IMG/VR virus record: IMGVR_UViG_3300022752_004854
Span: 1 to 28,144 of that record
Source: a virus
Strand: one strand, 5' to 3'
DNA: 28,144 bases
Shown here: positions 1-28,144 of the stretch, in pieces
Layout of the letters: each line of letters begins with the position of its first letter
How positions within the stretch are numbered: position 1 is the stretch's first letter
Translations under genes and position numbers: made by a program
The notes under the pieces: generated by a model
Seen by the model: the letters and a program-made list of their open reading frames with translations, nothing else
What the model was told of the DNA's origin: nothing
Databases searched by the model: none

Positions 1-1
1 C

Positions 2-1429
2 AAATTTGAAAATCTTTCTCTAGAACATAGAAAACATCTCAGTAATAAATTTAAATTTGAAATACCATATGCTCGACATCTACCAGCAGTAAAACTTGGC
101 AGATGGGATGGCAAAGTCAGCTTCTTTGGATTGGGCGGCAATACCTACCTAGCTCTAGTTGGACAAATATTACCTATCCTAGAAGATGCAGGAGTGTATG
201 TAGAATTAGAAGATCAAAGAACTCCTCACAATTTTGAATTTAAATTAATAGATCAAAATTATCTATCAGATATTAACTGGCCCAAAAATCATCCTAATGC
301 TGGACAATCTATAGTATTGAGAGATTATCAAGTGGAAACTATAAACAAGTTCTTAGAGAATCCTCAGTGTATTCAAGAGATTGCTACAGGAGCAGGTAAG
401 ACTATTATTACGGCAGCTCTATGCAAACTGGTTGAGAACTATGGACGTACTCTAACTATTGTACCTAACAAAAGTTTAGTCACACAAACCGAAGATGATT
501 TTCTAGCATGTAATCTAGACGTAGGGGTGTACTATGGTGATAGAAAAGAATTAGGTCGACAGAACACCATTGCTACTTGGCAATCATTGAATGTGTTAGA
601 AAAGAAAAGTCGTGATGATGAAACCACAGCATTTCTAGAAGCTATAGAAAATATCAATACCATAATAGTAGATGAGGTGCACATGGCGAAAGCAGATGTG
701 TTAAAAAGAATGTTAACAGGGCCGTTTGCCAAATGTGGTATACGTTGGGGACTTACAGGCACAGTGCCGAAAGCCGATTATGAATTTTTTGGATTAAAAT
801 GCAGCATAGGAGAAGTGGCTAACCGGATAGCAGCCAAGGAATTACAAGACAAAGGAGTATTAGCACAATGTAATGTTAATGTGTTACAAACACAGGATCA
901 TCCAGAATTTAAAAATTATCAAGAAGAATTAAAATGGTTAACCACTGATGAAACTAGAATGTCGTGGATTGCAAAAACTATAGAAGATATTGCAACAACA
1001 GGCAATACAATGATTCTAGTGGATAGAATATCTGCTGGTGAGTTGTTAGAAAAGAAAATAACAGACAGTGTGTTTATATCTGGCTCTACAAAGAATACTG
1101 AAAGAAAAGAACACTACGACGAAGTTTCTATAGCACAACACAAAGTTATTATTGCTACCTATGGTGTGGCTGCTGTGGGAATAAACATACCTAGAATCTT
1201 TAATTTGGTATTAATAGAACCTGGTAAGAGCTTTGTGCGTGTGATACAGAGTATCGGCAGAGGTATTAGAAAAGCAGAAGATAAAGATCACGTTAACATT
1301 TGGGATATAACTTCCAGTTGTAAATTTGCAAAAAGACACCTAGGACAAAGAAAAAAGTTTTACAAAGAGGCCAATTATCCGTATAATATAGAAAAGATAG
1401 ATTATGAAAATCCTTACATTAGAAAATAA
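2..1429 (+). CDS. uvsW: UvsW-like SF2 DNA/RNA helicase (5' end outside the window)
   Basis: The reading frame is open from the first bases of the window, so the N-terminus is missing. The visible part starts with a segment like the UvsW N-terminal domain (KLGRWDGKVSFF, matching the RxGNWDGxIRL region of T4 UvsW). Superfamily 2 motifs follow in order: Walker A ATGAGKT, DEVH in IIVDEVHMAKA, the GLTGT motif III, and motif VI QSIGRGIRK near the C-terminus. In T4, UvsW unwinds branched recombination intermediates and R-loops and helps switch from origin-dependent to recombination-dependent replication. The TTG near 131 could be read as a start, but coding homology runs upstream of it, so it is internal. 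The 3' end overlaps the next gene by 26 bp. Confidence 0.93.
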   Translation, partial: KFENLSLEHRKHLSNKFKFEIPYARHLPAVKLGRWDGKVSFFGLGGNTYLALVGQILPILEDAGVYVELEDQRTPHNFEFKLIDQNYLSDINWPKNHPNAGQSIVLRDYQVETINKFLENPQCIQEIATGAGKTIITAALCKLVENYGRTLTIVPNKSLVTQTEDDFLACNLDVGVYYGDRKELGRQNTIATWQSLNVLEKKSRDDETTAFLEAIENINTIIVDEVHMAKADVLKRMLTGPFAKCGIRWGLTGTVPKADYEFFGLKCSIGEVANRIAAKELQDKGVLAQCNVNVLQTQDHPEFKNYQEELKWLTTDETRMSWIAKTIEDIATTGNTMILVDRISAGELLEKKITDSVFISGSTKNTERKEHYDEVSIAQHKVIIATYGVAAVGINIPRIFNLVLIEPGKSFVRVIQSIGRGIRKAEDKDHVNIWDITSSCKFAKRHLGQRKKFYKEANYPYNIEKIDYENPYIRK

Positions 1430-1907
1430 AACATACGTACTGGAAAAGATACCAGAATATGTGGACGACAAATTAAGATTTGCAGTGCTGGATAATTCTA
1501 ACCCAGCTGATCCAGATTACTTCTTTATACCATTAATATTTTTAGAATCATTTAATGCTCCAGCAGCAGTGCTACAGATTGGACCATATAAAATTAAAAT
1601 GCCGTTGGACTGGAAAATGATCATAGGAGATCCTGAACAGGGAGAATTGCATGTGTTGCCACTGACCAGTTTGAACGACAGAGGATTCAATGCGTTTATG
1701 TTTAATCCAATATCAGATTCTAAACCCACTTTTGCTGAAGTGGATATTGTGGACATATATCAAGAAGTTAAATGGTATTTCCCTAAAATTAAATCAGGAC
1801 AGATATTAGCTGTGCCTCTTACAGACGATGACAACCCTCCGTGTGCTTATTTTGTTAAAGACATATCTAGACAATCAGAATTTCTAGAATATGGAGCAGT
1901 ATGGTAA
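1404..1907 (+). CDS. Hypothetical protein, 167 aa
   Basis: No family is recognised. The protein is acidic, has no signal peptide or membrane segment, and alternates hydrophobic and charged residues as expected of a soluble alpha/beta protein. It starts with ATG inside the 3' end of uvsW (26-bp overlap) and ends four bases into the next gene, so it is translationally coupled in the replication operon. Position and tight packing support a real phage gene, possibly connected with replication or recombination; that role is inferred from neighbours only. Confidence 0.75.
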   Translation: MKILTLENKTYVLEKIPEYVDDKLRFAVLDNSNPADPDYFFIPLIFLESFNAPAAVLQIGPYKIKMPLDWKMIIGDPEQGELHVLPLTSLNDRGFNAFMFNPISDSKPTFAEVDIVDIYQEVKWYFPKIKSGQILAVPLTDDDNPPCAYFVKDISRQSEFLEYGAVW

Positions 1908-2143
1908 AAACAAAAGACAATGTGGTTCGCATGGAAGCACCGGTTATTATGGTTCCAGACGAAAGTGATCGAGAGATACCTGTGCTAATGAATAGACATT
2001 ATATTAATTGGATTATGGAACATGCTAAAAAAAAGAAATTAAGCATACAAGGCTACCAATTAAAAGGCAAAAACATAGAAATAACTTTTAAGAATCCCAA
2101 ACACGCATCGGTGTTTGCACTAACATGGAAAGAAGATGAGTGA
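1901..2143 (+). CDS. Hypothetical small protein, 80 aa
   Basis: A small soluble protein with a lysine-rich middle (HAKKKKLS near residue 40) and no recognised family. Its ATG overlaps the stop of the preceding gene (ATGGTAA arrangement), and its stop overlaps the next start by 8 bp, which is typical of a coupled phage operon. The predicted beta-strand-rich C-terminus could bind a partner protein or nucleic acid, but nothing in the sequence shows this. Confidence 0.7.
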   Translation: MVKTKDNVVRMEAPVIMVPDESDREIPVLMNRHYINWIMEHAKKKKLSIQGYQLKGKNIEITFKNPKHASVFALTWKEDE

Positions 2144-2582
2144 AAAGAAAAAATTTTTTGAATTAAGAAACGGTATGAAAGCCATAGACTTTCGTAACAA
2201 AGATTATTACGATCGAATAGATGATCATGAGAGATCTTTGTACAGTCCTTACATGATCATGCGTTATGCTTCTGCTGTGTCTGGGGATAGATTCTATCAA
2301 GAACATTATGTAGAAATGATCAATGAGTTTGTTAATAAACATCTTTTTACATTGAGCGGCAAACACAAAAAACTCTGTTGGCAATTAACTTCCATGTGTG
2401 GAGGATTGAAACAACAGTTCCATCCATGGATCAAACCCATGAAGAAAACTCCCAACAAATCTTTGCAAACTCTAATGGATATCTATCCCAACACTAAACA
2501 ATCAGATCTAGAAACATTGGATAAGATTATAACCGACAGCGAACTAGAACAACTGTTAGAGGATCATGGAAAGCAATCTTAA
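2136..2582 (+). CDS. Probable sliding-clamp loader small subunit (T4 gp62-like), 148 aa
   Basis: The architecture resembles gp62-type clamp-loader subunits of marine T4-like phages. An N-terminal segment leads into a YSPYMIMRYAS block (compare YxPFxVNRxLSY in cyanophage gp62), then an acidic helix, a K/W-rich stretch (FHPWIKPMKK) and a C-terminal helix of the form LETLDKIITDSELEQLLE. Length is close to the 130-150 aa of marine gp62. In T4, gp62 works with the AAA+ subunit gp44 to load the gp45 clamp onto DNA; gp44 and gp45 are not in this window. Starts with ATG inside the previous gene (8-bp overlap). The assignment rests on a remembered motif and gene context, not an alignment. Confidence 0.6.
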   Translation: MSEKKKFFELRNGMKAIDFRNKDYYDRIDDHERSLYSPYMIMRYASAVSGDRFYQEHYVEMINEFVNKHLFTLSGKHKKLCWQLTSMCGGLKQQFHPWIKPMKKTPNKSLQTLMDIYPNTKQSDLETLDKIITDSELEQLLEDHGKQS

Positions 2583-3252
2583 TACCTGTACGTTTTGTGG
2601 TAAGAGTTTTACAAAAGAAAGAACTCTACAAGTTCACGTGTGTGAACCCAAACGACGACATTTACAAAAAAATGAAAAATGGGTGCAGAATGCTTTCTTG
2701 GTATTTCAAAAATTTTATCAAGTGCATCAGAATAATGGAAAACCCAAAACCTACGAAGACTTTTGTAAGAGTGCTTATTACAATGCTTTTGTAAAATTTG
2801 GCAGATACATCATGCATGTCAATCCTCTGTATCCAGAAAAGTATGTGGACTATGTGGTACGCTCTAGAATTAAATTGGACAACTGGGCTAGAGATGATCT
2901 TTATGAGGCTTACCTTATAGACACACTTAAGACAGAACCAGTGGAAGCTGCTCTACAAAGAAGTATACAAACCATGATGGATTGGGCTGAGGAACAGAAT
3001 GTACAATGGGCAGATTATTTTCGTTTGGTTAATACACCTCGAGCTGTGCAACACATACAAACTGGCAAATTATCTCCATGGTTGGTGCTTGGTTGTTCAG
3101 CTGGTAAAAAAATGTTAAAATCATTCACAGACGAACAATTACAAATGGTACAAAGATTTATTAATCCAGAATTTTGGTCAAACAGATTTAAGACCAACAT
3201 GGCAGATGCTCTGTTTGTGCAAGAGACAGCACGGGAGGCCAAAATTGAGTAA
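2566..3252 (+). CDS. Zinc-finger-bearing phage protein of unknown function, 228 aa
   Basis: The N-terminus carries a compact zinc-finger-like motif, C8-x2-C11-x12-H24-x-C26, in the context CTFCGKSFTKERTL, close to a C2H2 finger but with Cys as the last ligand. The remaining 200 residues are helical and rich in aromatics, and have no recognised fold. The gene overlaps the clamp-loader-like gene by 17 bp and lies in the replication block. A role in DNA binding, replication or late transcription is plausible but not shown. Confidence 0.75.
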   Translation: MESNLNTCTFCGKSFTKERTLQVHVCEPKRRHLQKNEKWVQNAFLVFQKFYQVHQNNGKPKTYEDFCKSAYYNAFVKFGRYIMHVNPLYPEKYVDYVVRSRIKLDNWARDDLYEAYLIDTLKTEPVEAALQRSIQTMMDWAEEQNVQWADYFRLVNTPRAVQHIQTGKLSPWLVLGCSAGKKMLKSFTDEQLQMVQRFINPEFWSNRFKTNMADALFVQETAREAKIE

Positions 3253-3469
3253 TAAGATTGCAATAGAAGAAGGCATAGATGTGGCAGTGGGAGATTCTAT
3301 TATAGTGATCAAAGAAGACGGTTCTATTGGTCAGGTAATATTGCCAGAAGTTAATAACCCTGCACAAGAGAGCAAGGGTTACAAATTAACTTTAGATATA
3401 TTAGAATTTATTGATAGAGAAAAGGGTGCGTTAATAAGATCAGCAACTAATCGAAGGAAGTACAACTAA
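3245..3469 (+). CDS. Hypothetical small protein, 74 aa, TTG start
   Basis: The frame extends upstream to an ATG at 3206, but that start has no ribosome binding site and would lie deep inside the previous gene. A TTG at 3245 lies 6 nt after GGGAGG (3233-3238), so TTG is the likely start and gives LSNKIAIEEG... as the N-terminus. The product looks like a small beta-rich protein (VAVGDSIIVIKEDGSIGQVIL resembles a KOW or SH3-like barrel), ending in a basic tail. Function unknown. Its stop overlaps the next ATG (TAATG). Confidence 0.65.
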   Translation: MSNKIAIEEGIDVAVGDSIIVIKEDGSIGQVILPEVNNPAQESKGYKLTLDILEFIDREKGALIRSATNRRKYN

Positions 3470-4032
3470 TGCCTGATGTAGATATAGATTTTGCAAATAG
3501 AGAACAAGCACTGAAACTTTTTAAACATGTGCCTGCAGCTATTATCAAAGATGAAGATGTAGAGAAACACAAAACTGGTGTGTACTTTCAAGAAGTGCCT
3601 GTGGATCCTATTAATAATTTTTGTAGTCTTGATTATAAGAAAGCAGAAGAGCGTGGCTATTTTAAAATAGATTTATTGAATGTAAATCTTTATGAAGGTA
3701 TAAAGACAGAACAAGAATTAGTAGAGTTGATGCTGGAAGAGCCAGACTGGAACATGTTGAAAGATAAAAACATTGTGGATCAACTGTTTCATATCAATGG
3801 TCATTTTGATATAGTATCTAAATTAGAACCAAAGAACATAGAACAACTGGCAGCAGTTTTAGCAATTATAAGACCAGCCAAAAGAAATCTCATGCACAAA
3901 TATTGGTCTGAAATATTGAAAGAAGTTTGGCTGAAACCCAAAGATGACAGTTATTTTTTTAAAAAATCTCACGCTGTTGCTTATGCTCAAGCCATTGTGG
4001 TACAGATGAATCTCATACGCAAGAATACATAG
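3469..4032 (+). CDS. Miniature DNA polymerase III alpha (DnaE)-like protein, 187 aa
   Basis: The first residues, MPDVDIDF, match the C-family polymerase palm motif PDxDxDF that holds two catalytic aspartates in DnaE. Downstream, in the same order as in DnaE, come a HKTGV segment (compare HxAGV), YFKIDLLNV at 64-72 (compare LxKFDFLGL, which carries the third catalytic Asp), EQLAAVLAIIRPA at 125-137 (compare DLVALLALxRPG) and FFKKSHAVAYA at 163-173 (compare FNKSHAxAYA). DnaE is about 1,100 residues; here the motifs are compressed into 187, with no PHP, beta-binding or OB domain. It may be a domesticated remnant acting with the replisome rather than a free polymerase. AAGGAAG (3454-3460) precedes the ATG. 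Confidence 0.75.
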   Translation: MPDVDIDFANREQALKLFKHVPAAIIKDEDVEKHKTGVYFQEVPVDPINNFCSLDYKKAEERGYFKIDLLNVNLYEGIKTEQELVELMLEEPDWNMLKDKNIVDQLFHINGHFDIVSKLEPKNIEQLAAVLAIIRPAKRNLMHKYWSEILKEVWLKPKDDSYFFKKSHAVAYAQAIVVQMNLIRKNT

Positions 4033-4042
4033 AAGTGTTTTT

Positions 4043-4050
4043 TATAAATA
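4043..4050 (+). promoter_or_regulatory. T4-type late promoter box, exact TATAAATA
   Basis: Exact match to the T4 late consensus, 7 nt before the ATG at 4058. A start site about 6 nt downstream would give an almost leaderless transcript for the membrane-protein pair. Confidence 0.6.
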
Positions 4051-4057
4051 GACTGTG

Positions 4058-4276
4058 ATGAAAAAAATTATTGAATTTATAAAAAATCTTCCTGAGCACG
4101 TGATATTAGTGATAGTTTGGTTGCTACTGGGACCTGGCGCTGTGTTACTGTATCAAACTGTGTGGAATAACTCTGGATCACAAAAAGTTGCCTACGTTGG
4201 TTTAGGACCGTTAGCACTTTCTACAGGATTAATCTGTGCTCTAGCACTGTATATATATTACAAGGATCGAGACTAA
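4058..4276 (+). CDS. Small two-helix membrane protein, 72 aa
   Basis: Two hydrophobic segments (about residues 14-32 and 46-66) are linked by a short polar loop, with a basic N-terminus and a charged tail (YYKDRD). A GTG lies just before the ATG at 4058; ATG is preferred. No family is recognised. A small phage membrane protein under a late promoter could act in lysis (holin-like) or superinfection exclusion, but that is only a guess from size and topology. The stop overlaps the next ATG by one base. Confidence 0.65.
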   Translation: MKKIIEFIKNLPEHVILVIVWLLLGPGAVLLYQTVWNNSGSQKVAYVGLGPLALSTGLICALALYIYYKDRD

Positions 4277-4398
4277 TGAACGCAGATATAATACTAATTG
4301 GTGGATTGGTAATCATTGTGACTGCTATCGCTTATGTTCTTAAAACCATGGATGACATGGATCACAAAAGACGAAATAAAAAAAACAAAAAAAATTAA
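4276..4398 (+). CDS. Micro membrane protein, 40 aa
   Basis: Starts with ATG overlapping the preceding stop (TAATG). One transmembrane helix (residues 4-22, IILIGGLVIIVTAIAYVL) is followed by a strongly basic tail (KRRNKKNKKN). Coupling to the previous membrane gene and the clean hydrophobic-plus-basic design support it being real. The basic tail would face the cytoplasm. Convergent with the next, reverse-strand gene, with a 4-bp overlap of stops. Function unknown. Confidence 0.55.
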   Translation: MNADIILIGGLVIIVTAIAYVLKTMDDMDHKRRNKKNKKN

Positions 4399-4769
4399 AC
4401 TGGTCGACGCATCAACTGTATGGTTCTGCGTTTGATTCTTTTTTTAGATATATCGTCTAATCTCACAACAGGTCCGTGTACTATTTTTATGTCTTTAGTG
4501 GATAGAGTTACTATTGTGCTTCTAAAATAGATAAAATCTTTCTTAAGAAATATATTAATGGGTATTTTTCTATTGGATTCCCACCACCAAGTTTCGCCCA
4601 ATCTTAAAAACTTCATTTTATCTGCTGGTAACATGATTCTTCCATAATCATAGAAGCTGGTTACTTGGCTGTCTTGGTTCTGTATTATACCCACATATTC
4701 TAAATCGCCTTTACGTATAAGCGACAAGAATGGGAACTTGGTCTTTAGAGTTTCAAAAATTTCATTCAT
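4395..4769 (-). CDS. Hypothetical phage protein, 124 aa
   Basis: A lone reverse-strand gene in the forward-strand replication block. The frame extends to a TTG at 4808, but the first ATG (4769, MNEIFETLKT) is the more likely start and clears the neighbouring promoter. The protein has a WWWES motif in the middle (GETWWWESNRKIP) and a very basic C-terminus (SKKRIKRRTIQLMRR), which suggests nucleic-acid or membrane-phosphate contact. No family recognised. Starts are divergent with the virion-protein gene at 4803. Confidence 0.65.
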   Translation of the reverse strand: MNEIFETLKTKFPFLSLIRKGDLEYVGIIQNQDSQVTSFYDYGRIMLPADKMKFLRLGETWWWESNRKIPINIFLKKDFIYFRSTIVTLSTKDIKIVHGPVVRLDDISKKRIKRRTIQLMRRPV

Positions 4770-4778
4770 AGTATATTC

Positions 4779-4786
4779 AATAAATA
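4779..4786 (+). promoter_or_regulatory. Late-type promoter box AATAAATA
   Basis: One mismatch from TATAAATA, 16 nt before the ATG at 4803, between divergent starts. Suits a late virion gene. Confidence 0.45.
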
Positions 4787-4802
4787 CAGTGAGCAATGAA
4801 CT

Positions 4803-5603
4803 ATGCAAACTGTATCAAGGTATTTACTAAACAATGTGGTAATTGTATACACATCTGGTTATCATGGAAGGAATTCTACTGTGTACGATAGACGATTAAA
4901 GCTGTATAAAGGTGTTTCAAACCCACTTACTTTTACGTTTAAAAACGAAGATCAAAAAGCACAGGATATTACAGCCAAAATCTACGAATTTAACCTAATT
5001 GATTCTGAAACTAAAAAGTCCGTTGTAACAAGAAATTTAACCATTATCGATGATGGTTCTACAATCACTAAAAAAGGTACTGCTAGTGTAACAATTACTG
5101 AGGGTGATCTTTTAACGCTAGATGCAAAATTTTACAACTACGCTATCAGAGAAGTAGCGGCAGATAACTCTCGAACAGTTACTTTTGCTGATACTGCTTA
5201 CAACGCAGCCGGTACCGTGGAAGTATTAGATGGTGCTTACCCTGATGTGATTGACAGCGAAGAAATTAATTCTTTTACTAATACTACCGGTCCTTTGACT
5301 TATACCAGTTCTGCTATAGATGCTAATCCTGGCATCAATAATAATGTGGCTCTACATACTATTGCAGTCTATACAAAATCTTTTTCAGGATCTCTAAGAA
5401 TACAAGGTACCATGGAGACCACACCAGGTAATTCCGATTATTTCGATGTTACTGCTACAGACCAGTCTTCTCCGATTGCATTCACAAATTCTACTGAGGT
5501 TACCTACTACAATTTTACAGGTGTTTACCAGAATGTAAGATTTAGTTGGGCTAATGCTAGTGGTAATACCGGACGCATTGACAAAATCCTTTATAGACAT
5601 TAA
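4803..5603 (+). CDS. Probable virion structural protein, 266 aa
   Basis: A Ser/Thr/Asn-rich, beta-strand-rich protein with few cysteines, typical of phage tail, baseplate or neck-decorating proteins. The N-terminal half (residues 28-115, RLKLYKGVSNPLTFTFKN onward) reads like an immunoglobulin or BppU-type baseplate domain. The C-terminal half (about 155-266) looks like a jelly-roll ending in a short basic motif (DKILYRH). The start ATG is preceded by a late-type box. It sits between replication genes, an unusual place for a structural gene. The structural role is inferred from composition; the exact virion part is unknown. Confidence 0.6.
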   Translation: MQTVSRYLLNNVVIVYTSGYHGRNSTVYDRRLKLYKGVSNPLTFTFKNEDQKAQDITAKIYEFNLIDSETKKSVVTRNLTIIDDGSTITKKGTASVTITEGDLLTLDAKFYNYAIREVAADNSRTVTFADTAYNAAGTVEVLDGAYPDVIDSEEINSFTNTTGPLTYTSSAIDANPGINNNVALHTIAVYTKSFSGSLRIQGTMETTPGNSDYFDVTATDQSSPIAFTNSTEVTYYNFTGVYQNVRFSWANASGNTGRIDKILYRH

Positions 5604-5612
5604 ACTATAAGA

Positions 5613-6629
5613 ATGAATCTGATTCAGTCTACAATTCTGACATCGTTACCGGCTGGCCGTAAAAAGACACCATCTGGGTGGATGAGTTTCAATGCACCCT
5701 GTTGTGTGTACAATGGAGAATCTCCGGACAAAAGAAAACGTGGGGGAGTAATGACATCTGCGGATGGCACTCTGAGTTATCACTGTTTCAATTGTGGTTA
5801 CACAGCATCTTACGTGATTGGTCGTCGACTATCTGCCAAAATGAAAACACTCATGGGTTGGTTGGGCGTTGCTGACGACACAATTAAAAAATTAGCCATA
5901 GAAGCCATGCGTCATGAGGAAGCTGATATTAAGTATGAGAAAAAGAAATTCGTCTCATTTCAAAAAAAAGAATTGCCAAAGAACAGTTTTAAATTAGAAC
6001 ATTGGTTAGAAAAATACGTTGCAGAAGATCTTACAACCACACAGTATGAAAAAATAGATCAATTATTAAATTATTTAAAAAGTAGAGGTATAGCACCTGA
6101 GTGGTATGATTTTTTTTACTCTCCAGATCAAACTGCCGATTTCCATCGCAGAGTGATTGTGCCATTTTATTGGCATGGCGAAATAGTTGGATATACAGGA
6201 AGATTATTTGATACTCGAAATAAAGAGATAAAATATTATACCGAAACACAGCCAGGCTATGTGTTCAACCTGGATGCCCAGGACTGGCAAAGAAAGTTTG
6301 TGTTGGTAATGGAAGGACCATTTGATGCCATAACATTGGGCGGGGTGGCCATACTGGGATCAGAGATTAACGACACACAAAGAGAACTGATACAAGGATT
6401 GAACAGACAGGTAATTGTGGTCCCAGACAGGGATCAGCCAGGACAAAAACTCATAGATCAAGCCAAAGAGTTTGGCTGGAGCGTGGCATTTCCACAATGG
6501 CACGAATCGGTTGTAGACGTAGCAGAAGCTGTGTTAAAATATGGTAGATTGTTTACATTACAATCAATACTTAAATCTACAGAATCCACAGCATTAAAAA
6601 TAGATTTAAGAAGAAAGATTTATGGCTGA
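5613..6629 (+). CDS. DNA primase (T4 gp61/DnaG type), 338 aa
   Basis: Synthesises RNA primers for lagging-strand replication together with the replicative helicase encoded next to it. The N-terminus has a zinc-binding CHC2-type domain: Cys at 30-31 and HCFNC at 57-61. A linker leads to a TOPRIM domain with the catalytic Glu in VLVMEGPFDAI (about residue 234) and the acidic DxD in VVPDRDQPG (272-274). Length matches T4-like primases. The ATG follows the previous stop by a few bases with only a weak A/G-rich leader. The 3' end overlaps the helicase gene by 8 bp, so primase and helicase are translationally coupled. Confidence 0.92.
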   Translation: MNLIQSTILTSLPAGRKKTPSGWMSFNAPCCVYNGESPDKRKRGGVMTSADGTLSYHCFNCGYTASYVIGRRLSAKMKTLMGWLGVADDTIKKLAIEAMRHEEADIKYEKKKFVSFQKKELPKNSFKLEHWLEKYVAEDLTTTQYEKIDQLLNYLKSRGIAPEWYDFFYSPDQTADFHRRVIVPFYWHGEIVGYTGRLFDTRNKEIKYYTETQPGYVFNLDAQDWQRKFVLVMEGPFDAITLGGVAILGSEINDTQRELIQGLNRQVIVVPDRDQPGQKLIDQAKEFGWSVAFPQWHESVVDVAEAVLKYGRLFTLQSILKSTESTALKIDLRRKIYG

Positions 6630-8058
6630 TTACAGTTTTGATGTACAAAAATTATATTTAGAAATGCTGCTGGCAGATGCAGAGTCATTTGCAAGAGCAC
6701 AGAATATATTTGACAGCAACAGTTTTGATAGAAAATTACAACCTATTGCAAAATTTATTAAAGATTATGCAGAGCAATATAAAGTACTACCAGAAGTGGA
6801 GCAAGTTAATGCTAAACATGATATTAAATTAAAAGCAGCAAAAGATTTAGATCCATCACACTTTACATGGTTGTTGGATGAGTTTGAAACATTCTCTCGA
6901 CACAAGGCATTAGAAAAGGCCATATTAGAATCTGCAGATTTATTAGAGCATGGTGATTATGCTCCTGTGGAAGATAAGATTAAGGCAGCAGTTAACATTG
7001 GTTTAACTCGAGACATAGGTACAGATTATTTTGATGATCCTCGAGGCAGATTAGAAAGATTAAAAAATTCCAATGGACAGATCAGTACAGGATGGATTAA
7101 TATTGATAAGAAATTATTTGGTGGATTCAATCGTGGAGAGTTGAATATATTTGCAGGGGGTTCTGGAGCAGGTAAATCTTTATTCTTACAAAATTTAGCA
7201 GTTAACTGGGCCAGTGCAGGATTAAATTGTTGTTATATCAGTTTTGAATTGAGTGAGATGTTGGTAGCAATGAGATTGGATGCAATGATCACTAATATAC
7301 CCACAAGAAAGATATTCCCAGAAATTGACAACGTTGAAATGAAACTTAAAATGATTGCTAAAAAAGCAGGAAATTTACAAATCAAATATTTGCCATCAGG
7401 CAGCACAGTGTTAGATATTAAAACATACATAAAAGAATTAGAGCTTAAAACTAAAAAGAAAATAGATTGTATACTAATTGACTATCTAGATCTTATGATG
7501 CCAAAGAGTAAAAAAGTATCACCAGCAGATCTGTTTATCAAAGACAAATATGTGTCAGAAGAGTTAAGAAACTTGGCTGTAGAATCAAAAATGTTAATGG
7601 CCACAGCATCACAGTTAAACAGAGCATCTGTGGAAGAGATTGAATTTGATCACAGTCACATAGCAGGCGGATTGTCTAAAGTACAAACAGCAGACAACGT
7701 GTTTGGTATATTCACCAGCCGAGCAATGAAAGAGCGTGGCAGATATCAAGTGCAGTTTATGAAAACCAGAAGCAGCAGCGGTGTAGGACAAAAAGTGGAT
7801 TTAGAATTTGATGTGGATACACTGAGAATTAAAGATTTAATCGAAGAAGAAGGTCAGCATCAATTCAAAAAGCAAACTTCCACTGTGTATGATTCATTAA
7901 AACAAAAGAGCAAAATCGCAGGAGAAAGTACTCCCACAGATGCTAGACCGGAACCAGATCCTACTAGAGGTGATGAGGTTGGTAAAGTTAGAGCTACTGT
8001 GGAAGGCAGCAAATTAAGACAACTGCTCAACGATCTACACTCAGACGAAGAGCAATAA
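6622..8058 (+). CDS. Replicative DnaB-type DNA helicase (T4 gp41-like), 478 aa
   Basis: Hexameric 5'-3' helicase of the replication fork, partner of the primase. The N-terminal helical domain (1-130) resembles gp41/DnaB. The RecA-like core has Walker A GGSGAGKS at 179-186, an SFELSEMLVAMR motif (DnaB SLEMS-like), and Walker B CILIDYLDLM with Asp near 287. An SQLNR motif and a TRSSSGVG segment follow. The last 80 residues are polar and probably disordered. Overlaps the primase gene. It is the last gene of the replication block before a 284-bp non-coding interval. Confidence 0.93.
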   Translation: MADYSFDVQKLYLEMLLADAESFARAQNIFDSNSFDRKLQPIAKFIKDYAEQYKVLPEVEQVNAKHDIKLKAAKDLDPSHFTWLLDEFETFSRHKALEKAILESADLLEHGDYAPVEDKIKAAVNIGLTRDIGTDYFDDPRGRLERLKNSNGQISTGWINIDKKLFGGFNRGELNIFAGGSGAGKSLFLQNLAVNWASAGLNCCYISFELSEMLVAMRLDAMITNIPTRKIFPEIDNVEMKLKMIAKKAGNLQIKYLPSGSTVLDIKTYIKELELKTKKKIDCILIDYLDLMMPKSKKVSPADLFIKDKYVSEELRNLAVESKMLMATASQLNRASVEEIEFDHSHIAGGLSKVQTADNVFGIFTSRAMKERGRYQVQFMKTRSSSGVGQKVDLEFDVDTLRIKDLIEEEGQHQFKKQTSTVYDSLKQKSKIAGESTPTDARPEPDPTRGDEVGKVRATVEGSKLRQLLNDLHSDEEQ

Positions 8059-8081
8059 GCGCAGCGTCAGCGCATTTTTTT
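8059..8081 (+). terminator. Short GC hairpin plus T7, possible terminator after the helicase gene
   Basis: GCGC (8059-8062) can pair with GCGC (8070-8073) around a 7-nt loop and is followed by seven T. The stem is only 4 bp, so termination may be partial. Confidence 0.45.
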
Positions 8082-8149
8082 AAAAACAAGCGACAGCGTA
8101 AGTTAAGCGTAAAAATTTTCTGGTGGTCTCCGATGCATGGTAAATTATA

Positions 8150-8249
8150 GTGCTACGCTGTCTCAACAGCGATGGGATTAAAATGTATTAGAGCCTGACT
8201 CTAATGTACCCATGGTGGGATATTACTTTAAGTAATATTACCACAGCAC
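8150..8249 (+). ncRNA. Four-way-junction structured RNA candidate, about 100 nt
   Basis: Four helices fold with almost no unpaired junction bases. P1: GTGCT 8150-8154 with AGCAC 8245-8249. P2: CGCTGT 8156-8161 with ACAGCG 8166-8171 (loop CTCA). P3: ATGGG 8172-8176 with CCCAT 8209-8213, then TGTATTAGAG 8184-8193 with CTCTAATGTA 8199-8208 (two G-U pairs, loop CCTGA, 7-nt bulge on the left). P4: GTGG 8215-8218 with CCAC 8241-8244 and ATATTAC 8220-8226 with GTAATAT 8232-8238 (loop TTTAA). Only A8155 and G8214 are unpaired at the junction. A possible extended -10 (TGgTAAATT, 8138-8146) lies just upstream. It lacks hammerhead or glnA-riboswitch hallmarks and is not a tRNA. The palindromes could also work as DNA sites. 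Confidence 0.65.
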
Positions 8250-8261
8250 AGTAAAAAATGG

Positions 8262-8290
8262 TTGATCTTTAATGCAACCTAAACTATAAT
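8262..8290 (+). promoter_or_regulatory. Sigma70-type promoter of the porin gene
   Basis: TTGATC (8262-8267), 17-nt spacer, perfect TATAAT (8285-8290). Predicted start near 8297, leaving a leader of about 46 nt that holds AAGGAG (8327-8332), 10 nt before the ATG at 8343. Confidence 0.8.
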
Positions 8291-8342
8291 CACGCATCTT
8301 GCTTTGGAATATCCAAACAAGAAAACAAGGAGAAAAATAGTA

Positions 8343-9401
8343 ATGAACAAGAAAACTATCGCTTTAGGCGTGTTAGCAATTGCAGCAATTGTATTGTCTG
8401 TGATTTTTACTGGCACAGCTAGAGCTCAAACAACTGCTCCATCTGTTTCTATATACGGTAGACTGGATGCCGGTGCTCAGAGTTTTGACACTGGTTCAGA
8501 AACTGTGATTAGATCAAGTGAGGGAGCATACCTACCTAGCATATTGGGATTTCGAGGCAACTCGACAGACCTGGGTGGTGTAAAATTCAACTTCCAATTA
8601 GAAGGTGGATTGAAACCCAACACTGCTCAAATAGGTTCTACCACAACCACAGGAGCAATATTTGCTCGTGAAGCTTGGGTAGGAATCAGCGGCGCAGCTG
8701 GAGAAATTAGATTCGGTACAACCGATTTAACAGATGCCACTGAATTGGATACCATAGCTAGACAATTCGGCAAATTTGGTAACCATGCTGTGAACGGATC
8801 AGCTATCGAGATTGGAGAAGATGTGGGCAATGTAATGAAATACATTTCGCCAACCATCGGTGGATTCCAAGCACAATTGGGTTACTCAGGTAATGGAGTA
8901 TCGAACACCACTGACACCACTGCAGCTATCAAGGGTGGATCTTTGGTCTACAACAATGGTCCATTGAAAGCAGGTGTAGGATATGCAGCGAAAGATGGTG
9001 TTTCAGATGCAGCAAAAACCAATGCAAAGAGCATCGGTGGTCTTTATGACTTTGGAATAGCATCTGTGGGTGCCGCTTATGTTTACGGAGACAACTCCAC
9101 AACATCAACAGTGAAATCCACTGCTAACATGTACTCTGTGAAAGTGCCTCTAGACAAGAATGGCTTGTCTGCCTATGGTTTATACACCACTGCCAAAGAT
9201 GGTGCACAAACCACTGCCAATGAGGGCAAAGGTTACACCATCGGTTTAACCAAAGAGTTAGCACCAGGTGCAGTATTGTACGGTGCGTACAGTTGGGTTA
9301 ACAATGATGCAAACTCTGCCATGTATACGAACGGCATGTCAGCGCCAGCAGCAGGTAAAGATCCAAAACTTACTGTGGTTGGAGTATCATACCAGTTCTA
9401 A
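8343..9401 (+). CDS. Phage-encoded outer-membrane porin (betaproteobacterial general-porin type), 352 aa
   Basis: A trimeric-type beta-barrel porin that would be exported to the host outer membrane and let small solutes diffuse. The start is fixed by AAGGAG; an upstream in-frame ATG at 8304 is disfavoured. The signal peptide (residues 1-28) has a basic start, a long hydrophobic core and a cleavage site after ARA. The mature protein begins with SVSIYGRLDAG, the hallmark first strand of Neisseria/Burkholderia-type porins, followed by LGFRG, LGGVKFNFQLEGG and AREAWVGISG as in that family. It ends in YQF, the C-terminal Phe recognised by the BAM machinery. Single gene with its own strong promoter. 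Host-derived origin is likely, and it could alter permeability or surface receptors during infection. Confidence 0.9.
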   Translation: MNKKTIALGVLAIAAIVLSVIFTGTARAQTTAPSVSIYGRLDAGAQSFDTGSETVIRSSEGAYLPSILGFRGNSTDLGGVKFNFQLEGGLKPNTAQIGSTTTTGAIFAREAWVGISGAAGEIRFGTTDLTDATELDTIARQFGKFGNHAVNGSAIEIGEDVGNVMKYISPTIGGFQAQLGYSGNGVSNTTDTTAAIKGGSLVYNNGPLKAGVGYAAKDGVSDAAKTNAKSIGGLYDFGIASVGAAYVYGDNSTTSTVKSTANMYSVKVPLDKNGLSAYGLYTTAKDGAQTTANEGKGYTIGLTKELAPGAVLYGAYSWVNNDANSAMYTNGMSAPAAGKDPKLTVVGVSYQF

Positions 9402-9413
9402 GGAACGGTTTTT

Positions 9414-9449
9414 AACATTGGGCGGGGTCATTGACTTTCGCCCAGTGTT
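9414..9449 (+). other. Stable hairpin after the porin gene, enclosing the -35 of the next promoter
   Basis: AACATTGGGCG (9414-9424) pairs with CGCCCAGTGTT (9439-9449) over 11 bp with one G-U, around a 14-nt loop containing TTGACT. No T run follows, so it is probably a 3'-end stabiliser or an operator-like palindrome rather than a classic terminator. Confidence 0.55.
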
Positions 9450-9459
9450 GTAGTACAAT
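9431..9459 (+). promoter_or_regulatory. Sigma70-type promoter of the 9513 operon
   Basis: TTGACT (9431-9436), 17-nt spacer, TACAAT (9454-9459); each box has one mismatch to consensus. Predicted start near 9466, followed by AGGAG (9501-9505) before the ATG at 9513. Confidence 0.75.
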
Positions 9460-9512
9460 AAAGTTTATACAGATAATTACAATATCAATGATGACCGAGC
9501 AGGAGATCCACA

Positions 9513-9713
9513 ATGGGCATACACTACACATACAAGTCACAGAGTGGCGAGCGAAACCTGCGCAAACAGCAGAAACAAGAAGAGTTGCGTAGACGCAGCG
9601 ACCAAAGAAAGCAATCGAAAGAACAGACAGAACCCACACCAGATGTTTATGTGGTACCAGACAATGAAGTGGTAACACTGGATCATCTAACCAATCCGGA
9701 TCTTAAAAAGTGA
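9513..9713 (+). CDS. Small charged protein, 66 aa
   Basis: Well supported by AGGAG 7 nt before its ATG and by a near-consensus promoter upstream. Residues 10-42 are dominated by Arg, Lys, Gln and Glu and would form a highly charged helix. The C-terminal third is acidic (PDVYVVPDNEVVTLDHL). No family recognised. Its stop overlaps the GTG start of the radical SAM gene (GTGA), so the two are coupled; it may be a partner or substrate of that enzyme, though it lacks an obvious cleavable leader-core layout. Confidence 0.7.
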   Translation: MGIHYTYKSQSGERNLRKQQKQEELRRRSDQRKQSKEQTEPTPDVYVVPDNEVVTLDHLTNPDLKK

Positions 9714-10762
9714 TTGATTCGAGACTGTTTGAACACTATCAAATAGACATTAACAAGGACCTAGGCATGACGAAAAGATGTCCTAGGCCCTTCGACACAC
9801 TGCTGATCAACAAACAGGGCAGTTGTTATCTGTGCGAATGCACAGCATGGTTACCACAGAGTGTGGGCAACATACAAACCAAGAGCATAGAAGAAATATT
9901 GAACAGCGGTATTGCTGCTGCATTGAGAGGCTCTATCTCTGATGGTTCCTACAGATATTGCAATGAGAAGCAGTGTTCTTATCTGTTGGATGCTCGAGAT
10001 GCTGCTCCGTGGCCACTAACACTGCCCACCGAACAAATACGTAATATAAGATTGGCTATCGATGATTCTTGCAATCTCAGTTGTCCCAGTTGCAGAGTTA
10101 AAAAAATATTTTTAAGCTCAGGACGATCTTTAAAAATTCGCATGGACATGGCTGATACTGTGTTAGCATATCTGCAATCACAATCACATCCTATTCATGT
10201 GCATATAGGTTCAGACGGCGATCCTTTTGCCAGTCTTGTGTATCGACATTTCATGAGAAGAGCAGAGGATATGTCACACCTATCATTCAGTATACAAACC
10301 AATGGCTTGCTGATTCGACAGATGCATCACAGAATAAAAAACATATTCTCAAGATTGCGAACTCTCAATGTCAGCATCGATGGTGCTACCAAACACACCT
10401 ATGAGCGGTTAAGACAGGGAGGATCCCACGCAAAGATACTGGATAATCTTGCTTGCATAAAAGAAATAAAAAAACAATATGGTTTTGAATTTATTCTGCA
10501 TGTGGTGGTGCAGAAGGACAACTATCATGAAATGGAACAGATGGTGGATCTGGCCGAGCAGTATGGTGCTGACAGAATTTGGTTCAATAGAATTACCAAT
10601 TGGAACACTCATGCTAATTTTGCAGAGCTGGATGTGGTTGACGAGAACAATACACAGCACCCTCAATATCTAGAGATGCTGTCTAAAATAAAACATCGAG
10701 CAGCCGGGTACGATCAAAGATTTATAGAAATGCCCACACTGGTCAGCAAGACTTTTAAATAA
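9710..10762 (+). CDS. Radical SAM protein with N-terminal twitch/SPASM-like Fe-S domain, 350 aa
   Basis: A radical SAM enzyme binds a [4Fe-4S] cluster and cleaves S-adenosylmethionine to make a radical on its substrate. The cluster motif CX3CX2C is C121-C125-C128 in DDSCNLSCPSC. Before it lies a cysteine-rich auxiliary domain: C24 in CPRPFDTL, then C39, C42 and C44 in GSCYLCEC, and C84 and C89. The phrase VGNIQTKSIEEIL is typical of SPASM/twitch proteins. Here the auxiliary domain precedes the core, as in the N-terminal-twitch radical SAM group. Start is GTG overlapping the previous stop; an internal ATG at 9767 is an alternative. Substrate unknown. Confidence 0.85.
   Translation: MIDSRLFEHYQIDINKDLGMTKRCPRPFDTLLINKQGSCYLCECTAWLPQSVGNIQTKSIEEILNSGIAAALRGSISDGSYRYCNEKQCSYLLDARDAAPWPLTLPTEQIRNIRLAIDDSCNLSCPSCRVKKIFLSSGRSLKIRMDMADTVLAYLQSQSHPIHVHIGSDGDPFASLVYRHFMRRAEDMSHLSFSIQTNGLLIRQMHHRIKNIFSRLRTLNVSIDGATKHTYERLRQGGSHAKILDNLACIKEIKKQYGFEFILHVVVQKDNYHEMEQMVDLAEQYGADRIWFNRITNWNTHANFAELDVVDENNTQHPQYLEMLSKIKHRAAGYDQRFIEMPTLVSKTFK
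10754..10761 (+). promoter_or_regulatory. Late-type promoter box TTTAAATA
   Basis: One mismatch from the late consensus; lies over the stop of the radical SAM gene, 5 nt before the ATG at 10767. Weak on its own. Confidence 0.3.
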
Positions 10763-10766
10763 ACAT

Positions 10767-11327
10767 ATGAAACCATTCCATCCACTGACCTGTCATTCGC
10801 TATCGGAAATACAACAACAGGTGCTGCTGTGGATACAATCAAAAAATCCTGCAGTGTTGACCAGCAATCGTTTATGGAACAAAATTAACACTTCTGATCT
10901 AGTAAAGTCCTGTCCTGCACTGATACAATATTGTCAATCACTGGATTTAAAAATACGTGAAGTGGCTCTAACAATCGTTAATGCAAAAGAAGATGCAGAC
11001 CTGCACATCGACGAGTTACCGGTCACTGCCAAGATCAACATACCCATACTGAACACTGAGCATACTTTTAATAGATGGTATGAGATACCTGCAGAGCTAT
11101 TGGCAGCAACACAGCCCGTAATAAATGAGTTTGGAAAAAAATATTACACTTTTAAAAATGTAGATTACTCAAAATTACGATTGTTAGGGGAAATAGAGTT
11201 ACTAACTCCTGTGGTGTTTAACAGTCAGATAGCACACAACATTGTGTTGGACGAAGATTGTCGTTTTCCTAGAATTGTGCTGTCTTGTACTTTCTTTAAA
11301 GAACCGCTGTATCTTTTAGAAGATTAA
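10767..11327 (+). CDS. Putative Fe(II)/2-oxoglutarate oxygenase-like protein, 186 aa
   Basis: The pattern of a double-stranded beta-helix oxygenase can be seen: H80-x-D82 in DLHIDELP, a KINIPILNTE strand, then H157 in SQIAHNIV and R169 in FPRIVLSCTF, matching the HxD...H...R layout in which two His and one Asp hold iron and the Arg binds 2-oxoglutarate. The N-terminal 70 residues are helical and unassigned. Starts 4 bp after the radical SAM gene on the same strand and is probably co-expressed. Convergent with the next gene, with a 4-bp overlap. Hydroxylation of a peptide or small molecule is plausible but unproven. Confidence 0.55.
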   Translation: MKPFHPLTCHSLSEIQQQVLLWIQSKNPAVLTSNRLWNKINTSDLVKSCPALIQYCQSLDLKIREVALTIVNAKEDADLHIDELPVTAKINIPILNTEHTFNRWYEIPAELLAATQPVINEFGKKYYTFKNVDYSKLRLLGEIELLTPVVFNSQIAHNIVLDEDCRFPRIVLSCTFFKEPLYLLED

Positions 11328-12421
11328 AAGTTTTTCATGCCTTGCTCGTTTAGATAGGTGCTCATTATCTCTCGAAGAGTATTTTTATCTCTAGACTTAG
11401 GTGCACACAATCCACAAGAACAACGATTGGCTCGACATTGTATCACAGGAAACTCTCCTTTTGCTAACATAGTGTCTACTCTATTAATGTATTCATCCAT
11501 GTTGTCCATGGTGGCCAATGGTCCCAGTGTGCCTTTTATGGTATTGTGACAATCTCTGTTGGAATAAAATTCTCGAGTCATGGAATTGGCTGTAAGAAAG
11601 AACCAACTCACACTGCAGTACCATCCATTGAAGTTTACTTCTTGTGGAAAATAGTTGTGTGTTTCTTTTATGTTTCTATCAAAACACATCTTTCTTCCTC
11701 CGCAACAGGCTCGGCCAGCTCCAGATAATTTTTGTAGTTTTTCTTCTTTTAAATCAATGTTATAAAATGTTTTTAGGTATTCTACTTGTTCTCGATTGTA
11801 AAAATATGGTCCTTCCAGTATTTTAGGACGAAATATTATTTTTTCTTCTTTGCACCACTCTATAAAAGCAACACAGTCTTGCCAATACTCCGGTTGATTG
11901 TGCATCAGCACCACCATGTCATAGTTTACACGAGTGTCTCTCATGTAGATTAAATTATTTTTTACATTCTGTTTTAATTTGTCTGGTCCTTCAGAATGAT
12001 AACTGACTGTGATACCTTCAATATTATCACAAACATATTTCCATTTTTCCAGAGGACTGGTAGCATTGGTGGTTAATCTTCTATTAAGATGCCAACGATC
12101 TTGATAGGGTTTATACAGTTCCGATGATGCTGTTAGAATGCGTTCCATTTCAGGGTGATATAGAACCTCGCCGCCCAATAGATTCATTATGGCAGTTTTG
12201 GATTTTTCTTTTTTATACTTGGAAATTACATCCACATAACGATACATCTGCTCCAACATCTTTAAGCAGTCATCCACAGGAGGATGTGGTATTTTATTAT
12301 TGTGTCCCCAATCTGTGGAACAATAAGAACAATCATAATTACACTTCAATGTAACTTTCCAATCCAACAGTATACTCATAGTTTGGGCTGGTAGATAAGC
12401 AGGCTCTATGGTTTGTATCAT
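11324..12421 (-). CDS. Radical SAM protein with C-terminal cysteine-rich domain, 365 aa
   Basis: The radical SAM motif is near the N-terminus, C27-C31-C34 in KCNYDCSYC, followed by the LLGGEVLYHP segment (the GGE motif that contacts SAM). Unlike the other four radical SAM proteins in the window, the auxiliary cysteines are C-terminal: GRACCGGRKMC around residues 235-245 and CRANRCSCGLC at 329-339, a SPASM-like arrangement for extra Fe-S clusters. The ATG at 12421 follows a late-type AATAAATA box. It faces away from the SDR gene across a 47-bp divergent region. Substrate unknown. Confidence 0.85.
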   Translation of the reverse strand: MIQTIEPAYLPAQTMSILLDWKVTLKCNYDCSYCSTDWGHNNKIPHPPVDDCLKMLEQMYRYVDVISKYKKEKSKTAIMNLLGGEVLYHPEMERILTASSELYKPYQDRWHLNRRLTTNATSPLEKWKYVCDNIEGITVSYHSEGPDKLKQNVKNNLIYMRDTRVNYDMVVLMHNQPEYWQDCVAFIEWCKEEKIIFRPKILEGPYFYNREQVEYLKTFYNIDLKEEKLQKLSGAGRACCGGRKMCFDRNIKETHNYFPQEVNFNGWYCSVSWFFLTANSMTREFYSNRDCHNTIKGTLGPLATMDNMDEYINRVDTMLAKGEFPVIQCRANRCSCGLCAPKSRDKNTLREIMSTYLNEQGMKNF

Positions 12422-12430
12422 GATTGAAAA

Positions 12431-12438
12431 TATTTATT
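12431..12438 (-). promoter_or_regulatory. Late-type promoter box AATAAATA (minus)
   Basis: Read on the minus strand, 9 nt before the ATG at 12421. Forms a divergent pair with the box at 12454. Confidence 0.5.
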
Positions 12439-12453
12439 GGCTACATTTTTGTC

Positions 12454-12461
12454 TGTAAATA
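12454..12461 (+). promoter_or_regulatory. Late-type promoter box TGTAAATA
   Basis: One mismatch from TATAAATA, 7 nt before the ATG at 12469, the same spacing as at 4043. Confidence 0.45.
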
Positions 12462-12468
12462 ACTGATA

Positions 12469-13032
12469 ATGAAAATCGCTATAACAGGACATACCGGTGG
12501 TATTGGTAAATCTTTTTCTAAATCTCTTGCTGCTCGTGGACACGAAATTATTGGTATAAGTCGCAGTGGAGGAGAGAATATTCGAAGAATTGAACACACT
12601 GCTTCCATTATAGAACCCTGTGATCTGTTTATAAACAATGCACAATCTATGTTTGCCCAAACAGAATTATTGTATGAAGTTTGGAAAAGATGGCAAGGAC
12701 AAAAAAAATATATTTGGAATATCAGCACAGCAATGACACAGTCTCCAATTAACTCTGCTCCGGATGGACAGGATGATATTGCTATGAGTTTATATCGAAT
12801 ACAGAAATTATCATTAGAGGAAGCATCTAAACAACTGAGTCATAAGAATGTTTGGCCCAGTATATCTGTCATACGTCCGGGCGGTGTGGCCACACAAAAA
12901 GAATGGAACAACGAAAACAAACAAGATGTTGATGAGTGGACCAAATCTGTCATTGATATTTTTACTGCTCATCCTAATACTCACATACCAGACATATCCG
13001 TAACATATAGAAAAACAAAACTAGAGCTGTAA
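12469..13032 (+). CDS. Short-chain dehydrogenase/reductase, 187 aa
   Basis: An NAD(P)-dependent oxidoreductase of the SDR family. The Rossmann motif TGHTGGIG (6-13) binds the cofactor, INNAQ (56-59) is the NNAG equivalent, Ser86 in NISTAM and the YRIQK motif (Y109, K113) supply the catalytic residues, and VIRPGGVAT is the post-catalytic proline segment. At 187 residues it is shorter than the usual 240-260, having lost loops and the C-terminal substrate region, but keeps every core motif. Stop and next start overlap (TAATG), coupling it to the following radical SAM gene, so both probably act on the same substrate. Confidence 0.85.
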   Translation: MKIAITGHTGGIGKSFSKSLAARGHEIIGISRSGGENIRRIEHTASIIEPCDLFINNAQSMFAQTELLYEVWKRWQGQKKYIWNISTAMTQSPINSAPDGQDDIAMSLYRIQKLSLEEASKQLSHKNVWPSISVIRPGGVATQKEWNNENKQDVDEWTKSVIDIFTAHPNTHIPDISVTYRKTKLEL

Positions 13033-14174
13033 TGGACGCTAAGAATTATATAAAAAATAAAAGCTTCTGTCCTTTGCCGTGGACAGGATTTATTGTGCAT
13101 CAAAACGGAGATGTAAGAAATTGCGTGTTGAGCAAAAGCAAAATAGGCAATCTCAAAGACAATTCTATACAAGAAATAGTCAATGGAGAAAAAAATAATG
13201 AGATTAAAAAACAAATGTTATCCAATAATAAACCAAAGAGTTGTGACGGTTGTTATCGATTAGAAGAAAACAAAAACAGTTTTGATATTGTTAGTCAAAG
13301 AATATATTATCTTAAAGAGTTAAAATCAGTAGATCCTACTCTATATAATTCTGTAAACAATTTTAATTTGCATACAGTGGATCTAAGATGGACTAACCAA
13401 TGTAATCAAGCCTGTGTGTATTGTGGTCCACACAATAGTAGCATGTGGGTAAAAGAGATTGGCAGTGAAGATCTCATGAGCCAAGAGAAAAAACAACAAC
13501 TAAAAGAATATGTTTTTGCCAATGTTAAAAATTTAAAAAATGTTTATCTTGCTGGCGGAGAACCATTATTGATGAACGAGAACCAAGAGTTTTTAGAATT
13601 ACTAATGAAAGAAAATCCAAATGTAACACTAAGAGTTAATACTAATCTATCTGCTACAGAAACCAAAGTGGGCAGAATGATTAAACAGTTTAAAAATGTA
13701 CATTGGATTGTGAGTGTGGAATCTACAGGTGCAGCATATGATTATATTAGATACGGTGGTTCATGGAACGCATTTTGTAACAATCTTGAAGAGTTAAAAA
13801 ACACAACAGATCATAAAATTTCATTCAACATGTTATACTTTGTTTTAAATTATATTAAATTATTTGATTGCGTGGATTTTTTAAGAAGTGCAGGGTTCCA
13901 TGAAAATTCTTTTGTTATTGGTCCTCTGTATGGGCCAGAGTATCTAAATATTTTAAATCTACCACAAGAAAAAATAGATCAAGCAAAAAAGATATTAGAG
14001 GATAGAATACAAAGTAAACCTGGTTATTTTTTACAGGACAGTTATTCAAATCTATTAAAATACTTAGACACGACTTATGAAAAAAATCTACAAAGTACAT
14101 TTGATGGGTTGGCTAAATTAGATACAAGAAGAAAATTAGACAGTAAAAAAATATTTGGAGAAGTGTATGATTAA
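13032..14174 (+). CDS. N-terminal-twitch radical SAM protein, 380 aa
   Basis: The radical SAM cluster motif is C124-C128-C131 (QCNQACVYC), followed by the YLAGGEPLL segment that binds the SAM methionine part. An N-terminal Fe-S domain precedes it: C13 in CPLPWTGFIV, C31 after NGDVRN, then C71 and C74 (SCDGC), with the IGNLKDNSIQEIV phrase typical of twitch/SPASM domains. No C-terminal cysteine cluster is seen. The gene is coupled to the SDR upstream and overlaps the sulfotransferase-like gene by 8 bp, forming a four-gene run (SDR, radical SAM, sulfotransferase-like, radical SAM). Substrate unknown. Confidence 0.87.
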   Translation: MDAKNYIKNKSFCPLPWTGFIVHQNGDVRNCVLSKSKIGNLKDNSIQEIVNGEKNNEIKKQMLSNNKPKSCDGCYRLEENKNSFDIVSQRIYYLKELKSVDPTLYNSVNNFNLHTVDLRWTNQCNQACVYCGPHNSSMWVKEIGSEDLMSQEKKQQLKEYVFANVKNLKNVYLAGGEPLLMNENQEFLELLMKENPNVTLRVNTNLSATETKVGRMIKQFKNVHWIVSVESTGAAYDYIRYGGSWNAFCNNLEELKNTTDHKISFNMLYFVLNYIKLFDCVDFLRSAGFHENSFVIGPLYGPEYLNILNLPQEKIDQAKKILEDRIQSKPGYFLQDSYSNLLKYLDTTYEKNLQSTFDGLAKLDTRRKLDSKKIFGEVYD

Positions 14175-14739
14175 AGTTGTGGAATTGTTGCCTGGCAAAT
14201 TTGTTCTTCCAATATTTAAAAATGGGTTATCCAGCATAGAAGCCTATGCCAAAGAAAAAAACATTAAATGGGTAATCAATGAACAACTTAAAAATATAGA
14301 CACAATAACTGTATTTTTACGAGAACCTGCAGAACGTTTTGTATCTGGAGTACACAGTTTTATAGAGTTTGAAAAAAGAAAAAATAAAGAGCTAGATTAT
14401 AACACAATGTTGTATTGTATAGAGAACCATTCTGTACGTAATGAACACTTCATGCCACAGTTTTTCTTTTTAAAAAATCTCACAAAATATTTTACTGGAT
14501 TGGTAGACTTGCGAGGAGTAAGTGAACTTAAAGAGTGGATACCAAATAGAAACAAACCTGCAATACCAGACATAACCAATGAGCAAAAAGAAAGAGTATC
14601 TAAAATCAAATACGAAGATTTAAAATATGACAATTTACTTTTTGAAAGACACATGTATAAGATTGCTGATACCTTTTATGTTAGTAAAAAAATAAACATA
14701 AGATCGTTGGTTGCAGAGATTGAATATGCACTGTCCTAG
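14167..14739 (+). CDS. Sulfotransferase-family-like protein, 190 aa
   Basis: Two PAPS-binding signatures of sulfotransferases are visible: the 5'-phosphosulfate loop in LPIFKNGLSSI (residues 13-23) and the 3'-phosphate motif in FLREPAERFVSG (about 50-61). Such enzymes move a sulfo group from PAPS to a sugar, lipid or protein hydroxyl. The protein is short (typical 250-300 aa). A TTG at 14155 could extend the frame, but ATG 14167 has GGAGAAG just upstream and is preferred. Overlaps the neighbouring radical SAM genes on both sides, so it is tightly coupled. It may be a divergent or reduced member; activity is inferred. Confidence 0.68.
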   Translation: MIKVVELLPGKFVLPIFKNGLSSIEAYAKEKNIKWVINEQLKNIDTITVFLREPAERFVSGVHSFIEFEKRKNKELDYNTMLYCIENHSVRNEHFMPQFFFLKNLTKYFTGLVDLRGVSELKEWIPNRNKPAIPDITNEQKERVSKIKYEDLKYDNLLFERHMYKIADTFYVSKKINIRSLVAEIEYALS

Positions 14740-15751
14740 ACTCGATCATTTCGCTAGAATAAATCACAATGGTAAGATTGGCAAATGTGGACACATGACT
14801 GGAGCAAAAGAATTTGATTCTTTTGATGAAATGCAAAATAGCTCATGGTTAAAAAACATAAAAGAAAAAATGCAAGATCAACAGTGGCCTGCTGAATGTG
14901 TGCGTTGCCGAATGACTGAAGAGTCTACTAATACCAGCATACGTTTGGATATGATAGAGAGAGATAGAATATTAAGTGCGATTAAAAAAGATTATCTAAT
15001 AGTTGGGGGAGTATTGGATAATATTTGTAACAGTGCTTGTCAAACTTGCCACAGCGGGCTTAGTACCAAGATAGGTAGCCTGTCTTCTAAAGATTATGAG
15101 AAGGTCAACAACTATGAAACATTTTTTACTTTTCCCCAAGATAGAATTTGTGAAGTAGATGTCAACGGAGGAGAACCTACTGCCAGTCCTAACTATAAAA
15201 AATTATTAAAGAATCTACCAAAGTCTGTAAAAATTGTAAGAATCAATACCAACGGTTCAAAAGTTATTGCAGAGTTAGAAGAGTTACTATCTCAAGGCAT
15301 ACGAGTAATTGTTACTTTAAGTTTTGATGGTGTGGGTAATGTGCATAACTATGTGAGATGGCCTGTGCTTTGGGAAAACTTTAATAGTAATGTAAAAAAA
15401 TATATTACACTAAGAGAAACATATTCCAATTTAAGATTAAACTTTTGGACCACTGTAAGCTCTTTGAATGTAGGAGATTTAAAAAATATTATCGATTACG
15501 CAACACAACAACAAATAGATCATGCATATGGTTTTTGTATTAGACCCGATGTGTTGGACATCAGACACGAGAACAAATTAACCGTAGCTGCTAAAGAATC
15601 TTTATCCAAAATAGATAACGAGTTATTAAATTCTATTGCAAATAAATGCGGTTCTTTTAAAAAGAACAATGATACAGAATTAAAAAAATTTATTTCTTCT
15701 CAAGACGCTTTAAGAAATATTGATTATAAAATTTATTTTAACGAAGTTTAG
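14726..15751 (+). CDS. N-terminal-twitch radical SAM protein, 341 aa
   Basis: Radical SAM motif C101-C105-C108 (ICNSACQTC), followed by VNGGEPTASP (GGE motif). The N-terminal auxiliary Fe-S domain has C3 (CPRLDHFARI), C21 (NGKIGKC), C58 and C61 (ECVRC), the same layout as the proteins at 13032 and 25415. The ATG at 14726 lies inside the previous gene (14-bp overlap) after a GAG-containing purine stretch; a TTG at 14711 is less likely. Its 3' end overlaps by 14 bp the convergent SGNH-hydrolase gene. Similarity in layout suggests a paralogous set acting on related substrates. Confidence 0.87.
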   Translation: MHCPRLDHFARINHNGKIGKCGHMTGAKEFDSFDEMQNSSWLKNIKEKMQDQQWPAECVRCRMTEESTNTSIRLDMIERDRILSAIKKDYLIVGGVLDNICNSACQTCHSGLSTKIGSLSSKDYEKVNNYETFFTFPQDRICEVDVNGGEPTASPNYKKLLKNLPKSVKIVRINTNGSKVIAELEELLSQGIRVIVTLSFDGVGNVHNYVRWPVLWENFNSNVKKYITLRETYSNLRLNFWTTVSSLNVGDLKNIIDYATQQQIDHAYGFCIRPDVLDIRHENKLTVAAKESLSKIDNELLNSIANKCGSFKKNNDTELKKFISSQDALRNIDYKIYFNEV

Positions 15752-16445
15752 TATTAAATCTCTGTAGGAATAATCTAGCAAATACTTCATGATGTTCTTT
15801 GCCATAGTGTATGCCATCTTTGGCAAGACTAGGTTCGCTGTGTAATTCTCTTTTCTTGTGTTTATCCCACTCAGGCCAACAGTTGCTTATGGTATAATCT
15901 TTTAAGATTGATAAAGTGTTTTCCATGTATATGTCATATGCTTCTTGTGCAAAACAATGAAATGTTTTGGCTCCAACTTTTTCTGCAAATTTTTCTAAAA
16001 AGAATACATTTTTTAAAAAGTTATTTTGATCTGTGTGGTTGTTCTCTGTTTTTAATGATTCACTATTGCTGGTTAAACTTTGAGGGAATTGATCTAGTCT
16101 TTCTCTTCTACTCCATGCTGGCCAACAAGCAACAATTATTTTAGGAAATATTACTTTTTCTGTGCCATATAATATTCTAATCATTTGATCAGCACTAGCA
16201 CCCGGGCGTGATAGATTCCACCATCTCAATATTTTATTTGATTTTTTTGCTACTTGACTTATCCATATTTCTTCTTGTTCAAGTCCTTCTCCAAATGTGT
16301 GTGAGCAACCAAGCACTACCACGTTCTTTCCACCATCAGGCAGTGGACGAAATTCTGGACAACGATATCCATACGAGTTGGTTTTATATCCATTTACAGG
16401 ATTAAACTTAGGTAAATCGTTGTCTGCGTAATAGCCGTGTTTCAT
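15738..16445 (-). CDS. SGNH/GDSL-type hydrolase-like protein, 235 aa
   Basis: SGNH hydrolases are esterases or acetyl hydrolases with a Ser-Asp-His site. Block I is VVVLGCSHTFGEGL (nucleophile S48 in GCSHTFG), and the C-terminal DGIHYG gives the Asp210-x-x-His213 pair. The segment NLSRPGASADQM around residue 80 resembles block II (the oxyanion Gly). Members of this branch often remove or add acyl groups on carbohydrates. It is convergent with the radical SAM gene and has its own upstream late-type box. Near a sulfotransferase-like gene, glycan modification is a reasonable guess. Confidence 0.75.
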   Translation of the reverse strand: MKHGYYADNDLPKFNPVNGYKTNSYGYRCPEFRPLPDGGKNVVVLGCSHTFGEGLEQEEIWISQVAKKSNKILRWWNLSRPGASADQMIRILYGTEKVIFPKIIVACWPAWSRRERLDQFPQSLTSNSESLKTENNHTDQNNFLKNVFFLEKFAEKVGAKTFHCFAQEAYDIYMENTLSILKDYTISNCWPEWDKHKKRELHSEPSLAKDGIHYGKEHHEVFARLFLQRFNTKLR

Positions 16446-16450
16446 ATCAA

Positions 16451-16458
16451 TATTTAAT
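16451..16458 (-). promoter_or_regulatory. Late-type promoter box ATTAAATA (minus)
   Basis: Read on the minus strand, 5 nt before the ATG at 16445. Half of a divergent arrangement with the identical box at 16517. Confidence 0.4.
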
Positions 16459-16516
16459 GTGTTAAATTATTCAACAATTATTTGAGCCACGATTACCATA
16501 CCTTAAAACAATTAAA

Positions 16517-16524
16517 ATTAAATA
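16517..16524 (+). promoter_or_regulatory. Late-type promoter box ATTAAATA
   Basis: Two mismatches from TATAAATA, 9 nt before the ATG at 16534; the same 8-mer precedes 16445 and 19531. Confidence 0.4.
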
Positions 16525-16533
16525 TCTTTGTAT

Positions 16534-17280
16534 ATGCAAGAGCCTAAAACAAAAACATGGAAAGACTTTGATTCTCGAGAAGAATTTTTTCGTTATTTAG
16601 GTTATTATCATTATGATAAAAATCGTGATGAAACAGATTCTTATAAAATTTTAGGAAAAGTAACTCAAGATTTTAGCAAAGAAGTTATATGGTTAAAAGA
16701 AAATATAGAAACTATTAAAAAAAACTGGAATGATCAAAGTCCTGCACAAGTTGCTAAGAGTGTTAAAGAACTAGGACCAAAAGCACAAGCAGTAATGGCA
16801 GCACAATCTAATGATAAAAAACTTGCTGGATATAAAGATAATCAACCCATGTATAGAGTGAATAATGCTGATCCTAACAGTGTTTTTTATAAAGTTGCAG
16901 AAAAATTAGGACTTGAATATCCGCTTGCTCGTTGGCATATACAATTTCCTGGCGAAATGACTTTTTGGCACGTAGATATTTTTAATCCTGCTCATAAATT
17001 TTTACCTCCAATTGCACACAATCTTCCTGATGAAAAAATTGGTCACGATAATAATATACGTCGTATAATGGTGGCTCTAGAAGATTGGGATTGGGGACAA
17101 GTTGCTATGTTTGGCAAAACTTCTTACACAGGATGGACAGCAGGAGATATTGTTTACTGGCCATATGGTATGCCGCATGCTTTAGCTAATTGTGGATTAA
17201 CTCCTAGAATGAGTATCAGTATTACAGGAATGATTACTCCTTTGTTTAAAGAAAATTTAGAAAAAGTACAGAACTATTAA
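16534..17280 (+). CDS. Putative cupin/JmjC-like Fe(II) 2-oxoglutarate oxygenase, 248 aa
   Basis: The C-terminal half (residues 130-235) reads as a double-stranded beta-helix. RWHIQFPGEMTFWHVDIF holds H146-x-D148, then come RRIMVALEDWDWGQV, a GWTAGDIVYWPYGMPHA segment with H215 as the third iron ligand, and R225 (TPRMSIS) as a likely 2-oxoglutarate contact. The N-terminal part is helical and unassigned. A TTG two codons upstream is not needed; ATG 16534 is used. Codons and base composition are clearly more AT-rich than in the genes at 9.5-12 kb, suggesting separate acquisition together with the two following genes. Confidence 0.68.
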   Translation: MQEPKTKTWKDFDSREEFFRYLGYYHYDKNRDETDSYKILGKVTQDFSKEVIWLKENIETIKKNWNDQSPAQVAKSVKELGPKAQAVMAAQSNDKKLAGYKDNQPMYRVNNADPNSVFYKVAEKLGLEYPLARWHIQFPGEMTFWHVDIFNPAHKFLPPIAHNLPDEKIGHDNNIRRIMVALEDWDWGQVAMFGKTSYTGWTAGDIVYWPYGMPHALANCGLTPRMSISITGMITPLFKENLEKVQNY

Positions 17281-17291
17281 AAACTTTTTTA

Positions 17292-17582
17292 ATGTCTACA
17301 GATAATAATTTTATTATATTCAAAGCATTGAACGAATTTACAAAAAATATTCAAAATTATAAAAATAAAATTTTAATTTTAGGAATAAAAACAAAATTTA
17401 AAAATCTAAAAATTTTATATGCTCTAGAAAAACTTTCAGAACTTGAATCAAACTTTTATAAAAAATTTGCTTTATATTGTTCTATAGATAAAGAAATTGA
17501 CAAAGAAATGTTATTAGATACTATAATAGGAATTGAATTTCAATACCAAACTCTATTGTCTAAATCTTTTTTTAAATTATAA
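17292..17582 (+). CDS. Hypothetical helical protein, 96 aa
   Basis: A Lys/Asn/Ile/Leu-rich, probably all-helical small protein with no recognised domain, in the most AT-rich stretch of the window. No Shine-Dalgarno sequence precedes the ATG. It sits 11 bp after the oxygenase gene and 2 bp before the PP-loop gene on the same strand, so it is probably part of one operon and may be a carrier or adaptor for them. The extreme AT content makes a spurious frame possible, but context favours a gene. Confidence 0.55.
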   Translation: MSTDNNFIIFKALNEFTKNIQNYKNKILILGIKTKFKNLKILYALEKLSELESNFYKKFALYCSIDKEIDKEMLLDTIIGIEFQYQTLLSKSFFKL

Positions 17583-17584
17583 TC

Positions 17585-18727
17585 ATGAATCAAAGTATTC
17601 AATGGTTTAGCCATAAACATTTTGATCAAATTTTAAAATTACATGGTCAATCTGGCAAATCTTATAACTTTAACGGATATAAAGATTTACATAATCTATA
17701 TCTAATAAATTGTGTTTTTAGTTCTGCCCCATGGGGAGATATTATTGATAGAAGCGGAAAAACAAATTATCCTTTTAAAATTCATATAAGAAACAAATGG
17801 AAAAAACCAGATTCTAAATTAAAGAATATTGATCTAGAATCTGCTTGTAACTCTAGAGTTGAGGAAATTATTAATAAATTTTCTGCTCCATATAATCTTT
17901 ATTGGAGTGGAGGTATAGATAGTACTCTTATGGTTATAAGTTTTTTAAAAAGAGTGAATTCTAAAGATATAAACGTATGTTTAACAAATAGTAGTATTGA
18001 AGAAAATATATTTTTTTATGAAAATTTTATAAAAAAAAATAATCATTGTTTTGTAGATGTACGGAATAATTTTCCAAAAGGAACTAACATATCAGCTGAG
18101 TGCGGAGATACTATTTGGGCTGCTTTAGATCATAGTTTCTTTTTTGGAGACACTAAAGAATATGTTTTTAAAAATTGGCAAGAATATTTTGAGTTAAAAA
18201 ATAAAGATTCTAATTTTTTAGAATCTGCATTTAATTTTATGAAAAATGCAGAACGTCCTATTACAACTCTTCTAGAAGCAAGATGGTGGTTTTATTTTTT
18301 GTGTAAACATCAAAGCAAAGCCACTGCTTTATTAATTCAACATCATCATTTAAATATTGATTGGGTTAGTTTTTATGAAAGCAGCGATATTGAAACATGG
18401 AGTTGGTTTAATATAGAAAATATTATTAAAAAAAATAATTGGTTAACTTATAAATTTCCAGCTAAAGAAATAATTTACAATTTTGATAAAAATTTAGATT
18501 ATTATAACAATAAAACAAAAGGCTATAGTTTAGGCTTACATAATCCTAATAATTATTTTAATTTAGACTTATTCCACCGACCTCTGTTTATTACAGAAAA
18601 TTTAGAAAAACCGATGTTATCTACAGAACCTTTTTTTTCAAAAGAGGCTTATAAACAAGAATTTTATGAAAAATACAAACATTTGTTTGTGGTGGAGGAT
18701 AGCGGGATCGAACCGCTGACCTCCTGA
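17585..18727 (+). CDS. PP-loop ATP-pyrophosphatase (asparagine-synthetase-like), C-terminus running into a tRNA gene
   Basis: The motif LYWSGGIDSTLM (about residues 104-115) is the SGGxDS PP-loop that binds ATP and adenylates a substrate carboxyl or carbonyl, as in asparagine synthetase and related amide-forming enzymes. There is no N-terminal glutaminase Cys, so any nitrogen donor would be ammonia or an amine. Downstream His/Trp-rich segments are unassigned. The last 12 codons, reading SGIEPLTS at the end, are encoded by the antisense of the tRNA-Ala gene (18690-18765), and the stop lies in its anticodon arm. The original C-terminus was therefore probably lost or replaced. Very AT-rich. Confidence 0.75.
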   Translation: MNQSIQWFSHKHFDQILKLHGQSGKSYNFNGYKDLHNLYLINCVFSSAPWGDIIDRSGKTNYPFKIHIRNKWKKPDSKLKNIDLESACNSRVEEIINKFSAPYNLYWSGGIDSTLMVISFLKRVNSKDINVCLTNSSIEENIFFYENFIKKNNHCFVDVRNNFPKGTNISAECGDTIWAALDHSFFFGDTKEYVFKNWQEYFELKNKDSNFLESAFNFMKNAERPITTLLEARWWFYFLCKHQSKATALLIQHHHLNIDWVSFYESSDIETWSWFNIENIIKKNNWLTYKFPAKEIIYNFDKNLDYYNNKTKGYSLGLHNPNNYFNLDLFHRPLFITENLEKPMLSTEPFFSKEAYKQEFYEKYKHLFVVEDSGIEPLTS

Positions 18728-18765
18728 ATGCAAATCAGGCGCTCTACCAGCTGAGCTAATCCCCC
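18690..18765 (-). tRNA. tRNA-Ala(TGC)
   Basis: A 76-nt cloverleaf: acceptor GGGGGAT with ATCCTCC including the G3-U70 pair that identifies tRNA-Ala, D arm GCTC/GAGC, anticodon arm CCTGA/TCAGG with loop TTTGCAT (anticodon TGC), variable AGGTC, T arm AGCGG/CCGCT with canonical TTCGATC loop, discriminator A and encoded CCA. Close to bacterial tRNA-Ala. Reads GCA and other GCN codons. Lies 9 nt after tRNA-Thr. Confidence 0.96.
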
Positions 18766-18774
18766 ACTTTATTC

Positions 18775-18848
18775 TGGTGCCCCCACCCTGTACTGACCAG
18801 GGATCTAATCCTTACCATGGATTTGTTATGCCATTTAACTATAGGGGC
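18775..18848 (-). tRNA. tRNA-Thr(GGT) with a non-canonical T loop
   Basis: A 74-nt cloverleaf: acceptor GCCCCTA/TGGGGGC (G1-C72 and C2-G71 as in tRNA-Thr), D arm GTTA/TAAC, anticodon arm AATCC/GGATT with loop ATGGTAA (anticodon GGT), 4-nt variable region, T stem CCCTG/CAGGG, discriminator A, encoded CCA. The T loop is GTCAGTA in place of TTCRANN, losing T54 and A58. The 5' end abuts the stop codon of the iron permease gene. Confidence 0.85.
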
Positions 18849-19442
18849 CTAAAACCCGTGCTCCAATAATTCATGGATGCCCGTATATAGAAAGTATACA
18901 GCAAGAACGGAAAATAGCCAACGGCTATAAAAGAATATTTTTCGTACTGGCAATTTTTTAATTTGGTAGTCTGCAACCTTAATGGATATTACCAAAACCA
19001 CCAAACCCACCAAAATGCCCAAAACAATCAAACTGAGATCGGGGTCTTTGACGTATATGCCTGTTAGGAACAGCAACACTTCTATGCCTTCTCTAAAGAT
19101 TATAAAGAACGCTGCTGTACCCAATGCTAATATGCTGGTTTTAGGTAGGTCTTTTACATGCTGTGCAGCACCATGACAAAACCATGCTACCCAACCCAAT
19201 AAAGCACCAGTTAATATGGCGATTAAAGCTTCAAAGCGCTCTAAATTTACGTCAGATCCCAACCAAGCTATAGTTGAAGCACCCAGCAATAGAGTGGCTA
19301 AAAAACCCACTATAATGCTGTACCATATGGCTCGTGTTTGTGCAGAATTACCACTAGTTGTAGCCAGTGCTAGGACCACAATTAACCACGTTTCGAATCC
19401 TTCTCGAAATATTACGAATGCAGAACTTAATAATGATGTCAT
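18849..19442 (-). CDS. FTR1-family iron permease, 197 aa
   Basis: An integral inner-membrane permease of the FTR1/EfeU family, which transports iron. Both hallmark REGxE motifs are present: REGFE (13-17) in the first helix and REGIE (117-121) in the fourth, where the Glu residues bind iron. About six transmembrane helices can be drawn; the family usually has seven and about 270 aa, so this is a shortened form lacking the EfeO/EfeB partners in this window. AAAAAGG lies 5 nt before the ATG, and a late-type AATAAATA box lies at 19463-19470. The stop codon touches the first base of tRNA-Thr, so the gene and both tRNAs probably share a transcript. Confidence 0.88.
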   Translation of the reverse strand: MTSLLSSAFVIFREGFETWLIVVLALATTSGNSAQTRAIWYSIIVGFLATLLLGASTIAWLGSDVNLERFEALIAILTGALLGWVAWFCHGAAQHVKDLPKTSILALGTAAFFIIFREGIEVLLFLTGIYVKDPDLSLIVLGILVGLVVLVISIKVADYQIKKLPVRKIFFYSRWLFSVLAVYFLYTGIHELLEHGF

Positions 19443-19462
19443 CTAACCTTTTTAATTTTCAA

Positions 19463-19470
19463 TATTTATT
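19463..19470 (-). promoter_or_regulatory. Late-type promoter box AATAAATA (minus)
   Basis: Read on the minus strand, 20 nt before the FTR1 ATG, with AAAAAGG in between: late-promoter geometry with a short leader and ribosome binding site. Confidence 0.5.
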
Positions 19471-19516
19471 GTATGGTATTTTCGTGGTTGCGTCAATTGG
19501 CTTTTCATAATAATAT

Positions 19517-19524
19517 ATTAAATA
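19517..19524 (+). promoter_or_regulatory. Late-type promoter box ATTAAATA
   Basis: 6 nt before the lipoprotein ATG at 19531. A weaker sigma70-like pair (TTGCGT 19488, TAATAT 19511, 17-nt spacer) overlaps. Confidence 0.35.
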
Positions 19525-19530
19525 GCATCT

Positions 19531-19677
19531 ATGAAAAATATATTAATTGCTTTATCATTATTTTTAATAATTGGTTGTGCTTCTACGACAGATCAGCCTA
19601 AAGCAGATGCTCCAAAGAACTCTTTAGAAACTCTTGGCTCAGCACTAGGACAAGCACTAAAAAATTTAAGATTCTAA
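19531..19677 (+). CDS. Small lipoprotein, 48 aa (possible outer-membrane spanin)
   Basis: A classic lipoprotein signal: MK, a hydrophobic stretch, and the lipobox LIIGC with the lipidated Cys at residue 16. The 32-residue mature part is Asp/Lys/Pro-containing, then helical (LETLGSALGQALKNL). Too small for an enzyme. Phage o-spanins of the Rz1 type are short lipoproteins, but an adjacent inner-membrane spanin is not seen, so this remains a suggestion; it could instead be an entericidin-like or superinfection-exclusion lipoprotein. Stops overlap the convergent gene by 4 bp. Confidence 0.6.
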   Translation: MKNILIALSLFLIIGCASTTDQPKADAPKNSLETLGSALGQALKNLRF

Positions 19678-19865
19678 TTTTTACTGTTCCATTTATCCAG
19701 CATGCCTTGCAATGAGCTGCCGTGTAATTCTGCAGGATCTTGCTCTACTCCGTGCTTCATGCCGTAACCAGAACTGCGATTGCTGCGATGATGTAGTTTA
19801 GAATCGTATGTGGAATTGTTATTAGGGTTTTTGTTTTTTTTGAATTTTTTTCTTTTATTAAACAT
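19674..19865 (-). CDS. Hypothetical small protein, 63 aa
   Basis: A basic, Asn/Ser/His-rich N-terminal half (NKRKKFKKNKNPNNN), probably disordered, leads to a possibly conserved C-terminal stretch (GMKHGVEQDPAELHGSSL). No family recognised. The ATG lies 1 bp after the stop of the methyltransferase gene on the same strand, preceded by GGAAAGAAA, so it is co-transcribed and probably translated. Basic tails of this kind suggest nucleic-acid or virion packaging contact, which is speculative. Confidence 0.6.
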   Translation of the reverse strand: MFNKRKKFKKNKNPNNNSTYDSKLHHRSNRSSGYGMKHGVEQDPAELHGSSLQGMLDKWNSKN

Positions 19866-19866
19866 T

Positions 19867-20520
19867 TTATTTTCTTTCCAATCCTGTCCATGTACCTAAC
19901 TGTTTAATTACATACTGAGTGCATGGGTAGTTAATTTCTGTTGTTTTTATTTTTAATTTTTCTGCATCTTTTATTATGTATTGGTCTACTTCTGATATTT
20001 GTCCTCTTGCCCATATCTCTGTCCATGCTCCTCGATACTTTGGCTTGAATCCTTGCTCATCTAAAAATCTATTTGGTTTAGTGTAATCGTTGCTATTAAA
20101 GTCATCTAAAATTATTAATGCATCATAGTTCATATGTGGCAAAATAAATCTACAATCTATTTCACAGGTGGGTATTTTATCATCTCCATCAATGAGAATC
20201 ACTCCAAGATTACTGGGTATTTCTTCTAATTTTAATTGCCAGCTTGGTTTACGAATATGTTTGACTGCATGTTTGGGCCATAACCTCCACATGCTTTGAT
20301 ACAATAGATCTTGTTCTTGAGGATCAAGTAAAGTTATCGGCGAGGTAGGTTGTGCTTCTGCAAATATAGAGGCACTGTGGCCGTTATGACAGCCAATTTC
20401 AAAATAACTCACTGGGGGTAAGTTTTTATACAAATGCCATAGGCATAGAGCACCTTCTAGATCTCTCCAGCCTTCTTTGGCTAAGGTAAAATATTTTGTT
20501 TCTGTAAAAGACTGATACAT
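19867..20520 (-). CDS. Class I SAM-dependent methyltransferase-like protein, 217 aa
   Basis: A Rossmann methyltransferase fold is indicated by motif I YFEIGCHNGHSAS (ExGxxxG that binds SAM), an acidic LLDP after the next strand, the ILIDGDD segment and LIILDDFNS, the pattern of the Methyltransf_24/cephalosporin-hydroxylase group. These act on sugars or small molecules; the target here is unknown. It has a near-consensus minus-strand promoter (20536-20563) overlapping the promoter of the divergent MIP18 gene. Followed at 1 bp by the 63-aa gene. Confidence 0.8.
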   Translation of the reverse strand: MYQSFTETKYFTLAKEGWRDLEGALCLWHLYKNLPPVSYFEIGCHNGHSASIFAEAQPTSPITLLDPQEQDLLYQSMWRLWPKHAVKHIRKPSWQLKLEEIPSNLGVILIDGDDKIPTCEIDCRFILPHMNYDALIILDDFNSNDYTKPNRFLDEQGFKPKYRGAWTEIWARGQISEVDQYIIKDAEKLKIKTTEINYPCTQYVIKQLGTWTGLERK

Positions 20521-20535
20521 TAGTAATTTAGTAAT

Positions 20536-20563
20536 ATTGTAACATAGGTTGTGACGCTGTCAA
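20536..20563 (-). promoter_or_regulatory. Sigma70-type promoter of the methyltransferase gene (minus)
   Basis: TTGACA (20563-20558) and TACAAT (20541-20536), 16-nt spacer, with a TG one base before the -10 (extended -10). Start near 20529, leaving a leader of about 9 nt. Confidence 0.7.
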
Positions 20564-20577
20564 AGTCATGTTATACT
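20549..20577 (+). promoter_or_regulatory. Sigma70-type promoter of the MIP18/SufT-like gene
   Basis: TTGTGA (20549-20554), 17-nt spacer, TATACT (20572-20577) with a TG extended -10. The ATG at 20583 is 5 nt after the -10, so the mRNA would be leaderless. Overlaps the divergent promoter. Confidence 0.65.
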
Positions 20578-20582
20578 GTAGC

Positions 20583-20951
20583 ATGAATGATATTACCAAA
20601 GATGTTAGTCAAACTCTCGCAGATGTGATTGATCATGAAGCGACTCGATTGCAATACATTCATACTATAAAAGACAAATTAAGGACTGTGTTTGATCCTG
20701 AATTGCCCATCAATATTTACGATCTAGGATTAATATATGATATCAAAGTGACAGAGCAAGTGGAATGTTACATATTACACACGCTGACATCAGCATTTTG
20801 TCCTGCAGCAGATATCATACCTGTGGATATACAGAATGCTGTGCAAAGCATACCCAACATTGCAAAATGTTCAGTACGTATTACCATGTCCCCTCAGTGG
20901 AGTCCGCAAAGTCTAGATCCAGAGATACGACAACTAATACTGGGCTGGTAG
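20583..20951 (+). CDS. MIP18/DUF59 (SufT/PaaD-like) Fe-S assembly protein, 122 aa
   Basis: Family hallmarks are clear: VFDPELPINIYDLGLIYDI (compare DPEIPxNIxDLGLVY), a central strand pair, LTSAFCPAADIIP with the conserved Cys (compare TxxxCP), and a C-terminal SPQWSPQSLDPEIRQLIL (compare PPWxxxxIsxexrxxL). Relatives help mature Fe-S proteins, as SufT in bacteria, or act in the phenylacetate oxygenase complex (PaaD). ATG 20583 is chosen over 20568, which lies in the -10 region. In this phage a role in supplying clusters to the five radical SAM enzymes is an attractive inference. Confidence 0.85.
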   Translation: MNDITKDVSQTLADVIDHEATRLQYIHTIKDKLRTVFDPELPINIYDLGLIYDIKVTEQVECYILHTLTSAFCPAADIIPVDIQNAVQSIPNIAKCSVRITMSPQWSPQSLDPEIRQLILGW

Positions 20952-20955
20952 TACC

Positions 20956-20963
20956 TATAAATA
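20956..20963 (+). promoter_or_regulatory. T4-type late promoter box, exact TATAAATA
   Basis: Exact late consensus, followed by a leader containing AAGGAG (20979-20984) and the ATG at 20991; the clearest late-promoter geometry in the window. Confidence 0.65.
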
Positions 20964-20990
20964 TTCATACAACTAAACAAGGAGAACTCC

Positions 20991-21101
20991 ATGTTAACAA
21001 TAGCGTTCATTCTAGGTTTTGCTGCAGGTTGGTATATCAACGAGAAAGTTGAAAACCTTGGCGAAAAGTTAAATCCGATTAATTGGTTCAAGAAAAAATA
21101 A
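20991..21101 (+). CDS. Micro membrane protein, 36 aa
   Basis: Begins 6 nt after a strong AAGGAG and follows an exact late-promoter box, so expression is well supported. One membrane helix (residues 2-15, LTIAFILGFAAGWY) is followed by a polar amphipathic segment and an FKKK end. Function unknown; size and topology fit small phage membrane regulators or virion-associated peptides. Followed by a strong hairpin. Confidence 0.65.
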   Translation: MLTIAFILGFAAGWYINEKVENLGEKLNPINWFKKK

Positions 21102-21113
21102 AAATCACTTTAC

Positions 21114-21139
21114 TATCGGGGGAATTATTTCTCCCGATA
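21114..21139. terminator. Hairpin between convergent micro-genes, probable bidirectional terminator
   Basis: TATCGGGGGAA pairs with TTCTCCCGATA over 11 bp (one G-T) around a TTAT loop. T-rich stretches lie a few bases away on both strands but are not immediate. Confidence 0.5.
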
Positions 21140-21149
21140 CTTCTTCAAA

Positions 21150-21260
21150 TTAAAATTTAATTTTTTTATCGATGGTCTTTTTTTGTCCTAGTTTGTATCC
21201 TAGTCCAAATGCCATGGCTACGAAAGCTGCTACTAATAATGTGTGCCAAAAGTAAAACAT
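21150..21260 (-). CDS. Micro membrane protein, 36 aa (minus)
   Basis: A single helix (residues 2-22, FYFWHTLLVAAFVAMAFGLGY) with a basic tail (KKTIDKKIKF). The ATG lies 5 nt after a CATAAATA late-type box at 21266-21273. It mirrors the 36-aa gene across the hairpin: same length, same helix-then-lysine design, opposite strand. No family recognised. Confidence 0.5.
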   Translation of the reverse strand: MFYFWHTLLVAAFVAMAFGLGYKLGQKKTIDKKIKF

Positions 21261-21265
21261 AAAAC

Positions 21266-21273
21266 TATTTATG
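21266..21273 (-). promoter_or_regulatory. Late-type promoter box CATAAATA (minus)
   Basis: One mismatch from TATAAATA, 5 nt before the ATG at 21260. Confidence 0.45.
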
Positions 21274-21282
21274 AAAAAACAA

Positions 21283-22338
21283 TTAGAATTTATAACGAAT
21301 TGAGCCTATGATTTGACTGCCGTAATCTGTGTGTGTGCCTGTGTATACGGAAGTTTTTTCTTTATCGTGCAGATACAAACCAAACTCCAATCCCTTCCTT
21401 TTGTCAGGTCTTTTATCTTGATCATCCTGTGTCATTATTTGATAAACGAGCCCATAGTAATTGCCTGTGTAACCTAGGTCGTCGTGCTCGGTTCTGTGTG
21501 CTGTGAGATAAAGATTATCATTAACACTGTAAAGTCCACCTATATCAAATCTTTTTTTACCTGACAATCCTGTGTCTTTGTCGTCCCATAATTCAATTCC
21601 CCATATGGCTGGAATGCCCCAACGATGCAGTGCTCCTCCAATAGAGAGACCTTCTTGGTGTTTGCTGGTTGTGTAGTATCCTGCTGTTGCTGGAGAATCA
21701 ATTCTCATATAAGATATATCAAACAATCCCAACACTCCCACAGTGGCAGATGAGTAATAGGTATTGGTTAGATTGTCAAATCCTAACACCACACCATATG
21801 GCATGTCTTTCTTTAAACGATAGGAATCAAATTCAAACTCGTTGTCCCATTGGAATCCGCCAATTGCCAGCACTGCTTTTTCTCCATGATCTATTCTGCT
21901 GTTGGGCTGAGTGATAATGATGGGTGCTCCAATTTTGGGAGTCTTTGCAAATCCTAATCTCTGAGCATCTGTTTCTCCCAGATACAATCTATAATAATCG
22001 TTGCCCAATCCTATCTGTTTATTAACCAGTGAGTTGTCTTTGGTATGGTCGGCATCGTAATATGAGTCGTATAGGCTCGATGCTCCAATCCAATTCACAT
22101 AAGGATTGTTTAAGGTTTGTTGTATGCCAATCTGTATTTCTGCTCGAGAATCAAAACCGTTGTCATAGGTTCTGTCATCATAGTAGGCCTCGATATTGCC
22201 GTGAATGAATAGTCCTCTAGGCAAATCAATTTTGTTAGATTCTAAGTTTTGAATTCTTTTTTCTAGGTCTGCTATTTTCTTCTCATCAGCTGAAGCCATC
22301 GCAGACAACAACAACATTACCAATATTATTTTTTTCAT
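21283..22338 (-). CDS. Second outer-membrane porin-like beta-barrel, 351 aa
   Basis: The signal peptide is MKKIILVMLLLSAMASA, with cleavage likely after ASA; the longer frame from 22392 is rejected because it would put 18 extra residues before the signal. The mature N-terminus holds a short coiled coil (EKKIADLEKRIQNLES), as in trimeric porins with periplasmic coils, then alternating aromatic-polar strands (GNIEAYYDDRTYD, AEIQIGIQQ) and a final strand SIRYKF with the C-terminal Phe used by BAM. Different from the porin at 8343. It starts 7 bp after the bilin-reductase stop, so it is the distal gene of that operon. A pore or binding barrel in the host outer membrane is the likely role. Confidence 0.78.
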   Translation of the reverse strand: MKKIILVMLLLSAMASADEKKIADLEKRIQNLESNKIDLPRGLFIHGNIEAYYDDRTYDNGFDSRAEIQIGIQQTLNNPYVNWIGASSLYDSYYDADHTKDNSLVNKQIGLGNDYYRLYLGETDAQRLGFAKTPKIGAPIIITQPNSRIDHGEKAVLAIGGFQWDNEFEFDSYRLKKDMPYGVVLGFDNLTNTYYSSATVGVLGLFDISYMRIDSPATAGYYTTSKHQEGLSIGGALHRWGIPAIWGIELWDDKDTGLSGKKRFDIGGLYSVNDNLYLTAHRTEHDDLGYTGNYYGLVYQIMTQDDQDKRPDKRKGLEFGLYLHDKEKTSVYTGTHTDYGSQIIGSIRYKF

Positions 22339-22345
22339 TAATGTA

Positions 22346-23029
22346 TTATACTTTAGGAAATAGATTATCCGCAAGGAATACTTTGACATCATCTTCTGGT
22401 AATCCCAAAGACAGCATGGCTCGAGGCACGTGTGGATTTAGTTGCTGTTGCTCACAATAATAATTCTGTCCTTGTTTTATTTCTTCCAATCGATCGTCTC
22501 CGTTGTAATTTGGTAATTGTTCTAGGTAGTATTTTAAAGTATATTCTGCCATACCACAGATCTGATCCAACTCTTTTTCTTCTTGTATATTGCCTGCTGC
22601 TATCATACCATCGCTGAATATGTTTTTGGCCCACTGGGGCAATTCTCTTTCTTTATTAGGTTTATAAGATTTGGTATTGTCGATAAACCATTGAGTCAGA
22701 GGATGACCTTTTCTTTTCAATGAAGATATATCGTGAAATGCTCCTGTTACTTTATTTTGTCCTGACACAATATCAAACCCATAGATCGGTCCACTGTTAT
22801 GCAACACAGGAAACATGCACACGTGTATGATCCATAGTTTTTTACTTTCTCTAGCATCTACCACTTCCACATGAGCTCTCCTCAAACTATCGCTTCTCCA
22901 AGTACGATTAGTCCAACCATATTTGGTATTATTAAATCTTTCCATGCTGGGTTCGTGATATTCTTCGCAATTTTGATTTAAAATATTAACAATATTATCT
23001 TTACACTGTATAAGTTTTTTCCAAATCAT
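22346..23029 (-). CDS. Ferredoxin-dependent bilin reductase (PcyA/PcyX-like), 227 aa
   Basis: Reduces biliverdin IX-alpha to a phycobilin with electrons from ferredoxin. Landmarks of the family follow the order in Synechocystis PcyA: RRAHVEV with Glu55 (equivalent to E76), WIIHVCMFP with His69 (H88), YGFDIVSG with Asp86 (D105), then LPQWAKNIFS, and QGQNYYCEQQQLN near the C-terminus. All three PcyA proton-transfer residues are kept, whereas PebS has Asn in place of the His. PcyX, known from oceanic virus metagenomes, is a PcyA relative making phycoerythrobilin; motif reading cannot tell the product. Heads an operon with the porin at 21283; a late-like TATAAGTA lies at 23039-23046. Confidence 0.88.
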   Translation of the reverse strand: MIWKKLIQCKDNIVNILNQNCEEYHEPSMERFNNTKYGWTNRTWRSDSLRRAHVEVVDARESKKLWIIHVCMFPVLHNSGPIYGFDIVSGQNKVTGAFHDISSLKRKGHPLTQWFIDNTKSYKPNKERELPQWAKNIFSDGMIAAGNIQEEKELDQICGMAEYTLKYYLEQLPNYNGDDRLEEIKQGQNYYCEQQQLNPHVPRAMLSLGLPEDDVKVFLADNLFPKV

Positions 23030-23093
23030 GATTTAAAATACTTATATGAAAAAATTTTATGATAAAAATTCAAAAGACTAAGTATCATTAAAT

Positions 23094-23101
23094 TATAAAC
23101 A
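23094..23101 (+). promoter_or_regulatory. Late-type promoter box TATAAACA
   Basis: One mismatch from TATAAATA, 17 nt before the MFS ATG, in an 89-bp AT-rich divergent region that shows no other clear element. Confidence 0.35.
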
Positions 23102-23118
23102 AACAAATTTTATATATT

Positions 23119-24381
23119 ATGATCAAAGATAAAAATATTATCCGAGTGTCTTTAGCCAGTGGATTTGGTACTCTATTTGAGTGGTATGATTTTTTAATCT
23201 ATGCTGTGGCTACCGGTTTGGTTTTTAAACATCTATTCTTTCCTGCTACCGATCCTGCTATAGCAATATTGCTGTCCATGTTAACCTTTGGTGTGGGCTA
23301 TGTGGTTCGACCACTTGGTGGTATAATTTTTGGTTATTTTGGAGATAGAGTGGGTCGCAAATCCATGCTGATGCTCACACTCATCCTCATGGGTATCAGT
23401 ACATTTGCTATTGGTTTGTTGCCTACTTACAACGAAGTGGGTGTATGGGCACCCATCATGTTGGTTGCTCTACGTATCTTGCAAGGTTTAAGTTTTGGTG
23501 GTGAGTGGGCTGGTGGCAGTATTATGATTTTAGAGCATGCTCCTTCGAAACATCGAGGATTATTTGCCAGTCTAGTTCAAATGGGATATCCAATTGGATT
23601 TCTTTTAGCTTCTGGAGTATTTTTATTAACTATAAAATTGTCTGGAGATCAATTTTTAGAATGGGCGTGGAGAGTACCATTTTTGCTTTCTATTGTATTA
23701 GTCGTAATTGGTGTTATTATTCGATCTCGTATTGCAGAAACACCAGTTTTCCAACAACTACAAGAAAAGAAAAAACTATTACGAGTACCTTTCATGCATG
23801 TTTTTAAACATGAGAAAAAACCTTTGTTTTTAGGAATTGGTATCAAAACATCTGAGATTGCTTGGGGTTATCTGCCATCGGTGTTCTTTCCTCTTTGGGC
23901 TGTAAACAATCTTGGAGTAACTCGAGGCGATGTAATGGATTATATATTCATTGCTATGTTTATATCTATTATTGCAATACCTGCGACAGCATATCTTTCT
24001 GATCGCATAGGTAGAAGAAAAATTTTCTTATACACAGCGGCCGCAATGACCTTACTTGCTATACCTATATGGTATTCTATGCAGGCAGGACAGTTTGGTT
24101 TGCCTGTGGTTATAGGATTAGTTGCAGGAGCCATAATGTTATCTCCTCTCGCAGCTCTATTGCCTGAGTCTTTTTCAGCAGCTAGTCGCTACTCGGGTGC
24201 AAGTTTGGCTAATCAAATTGCAGCAGCTTTAGGCGGGGGTGTGGTGCCTGCTGTGGCAAGTTGGATTGCTATTTCAACAGGTAGTCTAGTAGGAGTAGGC
24301 ATATTAATGGCTGTGTTAAGTTTAATTACATTTTTATGTGCTGCTATGAGCTCAGAAACTCGAGATAAATCGTTAATATAA
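23119..24381 (+). CDS. MFS transporter, metabolite:H+ symporter (MHS) family, 420 aa
   Basis: A full-length 12-helix inner-membrane transporter. The MHS signature is plain: SGFGTLFEWYDFLIYA in helix 1, FGVGYVVRPLGG and FGYFGDRVGRK between helices 2 and 3, RILQGLSFGGEWAGG in helix 4 and LSDRIGRRK between helices 8 and 9. Relatives such as ProP, KgtP and ShiA import osmolytes, organic acids or shikimate with protons. Substrate not predictable here. All motifs are intact, so it is probably functional. It lies between the bilin reductase and heme oxygenase on the opposite strand, ending 4 bp from the heme oxygenase stop. Confidence 0.9.
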   Translation: MIKDKNIIRVSLASGFGTLFEWYDFLIYAVATGLVFKHLFFPATDPAIAILLSMLTFGVGYVVRPLGGIIFGYFGDRVGRKSMLMLTLILMGISTFAIGLLPTYNEVGVWAPIMLVALRILQGLSFGGEWAGGSIMILEHAPSKHRGLFASLVQMGYPIGFLLASGVFLLTIKLSGDQFLEWAWRVPFLLSIVLVVIGVIIRSRIAETPVFQQLQEKKKLLRVPFMHVFKHEKKPLFLGIGIKTSEIAWGYLPSVFFPLWAVNNLGVTRGDVMDYIFIAMFISIIAIPATAYLSDRIGRRKIFLYTAAAMTLLAIPIWYSMQAGQFGLPVVIGLVAGAIMLSPLAALLPESFSAASRYSGASLANQIAAALGGGVVPAVASWIAISTGSLVGVGILMAVLSLITFLCAAMSSETRDKSLI

Positions 24382-24385
24382 AAAA

Positions 24386-24955
24386 TTAATAATTTTTTTC
24401 TAAAAGATACATTTCTTTGAATAATTCTGTAGCATATTCGAAACAAATTTTTGCTTCAGCAACTACATCATCGGTATCTGTTTTCATGTAACTGTTAATT
24501 GTTTCTCTAATTACTTGTATTAATTCTTTAGTATTATCAAAATCTAAATAGGTATTAGCGCCAGGTGTTCTTGTTTTTATCATTTGCCCTCCATAGAGAT
24601 CTCCTAGATATCTTACGTATACATGAGCAAACAATTTTGCTGGTTCTCTCCTGATATTATCGATGTGTTCTACATATCTTTTTGTGCTGTTTGTTATCTC
24701 TGGTTGAGGGGTTATACGCACCCAAAGATCTTGACAATCATATGCTAATTTTTCTGCTCTTGCTATATTGGGTAGACGATCTAATAATCCTTGATACTGT
24801 GACCATTTTTCTAGAGCACCATAACAGTGTGATAGATTATAAAGAAATGTGGCATATAGTCTTGGGTGTATTTCTCCAGACATTAATATTTTTACAAACT
24901 CTTGTTGCTCGGCTCGGCGATGCTGTTCTTTAGTTGCTTCTCTTATGTCTATCAT
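24386..24955 (-). CDS. Heme oxygenase, 189 aa
   Basis: Opens the heme ring to biliverdin IX-alpha, CO and Fe(II) using ferredoxin electrons and O2. The proximal heme ligand is His12 in TKEQHRRAEQ, and the distal-helix signature YLGDLYGGQM (116-125) has the Gly residues over the heme. Length fits phage and bacterial HO1. The frame reaches 24976, but ATG 24955 overlaps the preceding stop (ATGA) and aligns with the usual N-terminus. It supplies the substrate for the bilin reductase at 22346, though the two genes lie in separate minus-strand units split by the MFS gene. Confidence 0.92.
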   Translation of the reverse strand: MIDIREATKEQHRRAEQQEFVKILMSGEIHPRLYATFLYNLSHCYGALEKWSQYQGLLDRLPNIARAEKLAYDCQDLWVRITPQPEITNSTKRYVEHIDNIRREPAKLFAHVYVRYLGDLYGGQMIKTRTPGANTYLDFDNTKELIQVIRETINSYMKTDTDDVVAEAKICFEYATELFKEMYLLEKNY

Positions 24956-25422
24956 ATATTCTTTTCGTATATCCAACCCATGCCTTGTGTTTCTGTTTCA
25001 AATATCCACTGGTATACCGGCCAAGTAAATTCTAAATACCATTCACCATTAAAACCTAAGTAGTTAGAATTAATTATAGGATCCACCGATAGATTGTTTT
25101 CTTTTGCATATTGATAGTAACCTTTTGTATATGTTGGAGAATATTTGCTCTGTAACATGAAACTGGAATAATGAAATCCTTCTACCCCGATACTTTTAAC
25201 TATTATGGCTTTGTCTTTGTCTCCTATAGTATCTCGTTCAGTTTTATTAAGAAAAAATACACTTAATCGATTGGTGTCTTTTGCTGGCAAAGCCCAATTA
25301 AATTTTTTAATCTCTCCTAGATAATCTTCGAATAAAATCGATTGATTAAATTCTATTTTAATTTTAGGTTTCTCTGCCCAAAATTTTGGTTCTAATTCTA
25401 GTGTTAGTTTAACATCACGCAT
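24952..25422 (-). CDS. Hypothetical beta-rich protein coupled to radical SAM and heme oxygenase, 156 aa
   Basis: No sure family. Alternating strands (VKLTLELEP, PKIKIEFNQSILF), a central HYSSFM segment and a W/Y-rich C-terminal part (GEWYLEFTWPVYQWIF) suggest a beta-sandwich, perhaps a carbohydrate-binding-like module. Upstream ATGs at 25461 and 25443 exist, but ATG 25422 has AAGGA about 9 nt before it and the shortest overlap with the radical SAM gene (8 bp). Its stop overlaps the heme oxygenase start. The tight coupling suggests joint expression of radical SAM, this protein and heme oxygenase. Confidence 0.65.
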   Translation of the reverse strand: MRDVKLTLELEPKFWAEKPKIKIEFNQSILFEDYLGEIKKFNWALPAKDTNRLSVFFLNKTERDTIGDKDKAIIVKSIGVEGFHYSSFMLQSKYSPTYTKGYYQYAKENNLSVDPIINSNYLGFNGEWYLEFTWPVYQWIFETETQGMGWIYEKNI

Positions 25423-26743
25423 TGGTGTATCCTTCGTACCCATATGCTGATAAAAATTCATATAGTTCTGTAGAGTAATCTTTTAGATTTATTTTTTTAA
25501 ATTTGTCCCATTGATTTAATTTTTCTGCACAAGTTTTTCTTAATTGCTCTGCATCTATAGGTGCTGGTACTTTTGCTAATCCAATAATAGATTCACATTC
25601 GTTTCTTATACTAATGTCTATTTTATGAGGATCTTTTTGATTATTAAATTCTTTATTTTTTGTTTTGGGTAATGTGTCGAGTACTGCAGATACTTCGTTT
25701 ATTATTTTTTGTTTAAGATTGTTTGGTAGTAGTTTGGCCTGCTGCCACAACGGATTAACCAATATACTATTATCTATAGGTATGCCCAACTCATAACACC
25801 ATTTAATTAAATTTGCATAAGTTGGTAGGCTTAATATGCTTGGTACAGTTCTTATGGCTAGAGACATATTATCTGGTTTTTCTTTTTTTAACTTTTTTAT
25901 ATTGGACATTACATTTTTTATTTTTCCTTTTTGTCTAATATAATCTCCAATTGGTTCTACGCTCTCTATGCTGATACCTATTTCGGTTCTTTTAAATTTT
26001 GTTAGTCTATCAAAATATTTTGTATAATCTACACTACCATTAATTGTAAAACTAAAGTTAATATTCTTTGCCATATCTTTTTCTACCAAATAGTTTAAAA
26101 GAAAATCAAATTTAGGTATGAATGCTACTTCGCCTCCTATTATGTGAATTACTCGAATAGAATCTGGGTGTCTTTCTAGGTACCCTATAAAGTTTGCCCA
26201 ACCCGCAGGATCATCTGTCCAATGATTAAAATTAGTATTTGGTTCTATCCATCCGAGCTCTTGCCATTCTTTTTGTAATGGTGTACTAAACCATGGATTA
26301 CACATTCTGCAAGCAAAATTGCAAGTGTCTCCTATATTGATATGTAGGCTGTGTACTGTGGTTTCTGTTAGTCCTTGATTATTTTCACTGTATTGAAAAC
26401 GAAATAAATTTGGACTCTGCTGATAGCTTCTTTCAAATGAATCTAAAAATACCAAAGACTTCATATTTTCTTTTCTTCGAGGACTCTCATATCCTAGCTC
26501 GTCTTTGAGCTGACAGGCTCGACACATAGAATCGGGTATCTCTCCTAGTTTTCTCAGTCTCGCTTCTCGCATACGAGGACTATTCCAATACTCTTCAATG
26601 GACATCTTCTTAATGTTCCATAATTGTCCTAAGGGAGTGCCTAGTATCTTATCGTTTTGACAACCACAAAGATCGAAACTGCCATCATGATTGATGTTTA
26701 ACTCAAACCATGGAATGTTACAGAATATTTTGCTATTAGGCAT
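25415..26743 (-). CDS. N-terminal-twitch radical SAM protein, 442 aa
   Basis: The largest of the five radical SAM proteins. Cluster motif C141-C145-C148 (TCNFACRMC); IIGGEVAFIP is the GGE motif. The N-terminal auxiliary Fe-S domain has C8 in FCNIPWFELNI, then C26 and C28 after HDGSFDL, then C74 and C77 (MCRAC), the same order as at 13032 and 14726. The C-terminal 100 residues are extra and unassigned. The ATG is 7 nt after an AATAAATA late-type box embedded in the end of clpP. First gene of a coupled trio with the 156-aa protein and heme oxygenase. Confidence 0.87.
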   Translation of the reverse strand: MPNSKIFCNIPWFELNINHDGSFDLCGCQNDKILGTPLGQLWNIKKMSIEEYWNSPRMREARLRKLGEIPDSMCRACQLKDELGYESPRRKENMKSLVFLDSFERSYQQSPNLFRFQYSENNQGLTETTVHSLHINIGDTCNFACRMCNPWFSTPLQKEWQELGWIEPNTNFNHWTDDPAGWANFIGYLERHPDSIRVIHIIGGEVAFIPKFDFLLNYLVEKDMAKNINFSFTINGSVDYTKYFDRLTKFKRTEIGISIESVEPIGDYIRQKGKIKNVMSNIKKLKKEKPDNMSLAIRTVPSILSLPTYANLIKWCYELGIPIDNSILVNPLWQQAKLLPNNLKQKIINEVSAVLDTLPKTKNKEFNNQKDPHKIDISIRNECESIIGLAKVPAPIDAEQLRKTCAEKLNQWDKFKKINLKDYSTELYEFLSAYGYEGYTNA

Positions 26744-26749
26744 TTTTGC

Positions 26750-27346
26750 CTATTTATTGTCCGCTTCTCTGCTGGTAACAACTTTGTCGGCTAATCCGTA
26801 TGCTACTGCTTGTTCTGCTGTCATGAAATTATCTCTCTCCATATCAGCTTGCAATTTTTCTAATGGCTGGCCTGTGTGTTTTTCATAAACTCGAGTTAAC
26901 TCGTCTTTCCAACGTAACAGTTCGTTAGCTTGTATTTGTACATCTGTGGCTTGACCCGATGCTCCGCCTAGTGGTTGATGTATCATGTGTCGAGCATGTG
27001 GCAGTATCAATCTCTTGCCTTTGGTGCCTGCCGATGCCAACAATGATCCCATGGAACAGGCTTGACCCATAACGATAGTTTGTACATCGCACTGAATATA
27101 TTGCATAGTATCATAGATAGCCATGCCTGCTGTGACCAATCCACCTGGTGAGTTAATGTAAATGGTTATGTCTCTTTCTGGTGCTTGTGATTCGCAGAAT
27201 AATAATTGAGCACAGATAATCGATGCCGAATGCTCTTCGATTGGGCCTTCTAACACAATGATTCTATCTTTTAACAATCGACTGAATATGTCGTAACTGC
27301 GCTCGCCTTTGGATGTTTGTTCTATTACTACTGGTATTAATGGCAT
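26750..27346 (-). CDS. clpP: ClpP-type ATP-dependent protease subunit, 198 aa
   Basis: Serine peptidase that forms two stacked heptamers and degrades proteins fed by Clp ATPases. The whole chain aligns with bacterial ClpP from [16 protein letters not shown] onward. The catalytic triad is Ser98 in GQACSMG, His123 in RHMIHQP and Asp172 in ERDNFM, all intact, and YINSPGG (oxyanion strand) is conserved. It lacks a long propeptide. A host Clp ATPase would be needed since none is seen here. Possible roles are head maturation or remodelling of host proteins. A near-perfect promoter places the transcription start only a few bases before the ATG. Confidence 0.95.
26751..26758 (-). promoter_or_regulatory. 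Late-type promoter box AATAAATA (minus), inside the clpP 3' end
   Basis: 7 nt before the radical SAM ATG at 26743; overlaps the last codons and stop of clpP. Confidence 0.5.
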
Positions 27347-27355
27347 ATAAGAATA

Positions 27356-27384
27356 ATTTTAACACGGTAATACAAAATTGTCAA
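27356..27384 (-). promoter_or_regulatory. Sigma70-type promoter of clpP (minus)
   Basis: Perfect TTGACA (27384-27379), 17-nt spacer, TAAAAT (27361-27356). The ATG begins 9 nt after the -10, leaving a leader of about 3 nt. Confidence 0.78.
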
Positions 27385-27394
27385 TCGTGTAGAA

Positions 27395-28144
27395 TTACCA
27401 ATCTTTTTCGTAAGAACTTAAATGATTTAAAATATAGTCTTGTACGTTTTTATCTTCTAAATATAATCTTTGTGATTGTTGAGTTAATCCAAACATTGTC
27501 ATTGGGGTGGTGTTGCCCCATTGGGAAATTGTTCTTATTTTCTTTTGTTCGCTTGATGGCAGTTTTGTTTTAAAATGAAAATACCAATTATTTTTATCAA
27601 ACTCATGAATATATTTTTTAACACATAATTTTAATGTAAAGCCGGCACCAGAGGGGTCTATTTTTTCTCCTGTGTGATTATTAACCATACTCCATCTTTG
27701 ATAATCATTGTTGTTATACCAATCGAATGTATTTTTTTCTATATCGCTAACACTCATTTTAAAATTATCATCCATATTAAGTTCTACTGCTAAATGAATA
27801 TATTTGAGATTAAAAAGATTCCACCAATAATGATCATATAAACTCTGTATAGGAACATTGCCAGTTTTAATATTTTTTTCTATTTTTGTGTAGTATTGTT
27901 CTCCTAGATTGTTATTTCCGTTTCCGTTGTATTGACTTATAATTAAATCTTTAAAAACACTGTAATGCACAAACGGATCTGTTGCTTTATTCCATTTGTT
28001 ATTAATATTTCTTTTTGATTCTGTACTTAAATTTCTCATATGATAATAAAGATTATAATGTAGATCTAACCAATTTCGTGATCCACACAAAGTATCTCCC
28101 GATCCAGAAGATATAACAGTATATCCGTTTGTAATTGCGTCTTC
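27395..28144 (-). CDS. Hypothetical protein, N-terminus beyond the window
   Basis: The frame stays open to the right edge (an in-frame TTG at 28090 is not needed as a start), so at least 249 residues are visible, ending in SSYEKDW. It is rich in Asn, Tyr and Trp, with motifs such as YDHYWWNLFNLKYIHL and a His/Trp pair in NNNDYQRWSMVNNHTG. A GSGDTLCGSRNW segment near the edge looks like a conserved loop. No family recognised. The gene ends upstream of the clpP promoter. Confidence 0.65.
   Translation of the reverse strand, partial: EDAITNGYTVISSGSGDTLCGSRNWLDLHYNLYYHMRNLSTESKRNINNKWNKATDPFVHYSVFKDLIISQYNGNGNNNLGEQYYTKIEKNIKTGNVPIQSLYDHYWWNLFNLKYIHLAVELNMDDNFKMSVSDIEKNTFDWYNNNDYQRWSMVNNHTGEKIDPSGAGFTLKLCVKKYIHEFDKNNWYFHFKTKLPSSEQKKIRTISQWGNTTPMTMFGLTQQSQRLYLEDKNVQDYILNHLSSYEKDW

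Follow-up and report, generated by a model that had tools for sequence, protein, structure and literature searches.

Uncultivated phages carry a betaproteobacterial-type porin as a single-gene cassette and probably rebuild the surface of the infected cell with it

The window analysed here, the whole 28,144-nucleotide stretch of the IMG/VR record IMGVR_UViG_3300022752_004854, carries at 8343–9401 a porin gene of which near-identical relatives of this phage hold differing versions; the virus, thus, probably remodels the surface of infected cells. Judged from the DNA, the gene is intact, lies in a cassette of its own, is under purifying selection with fast amino acid change and, as far as contig ends tell, is swapped as a whole allele; from these features we infer the timing, level, location and function of the protein. 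The reading that we favour, in which host porins are replaced early in infection with a benefit at the cell surface, is a composite one, to which we give slightly less than even odds (about 0.45).

The open reading frame on the plus strand runs from the ATG at 8343 to the stop at 9399–9401, without internal stops, and encodes 352 amino acids. The Pfam family Porin_4 (PF13609) matched it with E 1.2e-34, at 121 bits against a cut-off of 27 and over model positions 2–309 of 310, and the porin of a second viral locus, G004, scored 123 bits; no PHROG or NCBIfam model matched. Residues 1–28 (8343–8426), ending in TARA before a Gln, were judged by eye to be signal-peptide-like in the window protein, and this N-terminus is the most divergent part of the porin, with a mean identity of 32% among six porin types. 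The C-terminal residue is Phe, as it is in all 8 complete porins. A profile of four phage porins, run against solved structures, found only the Omp32 and Omp38 sequences (best E 3e-18), and an AlphaFold model, whose confidence is modest (pLDDT 58.9, pTM 0.60), shows the 16 barrel strands that the earlier note had proposed to look for (17 DSSP elements, two of which were joined by reading), with a helix at 135–147 between strands 5 and 6, a candidate L3 region in which the pLDDT falls below 50. When the model was compared with the PDB by Foldseek, Omp32 and BpsOmp38 were the top folds (E 2e-20, TM 0.69–0.74), and the 50 PDB matches listed were porins or proteins made from porins. By tblastn, 43 plasmid records matched at E 1e-5 or better, all from betaproteobacterial genera; the identity was 25–28% among the 20 matches listed. 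Among 50,697 named phage records a single one matched, at 25%. The gene is, on these sequence matches, an intact betaproteobacterial-type porin, as the earlier note had held.

That the porin is phage-borne, also claimed there, agrees with its surroundings. Upstream, strong PHROG matches identify phage genes of the UvsW, primase and gp41/DnaB types, the last being the neighbouring helicase (6622–8058, plus strand; PHROG 19, E 1e-72), and a radical SAM/SPASM gene recognised by Pfam follows (9710–10762, plus strand); the relatives L001 and L004 have helicase, porin and radical SAM gene arranged as in the window. The porin was found on 17 further IMG/VR contigs, collected by three porin-query scans of the viral collection and by a helicase scan (best 80 of 217 relatives). 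It stands directly after the helicase in the window and its kin; other contigs have it one or two genes further on, and in L038/L039 it is next to an FTR1 gene. Of 37 related records, all of them fragments, 26 gave no porin match, which makes the gene optional. Lying among phage genes and kept in related phages, it qualifies as an auxiliary (host-derived) phage gene. The description of the phage as T4-like is a loose one: the helicase of the nearest isolate, Pseudomonas phage PA5oct, is only 50% identical, and one of 18 related records, a set of fragments, yielded a capsid gene of the T4 Gp23 type, and that one was not among the close kin of the window.

Between the window and L001, dS is 0.493 for the helicase and 0.492 for the porin, as expected if the porin had been inherited together with its neighbour. 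In the same pair dN/dS is 0.193 for the porin and 0.000–0.034 for seven neighbours; the corresponding values are 0.180 and 0.006–0.037 for the window and L002, and 0.139 and 0.007–0.032 for L001 and L002, while in a fourth pair, the window and L004, the porin was saturated. These ratios indicate a working protein under purifying selection whose amino acids change several times faster than those of its neighbours, and values of 0.14–0.19 led us to reject a relaxed or dead gene. A passenger or chimeric host gene with no function for the phage might be suspected from the GC content, about 0.44 in the porin versus 0.35 in the phage backbone preceding it; on the other hand, the gene occupies the same place in other assemblies, its dS equals that of the helicase, it is under purifying selection and its expression signals are conserved, so that we regard this explanation as very improbable. 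In particular, a chimera with host DNA, which the earlier note had named as the finding that would overturn its claim, is contradicted by the same gene order in another assembly, by the 17 further contigs and by the helicase-like dS, and was rejected.

Upstream of the gene, a sigma-70-type promoter was recognised by consensus scan at 8262–8290 (plus strand), with TTGATC at 8262–8267, a 17-nt spacer and TATAAT at 8285–8290, as had been noticed before. A scan of 3 kb gave 11 promoter-like sites versus 7.0 ± 3.1 in shuffled sequences, the porin promoter being one of two with 10/12 matches; since shuffles give similar numbers of sites, a single match is weak evidence and it is conservation that carries the weight. 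Of the 17 porin contigs, 16 have TATAAT as the −10 box and one has TACAAT, and a −35 box with at least 4/6 matches is present in 12 of 17; of the remaining five, L009 was scored from the wrong −10. Just 3′ of the −10, near the predicted 5′ end of the mRNA, a stem-loop is predicted at 8297–8322 (plus strand), and it leaves free the ribosome binding site AAGGAG at 8327–8332 (plus strand), ten bases before the ATG. In 14/14 distinct leaders the stem starts 4–9 nt after the −10 hexamer. Of 500 shuffles of the window leader, 6 fold equally well; taken singly, 7 of the 14 leaders have no more than 13 such shuffles in 500, the rest 30 to 112. The order −10, leader stem-loop, Shine-Dalgarno, start codon is constant in the 17 contigs, and −10, leader stem and ribosome binding site are kept at all positions of the porin, whether it follows the helicase directly, stands one or two genes further on or is next to FTR1. 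When the whole viral collection was searched for a 21-base pattern of the −10 and leader, 11 stretches had it, each on a contig of the lineage of the window; 8 have the porin behind them and 3 lie on contigs that stop just before the start codon.

Directly after the porin stop a second stem-loop is predicted at 9413–9450 (plus strand). A strong 3′ stem-loop is found in 8 of 8 complete loci, with no more than 2 of 500 shuffles folding as well in each case; among 13 other gene ends in the window only that of the small ORF beside the porin approaches this (z −3.3), the remainder giving −1.6 to 1.9. Counts of covariation were given up for the leader stem, where the MAFFT alignment sets the stems in different registers and most stem sequences hardly vary, and likewise for the 3′ stem; the conservation of the stems is therefore one of position and energy rather than of counted compensatory pairs. 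A search for known RNA families found only two tRNAs in the window. As its sequence is organised, the porin is a single-gene cassette, whose promoter and stem-loops at both ends travel with it wherever it lies in the phage genome. A 5′-terminal stem-loop is a known stabiliser of the ompA mRNA (works cited in PMC7509114), and by analogy the stem-loops may make the porin mRNA long-lived. The 3′ stem-loop also contains the −35 of a further promoter-like site, TTGACT-17-TACAAT (9431–9459, plus strand; consensus scan), which precedes a small ORF at 9513–9713; the overlap, within 9413–9459, apparently exists likewise in L001, L004 and L009, and the opening of the stem-loop or of the promoter may affect the other.

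The L013 helicase is 99.0% identical to that of the window and 99.6% to that of L002, but over the 82 amino acids compared the L013 porin is 59–61% identical to those of the window and L002. The L036 porin matches it at 96%, although the L036 helicase reaches just 92.3%. Similarly, the L014 helicase is 96.7% identical to that of the window, and the start of its porin (41–46 amino acids) is 87% identical to L004 versus 37% to the window. In L013 the DNA is L001-like up to the −35 region and L036-like from about 28 bases earlier, the two likenesses overlapping at the promoter. L013 and L035, from the same metagenome, have the porin type in common with a DNA identity of 94% and not 100%, which speaks against a simple mis-join. 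Both L013 and L014 stop inside the porin, so that both swaps rest on contig ends, and among complete contigs no swap was seen at a helicase identity above 97%. The contig ends themselves are unevenly placed: among 31 contigs with a helicase at least 90% identical (30 from the helicase search, best 80 of 217 relatives, and L011 from the porin search), 9 stop within the porin gene and another 3 shortly ahead of the start codon, and ends within 1.1 kb of the helicase lie downstream in 18/31 and upstream in 3/31 (Fisher p 1e-4). Such breaks are to be expected from assemblers where the population varies; some of the 18 fall in other cargo genes, and it is thus the site that is variable, not the porin alone. 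The site after the helicase is in this way marked as an assembly-break point, which hides variable cargo. From these contig ends, phages with 97–99% identical helicases carry different porin alleles, and the alleles are exchanged.

No diversification confined to the loops was seen, the strands being about as variable: between the two most similar complete porins identity is 85% in strands and 87% in loops. In a topology taken from the modest model, two predicted outer loops, L6 and L8, rank among the most conserved parts (71–72% identity); L1, L4 and L5 are the least conserved (51, 48 and 41%, respectively) and the strands stand at 60%.

According to the reading that we favour, the sigma-70 RNA polymerase of the host would read the cassette from its own promoter from the start of infection, the stem-loops at both ends would give a long-lived single-gene mRNA, and the protein would cross by Sec and be inserted by the host BAM as the predicted 16-strand barrel. 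During infection the phage barrel would then replace host porins whose synthesis has ceased. The phage would most probably profit through a changed surface, either by depriving competing phages of their porin receptor or by matching the barrel to the envelope of the host strain, and such a gain would explain why whole alleles are swapped among near-identical phages; recombination in the conserved promoter region could swap the alleles whole among phages otherwise nearly the same. Allele exchange, fast change and the precedent of the lambdoid phages speak for superinfection exclusion. The conserved L6 and L8 count against it, since a surface target of competitors should vary mainly in the loops. 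A PADLOC search returned no match, a result that bears only on the proteins in that library. The favoured reading as a whole is also weakened by the porin being optional, by each swap resting on a contig end and by the five promoters for which the scan gave no −35 of at least 4/6. A stronger form, in which the phages possess a serotype-like system with a mobile cassette, alleles exchanged at the promoter and the choice of porin deciding which rivals enter, seems to us unlikely.

Matching to the host could also act alone, the allele fitting the LPS, the BAM or the co-trimerising porins of the host strain and swaps following host shifts with no exclusion at all. The divergence of signal peptide and membrane strands, as large as that of the loops, and the exchange of alleles as whole cassettes would suit this; yet two scans of bacterial genome contigs found neither the host allele nor other host relatives (exact short peptides were required, so that distant donors would escape), and we hold it to be quite doubtful. 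Nutrient inflow is a real, if tentative, possibility: the porin would keep or widen the path of solutes through the outer membrane and phage transporters of the inner membrane would carry them in. Besides a second barrel-like protein, the window encodes an iron permease (FTR1) and an MFS transporter of the MHS type, FTR1 recurs in 9 of 23 related records and adjoins the porin in L038/L039, one relative has a full TctABC tricarboxylate transporter and, in the available part of PMC8115048, a porin stands beside amtB and glnK in other phage contigs. This linkage to transporters is loose, as several FTR1 records lack a porin and TctA occurs in only 1 of 23 related records; moreover, a mere supply pore would not predict the swapping of whole alleles. 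The eyelet arginines of Omp32, R38, R75 and R133, correspond in the profile alignment to I67, R109 and D160 of the window porin. With two of the three replaced, an Omp32-like anion filter is unsupported, and with only R75 kept no substrate can be inferred.

The best match by both profile and fold, Omp32 of Delftia/Comamonas acidovorans and Omp38 of Burkholderia (PDB 1e54, 2fgq, 8wv0), is only about 22% identical to the window porin, which, unlike them, is phage-borne. The NmpC and Lc (phage PA-2) porins of lambdoid phages are enterobacterial OmpC-type proteins (Porin_1) of temperate phages. They resemble the present case as outer-membrane porin genes of phages, with their own promoter, that change the porin make-up of the host, which is here a prediction, and they differ in family, since Pfam gives Porin_4 only for the window porin. 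As described in the accessible part of PMC12197685, the ipeX RNA arises from a lambdoid phage porin transcript; by analogy with ipeX in E. coli, the stem-loop-flanked transcript could yield a 3′-derived RNA that lowers host porins. An OmpL-like porin beside glnK and amtB has been reported from phage contigs of oxygen-depleted ocean water (PMC8115048); as far as the available text goes, it shares with ours the uncultivated phage contigs and the intact barrel, but is Flavobacteriales-like and adjoins amtB, whereas the window porin is betaproteobacterial-type and a single-gene unit. The database entry A0A6J5L4P1, 'OmpC outer membrane protein (porin)' of an uncultured Caudovirales phage, has the same general fold (E 2e-17) at 18% identity. 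Phage-borne porins are thus already known, from lambdoid phages, from the ocean and, in the sources at hand, from databases. In the accessible parts of the literature we came upon no family of betaproteobacterial-type phage porins whose expression unit is conserved and whose alleles are exchanged, and we do not claim that such a family is unpublished. In these sources phage porins appear as single notes; here a family can be traced through a lineage, with its cassette, differing sites, fast change and exchange, which makes it testable whether phages compete by re-dressing infected cells.

Some further genes deserve mention. Within 17 kb, at 9710–15751 and 25415–26743, the window has five or more radical SAM genes, of which several carry SPASM domains, with no obvious peptide substrate; the matches of 11324–12421 and 14711–15751 are below the Pfam cut-off. 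The G004 porin contig (L112 and L113) is of different make-up, with uroporphyrinogen decarboxylase, HSP70 and a 1-Cys peroxiredoxin, and its phage nature rests mainly on IMG/VR, PHROG matches being found in 2 of 7 proteins. The tripartite tricarboxylate transporter on the contig of L001 is complete, with TctA, TctB and TctC (L109:5340–8269). At 21283–22344 (minus strand) the window encodes a second signal-peptide protein, ending RYKF, with relatives in 4 viral loci and placed beside bilin genes in G013 and G016; it matched no Pfam family and gave only weak general porin matches, its structure model (pLDDT 45.7) was too poor to use, and it is probably another outer-membrane barrel. This gene belongs to a cluster at 18849–24976 that comprises the FTR1 permease, a SufT-like protein, the second barrel, a bilin reductase (Fe_bilin_red, 1.6e-17; 60% to Pelagibacter phage Mosig), the MFS transporter and a heme oxygenase. 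Pairs of hemO and pcyX are known in phages, according to the available part of PMC11480375, and the whole block recurs in G013 and G016.

Follow-up and report, generated by a model that had tools for sequence, protein, structure and literature searches.

A probable functional cassette of radical SAM enzymes, a short SDR reductase and a putative sulfotransferase next to phage replication genes

Gene content of the island

We examined positions 1 to 28,144 of the virus record IMGVR_UViG_3300022752_004854 (hereafter, the window, that is, the whole stretch of 28,144 nucleotides). The window contains an island of radical SAM and other predicted enzyme genes (Table 1). The range of 9710-15751 given for this island in the first-pass annotation holds for most of the genes, but the SGNH gene (15738-16445, minus strand) lies outside it. 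The overlapping plus-strand genes form two runs, 9513-11327 and 12469-15751, with minus-strand genes between and after them. Thus, the overlaps from which joint expression had been deduced are real, but the island consists of more than one operon. Judging from the alignment, translation of ST and rSB probably starts at ATG 14167 and ATG 14726, respectively, so that the overlaps are shorter than the list of open reading frames implies. The HxD protein at 16528 and a PP-loop-like protein at 17585 were dropped as island members because relatives of them are rare or absent in the loci compared here. The window also encodes a Gram-negative porin, a DUF59 protein (PaaD is a member of this family), ClpP, FTR1 and heme oxygenase.

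Table 1. Features of the window discussed in the text
Feature	Positions	Strand	Evidence or remark
Small ORF, 66 aa, Cys-free, K/R/Q-rich	9513..9713	+	overlaps the start of rSAM9710
rSAM9710, radical SAM with N-terminal SPASM/twitch	9710..10762	+	PF04055 E 3e-11, PF13186 E 2e-6
2OG-Fe(II) oxygenase-fold protein (the HxD...H protein)	10767..11327	+	motifs and predicted fold
rSAM11324, radical SAM with C-terminal Cys-rich (SPASM-like) domain	11324..12421	-	PF04055 E 1.8e-6, just under cut-off
Short SDR reductase, 187 aa, core cassette gene	12469..13032	+	motifs; profile against solved SDRs
rSA, radical SAM with N-terminal twitch, core cassette gene	13032..14174	+	NF033640, 270 bits
ST, compact protein with predicted PAPS-sulfotransferase fold, core cassette gene	14155..14739	+	conserved residues and predicted fold
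rSB, radical SAM with N-terminal twitch, core cassette gene	14711..15751	+	NF033640, 135 bits
SGNH-type protein, ends the island, convergent with rSB	15738..16445	-	GCS and DxxH blocks
Second HxD protein	16528-17280		almost without relatives here
Fifth twitch radical SAM protein of the window	25415-26743	-	NF033640, 241 bits

Pfam and NCBIfam searches bear out the previous assignment of four radical SAM genes (at 9710, 11324 on the minus strand, 13032 and 14711), three of them with an N-terminal twitch/SPASM domain, which Pfam places at residues 13-75 of rSA (E 2e-10) and 24-89 of rSAM9710 (E 2e-6). When whole-protein scores are compared with the curated cut-off of 170 bits for NF033640 (N_Twi_rSAM), rSA (270.6 bits) and the 25415-26743 protein (241 bits) are members of this family, with which they share the N-twitch plus radical SAM architecture, whereas rSB (135.3 bits, spanning 316 residues) and rSAM9710 (52 bits) fall under the cut-off. 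The latter two proteins share the N_Twi_rSAM architecture without being members by the curated score; they form conserved groups of their own, and the name of NF033640 denotes an architecture and says nothing on function. The CxxxCxxC and GGE-like motifs that define the radical SAM superfamily are invariant in rSA, rSB and rSAM11324. The four twitch cysteines, CxxxCxxC and GGEP are invariant in both rSA (C13/C31/C71/C74; 145 relatives) and rSB (C8/C26/C63/C66; 119 relatives). In rSAM9710, CxxxCxxC (C121/C125/C128) is invariant as well, with GSDGDP where the others have GGEP, whereas rSAM11324, with CxxxCxxC at C27/C31/C34 and GGE, has eight conserved C-terminal cysteines and no N-terminal twitch.

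The SDR, sulfotransferase-like, SGNH and HxD...H proteins were likewise confirmed by conserved motifs and, for ST and the oxygenase, by predicted folds, on which we rely for these two proteins because profile searches of solved structures yielded no match for either. Residues K22, R56, R61, S64, H98, Q102 and D159 of ST are conserved, K22, R56 and S64 among 139 proteins. K22 would be the lysine of the 5'-phosphosulfate loop, and R56 and S64, spaced 8 apart, would be the arginine and serine that bind the 3'-phosphate. The AlphaFold model of ST (pLDDT 92) resembles sulfotransferases in all of the 28 best VIA matches, with the heparan-sulfate 3-O type on top, although the resemblance is modest (Z 6.4, rmsd 4.5; no E under 0.12 with Foldseek alone) and the Pfam profile Sulfotransfer_2 (PF03567) scores 15.4 bits against a gathering cut-off of 22 (E 0.02). 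The best structural matches are heparan-sulfate-type sulfotransferases (3-OST, 2-OST and NDST; Z 5.4-6.4, about 150 residues aligned), but ST is much shorter (194 aa) and only 5-16% identical to them. On the strength of the modelled fold, the presumed 5'-phosphosulfate lysine and the presumed 3'-phosphate arginine and serine, we classify ST as a putative PAPS-dependent sulfotransferase. No APS kinase was found in two long contigs, which may be incomplete, so PAPS would be supplied by the host.

The SDR matches solved SDRs in profile comparison and shows the hallmarks of the family, GxxxGxG (G7/G11/G13), N56 and YxxxK (Y109, K113), all invariant or almost so in 148 relatives. The 10767-11327 protein is predicted to adopt the 2OG-Fe(II) oxygenase fold, with a double-stranded beta-helix, HxD...H and a distal arginine: H80xD82, H157 and R169 are invariant in its relatives, and the nearest folds to the AlphaFold model (pLDDT 95) are 2OG oxygenases (Z 12.0, rmsd 2.4, 134 residues aligned). 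The SGNH protein had no Pfam match; GCS48-x-T-x-G and D210xxH213 are invariant in 22 relatives, and these motifs identify it as a putative SGNH hydrolase/transferase.

Conservation and genomic contexts of the cassette

Conservation of the gene set was assessed with three queries, rSA, rSB and SDR, among interior loci, that is, those with enough flanking sequence. SDR, rSA, ST and rSB occur all together in 18 of the 19 rSA loci, 17 of the 20 rSB loci and all 22 SDR loci; the genes were thus not found singly and shuffled among relatives, an outcome that would have counted against a conserved set. ST adjoins rSB in 20/20 interior loci, the two genes overlap in all 145 pairs, and SDR overlaps rSA in 92%. 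The dN/dS ratio of the core genes is about 0.05-0.15 in most computable pairs, and these genes are under purifying selection. Several loci lack rSA and a few lack SDR, so the pathway tolerates loss. The four core genes are found together in two genomic contexts and in two different orders, and the core of the island is very probably a conserved functional cassette. It is composed of two coupled modules, the nearly invariant ST + rSB and SDR + rSA, with the 2OG-Fe(II) oxygenase, present in 53 loci, as an optional component. In the window lineage, two additional radical SAM enzymes and the SGNH protein belong to the cassette; the SGNH gene follows rSB in nearly all loci of this lineage, and the 66-aa ORF is retained there as well (cluster of 9 loci). 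In a mirror-tree test, partial correlations among SDR, rSA and rSB were 0.27-0.28, and ST had no extra correlation to SDR or rSA; distance correlations inside the cassette are weak after removal of the uvsX/gp32 signal, which ST tracks more than it tracks its partners.

In the window lineage, the cassette is located after the gp41/DnaB helicase gene, with rSAM9710 just after dnaB. In the commoner context, found in a jumbo T4-related clade, it lies exactly between gp32 and uvsX, genes that directly neighbour each other in the isolate jumbo phages Phosso, Atu_ph07 and 2.275.O. This slot holds the cassette in 15 cases, is empty in 22 and carries other genes in 38. On the uvsX tree, its state changes at least 31 times, compared with 42 on average when the labels are shuffled. 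The cassette thus behaves as exchangeable cargo beside core replication genes. Ten other occupants of the slot had no Pfam match, and comparison of gp32-uvsX regions offers a route to listing further phage cargo. As a set that is conserved, compact, under purifying selection and swapped as cargo between phage contexts, the island sustains the original suggestion of a possible phage biosynthetic pathway.

Downstream in the same phage clade are genes for a GDP-mannose dehydratase, a sugar-nucleotide transferase/isomerase fusion, GT25 and FkbM, which are also present in cassette-free relatives. Of the ten families tested, only one shows mild enrichment (36/59 against 9/29, uncorrected p 0.012), and the model of this family was derived mostly from cassette loci. 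In the jumbo relatives, other twitch radical SAM arrays adjoin NodU-type carbamoyltransferases (Pfam), and amidinotransferase-like proteins, judged by eye only, lie near such separate arrays. Next to other radical SAM genes in these phages, members of one small protein family are found repeatedly (hhalign probability 96.7).

No close relatives of rSA, rSB or SDR were detected in 50,697 phage records. Among isolate phages, megablast with positions 1-25000 of the window and tblastn with rSB and SDR produced no match, and tblastn with rSA reached only 27%, to Vibrio phages K566/K567. In a scan of 84,980 species genomes, run on two short patterns only, the rSB profile had one match, a 10-kb MAG contig that is probably a mis-binned phage because it begins with a phage-type DnaB gene and bears most of a window-type island. 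On the basis of this two-pattern scan, a cellular origin of the cassette was set aside.

Candidate products

Our leading reading, a tentative one, is that of a virus-borne tailoring cassette with a sugar acceptor that serves envelope remodelling. The block would be expressed together with the early/middle replication genes and act inside the infected cell. rSA and rSB would catalyse radical redox reactions (oxidation, dehydration or epimerisation) of an acceptor that bears a hydroxyl, SDR would reduce a keto intermediate, the oxygenase would add a hydroxyl, and ST would sulfate a hydroxyl with PAPS from the host. The likeliest acceptor would be a sugar, either free, nucleotide-linked or within a host envelope glycan, and the likeliest benefit, remodelling of the envelope, for example, such that competing phages are excluded. 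Of the products put forward previously, a modified surface glycan fits best because the nearest folds to ST are carbohydrate sulfotransferases; sugar-nucleotide genes downstream of the cassette, the NodU-type carbamoyltransferases beside other arrays, the porin gene in the window and the analogy to AprD4/AprD3 and BtrN (see below) are also compatible with a sugar. Against this reading, both a glycosyltransferase and a glycan carrier are absent inside the cassette, the downstream sugar-nucleotide genes are shared with cassette-free relatives, the loss of rSA or SDR is tolerated, distance correlations among the cassette genes are weak, and a fold, here of modest similarity, does not fix the substrate of ST.

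The same enzymes could instead make a small diffusible or intracellular metabolite (aminocyclitol-like, or a modified amino acid or nucleotide) with the host or rival phages as its target. The mix resembles small-molecule tailoring, in which sulfotransferases, carbamoyltransferases such as those adjoining the separate arrays of jumbo relatives (along with the amidinotransferase-like proteins seen by eye) and oxygenases are typical of natural-product pathways, and the best fold match of the oxygenase is a non-heme nucleoside-antibiotic hydroxylase (Z 12.0). However, many families share this fold within 1 to 2 Z units, and the cassette encodes neither a scaffold-building enzyme nor an exporter, so that we consider such a metabolite unlikely, if still a serious contender. 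A peptide product (RiPP), with rSA and rSB as maturases, is distinctly unlikely: although many SPASM/twitch radical SAM enzymes mature peptides and rSB weakly resembles SkfB in profile comparison (E 4e-6), that match is limited to the generic radical SAM core, and no C-terminal SPASM, as usual in maturases, is seen in rSA or rSB. The short precursor peptide that was to be looked for did not turn up in the cassette, and nearly all loci have no space for one, which disfavours the peptide that had also been listed as a candidate product; gaps of at least 60 bases separate only 27 of the 725 adjacent gene pairs, nearly all outside the core or gene-filled, and a precursor could be encoded elsewhere in the genome. 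The conserved 66-aa ORF ahead of rSAM9710 might be proposed for this role, but it is Cys-free, confined to the window lineage and resembles a basic low-complexity protein.

Post-translational modification of virion or host proteins would accord with the many 2OG oxygenases and radical SAM enzymes that target proteins and with the small protein family recurring beside other radical SAM genes; given that the cassette adjoins replication rather than structural genes and that no candidate substrate protein travels with it, we regard this as improbable. The position between the genes for the ssDNA-binding protein gp32 and the recombinase UvsX, together with the AlkB-type enzymes among the oxygenase fold matches, might suggest production or decoration of a modified DNA base. 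Yet the slot is also empty or filled with unrelated cargo, ST is closest to glycan sulfotransferases, and PF00303 (thymidylate synthase/dCMP hydroxymethylase-type) is absent from 13 records, possibly incomplete, among them contigs 340 kb and 183 kb long; we regard DNA hypermodification as quite improbable. Finally, unrelated auxiliary genes might share a hot spot by chance, as the diverse occupants of the gp32-uvsX slot, the occasional absence of SDR and rSA and the weak co-evolution signal could indicate; since the same four genes recur in both contexts and in both orders, their starts and stops overlap and their active sites do not vary, this appears very improbable.

Beyond the sugar-tailoring reading favoured here, a broader proposition is that this is a virus-specific pathway with no close cellular counterpart, making a sulfated product new to biology (a sugar, a nucleoside or a DNA/envelope modification) and traded whole by jumbo phages via the gp32-uvsX slot; we consider this doubtful, though by no means far-fetched.

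Relation to known systems

In aminoglycoside biosynthesis, aminocyclitols and sugars are the substrates of the radical SAM and SDR pair AprD4/AprD3 and of BtrN, a twitch enzyme. The proposed function of the cassette is comparable: a radical SAM and SDR pair would likewise act on a sugar or cyclitol, and a twitch domain is present, but the twitch of BtrN is C-terminal rather than N-terminal, and the AprD4/AprD3/BtrN steps involve no sulfotransferase. We know of no described phage pathway that couples a sulfotransferase to radical SAM enzymes. The view that these enzymes are not combined in any known phage pathway is in line with the searchable literature, although many radical SAM genes and radical SAM cassettes have already been recorded in such phages (PMC5332604, PMC7029224).

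Nishimura et al. 2017 (PMC5332604) described Fe-S-rich environmental T4-like phages that encode up to 12 radical SAM genes along with paaD, clpP and Fe-S genes. Similarly, the window encodes a DUF59 protein and ClpP, together with FTR1 and heme oxygenase. The accessible text of that report counts radical SAM genes but describes neither a conserved ST-rSB-SDR-rSA cassette nor a gp32-uvsX slot, and the word 'sulfotransferase' does not occur in its main text. The present analysis replaces the vague notion of many radical SAM genes in environmental T4-like phages with a defined, testable unit of four or five genes that is compact, has a preferred chromosomal slot, keeps its active sites intact and, within the searches made, is carried by no isolate or cellular genome. 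In pelagimyophages, T4-like phages of uncultured hosts, the host-recognition clusters contain variable radical SAM 'gene cassettes' next to glycosyltransferase genes thought to alter host LPS (PMC7029224). As presented in the accessible text, those cassettes belong to a structural host-recognition region, whereas the cassette described here lies beside replication genes.

A recurrent gene set in two contexts

The rSAM, SDR, ST, SGNH and HxD...H protein genes listed in the first-pass annotation are all present in the window (table); the island consists of two plus-strand runs of overlapping genes rather than a single operon. Relatives were gathered in three collection scans, whose queries were rSA, rSB and an SDR profile. 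The core genes recur in these relatives as a conserved set: among loci with enough flank, all partners were found beside rSA in 18 of 19 (SDR, ST and rSB), beside SDR in 22 of 22 (ST, rSB and rSA), and beside rSB in 17 of 20 (ST in 20, SDR in 18, rSA in 17). These counts describe the closest relatives that the pattern scans picked up and do not extend to viruses at large; many of the sampled loci are short fragments, and some share samples.

Features of the window
Feature	Position	Strand	Remarks
UvsW-like helicase, primase, DnaB/gp41-type helicase	left part
187-aa protein	3469-4032		N-terminus MPDVDIDF
Gram-negative porin	8304-9401		PF13609, E 1e-34
rSAM9710	from 9710		radical SAM (rSAM)
Oxygenase (HxD...H protein)	10767-11327		2OG-Fe(II) oxygenase fold
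rSAM11324	from 11324	minus	extra cysteines at C-terminus
SDR	12469-13032	plus	short reductase
rSA	13032-14174	plus	twitch rSAM
ST	14155-14739	plus	PAPS-sulfotransferase fold; by alignment, start probably ATG 14167
rSB	14711-15751	plus	twitch rSAM; by alignment, start probably ATG 14726
SGNH	15738-16445	minus	SGNH-type protein
380-aa protein	17585-18727		SGGIDS PP-loop-like motif
Porin-like protein	21283-22392		secreted; no Pfam match
Bilin reductase, heme oxygenase	22346-24976		bilin reductase ferredoxin-dependent; MFS transporter between, opposite strand
169-aa protein	24952-25461	minus	overlaps fifth twitch rSAM
Fifth twitch rSAM	25415-26743	minus
FTR1, methyltransferase, DUF59 protein, ClpP	right part

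Over about 155 loci, the two commonest gene orders were ST-rSB-SDR-rSA (63) and ST-rSB-oxygenase-SDR-rSA (35), with SDR-rSA-ST-rSB in 15. Because the order swaps while overlaps are pairwise (ST/rSB in 145 of 145 pairs, SDR/rSA in 92%), the unit consists of two gene pairs of exchangeable order. Some loci hold ST-rSB without the other core genes, and this pair is the least dispensable part of the cassette.

In the window lineage (about 20 loci), the order is dnaB, rSAM9710, oxygenase (on either strand), rSAM11324 (minus), SDR, rSA, ST, rSB and SGNH (minus), some island members being missing in places. The second context belongs to a jumbo T4-related clade, with gp32 directly 5' in 108 loci and uvsX directly 3' in 106; the uvsX of one such locus, L124, shares 65-68% identity with its counterparts in the jumbo phages Phosso, Atu_ph07, CBB and GAP32. 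In the isolates Phosso, Atu_ph07 and 2.275.O, by comparison, the single-strand DNA-binding protein gene adjoins uvsX with a gap of 50-80 bases; the Phosso gene is unnamed and matches in size and place. A uvsX-only scan of the gp32-uvsX slot found the cassette in 15 cases, no genes in 22, and other genes in 38. When 160 loci were placed on a uvsX tree, cassette state changed at least 31 times, gains and losses not being distinguished, against a mean of 42 and a minimum of 37 with shuffled labels. Variable occupancy and these state changes thus indicate a cargo site of which the cassette is a frequent occupant. The interval in loci L166-L243 is a cargo slot of jumbo T4-related phages; ten representative non-cassette occupants had no Pfam match.

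Tblastn of rSA, rSB and SDR against 50,697 phage records gave a distant 27% rSA match and no other, and a single profile scan with two short patterns across 84,980 species genomes matched one contig, itself apparently phage; these results reflect the limits of the collections and patterns and do not prove absence. In the isolate Vibrio phage K566, a few genes separate three rSAM genes from a PagP gene for lipid A acylation; this isolate provides a cultured model for the twitch-rSAM enzymes of phages.

Many rSAM genes have been described in such phages (PMC5332604), and the host-recognition regions of pelagimyophages are reported to contain rSAM cassettes (PMC7029224). No published description of the cassette or the slot was found in the open-access literature searched. 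We rate the cassette as an auxiliary tailoring cassette with predicted chemistry rather than a categorically new system.

Active sites and predicted product

Across 119-148 relatives, rSA and rSB keep their four twitch cysteines, CxxxCxxC and GGEP essentially invariant, and SDR its nucleotide loop and YxxxK. H80xD82/H157/R169 of the oxygenase show no variation among 44 relatives. In 139 ST relatives, R56, R61, G65, H98 and Q102 are invariant, and K22 and S64 are conserved at 95-96%. For core genes against nearest relatives, dN/dS is about 0.05-0.15 where computable, dS being saturated in many. The oxygenase model (AlphaFold pLDDT 95) matched 2OG-Fe(II) oxygenase folds (Foldseek E down to 4e-5, VIA Z 12.0). 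With the ST model (pLDDT 92), Foldseek gave no significant E-value; the sulfotransferase assignment therefore relies on the conserved K/R/S residues and a consistent VIA list, in which the best 28 rows are all sulfotransferases, topped by heparan-sulfate 3-O-sulfotransferases (Z 6.4, rmsd 4.5, 151 residues).

From the enzyme set, one acceptor would be expected to undergo radical redox chemistry, reduction of a keto group, hydroxylation and sulfation. rSAM-SDR pairs occur in aminocyclitol pathways. This analogy, the modeled ST fold and the neighboring genes lead us to read the acceptor as a putative carbohydrate. Genes for GDP-mannose 4,6-dehydratase, a nucleotidyltransferase/mannose-phosphate-isomerase fusion, GT25 and FkbM lie 3' of uvsX, and carbamoyltransferases adjoin other twitch-rSAM arrays; the genes 3' of uvsX are about equally common in cassette-free relatives, one being mildly, and possibly with bias, enriched with the cassette. 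The peptide product initially proposed as a candidate is disfavored, as a RiPP precursor gene has no room in the cassette. DNA modification is a less likely function, given that no PF00303 gene was found in 13 possibly incomplete records. For the predicted sulfation, PAPS would come from the host, since APS kinase was not found in two long, possibly incomplete contigs.

The window genome and other radical SAM systems

The 28,144-base window is the complete IMG/VR record. Its DnaB-type helicase shares about 50% identity with the helicases of the jumbo phages PA5oct and Paride, and 47% with that of Atu_ph07, so that the phage is probably related to the large T4-related group. The bilin reductase is 60% identical to that of Pelagibacter phage Mosig; with heme oxygenase, FTR1 and the DUF59 protein, it suggests an iron/Fe-S supply theme. 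The porin and porin-like genes raise the question of outer-membrane remodeling. The 187-aa protein, which weakly matches the DNA polymerase III finger, is a much reduced DnaE-like piece kept in 7 loci. The 380-aa protein has no Pfam match and no relatives among the fetched loci; the end of its gene overlaps a tRNA-Ala gene on the opposite strand.

The family of the 169-aa protein (hhalign probability 96.7, E 4e-10) also adjoins a B12-type rSAM gene in other phages, for example in loci L011 and L080, which raises the question whether its members are small proteins that repeatedly partner phage rSAM enzymes or serve as their substrates. After uvsX, loci L008, L009, L017, L024 and L111 encode rSAM11324 relatives lacking the Cys-rich C-terminus and, next in order, a separate Cys-rich protein of 104 aa that resembles that C-terminus (a common GW.C block; weak profile match, 11 columns). 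Together the two may form a split rSAM whose SPASM-like subunit stands alone. The phage contigs behind loci L294 (340 kb) and L308 (183 kb) match the twitch-rSAM family 13 and 14 times, respectively, including arrays of at least five genes near NodU-type carbamoyltransferases and amidinotransferase-like proteins.

Follow-up and report, generated by a model that had tools for sequence, protein, structure and literature searches.

The pairing of a heme oxygenase (HO) with the bilin reductase PcyX is a published phage cassette. Its purpose is termed "still enigmatic" in PMC11480375, where a role in iron supply is also discussed. In ocean phages (represented by pelagiphage Mosig and by PcyX_EBK42635, PDB 5owg), the cassette pairs both enzymes in the order also found in the window described here, by which is meant the whole 28,144-nucleotide stretch of viral DNA that was analyzed. 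The PcyX of Mosig is 60% identical to that of the window. The window cassette differs in that it is found in a relative of the jumbo phages, is split by an MFS gene, adjoins an FTR1-family permease gene, and has a porin gene after PcyX that Mosig does not have. Fe-S genes on ocean phages are already known (PMC6359870), and the phage of the window likewise carries Fe-S genes. According to PMC12753301, host iron genes go up in one phage infection and down in another, and the transcripts of the host iron transporter afuABC go up upon infection with pelagiphage HTVC027P.

Two further proteins of the window were compared with their described counterparts. The permease resembles FTR1/EfeU permeases in its Pfam FTR1 domain and two RExxE motifs. 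It differs from them in its length of 197 aa, its 6 predicted transmembrane (TM) segments, and scores far under the NCBIfam equivalog cut-offs (52.7 vs 303.8 for TIGR00145 and 43.9 vs 255 for the EfeU model NF041756). The SufT-like protein shares the domain and the conserved cysteine of SufT/MIP18 (DUF59) factors, whereas its scores of 72.3 against the SufT model TIGR03406 and 92.3 against SUF_assoc lie under the NCBIfam equivalog cut-offs of 202.6 and 143.4, respectively.

Gene Content of the Window

The window comes from a phage whose replication genes relate it to PA5oct and Atu_ph07, both of them jumbo phages. The features are listed in Table 1.

Table 1. Features of the window discussed in the text
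Feature	Position	Strand	Evidence
Second porin, Porin_4	8304..9401	+	PF13609, E 1e-34; first ATG 8343
Radical SAM protein	9710..10762	+	PF04055
Putative 2OG-Fe(II) oxygenase	10767..11327	+	HxD...H...R in 3/3 aligned; no Pfam match
Radical SAM protein	11324..12421	-	PF04055, 28.7, just under curated cut-off 29.5
Radical SAM protein	13032..14174	+	PF04055
Radical SAM protein	14711..15751	+	PF04055, 24.6, just under curated cut-off 29.5
Putative 2OG-Fe(II) oxygenase	16528..17280	+	H148xD150...H217 in 6/6
tRNA-Ala(TGC) and tRNA-Thr(GGT)	18690..18848	-	ARAGORN
FTR1-family iron permease, 197 aa	18849..19442	-	PF03239, 48.7 bits, cut-off 25.3
Small basic protein	19674..19865	-	kept beside FTR1 in near relatives
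Methyltransf_24 protein	19867..20520	-	PF13578, 30 bits
SufT/MIP18-like Fe-S assembly factor	20568..20951	+	PF01883, 52.3 bits, cut-off 23.5
Outer-membrane general porin, third HO-PcyX cassette gene	21283..22338	-	fold only, no Pfam match
PcyX-type ferredoxin-dependent bilin reductase	22346..23029	-	PF05996, 64.4 bits
MHS-family MFS metabolite/H+ symporter	23119..24381	+	TIGR00883, 394.8 bits, under cut-off 443.45
Heme oxygenase, ATG start 24955	24386..24955	-	PF01126, 89.6 bits, E 3e-25
Conserved protein	24952..25461	-	overlaps HO in window
Radical SAM/SPASM protein	25415..26743	-	PF04055, PF13186
ClpP protease (block flank marker)	26750..27346	-	PF00574

The first-pass annotation had described one set of iron genes: an FTR1 permease, a heme oxygenase, a MIP18/SufT-like factor, two porins, five radical SAM proteins, and two Fe(II) oxygenase-like proteins. 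The genes themselves are real. The permease, the heme oxygenase, and the SufT-like factor were recovered with their Pfam families, and the two porins were identified by Pfam and by fold, respectively. All five radical SAM proteins contain the CxxxCxxC motif, two of them scoring just under the curated cut-off; radical SAM genes also occur in relatives that do not carry HO. The oxygenase-like proteins presumably correspond to the two putative 2OG-Fe(II) oxygenases with conserved motifs. The model of the second of these is weak (pLDDT 58); 2OG oxygenases nevertheless make up almost all of its 50 best VIA matches (Z of 10.1–11.7). A phmmer search with this protein returned nothing useful.

The interval between ClpP and dnaB varies among relatives. 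The tRNA-Thr gene touches the stop codon of FTR1 (gap of 0), and tblastn matches to the small basic protein were found in six related records (L002, L003, L020, L021, L022, and L033). The adjacent methyltransferase gene, which the first-pass annotation overlooked, gave no tblastn match at the corresponding place in L002 or L003. The conserved protein upstream of HO is also found in relatives that have no HO (L021, L022, and L033); no family above cut-off was obtained for it in a Pfam scan.

Heme Oxygenase, PcyX, and the Cassette Porin

The heme oxygenase contains the GDLYGG motif and the proximal histidine, which is His19 in the numbering from TTG and is found in 7/7 sequences. Its ATG start overlaps the stop of the upstream gene by 4 b. 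PcyX was also overlooked in the first-pass annotation. The nearest solved relative is the PcyX of PDB 5owg (E of 6e-97, vs 2e-12 for PcyA). His69 and Asp86 align with positions of PcyA that are catalytic in that enzyme. By homology, PcyX would convert biliverdin to phycoerythrobilin (PEB). The MFS transporter gene between PcyX and HO, likewise overlooked, is present in L003 and L004 too and is missing in L002.

PcyX adjoins HO in all 80 of the HO-anchored viral loci, where the two genes mostly overlap or abut, and HO is present in 15/15 PcyX-anchored loci. The constant company of a bilin reductase in these loci argues for bilin synthesis, iron being a by-product. Iron release was accordingly set aside as the main role of HO. 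Plant-type ferredoxin (Fer2) was found in 0/44 fragment records, and thus no phage-borne electron donor for PcyX was found among these records, which as fragments cannot show absence.

The product of the third cassette gene has a signal peptide (judged by eye), a short coiled coil, a 16-strand barrel, and a C-terminal phenylalanine. The AF2 model has a mean pLDDT of 73 and a pTM of 0.71, and it matches OmpF, OmpC, DcaP, OmpU, and PorB with VIA Z scores of 18.6–20.8. The modeled fold is that expected of a general porin and not of a TonB-type receptor. A PDB fold search singled out no porin specific for heme or iron, general porins being tied among the matches listed. PcyX lies upstream of the porin gene in 15 of the 18 porin-anchored loci, and the pair occurs at two unrelated genome places, one of the window type and one beside T4-like phage neck genes. 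Porins encoded by phages are not in themselves a novelty, since in a viral fold library the cassette porin matches phage proteins already named porins. No mention of a porin as partner of HO and PcyX was found in the literature searched.

FTR1-Family Permease and Its Linkage to SufT

The motifs REGFE (position 13) and REGIE (position 117) of the permease lie within predicted TM1 and TM4, about 104 residues apart. Both are invariant in 18/18 aligned phage copies, and a dN/dS of approximately 0.08–0.16 was obtained. FTR1 was found in 19 viral loci and is not universal, being present in 4 of the 8 records that contain both dnaB and ClpP. With the window protein as query, tblastn returned no match among 50,697 phage records or 72,556 plasmids, and a sequence search found no relative in the PDB. 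Recent uptake from a sequenced bacterium was considered and set aside, no relative having appeared in the plasmid search or in two scans of genome contigs; these scans used short patterns, which distant donors would escape.

The order of HO, PcyX, porin, and FTR1 is kept in independent contigs under purifying selection, and the arrangement is thus not due to chance. A single module of FTR1, HO, and SufT across relatives had been proposed. The FTR1–HO part of this proposal failed: HO and PcyX are present in 3/19 FTR1 records, FTR1 occurs without HO in the other 16, and it is found in 0/14 other PcyX records. The joint presence of FTR1 and HO/PcyX is most simply explained by shared ancestry within one small clade. 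The FTR1–SufT part recurs. FTR1-like permeases adjoin SufT genes in three jumbo-phage lineages, that of the window included, and in the other two the pair lies within a same-strand Fe-S operon. In the window the two genes are on opposite strands and so share no operon. The SufT-like protein matches TM0487 (1uwd; hmmsearch E of 2e-23), and its Cys78 is conserved in 5/5 sequences.

In the second lineage the operon has the order FTR1–Nfu–SufT, with genes that abut or overlap, in 6 records (5 with near-identical ones merged; Pfam was run on L142). FTR1 is missing from two operons of this lineage, L156 and L179. The order in the third lineage is SufT–ferredoxin–FTR1-like (L154, L176, and L181/L183), followed in 2/3 loci by Nfu and an A-type carrier; Nfu is found in L154 and L181/L183, and the carrier was scored by Pfam in L183. 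The match of the third-lineage permeases to Pfam FTR1 is weak (32.9 bits; 24.9, under cut-off; and none). Profile matches of 100% and 97.4% to the window FTR1 family were obtained for the permeases of the other two lineages. A-type carriers (PF01521) were found in 4/14 records searched, none from the clade of the window, and no NifU was found in the window-lineage records searched.

An FTR1-like ORF lies within 4.5 kb of SufT in 14/80 loci, compared with 1/80 HO loci and 1/80 dnaB loci. With the window clade left out, the counts are 10/76 for SufT, 0/77 for HO, and 0/76 for dnaB (Fisher P of 7e-4 vs HO and 1.4e-3 vs dnaB, in tests that count related loci as independent and with slightly longer flanks for the SufT loci). 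In a SufT tree of few columns, no more than 2 changes in FTR1 label are required by the starred branches. INPHARED matches to SufT and to the FTR1 of the second lineage were left out; they lie in faecal records and in records named "Listeria/Staphylococcus/Enterococcus phage" that carry no annotation, and they seem to be contigs of bacteria.

Two Probable Modules and the Alternatives

The locus probably consists of two modules that lie side by side and were separately assembled, one with HO, PcyX, and the porin and the other with FTR1 and the SufT-like protein. In the latter, a minimal 6-TM FTR1-type permease would move iron through the host inner membrane into the cytoplasm during infection, and the SufT-like protein would help to load clusters into Fe-S proteins, the phage radical SAM enzymes among them. 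In the former, HO would convert heme to biliverdin, PcyX would reduce biliverdin to phycoerythrobilin with electrons from host ferredoxin, and the co-inherited porin would pass cargo in or out, candidates being heme, iron, and bilin. One iron would be freed per heme, which the FTR1–SufT module could use. Of the earlier proposal that captured iron is spent on Fe-S enzymes, the step from import to Fe-S is thus supported by the FTR1/SufT neighborhood, whereas the use of HO as an iron source is not supported in the form proposed, in view of its association with PcyX; the single iron set resolves into two.

One integrated iron module, in which iron from host heme is the selected product of HO and PcyX merely clears biliverdin, appears unlikely. 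It would agree with the three distinct contigs, the window among them, in which HO–PcyX has FTR1 and SufT as neighbors, with the iron-supply role discussed in PMC11480375, and with entry of heme or iron via the porin. However, HO without PcyX was never seen in the 80 HO-anchored loci, a four-electron reductase would be superfluous for a purely iron role, HO/PcyX are mostly apart from FTR1, and the outer-membrane protein looks like a general porin rather than a TonB-type receptor.

It is still less probable that FTR1 and SufT are functionally unlinked cargo brought together by chance in a variable region full of acquired genes. The variability of the ClpP–dnaB region and the opposite strands of the two genes would fit, and the three contigs count as one event, the phage clade being small; the adjacency nevertheless returns within the same-strand Fe-S operons of two other lineages and exceeds the HO and dnaB controls. 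The same operon neighbors, together with the invariant RExxE pair, also make it quite improbable that the FTR1 homologue transports a different metal or changes the membrane (e.g., in exclusion of a second phage) instead of importing iron, even though the scores against the EfeU/Ftr1 equivalog models are low and scans of window proteins, with models not specific to EfeO/EfeB, named none as an EfeO/EfeB-like partner.

Biological Implications

Returning to the two-module reading, a more far-reaching version is put forward tentatively and is perhaps the less probable outcome: several jumbo-phage lineages may run a line of their own, from FTR1 iron through Nfu, SufT, and A-type carriers to the many Fe-S enzymes of the phage, without host uptake and Isc/Suf, plus a porin that feeds HO–PcyX or exports bilin. 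The literature searched yielded no description of an iron permease linked with phage Fe-S genes, and the link from iron import to Fe-S looks new. The porin as third cassette gene is a new clue to the purpose of HO–PcyX. A permease within phage Fe-S operons offers a direct genetic handle on whether phages actively manage iron: one gene with a known motif. The recurrence of the FTR1/SufT link in other large viruses suggests that these viruses manage the iron of the infected cell.

Gene content of the window

The first-pass annotation had proposed a single iron set, with which the phage captures iron from outside and from host heme and spends it on Fe-S and Fe(II) enzymes. Every member of that list is present in the 28,144-base IMG/VR virus record, on evidence of varying strength. 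FTR1, the heme oxygenase (HO), the SufT-like factor and the Porin_4 porin are backed by curated Pfam models, and the second porin was identified from its predicted structure alone. The five radical SAM proteins include two that score slightly below the Pfam cut-off. Conserved HxD...H motifs occur in both oxygenases, one of which has a low-confidence model matching 2OG oxygenases. The bilin reductase and the MFS symporter had been overlooked. Porin_4 proteins are common in betaproteobacteria.

Features of the window and of three related loci
Feature	Location	Observation
Porin	8304-9401	Pfam Porin_4
Radical SAM run	9710-15751	Four radical SAM proteins together with an SDR and a weak sulfotransferase-like protein, SGNH-like protein further along; may be a locus for modifying peptides or a surface
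SGNH-like gene	15738-16445	
FTR1	18849-19442	
SufT/MIP18-like factor	20568-20951	
Cassette porin	21283-22338	Signal peptide (by-eye call); predicted short N-terminal helix and barrel of about 16 strands
Ferredoxin-dependent bilin reductase (PcyX)	22346-23029	Nearest solved relative PcyX (5owg, E 6e-97), then PcyA (E 2e-12)
MFS symporter	23119-24381	MHS-type; best models metabolite/H+ symporter, shikimate and ProP-type
HO	24386-24955	
Operon	L142:3055-10662	Hsp20, ExbB/MotA-like channel, possible ExbD-like partner (no Pfam match), ClpS, SbmA/BacA-like transporter, FTR1, Nfu, SufT, aldehyde-dehydrogenase-like protein, ClpP
Broken cassette porin	L134:1600-2623	Reading frame in two parts; frameshift or assembly error
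Mosig_00059 (pelagiphage Mosig)	L036:2910-3680	Annotated "putative ferrochelatase"; unmatched in Pfam even with the threshold relaxed to E 1

UvsW-like and DnaB-like helicases, a primase and a DNA polymerase fragment form a replication block at the left of the window. The nearest matches to the DnaB-like helicase come from jumbo phages: PA5oct and its relatives at 50% identity, Atu_ph07 at 47%. The phage group is common, since this helicase has at least 523 relatives in IMG/VR. The radical SAM run is kept in several relatives, independently of HO and PcyX. The search covered IMG/VR, INPHARED and plasmids, and GTDB genomes were scanned with short patterns; the viral records compared are fragments. 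Unannotated "Listeria/Staphylococcus phage" records in INPHARED with FTR1 or SufT matches (OR846728, OR848130, OR849886 and similar) appear to be bacterial contigs that were deposited under phage names.

The HO-PcyX-porin cassette

HO was present in all 15 PcyX-anchored loci. Among the best 80 of at least 591 HO-anchored loci, PcyX was present in every one, at most 100 bases away in 69, and the porin in 20. The two reading frames overlap in the viral locus L002; the MFS gene, on the opposite strand, separates them in the window and L003/L004, but not in L002. PcyX lies directly upstream of the porin in 15 of 18 porin-anchored loci (exceptions L131-L133), and the contigs of L121 and L129 start inside PcyX. 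In T4-like contigs the cassette sits immediately before the neck genes (both labels follow the Mosig annotation), where the porin is missing from L006-L009 and Mosig. Because the cassette stands both there and in the window, HO, PcyX and the porin move jointly from one phage lineage to another, unrelated one and into different parts of the genome.

Fold comparison of the porin model with general porins gave Z values of 18.6-20.8. The cassette described in PMC11480375 is HO-PcyX, with or without valaS; the word "porin" is absent from the main text of that article, and a search of an open-access library found no paper on a porin in this cassette. L132 and L133 hold the porin without HO-PcyX, a few genes from apparent ribonucleotide reductase subunits. 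Relatives of Mosig_00059, whose ferrochelatase name is doubtful, occur near HO in 22 of the best 80 HO loci.

FTR1 and its neighbors

An alignment-based scan placed FTR1 in 19 viral loci. Both RExxE motifs are kept in all 18 aligned copies and in the remaining copy, L035, outside the alignment. In 17 of the 19 loci FTR1 adjoins the homologue of the SGNH-like gene, on the flank that also carries the radical SAM genes and, in contigs that run far enough, dnaB. FTR1 is common in this phage group, not fixed: it occurs in 5 of 49 dnaB records of at least 10 kb (80 dnaB records found) and in 4 of 8 records with both dnaB and ClpP. SufT accompanies it in the window, L002, L003/L004 and L020. L021 and L022 hold a putative oxygenase where HO-PcyX lies in the window.

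The proposed association of FTR1 with HO was not borne out. Only 3 of the 19 records with FTR1 also carry HO and PcyX, and two of these 3 seem to be one population; FTR1 was found in none of the 14 other PcyX records, a set that includes several short ones. The simplest account of their juxtaposition in the window is a single event in a small clade.

The best 80 of 138 SufT loci yielded two further FTR1 arrangements, in two other jumbo-phage lineages. One group (L142, L147, L149, L153, L160 and L162, with L160 and L162 apparently near-identical) carries on one strand Hsp20, ExbB-like, possible ExbD-like, ClpS and sometimes SbmA genes, then FTR1-Nfu-SufT and ClpP. Stop and start codons overlap in the L142 operon, and a virion protein in the same record matches PA5oct-type phages. 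NifU was detected in all six records and in none of the 44 remaining records of that search; L156 and L179 have the operon without FTR1. ClpS together with ClpP, and a proton-channel-like pair next to an iron permease, are unusual features of the L142 operon.

The other group (L154, L176 and L181/L183, the last two 99.99% identical) encodes on one strand SufT, a ferredoxin with two clusters and an FTR1-like protein; the FTR1-like protein bears REALE and RESSE/RESME motifs. Nfu and an A-type-carrier-like protein follow in L154 and L181/L183 (Pfam scores NifU and Fe-S_biosyn in L183), and a DUF3291-like protein takes their place in L176. The Pfam FTR1 model supports the L183 protein (32.9 bits), falls slightly short for L176 (24.9) and fails for L154; profile comparison with the window's FTR1 family gave 97.4%. 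The L183 record (204,772 bases) carries DnaB of the window's clade.

When whole records were scanned, 7 of the 50 long ones with SufT contained PF03239. An ORF with two RExxE motifs lay within 4.5 kb of the anchor in 14 of 80 SufT loci (best 80 of 138), versus 1 of 80 for HO (best 80 of at least 591) and 1 of 80 for dnaB. With the window's clade removed (4 SufT, 3 HO and 4 dnaB loci), the counts were 10/76, 0/77 and 0/76 (P 7e-4 and 1.4e-3, both optimistic given the non-independence of the loci and the slightly longer flanks in the SufT set). In the SufT tree the FTR1-linked rows do not group together; seven changes are counted, at least two of them forced by starred branches.

Proposed roles in iron metabolism

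Purifying selection acts on FTR1, SufT, HO, PcyX and the porin, with dN/dS of about 0.04-0.16 where dS was not saturated. The evidence splits the joint iron proposal. HO belongs to a putative bilin cassette; the iron that it releases would be a by-product, which may or may not matter. According to an independent study (PMC12753301), host iron-transporter transcripts rise with one pelagiphage, and another lowers two of them; on these opposite responses, iron demand during infection is plausible, not general. The portion that stands is FTR1 with SufT, elsewhere also with Nfu, ferredoxin and an A-type carrier, which we infer could plausibly form a line from iron import to cluster assembly.

Follow-up and report, generated by a model that had tools for sequence, protein, structure and literature searches.

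Gene content of the window

The window, that is, the whole stretch of 28,144 nt analyzed here (IMG/VR virus record IMGVR_UViG_3300022752_004854, positions 1 to 28,144), carries on its minus strand genes for a heme oxygenase (HO), a ferredoxin-dependent bilin reductase (FDBR) and an outer-membrane porin (OMP), with a transporter gene on the opposite strand between the first two. These genes and those relevant to their context are the following:

24952..25461, minus strand: uncharacterised, immediately 5' of HO; no Pfam match
24386..24955, minus strand: HO; Pfam PF01126, 3.1e-25; human HO-2, 8.7e-16
23119..24381, plus strand: MFS metabolite:H+ symporter, between HO and reductase; TIGR00883, 4.5e-118, below the curated cut-off
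22346..23029, minus strand: FDBR of the PcyX clade; Pfam Fe_bilin_red, 1.6e-17
21283..22338, minus strand: OMP, third cassette gene; begins 8 nt past the stop codon of the reductase
20568..20951, plus strand: SufT/PaaD-like Fe-S assembly protein; Pfam PF01883, 6.8e-14; TIGR02945, 2e-26; context
18849..19442, minus strand: FTR1-type iron permease; Pfam PF03239, 8.2e-13; context, outside the cassette
8304..9401, plus strand: Porin_4-type general porin (porin1), a second outer-membrane porin; Pfam PF13609, 1.4e-34; context
6622..8058, plus strand: DnaB-like replicative helicase; PHROG 19, 1.2e-72; marks the phage lineage

The initial annotation had noted an HO and a PcyA/PcyX-like reductase, and both genes are indeed intact, supported by Pfam and under purifying selection. 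The HO match to PF01126 is above the cut-off, and the protein has the proximal His and the distal GDxxGGQ motif (here GDLYGGQ); the mechanical open reading frame extends to a TTG at 24976, the likely start being the ATG at 24955. Relative to the sister contig G001 (locus L001; IMGVR_UViG_3300009068_004104), dN/dS is 0.097 for the HO and 0.054 for the FDBR, indicating that both genes are maintained. Besides the window, the HO was found in only 3 of the 50 dnaB-related contigs that were searched, which could be taken as a sign that the two genes are decaying hitch-hikers without function, but this is extremely improbable in view of the low dN/dS values (0.05–0.10), the intact frames and the conservation of all the catalytic residues.

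The DnaB-like helicase is 50% identical to that of the jumbo phage PA5oct and 47% to that of Atu_ph07. The nearest relatives of this helicase, of the primase and of the UvsW-like helicase are found in jumbo phages (47–50%, 35–37% and 50–55% identity, respectively) and not in the pelagimyophage Mosig. The jumbo relatives have sizes of 287 kb (PA5oct), 490 kb (Atu_ph07) and 469 kb (Phosso), and the window phage may itself be jumbo, judging from its sequence relatives; the longest dnaB-related contig encountered was 122 kb, and no structural genes were recognised within the 28-kb window. Directly after dnaB lies the Porin_4 gene, which is 41–86% identical or replaced among sister phages in which dnaB is ~80–99% identical, suggesting a frequent swapping of phage-borne porins.

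The initial annotation listed porins, an iron permease (FTR1) and radical SAM genes as neighbors; all of these were confirmed, and the window contains no photosynthesis gene. FTR1, with two REXXE motifs (REGFE and REGIE), has no relatives among 50,697 phage records and is found at 57–88% identity in several sister IMG/VR contigs. Nevertheless, sister phages in which neither HO nor FDBR was found also have FTR1 and radical SAM genes, so that closeness of these genes to the cassette is in itself not very informative, and the iron theme of the FTR1, SufT and radical SAM neighborhood may be coincidental.

Other features of the region differ among the sister contigs. The uncharacterised gene upstream of HO is 73% identical in L028 and 32% in L001. 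Five radical SAM/SPASM-type genes, one of them with a twitch domain (NF033640), lie within 17 kb (9710–26743), and the copies differ between sister contigs; their interpretation as a defence system was discarded, the matches to pVip being weak only. A tRNA-Ala and tRNA-Thr pair adjoins FTR1 (18690–18848) and is kept in L001 and L028, although the tRNA-Ala anticodon is GGC in these two sisters and TGC in the window.

A PcyX-clade bilin reductase with PcyA-type residues

The FDBR matches the PcyX structure 5OWG over its whole length (phmmer, 6.3e-97), is ~60% identical to it and to the reductase of the Pelagibacter phage Mosig, and is 93% identical to its G001 sister. A tree of 102 FDBRs places the sequences from the window and G001 within the phage PcyX clade (98/90 support), and, in a tree with further phage sequences, the core of this clade, with the window sequence in it, reaches 100/98; the cyanobacterial/cyanophage PcyA cluster is not joined by the window FDBR, and the separating branches have 100/99 support. 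The best fold match of the AF2 model (pLDDT 94) is also 5OWG (TM 0.96, rmsd 1.2 Å), and the identity in the structural alignment is only 22–23% to PcyA, compared with about 60–65% to PEB-forming PcyX. An origin of the reductase from cyanophage PcyA or PebS is ruled out by trees and structure. The check that the initial annotation had proposed, the placement of the reductase in an FDBR tree, sets it on the PcyX side and not with cyanophage PcyA, with no linkage to photosynthesis genes. Relatives of this family are encoded on more than 590 IMG/VR stretches.

The active site gives a different picture from the phylogeny. The window FDBR and its G001 sister carry the tetrad Glu55-Ile67-His69-Asp86 (EIHD), which is the PcyA set and corresponds to PcyA Glu76, Ile86, His88 and Asp105, whereas Asp-Met-His-Asp (DMHD) is found in all 86 other PcyX-clade sequences compared. 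The position of Asp55, described as the 'PcyX specific catalytic residue' (PMC11480375), is occupied by Glu55 (GAA) in both contigs, and the protein is classed here as an FDBR of the PcyX clade rather than as a PcyX enzyme. PcyX_EBK42635 (5OWG), the marine phage reductase that forms PEB, resembles the window protein in fold, clade and the catalytic His69-Asp86 pair, but has Asp55 and Met67. Conversely, cyanobacterial and cyanophage PcyA share the Glu-Ile-His-Asp set, but are distant in the tree, and the window protein differs from them in a short PcyX-like insert after position 55 and in Phe218, also as in PcyX, at the position aligned with PcyA Tyr238, the partner of Glu76. The Ile67 codons of the two contigs differ (ATC/ATA) in a region with ~16% DNA divergence, which indicates that the EIHD state is not a sequencing error.

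The EIHD state is also present in ten full-length phage FDBRs from other contigs, which are 40–48% identical to the window protein and form a separate clade. A single Glu55 group was not rejected in the AU test (p 0.29), so that either the conservation or the regain of EIHD in the window pair is compatible with the data. A further candidate, L296, matched the Glu55 DNA pattern, yet has Asp-Met in the protein alignment. Twelve further positions that are nearly fixed in PcyX are changed in the window pair, and PcyA-like residues were more frequent near the active site (4/5 vs 1/9; Fisher p 0.02), a post hoc comparison that is only suggestive of convergence.

The occurrence of the PcyA tetrad within the PcyX clade means that the product may be PEB or PCB, the former predicted by descent and the latter by the active site. 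A reductase functionally equivalent to PcyA, which would carry out the 18-vinyl reduction to phycocyanobilin (PCB) in spite of its PcyX-clade descent, is a tentative reading whose odds fall a little short of even. It is favored by the tetrad shared with cyanobacterial PcyA, in which Glu76, a PcyA-specific residue that PcyX lacks, is required to reduce the 18-vinyl group (PMC10151467) and Ile86 is conserved and important (PMC9800206), and by the reductase of phage CB_2, without Asp55, which makes PCB (PMC11480375). The much higher identity to PEB-forming PcyX than to PcyA, and the PcyX-like Phe218 at the Tyr238 position, point in the opposite direction. Moreover, this Asp-to-Glu swap in PcyX, in the work of Ledermann et al. 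in 2018, reportedly gave no conversion to PcyA. The Glu55/Ile67 reductase pair constitutes a natural experiment on PEB versus PCB regiospecificity, and, if PCB is indeed made, it would represent a natural intermediate revealing the residues that switch an FDBR between both products.

The adjoining porin and the probable mobility of the cassette

The OMP has a signal peptide, an N-terminal coiled coil and a C-terminal Phe, but no Pfam match and no sequence relative in the PDB. The AF2 model (pLDDT 77, residues 8–351), in which the modelled and aligned sequence begins 7 residues inside the signal peptide, shows a general-porin barrel of about 16 strands, with OmpU (2.3e-10), Omp32 and the R. blastica porin as the best Foldseek matches (TM 0.57–0.68), and a channel with the 16-strand fold of general porins is predicted from this model. 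The OMP is similar to these trimeric general porins in the barrel, the signal peptide and the C-terminal Phe, but differs in the N-terminal coiled coil and in a sequence unlike any Pfam or PDB family. A TonB heme receptor was ruled out by the general-porin fold.

The relationship between porin and reductase extends beyond the window. Among the best 80 IMG/VR OMP loci, 78 had enough upstream sequence to be assessed, and the reductase was also present in 50 of them, directly upstream of the OMP and on the same strand in nearly all 50. In the remaining 28 loci no reductase was found within 4 kb, indicating that the OMP also has an independent existence, and those inspected were often near ribonucleotide reductase or cold-shock genes. 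The OMP is almost restricted to phages, with two bacterial species in the genome scan (a SAR324 MAG and the unclassified MAG SI054_bin67); the bacterial relatives are located at L195 9884–11053 and L194 1524–2624, the L194 copy lying near SufS/SufE-like genes.

It is a serious, though somewhat disfavored, possibility that the porin is functionally outside the heme pathway, as a phage porin replacing host porins and often co-inserted at a tolerant site, with superinfection exclusion or nutrient uptake as its purpose. The loci without reductase and their gene neighbors, and the general-porin fold devoid of heme-receptor features, are in agreement with this, as is the tendency of these phages to gather transporters, illustrated by porin1 and by a TctC-TctB-TctA-like tripartite tricarboxylate transporter set in G001 (L025 5340–8272), named by eye from sequence. 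Against this, the OMP gene comes straight after the reductase gene in almost every one of the 50 other loci, and this linkage persists across two or more unrelated phage backbones.

The cassette is found at unrelated genomic sites. In T4-like, pelagiphage-type contigs the order is HO-FDBR-OMP-neck protein, and in those without OMP the neck gene usually follows directly after the FDBR. In the window lineage, the cassette is placed between clpP/radical SAM and SufT/FTR1, a position unrelated to the T4-like site, and the same stretch lacks the cassette in the sister phage L111. In addition, the OMP of the T4-like contig L186 shares 83–86% identity with that of the window, against only 63% for the FDBR, a discrepancy that suggests recombination between types of phage. 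The gene set shared by T4-like phages and by a lineage with jumbo-like replication genes, the empty site in L111 and the mismatch in L186 lead us to read HO-FDBR-OMP, by sequence comparison, as a probable mobile three-gene module across unrelated phage backbones.

In the window, HO and FDBR have the strand and order of the hemO-pcyX cassette but are split by the MFS gene, which is equally placed, with 86% identity, in G084/G087 (L028/L062); this shared arrangement makes an assembly chimera unlikely. The MFS gene is absent from G001 (L001), where HO and FDBR share an overlap of ~35 nt, and it is best read as the later insertion of a nutrient symporter on the opposite strand. A bilin exporter was considered and rejected, since the highest-ranking models for the protein were those of metabolite:H+ and shikimate symporters, with scores under the respective cut-offs.

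Variations in the surroundings of HO were observed in other phages. The order HSP20-ClpS-HO-FDBR occurs in L253 (257–5029) and L287 (5875–7872), one of these contigs being 322 kb long, and in L253 the OMP follows after one extra gene. In two T4-like contigs (L234 1683–2717 and L264 1696–2727), a gene for a multi-pass membrane protein of 343–344 aa is located directly upstream of HO.

Role of the cassette and comparison with known phages

The preferred interpretation, with a probability of about 0.55, is that of a mobile heme-catabolism cassette (HO-reductase-porin) serving a phage whose host is Gram-negative and apparently not photosynthetic. As expected from the protein families, the HO would open host heme to biliverdin, Fe2+ and CO, and the reductase would take electrons from host ferredoxin to convert biliverdin into a phycobilin (PEB as PcyX, or PCB as PcyA). 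The likely benefit would be the recycling of heme iron late in infection together with the clearance of biliverdin, which would otherwise accumulate and slow the HO. The porin probably makes the outer membrane more permeable, so that nutrients can enter or the bilin can leave, or else takes the place of a porin of the host. The main role would then be to free iron from heme while clearing biliverdin; a part in light harvesting is unlikely. The linkage to the porin and the movement of the complete cassette between unrelated phage backbones provide a concrete third component and favor membrane transport or iron economy over light. Regarding the host, the plasmid-borne relatives of porin1 are all from Betaproteobacteria, the best of them with at most 28% identity, which weakly hints at a betaproteobacterial host type.

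The use of the bilin for light sensing, by loading a host phytochrome or a bilin-binding globin and altering host behavior during infection, is quite improbable. A functional phytochrome forms in E. coli with the PCB that a related phage reductase makes, and in Bradyrhizobium ORS278 the hemO-pcyA-alaS genes adjoin bphP (PMC11480375). The host of the window phage may have a phytochrome or some other protein that binds bilins. However, the suggestion in the initial annotation of a phytochrome chromophore finds no support on the phage side, since no phytochrome (PHY) or phycobilisome-family protein was above the cut-off in 22 related phage records; one sub-threshold phycobilisome match, inside a 2199-aa frame, was disregarded. 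A bolder version of the heme-catabolism reading, speculative and on balance unlikely, is that a PcyX-descended reductase with a kept or regained PcyA site produces PCB in a host that is not photosynthetic, its gene being the central one of a mobile cassette whose porin would pass the heme-derived bilin or iron across the outer membrane.

The pair of HO and PcyX in phages of non-cyanobacterial hosts has already been published (PMC11480375; Mosig MT647606), so the headline of the initial annotation is known in kind. Cassettes of the hemO-pcyX and hemO-pcyA/X-alaS types are known from marine and freshwater phages (PMC11480375, Nat Commun 2024), the marine ones being assigned to pelagiphages, and the purpose of genes for bilin synthesis in phages of non-photosynthetic bacteria has been called enigmatic, with a discussion of an iron role and no mention of an outer-membrane protein in the text (PMC11480375). 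Three features were absent from the initial annotation, namely the MFS between the genes, the PcyA-type active site and the porin linkage at 8 nt. To our knowledge, the occurrence of a PcyA-type active site within the PcyX clade is new, as are the porin-linked mobile cassette, found in a lineage with jumbo-like replication genes, and the opposite-strand MFS splitting it in the window and G084/G087.

With respect to individual phages, the freshwater CB_2 hemO-pcyA-alaS cassette (PMC11480375), compared here through its published description, resembles the window in its large-phage context and in an HO adjoining an FDBR without Asp55, but this FDBR is reported as midway between PcyX and PcyA, and no alaS was seen in the window. 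Mosig EXVC030M (MT647606.1), isolated on Pelagibacter HTCC1062, has adjoining HO and PcyX genes and is similar to the window in its HO (50% identical), its PcyX-clade reductase (60%) and a non-cyanobacterial host. It differs in a T4-like pelagimyophage backbone, with the cassette directly upstream of the neck genes and no OMP gene, and in an Asp55-Met67 reductase. A further link of Mosig to iron and heme is found close upstream of HO-PcyX (L016 10599–14454), in the form of a ferrochelatase and four 2OG-Fe(II) oxygenase genes.
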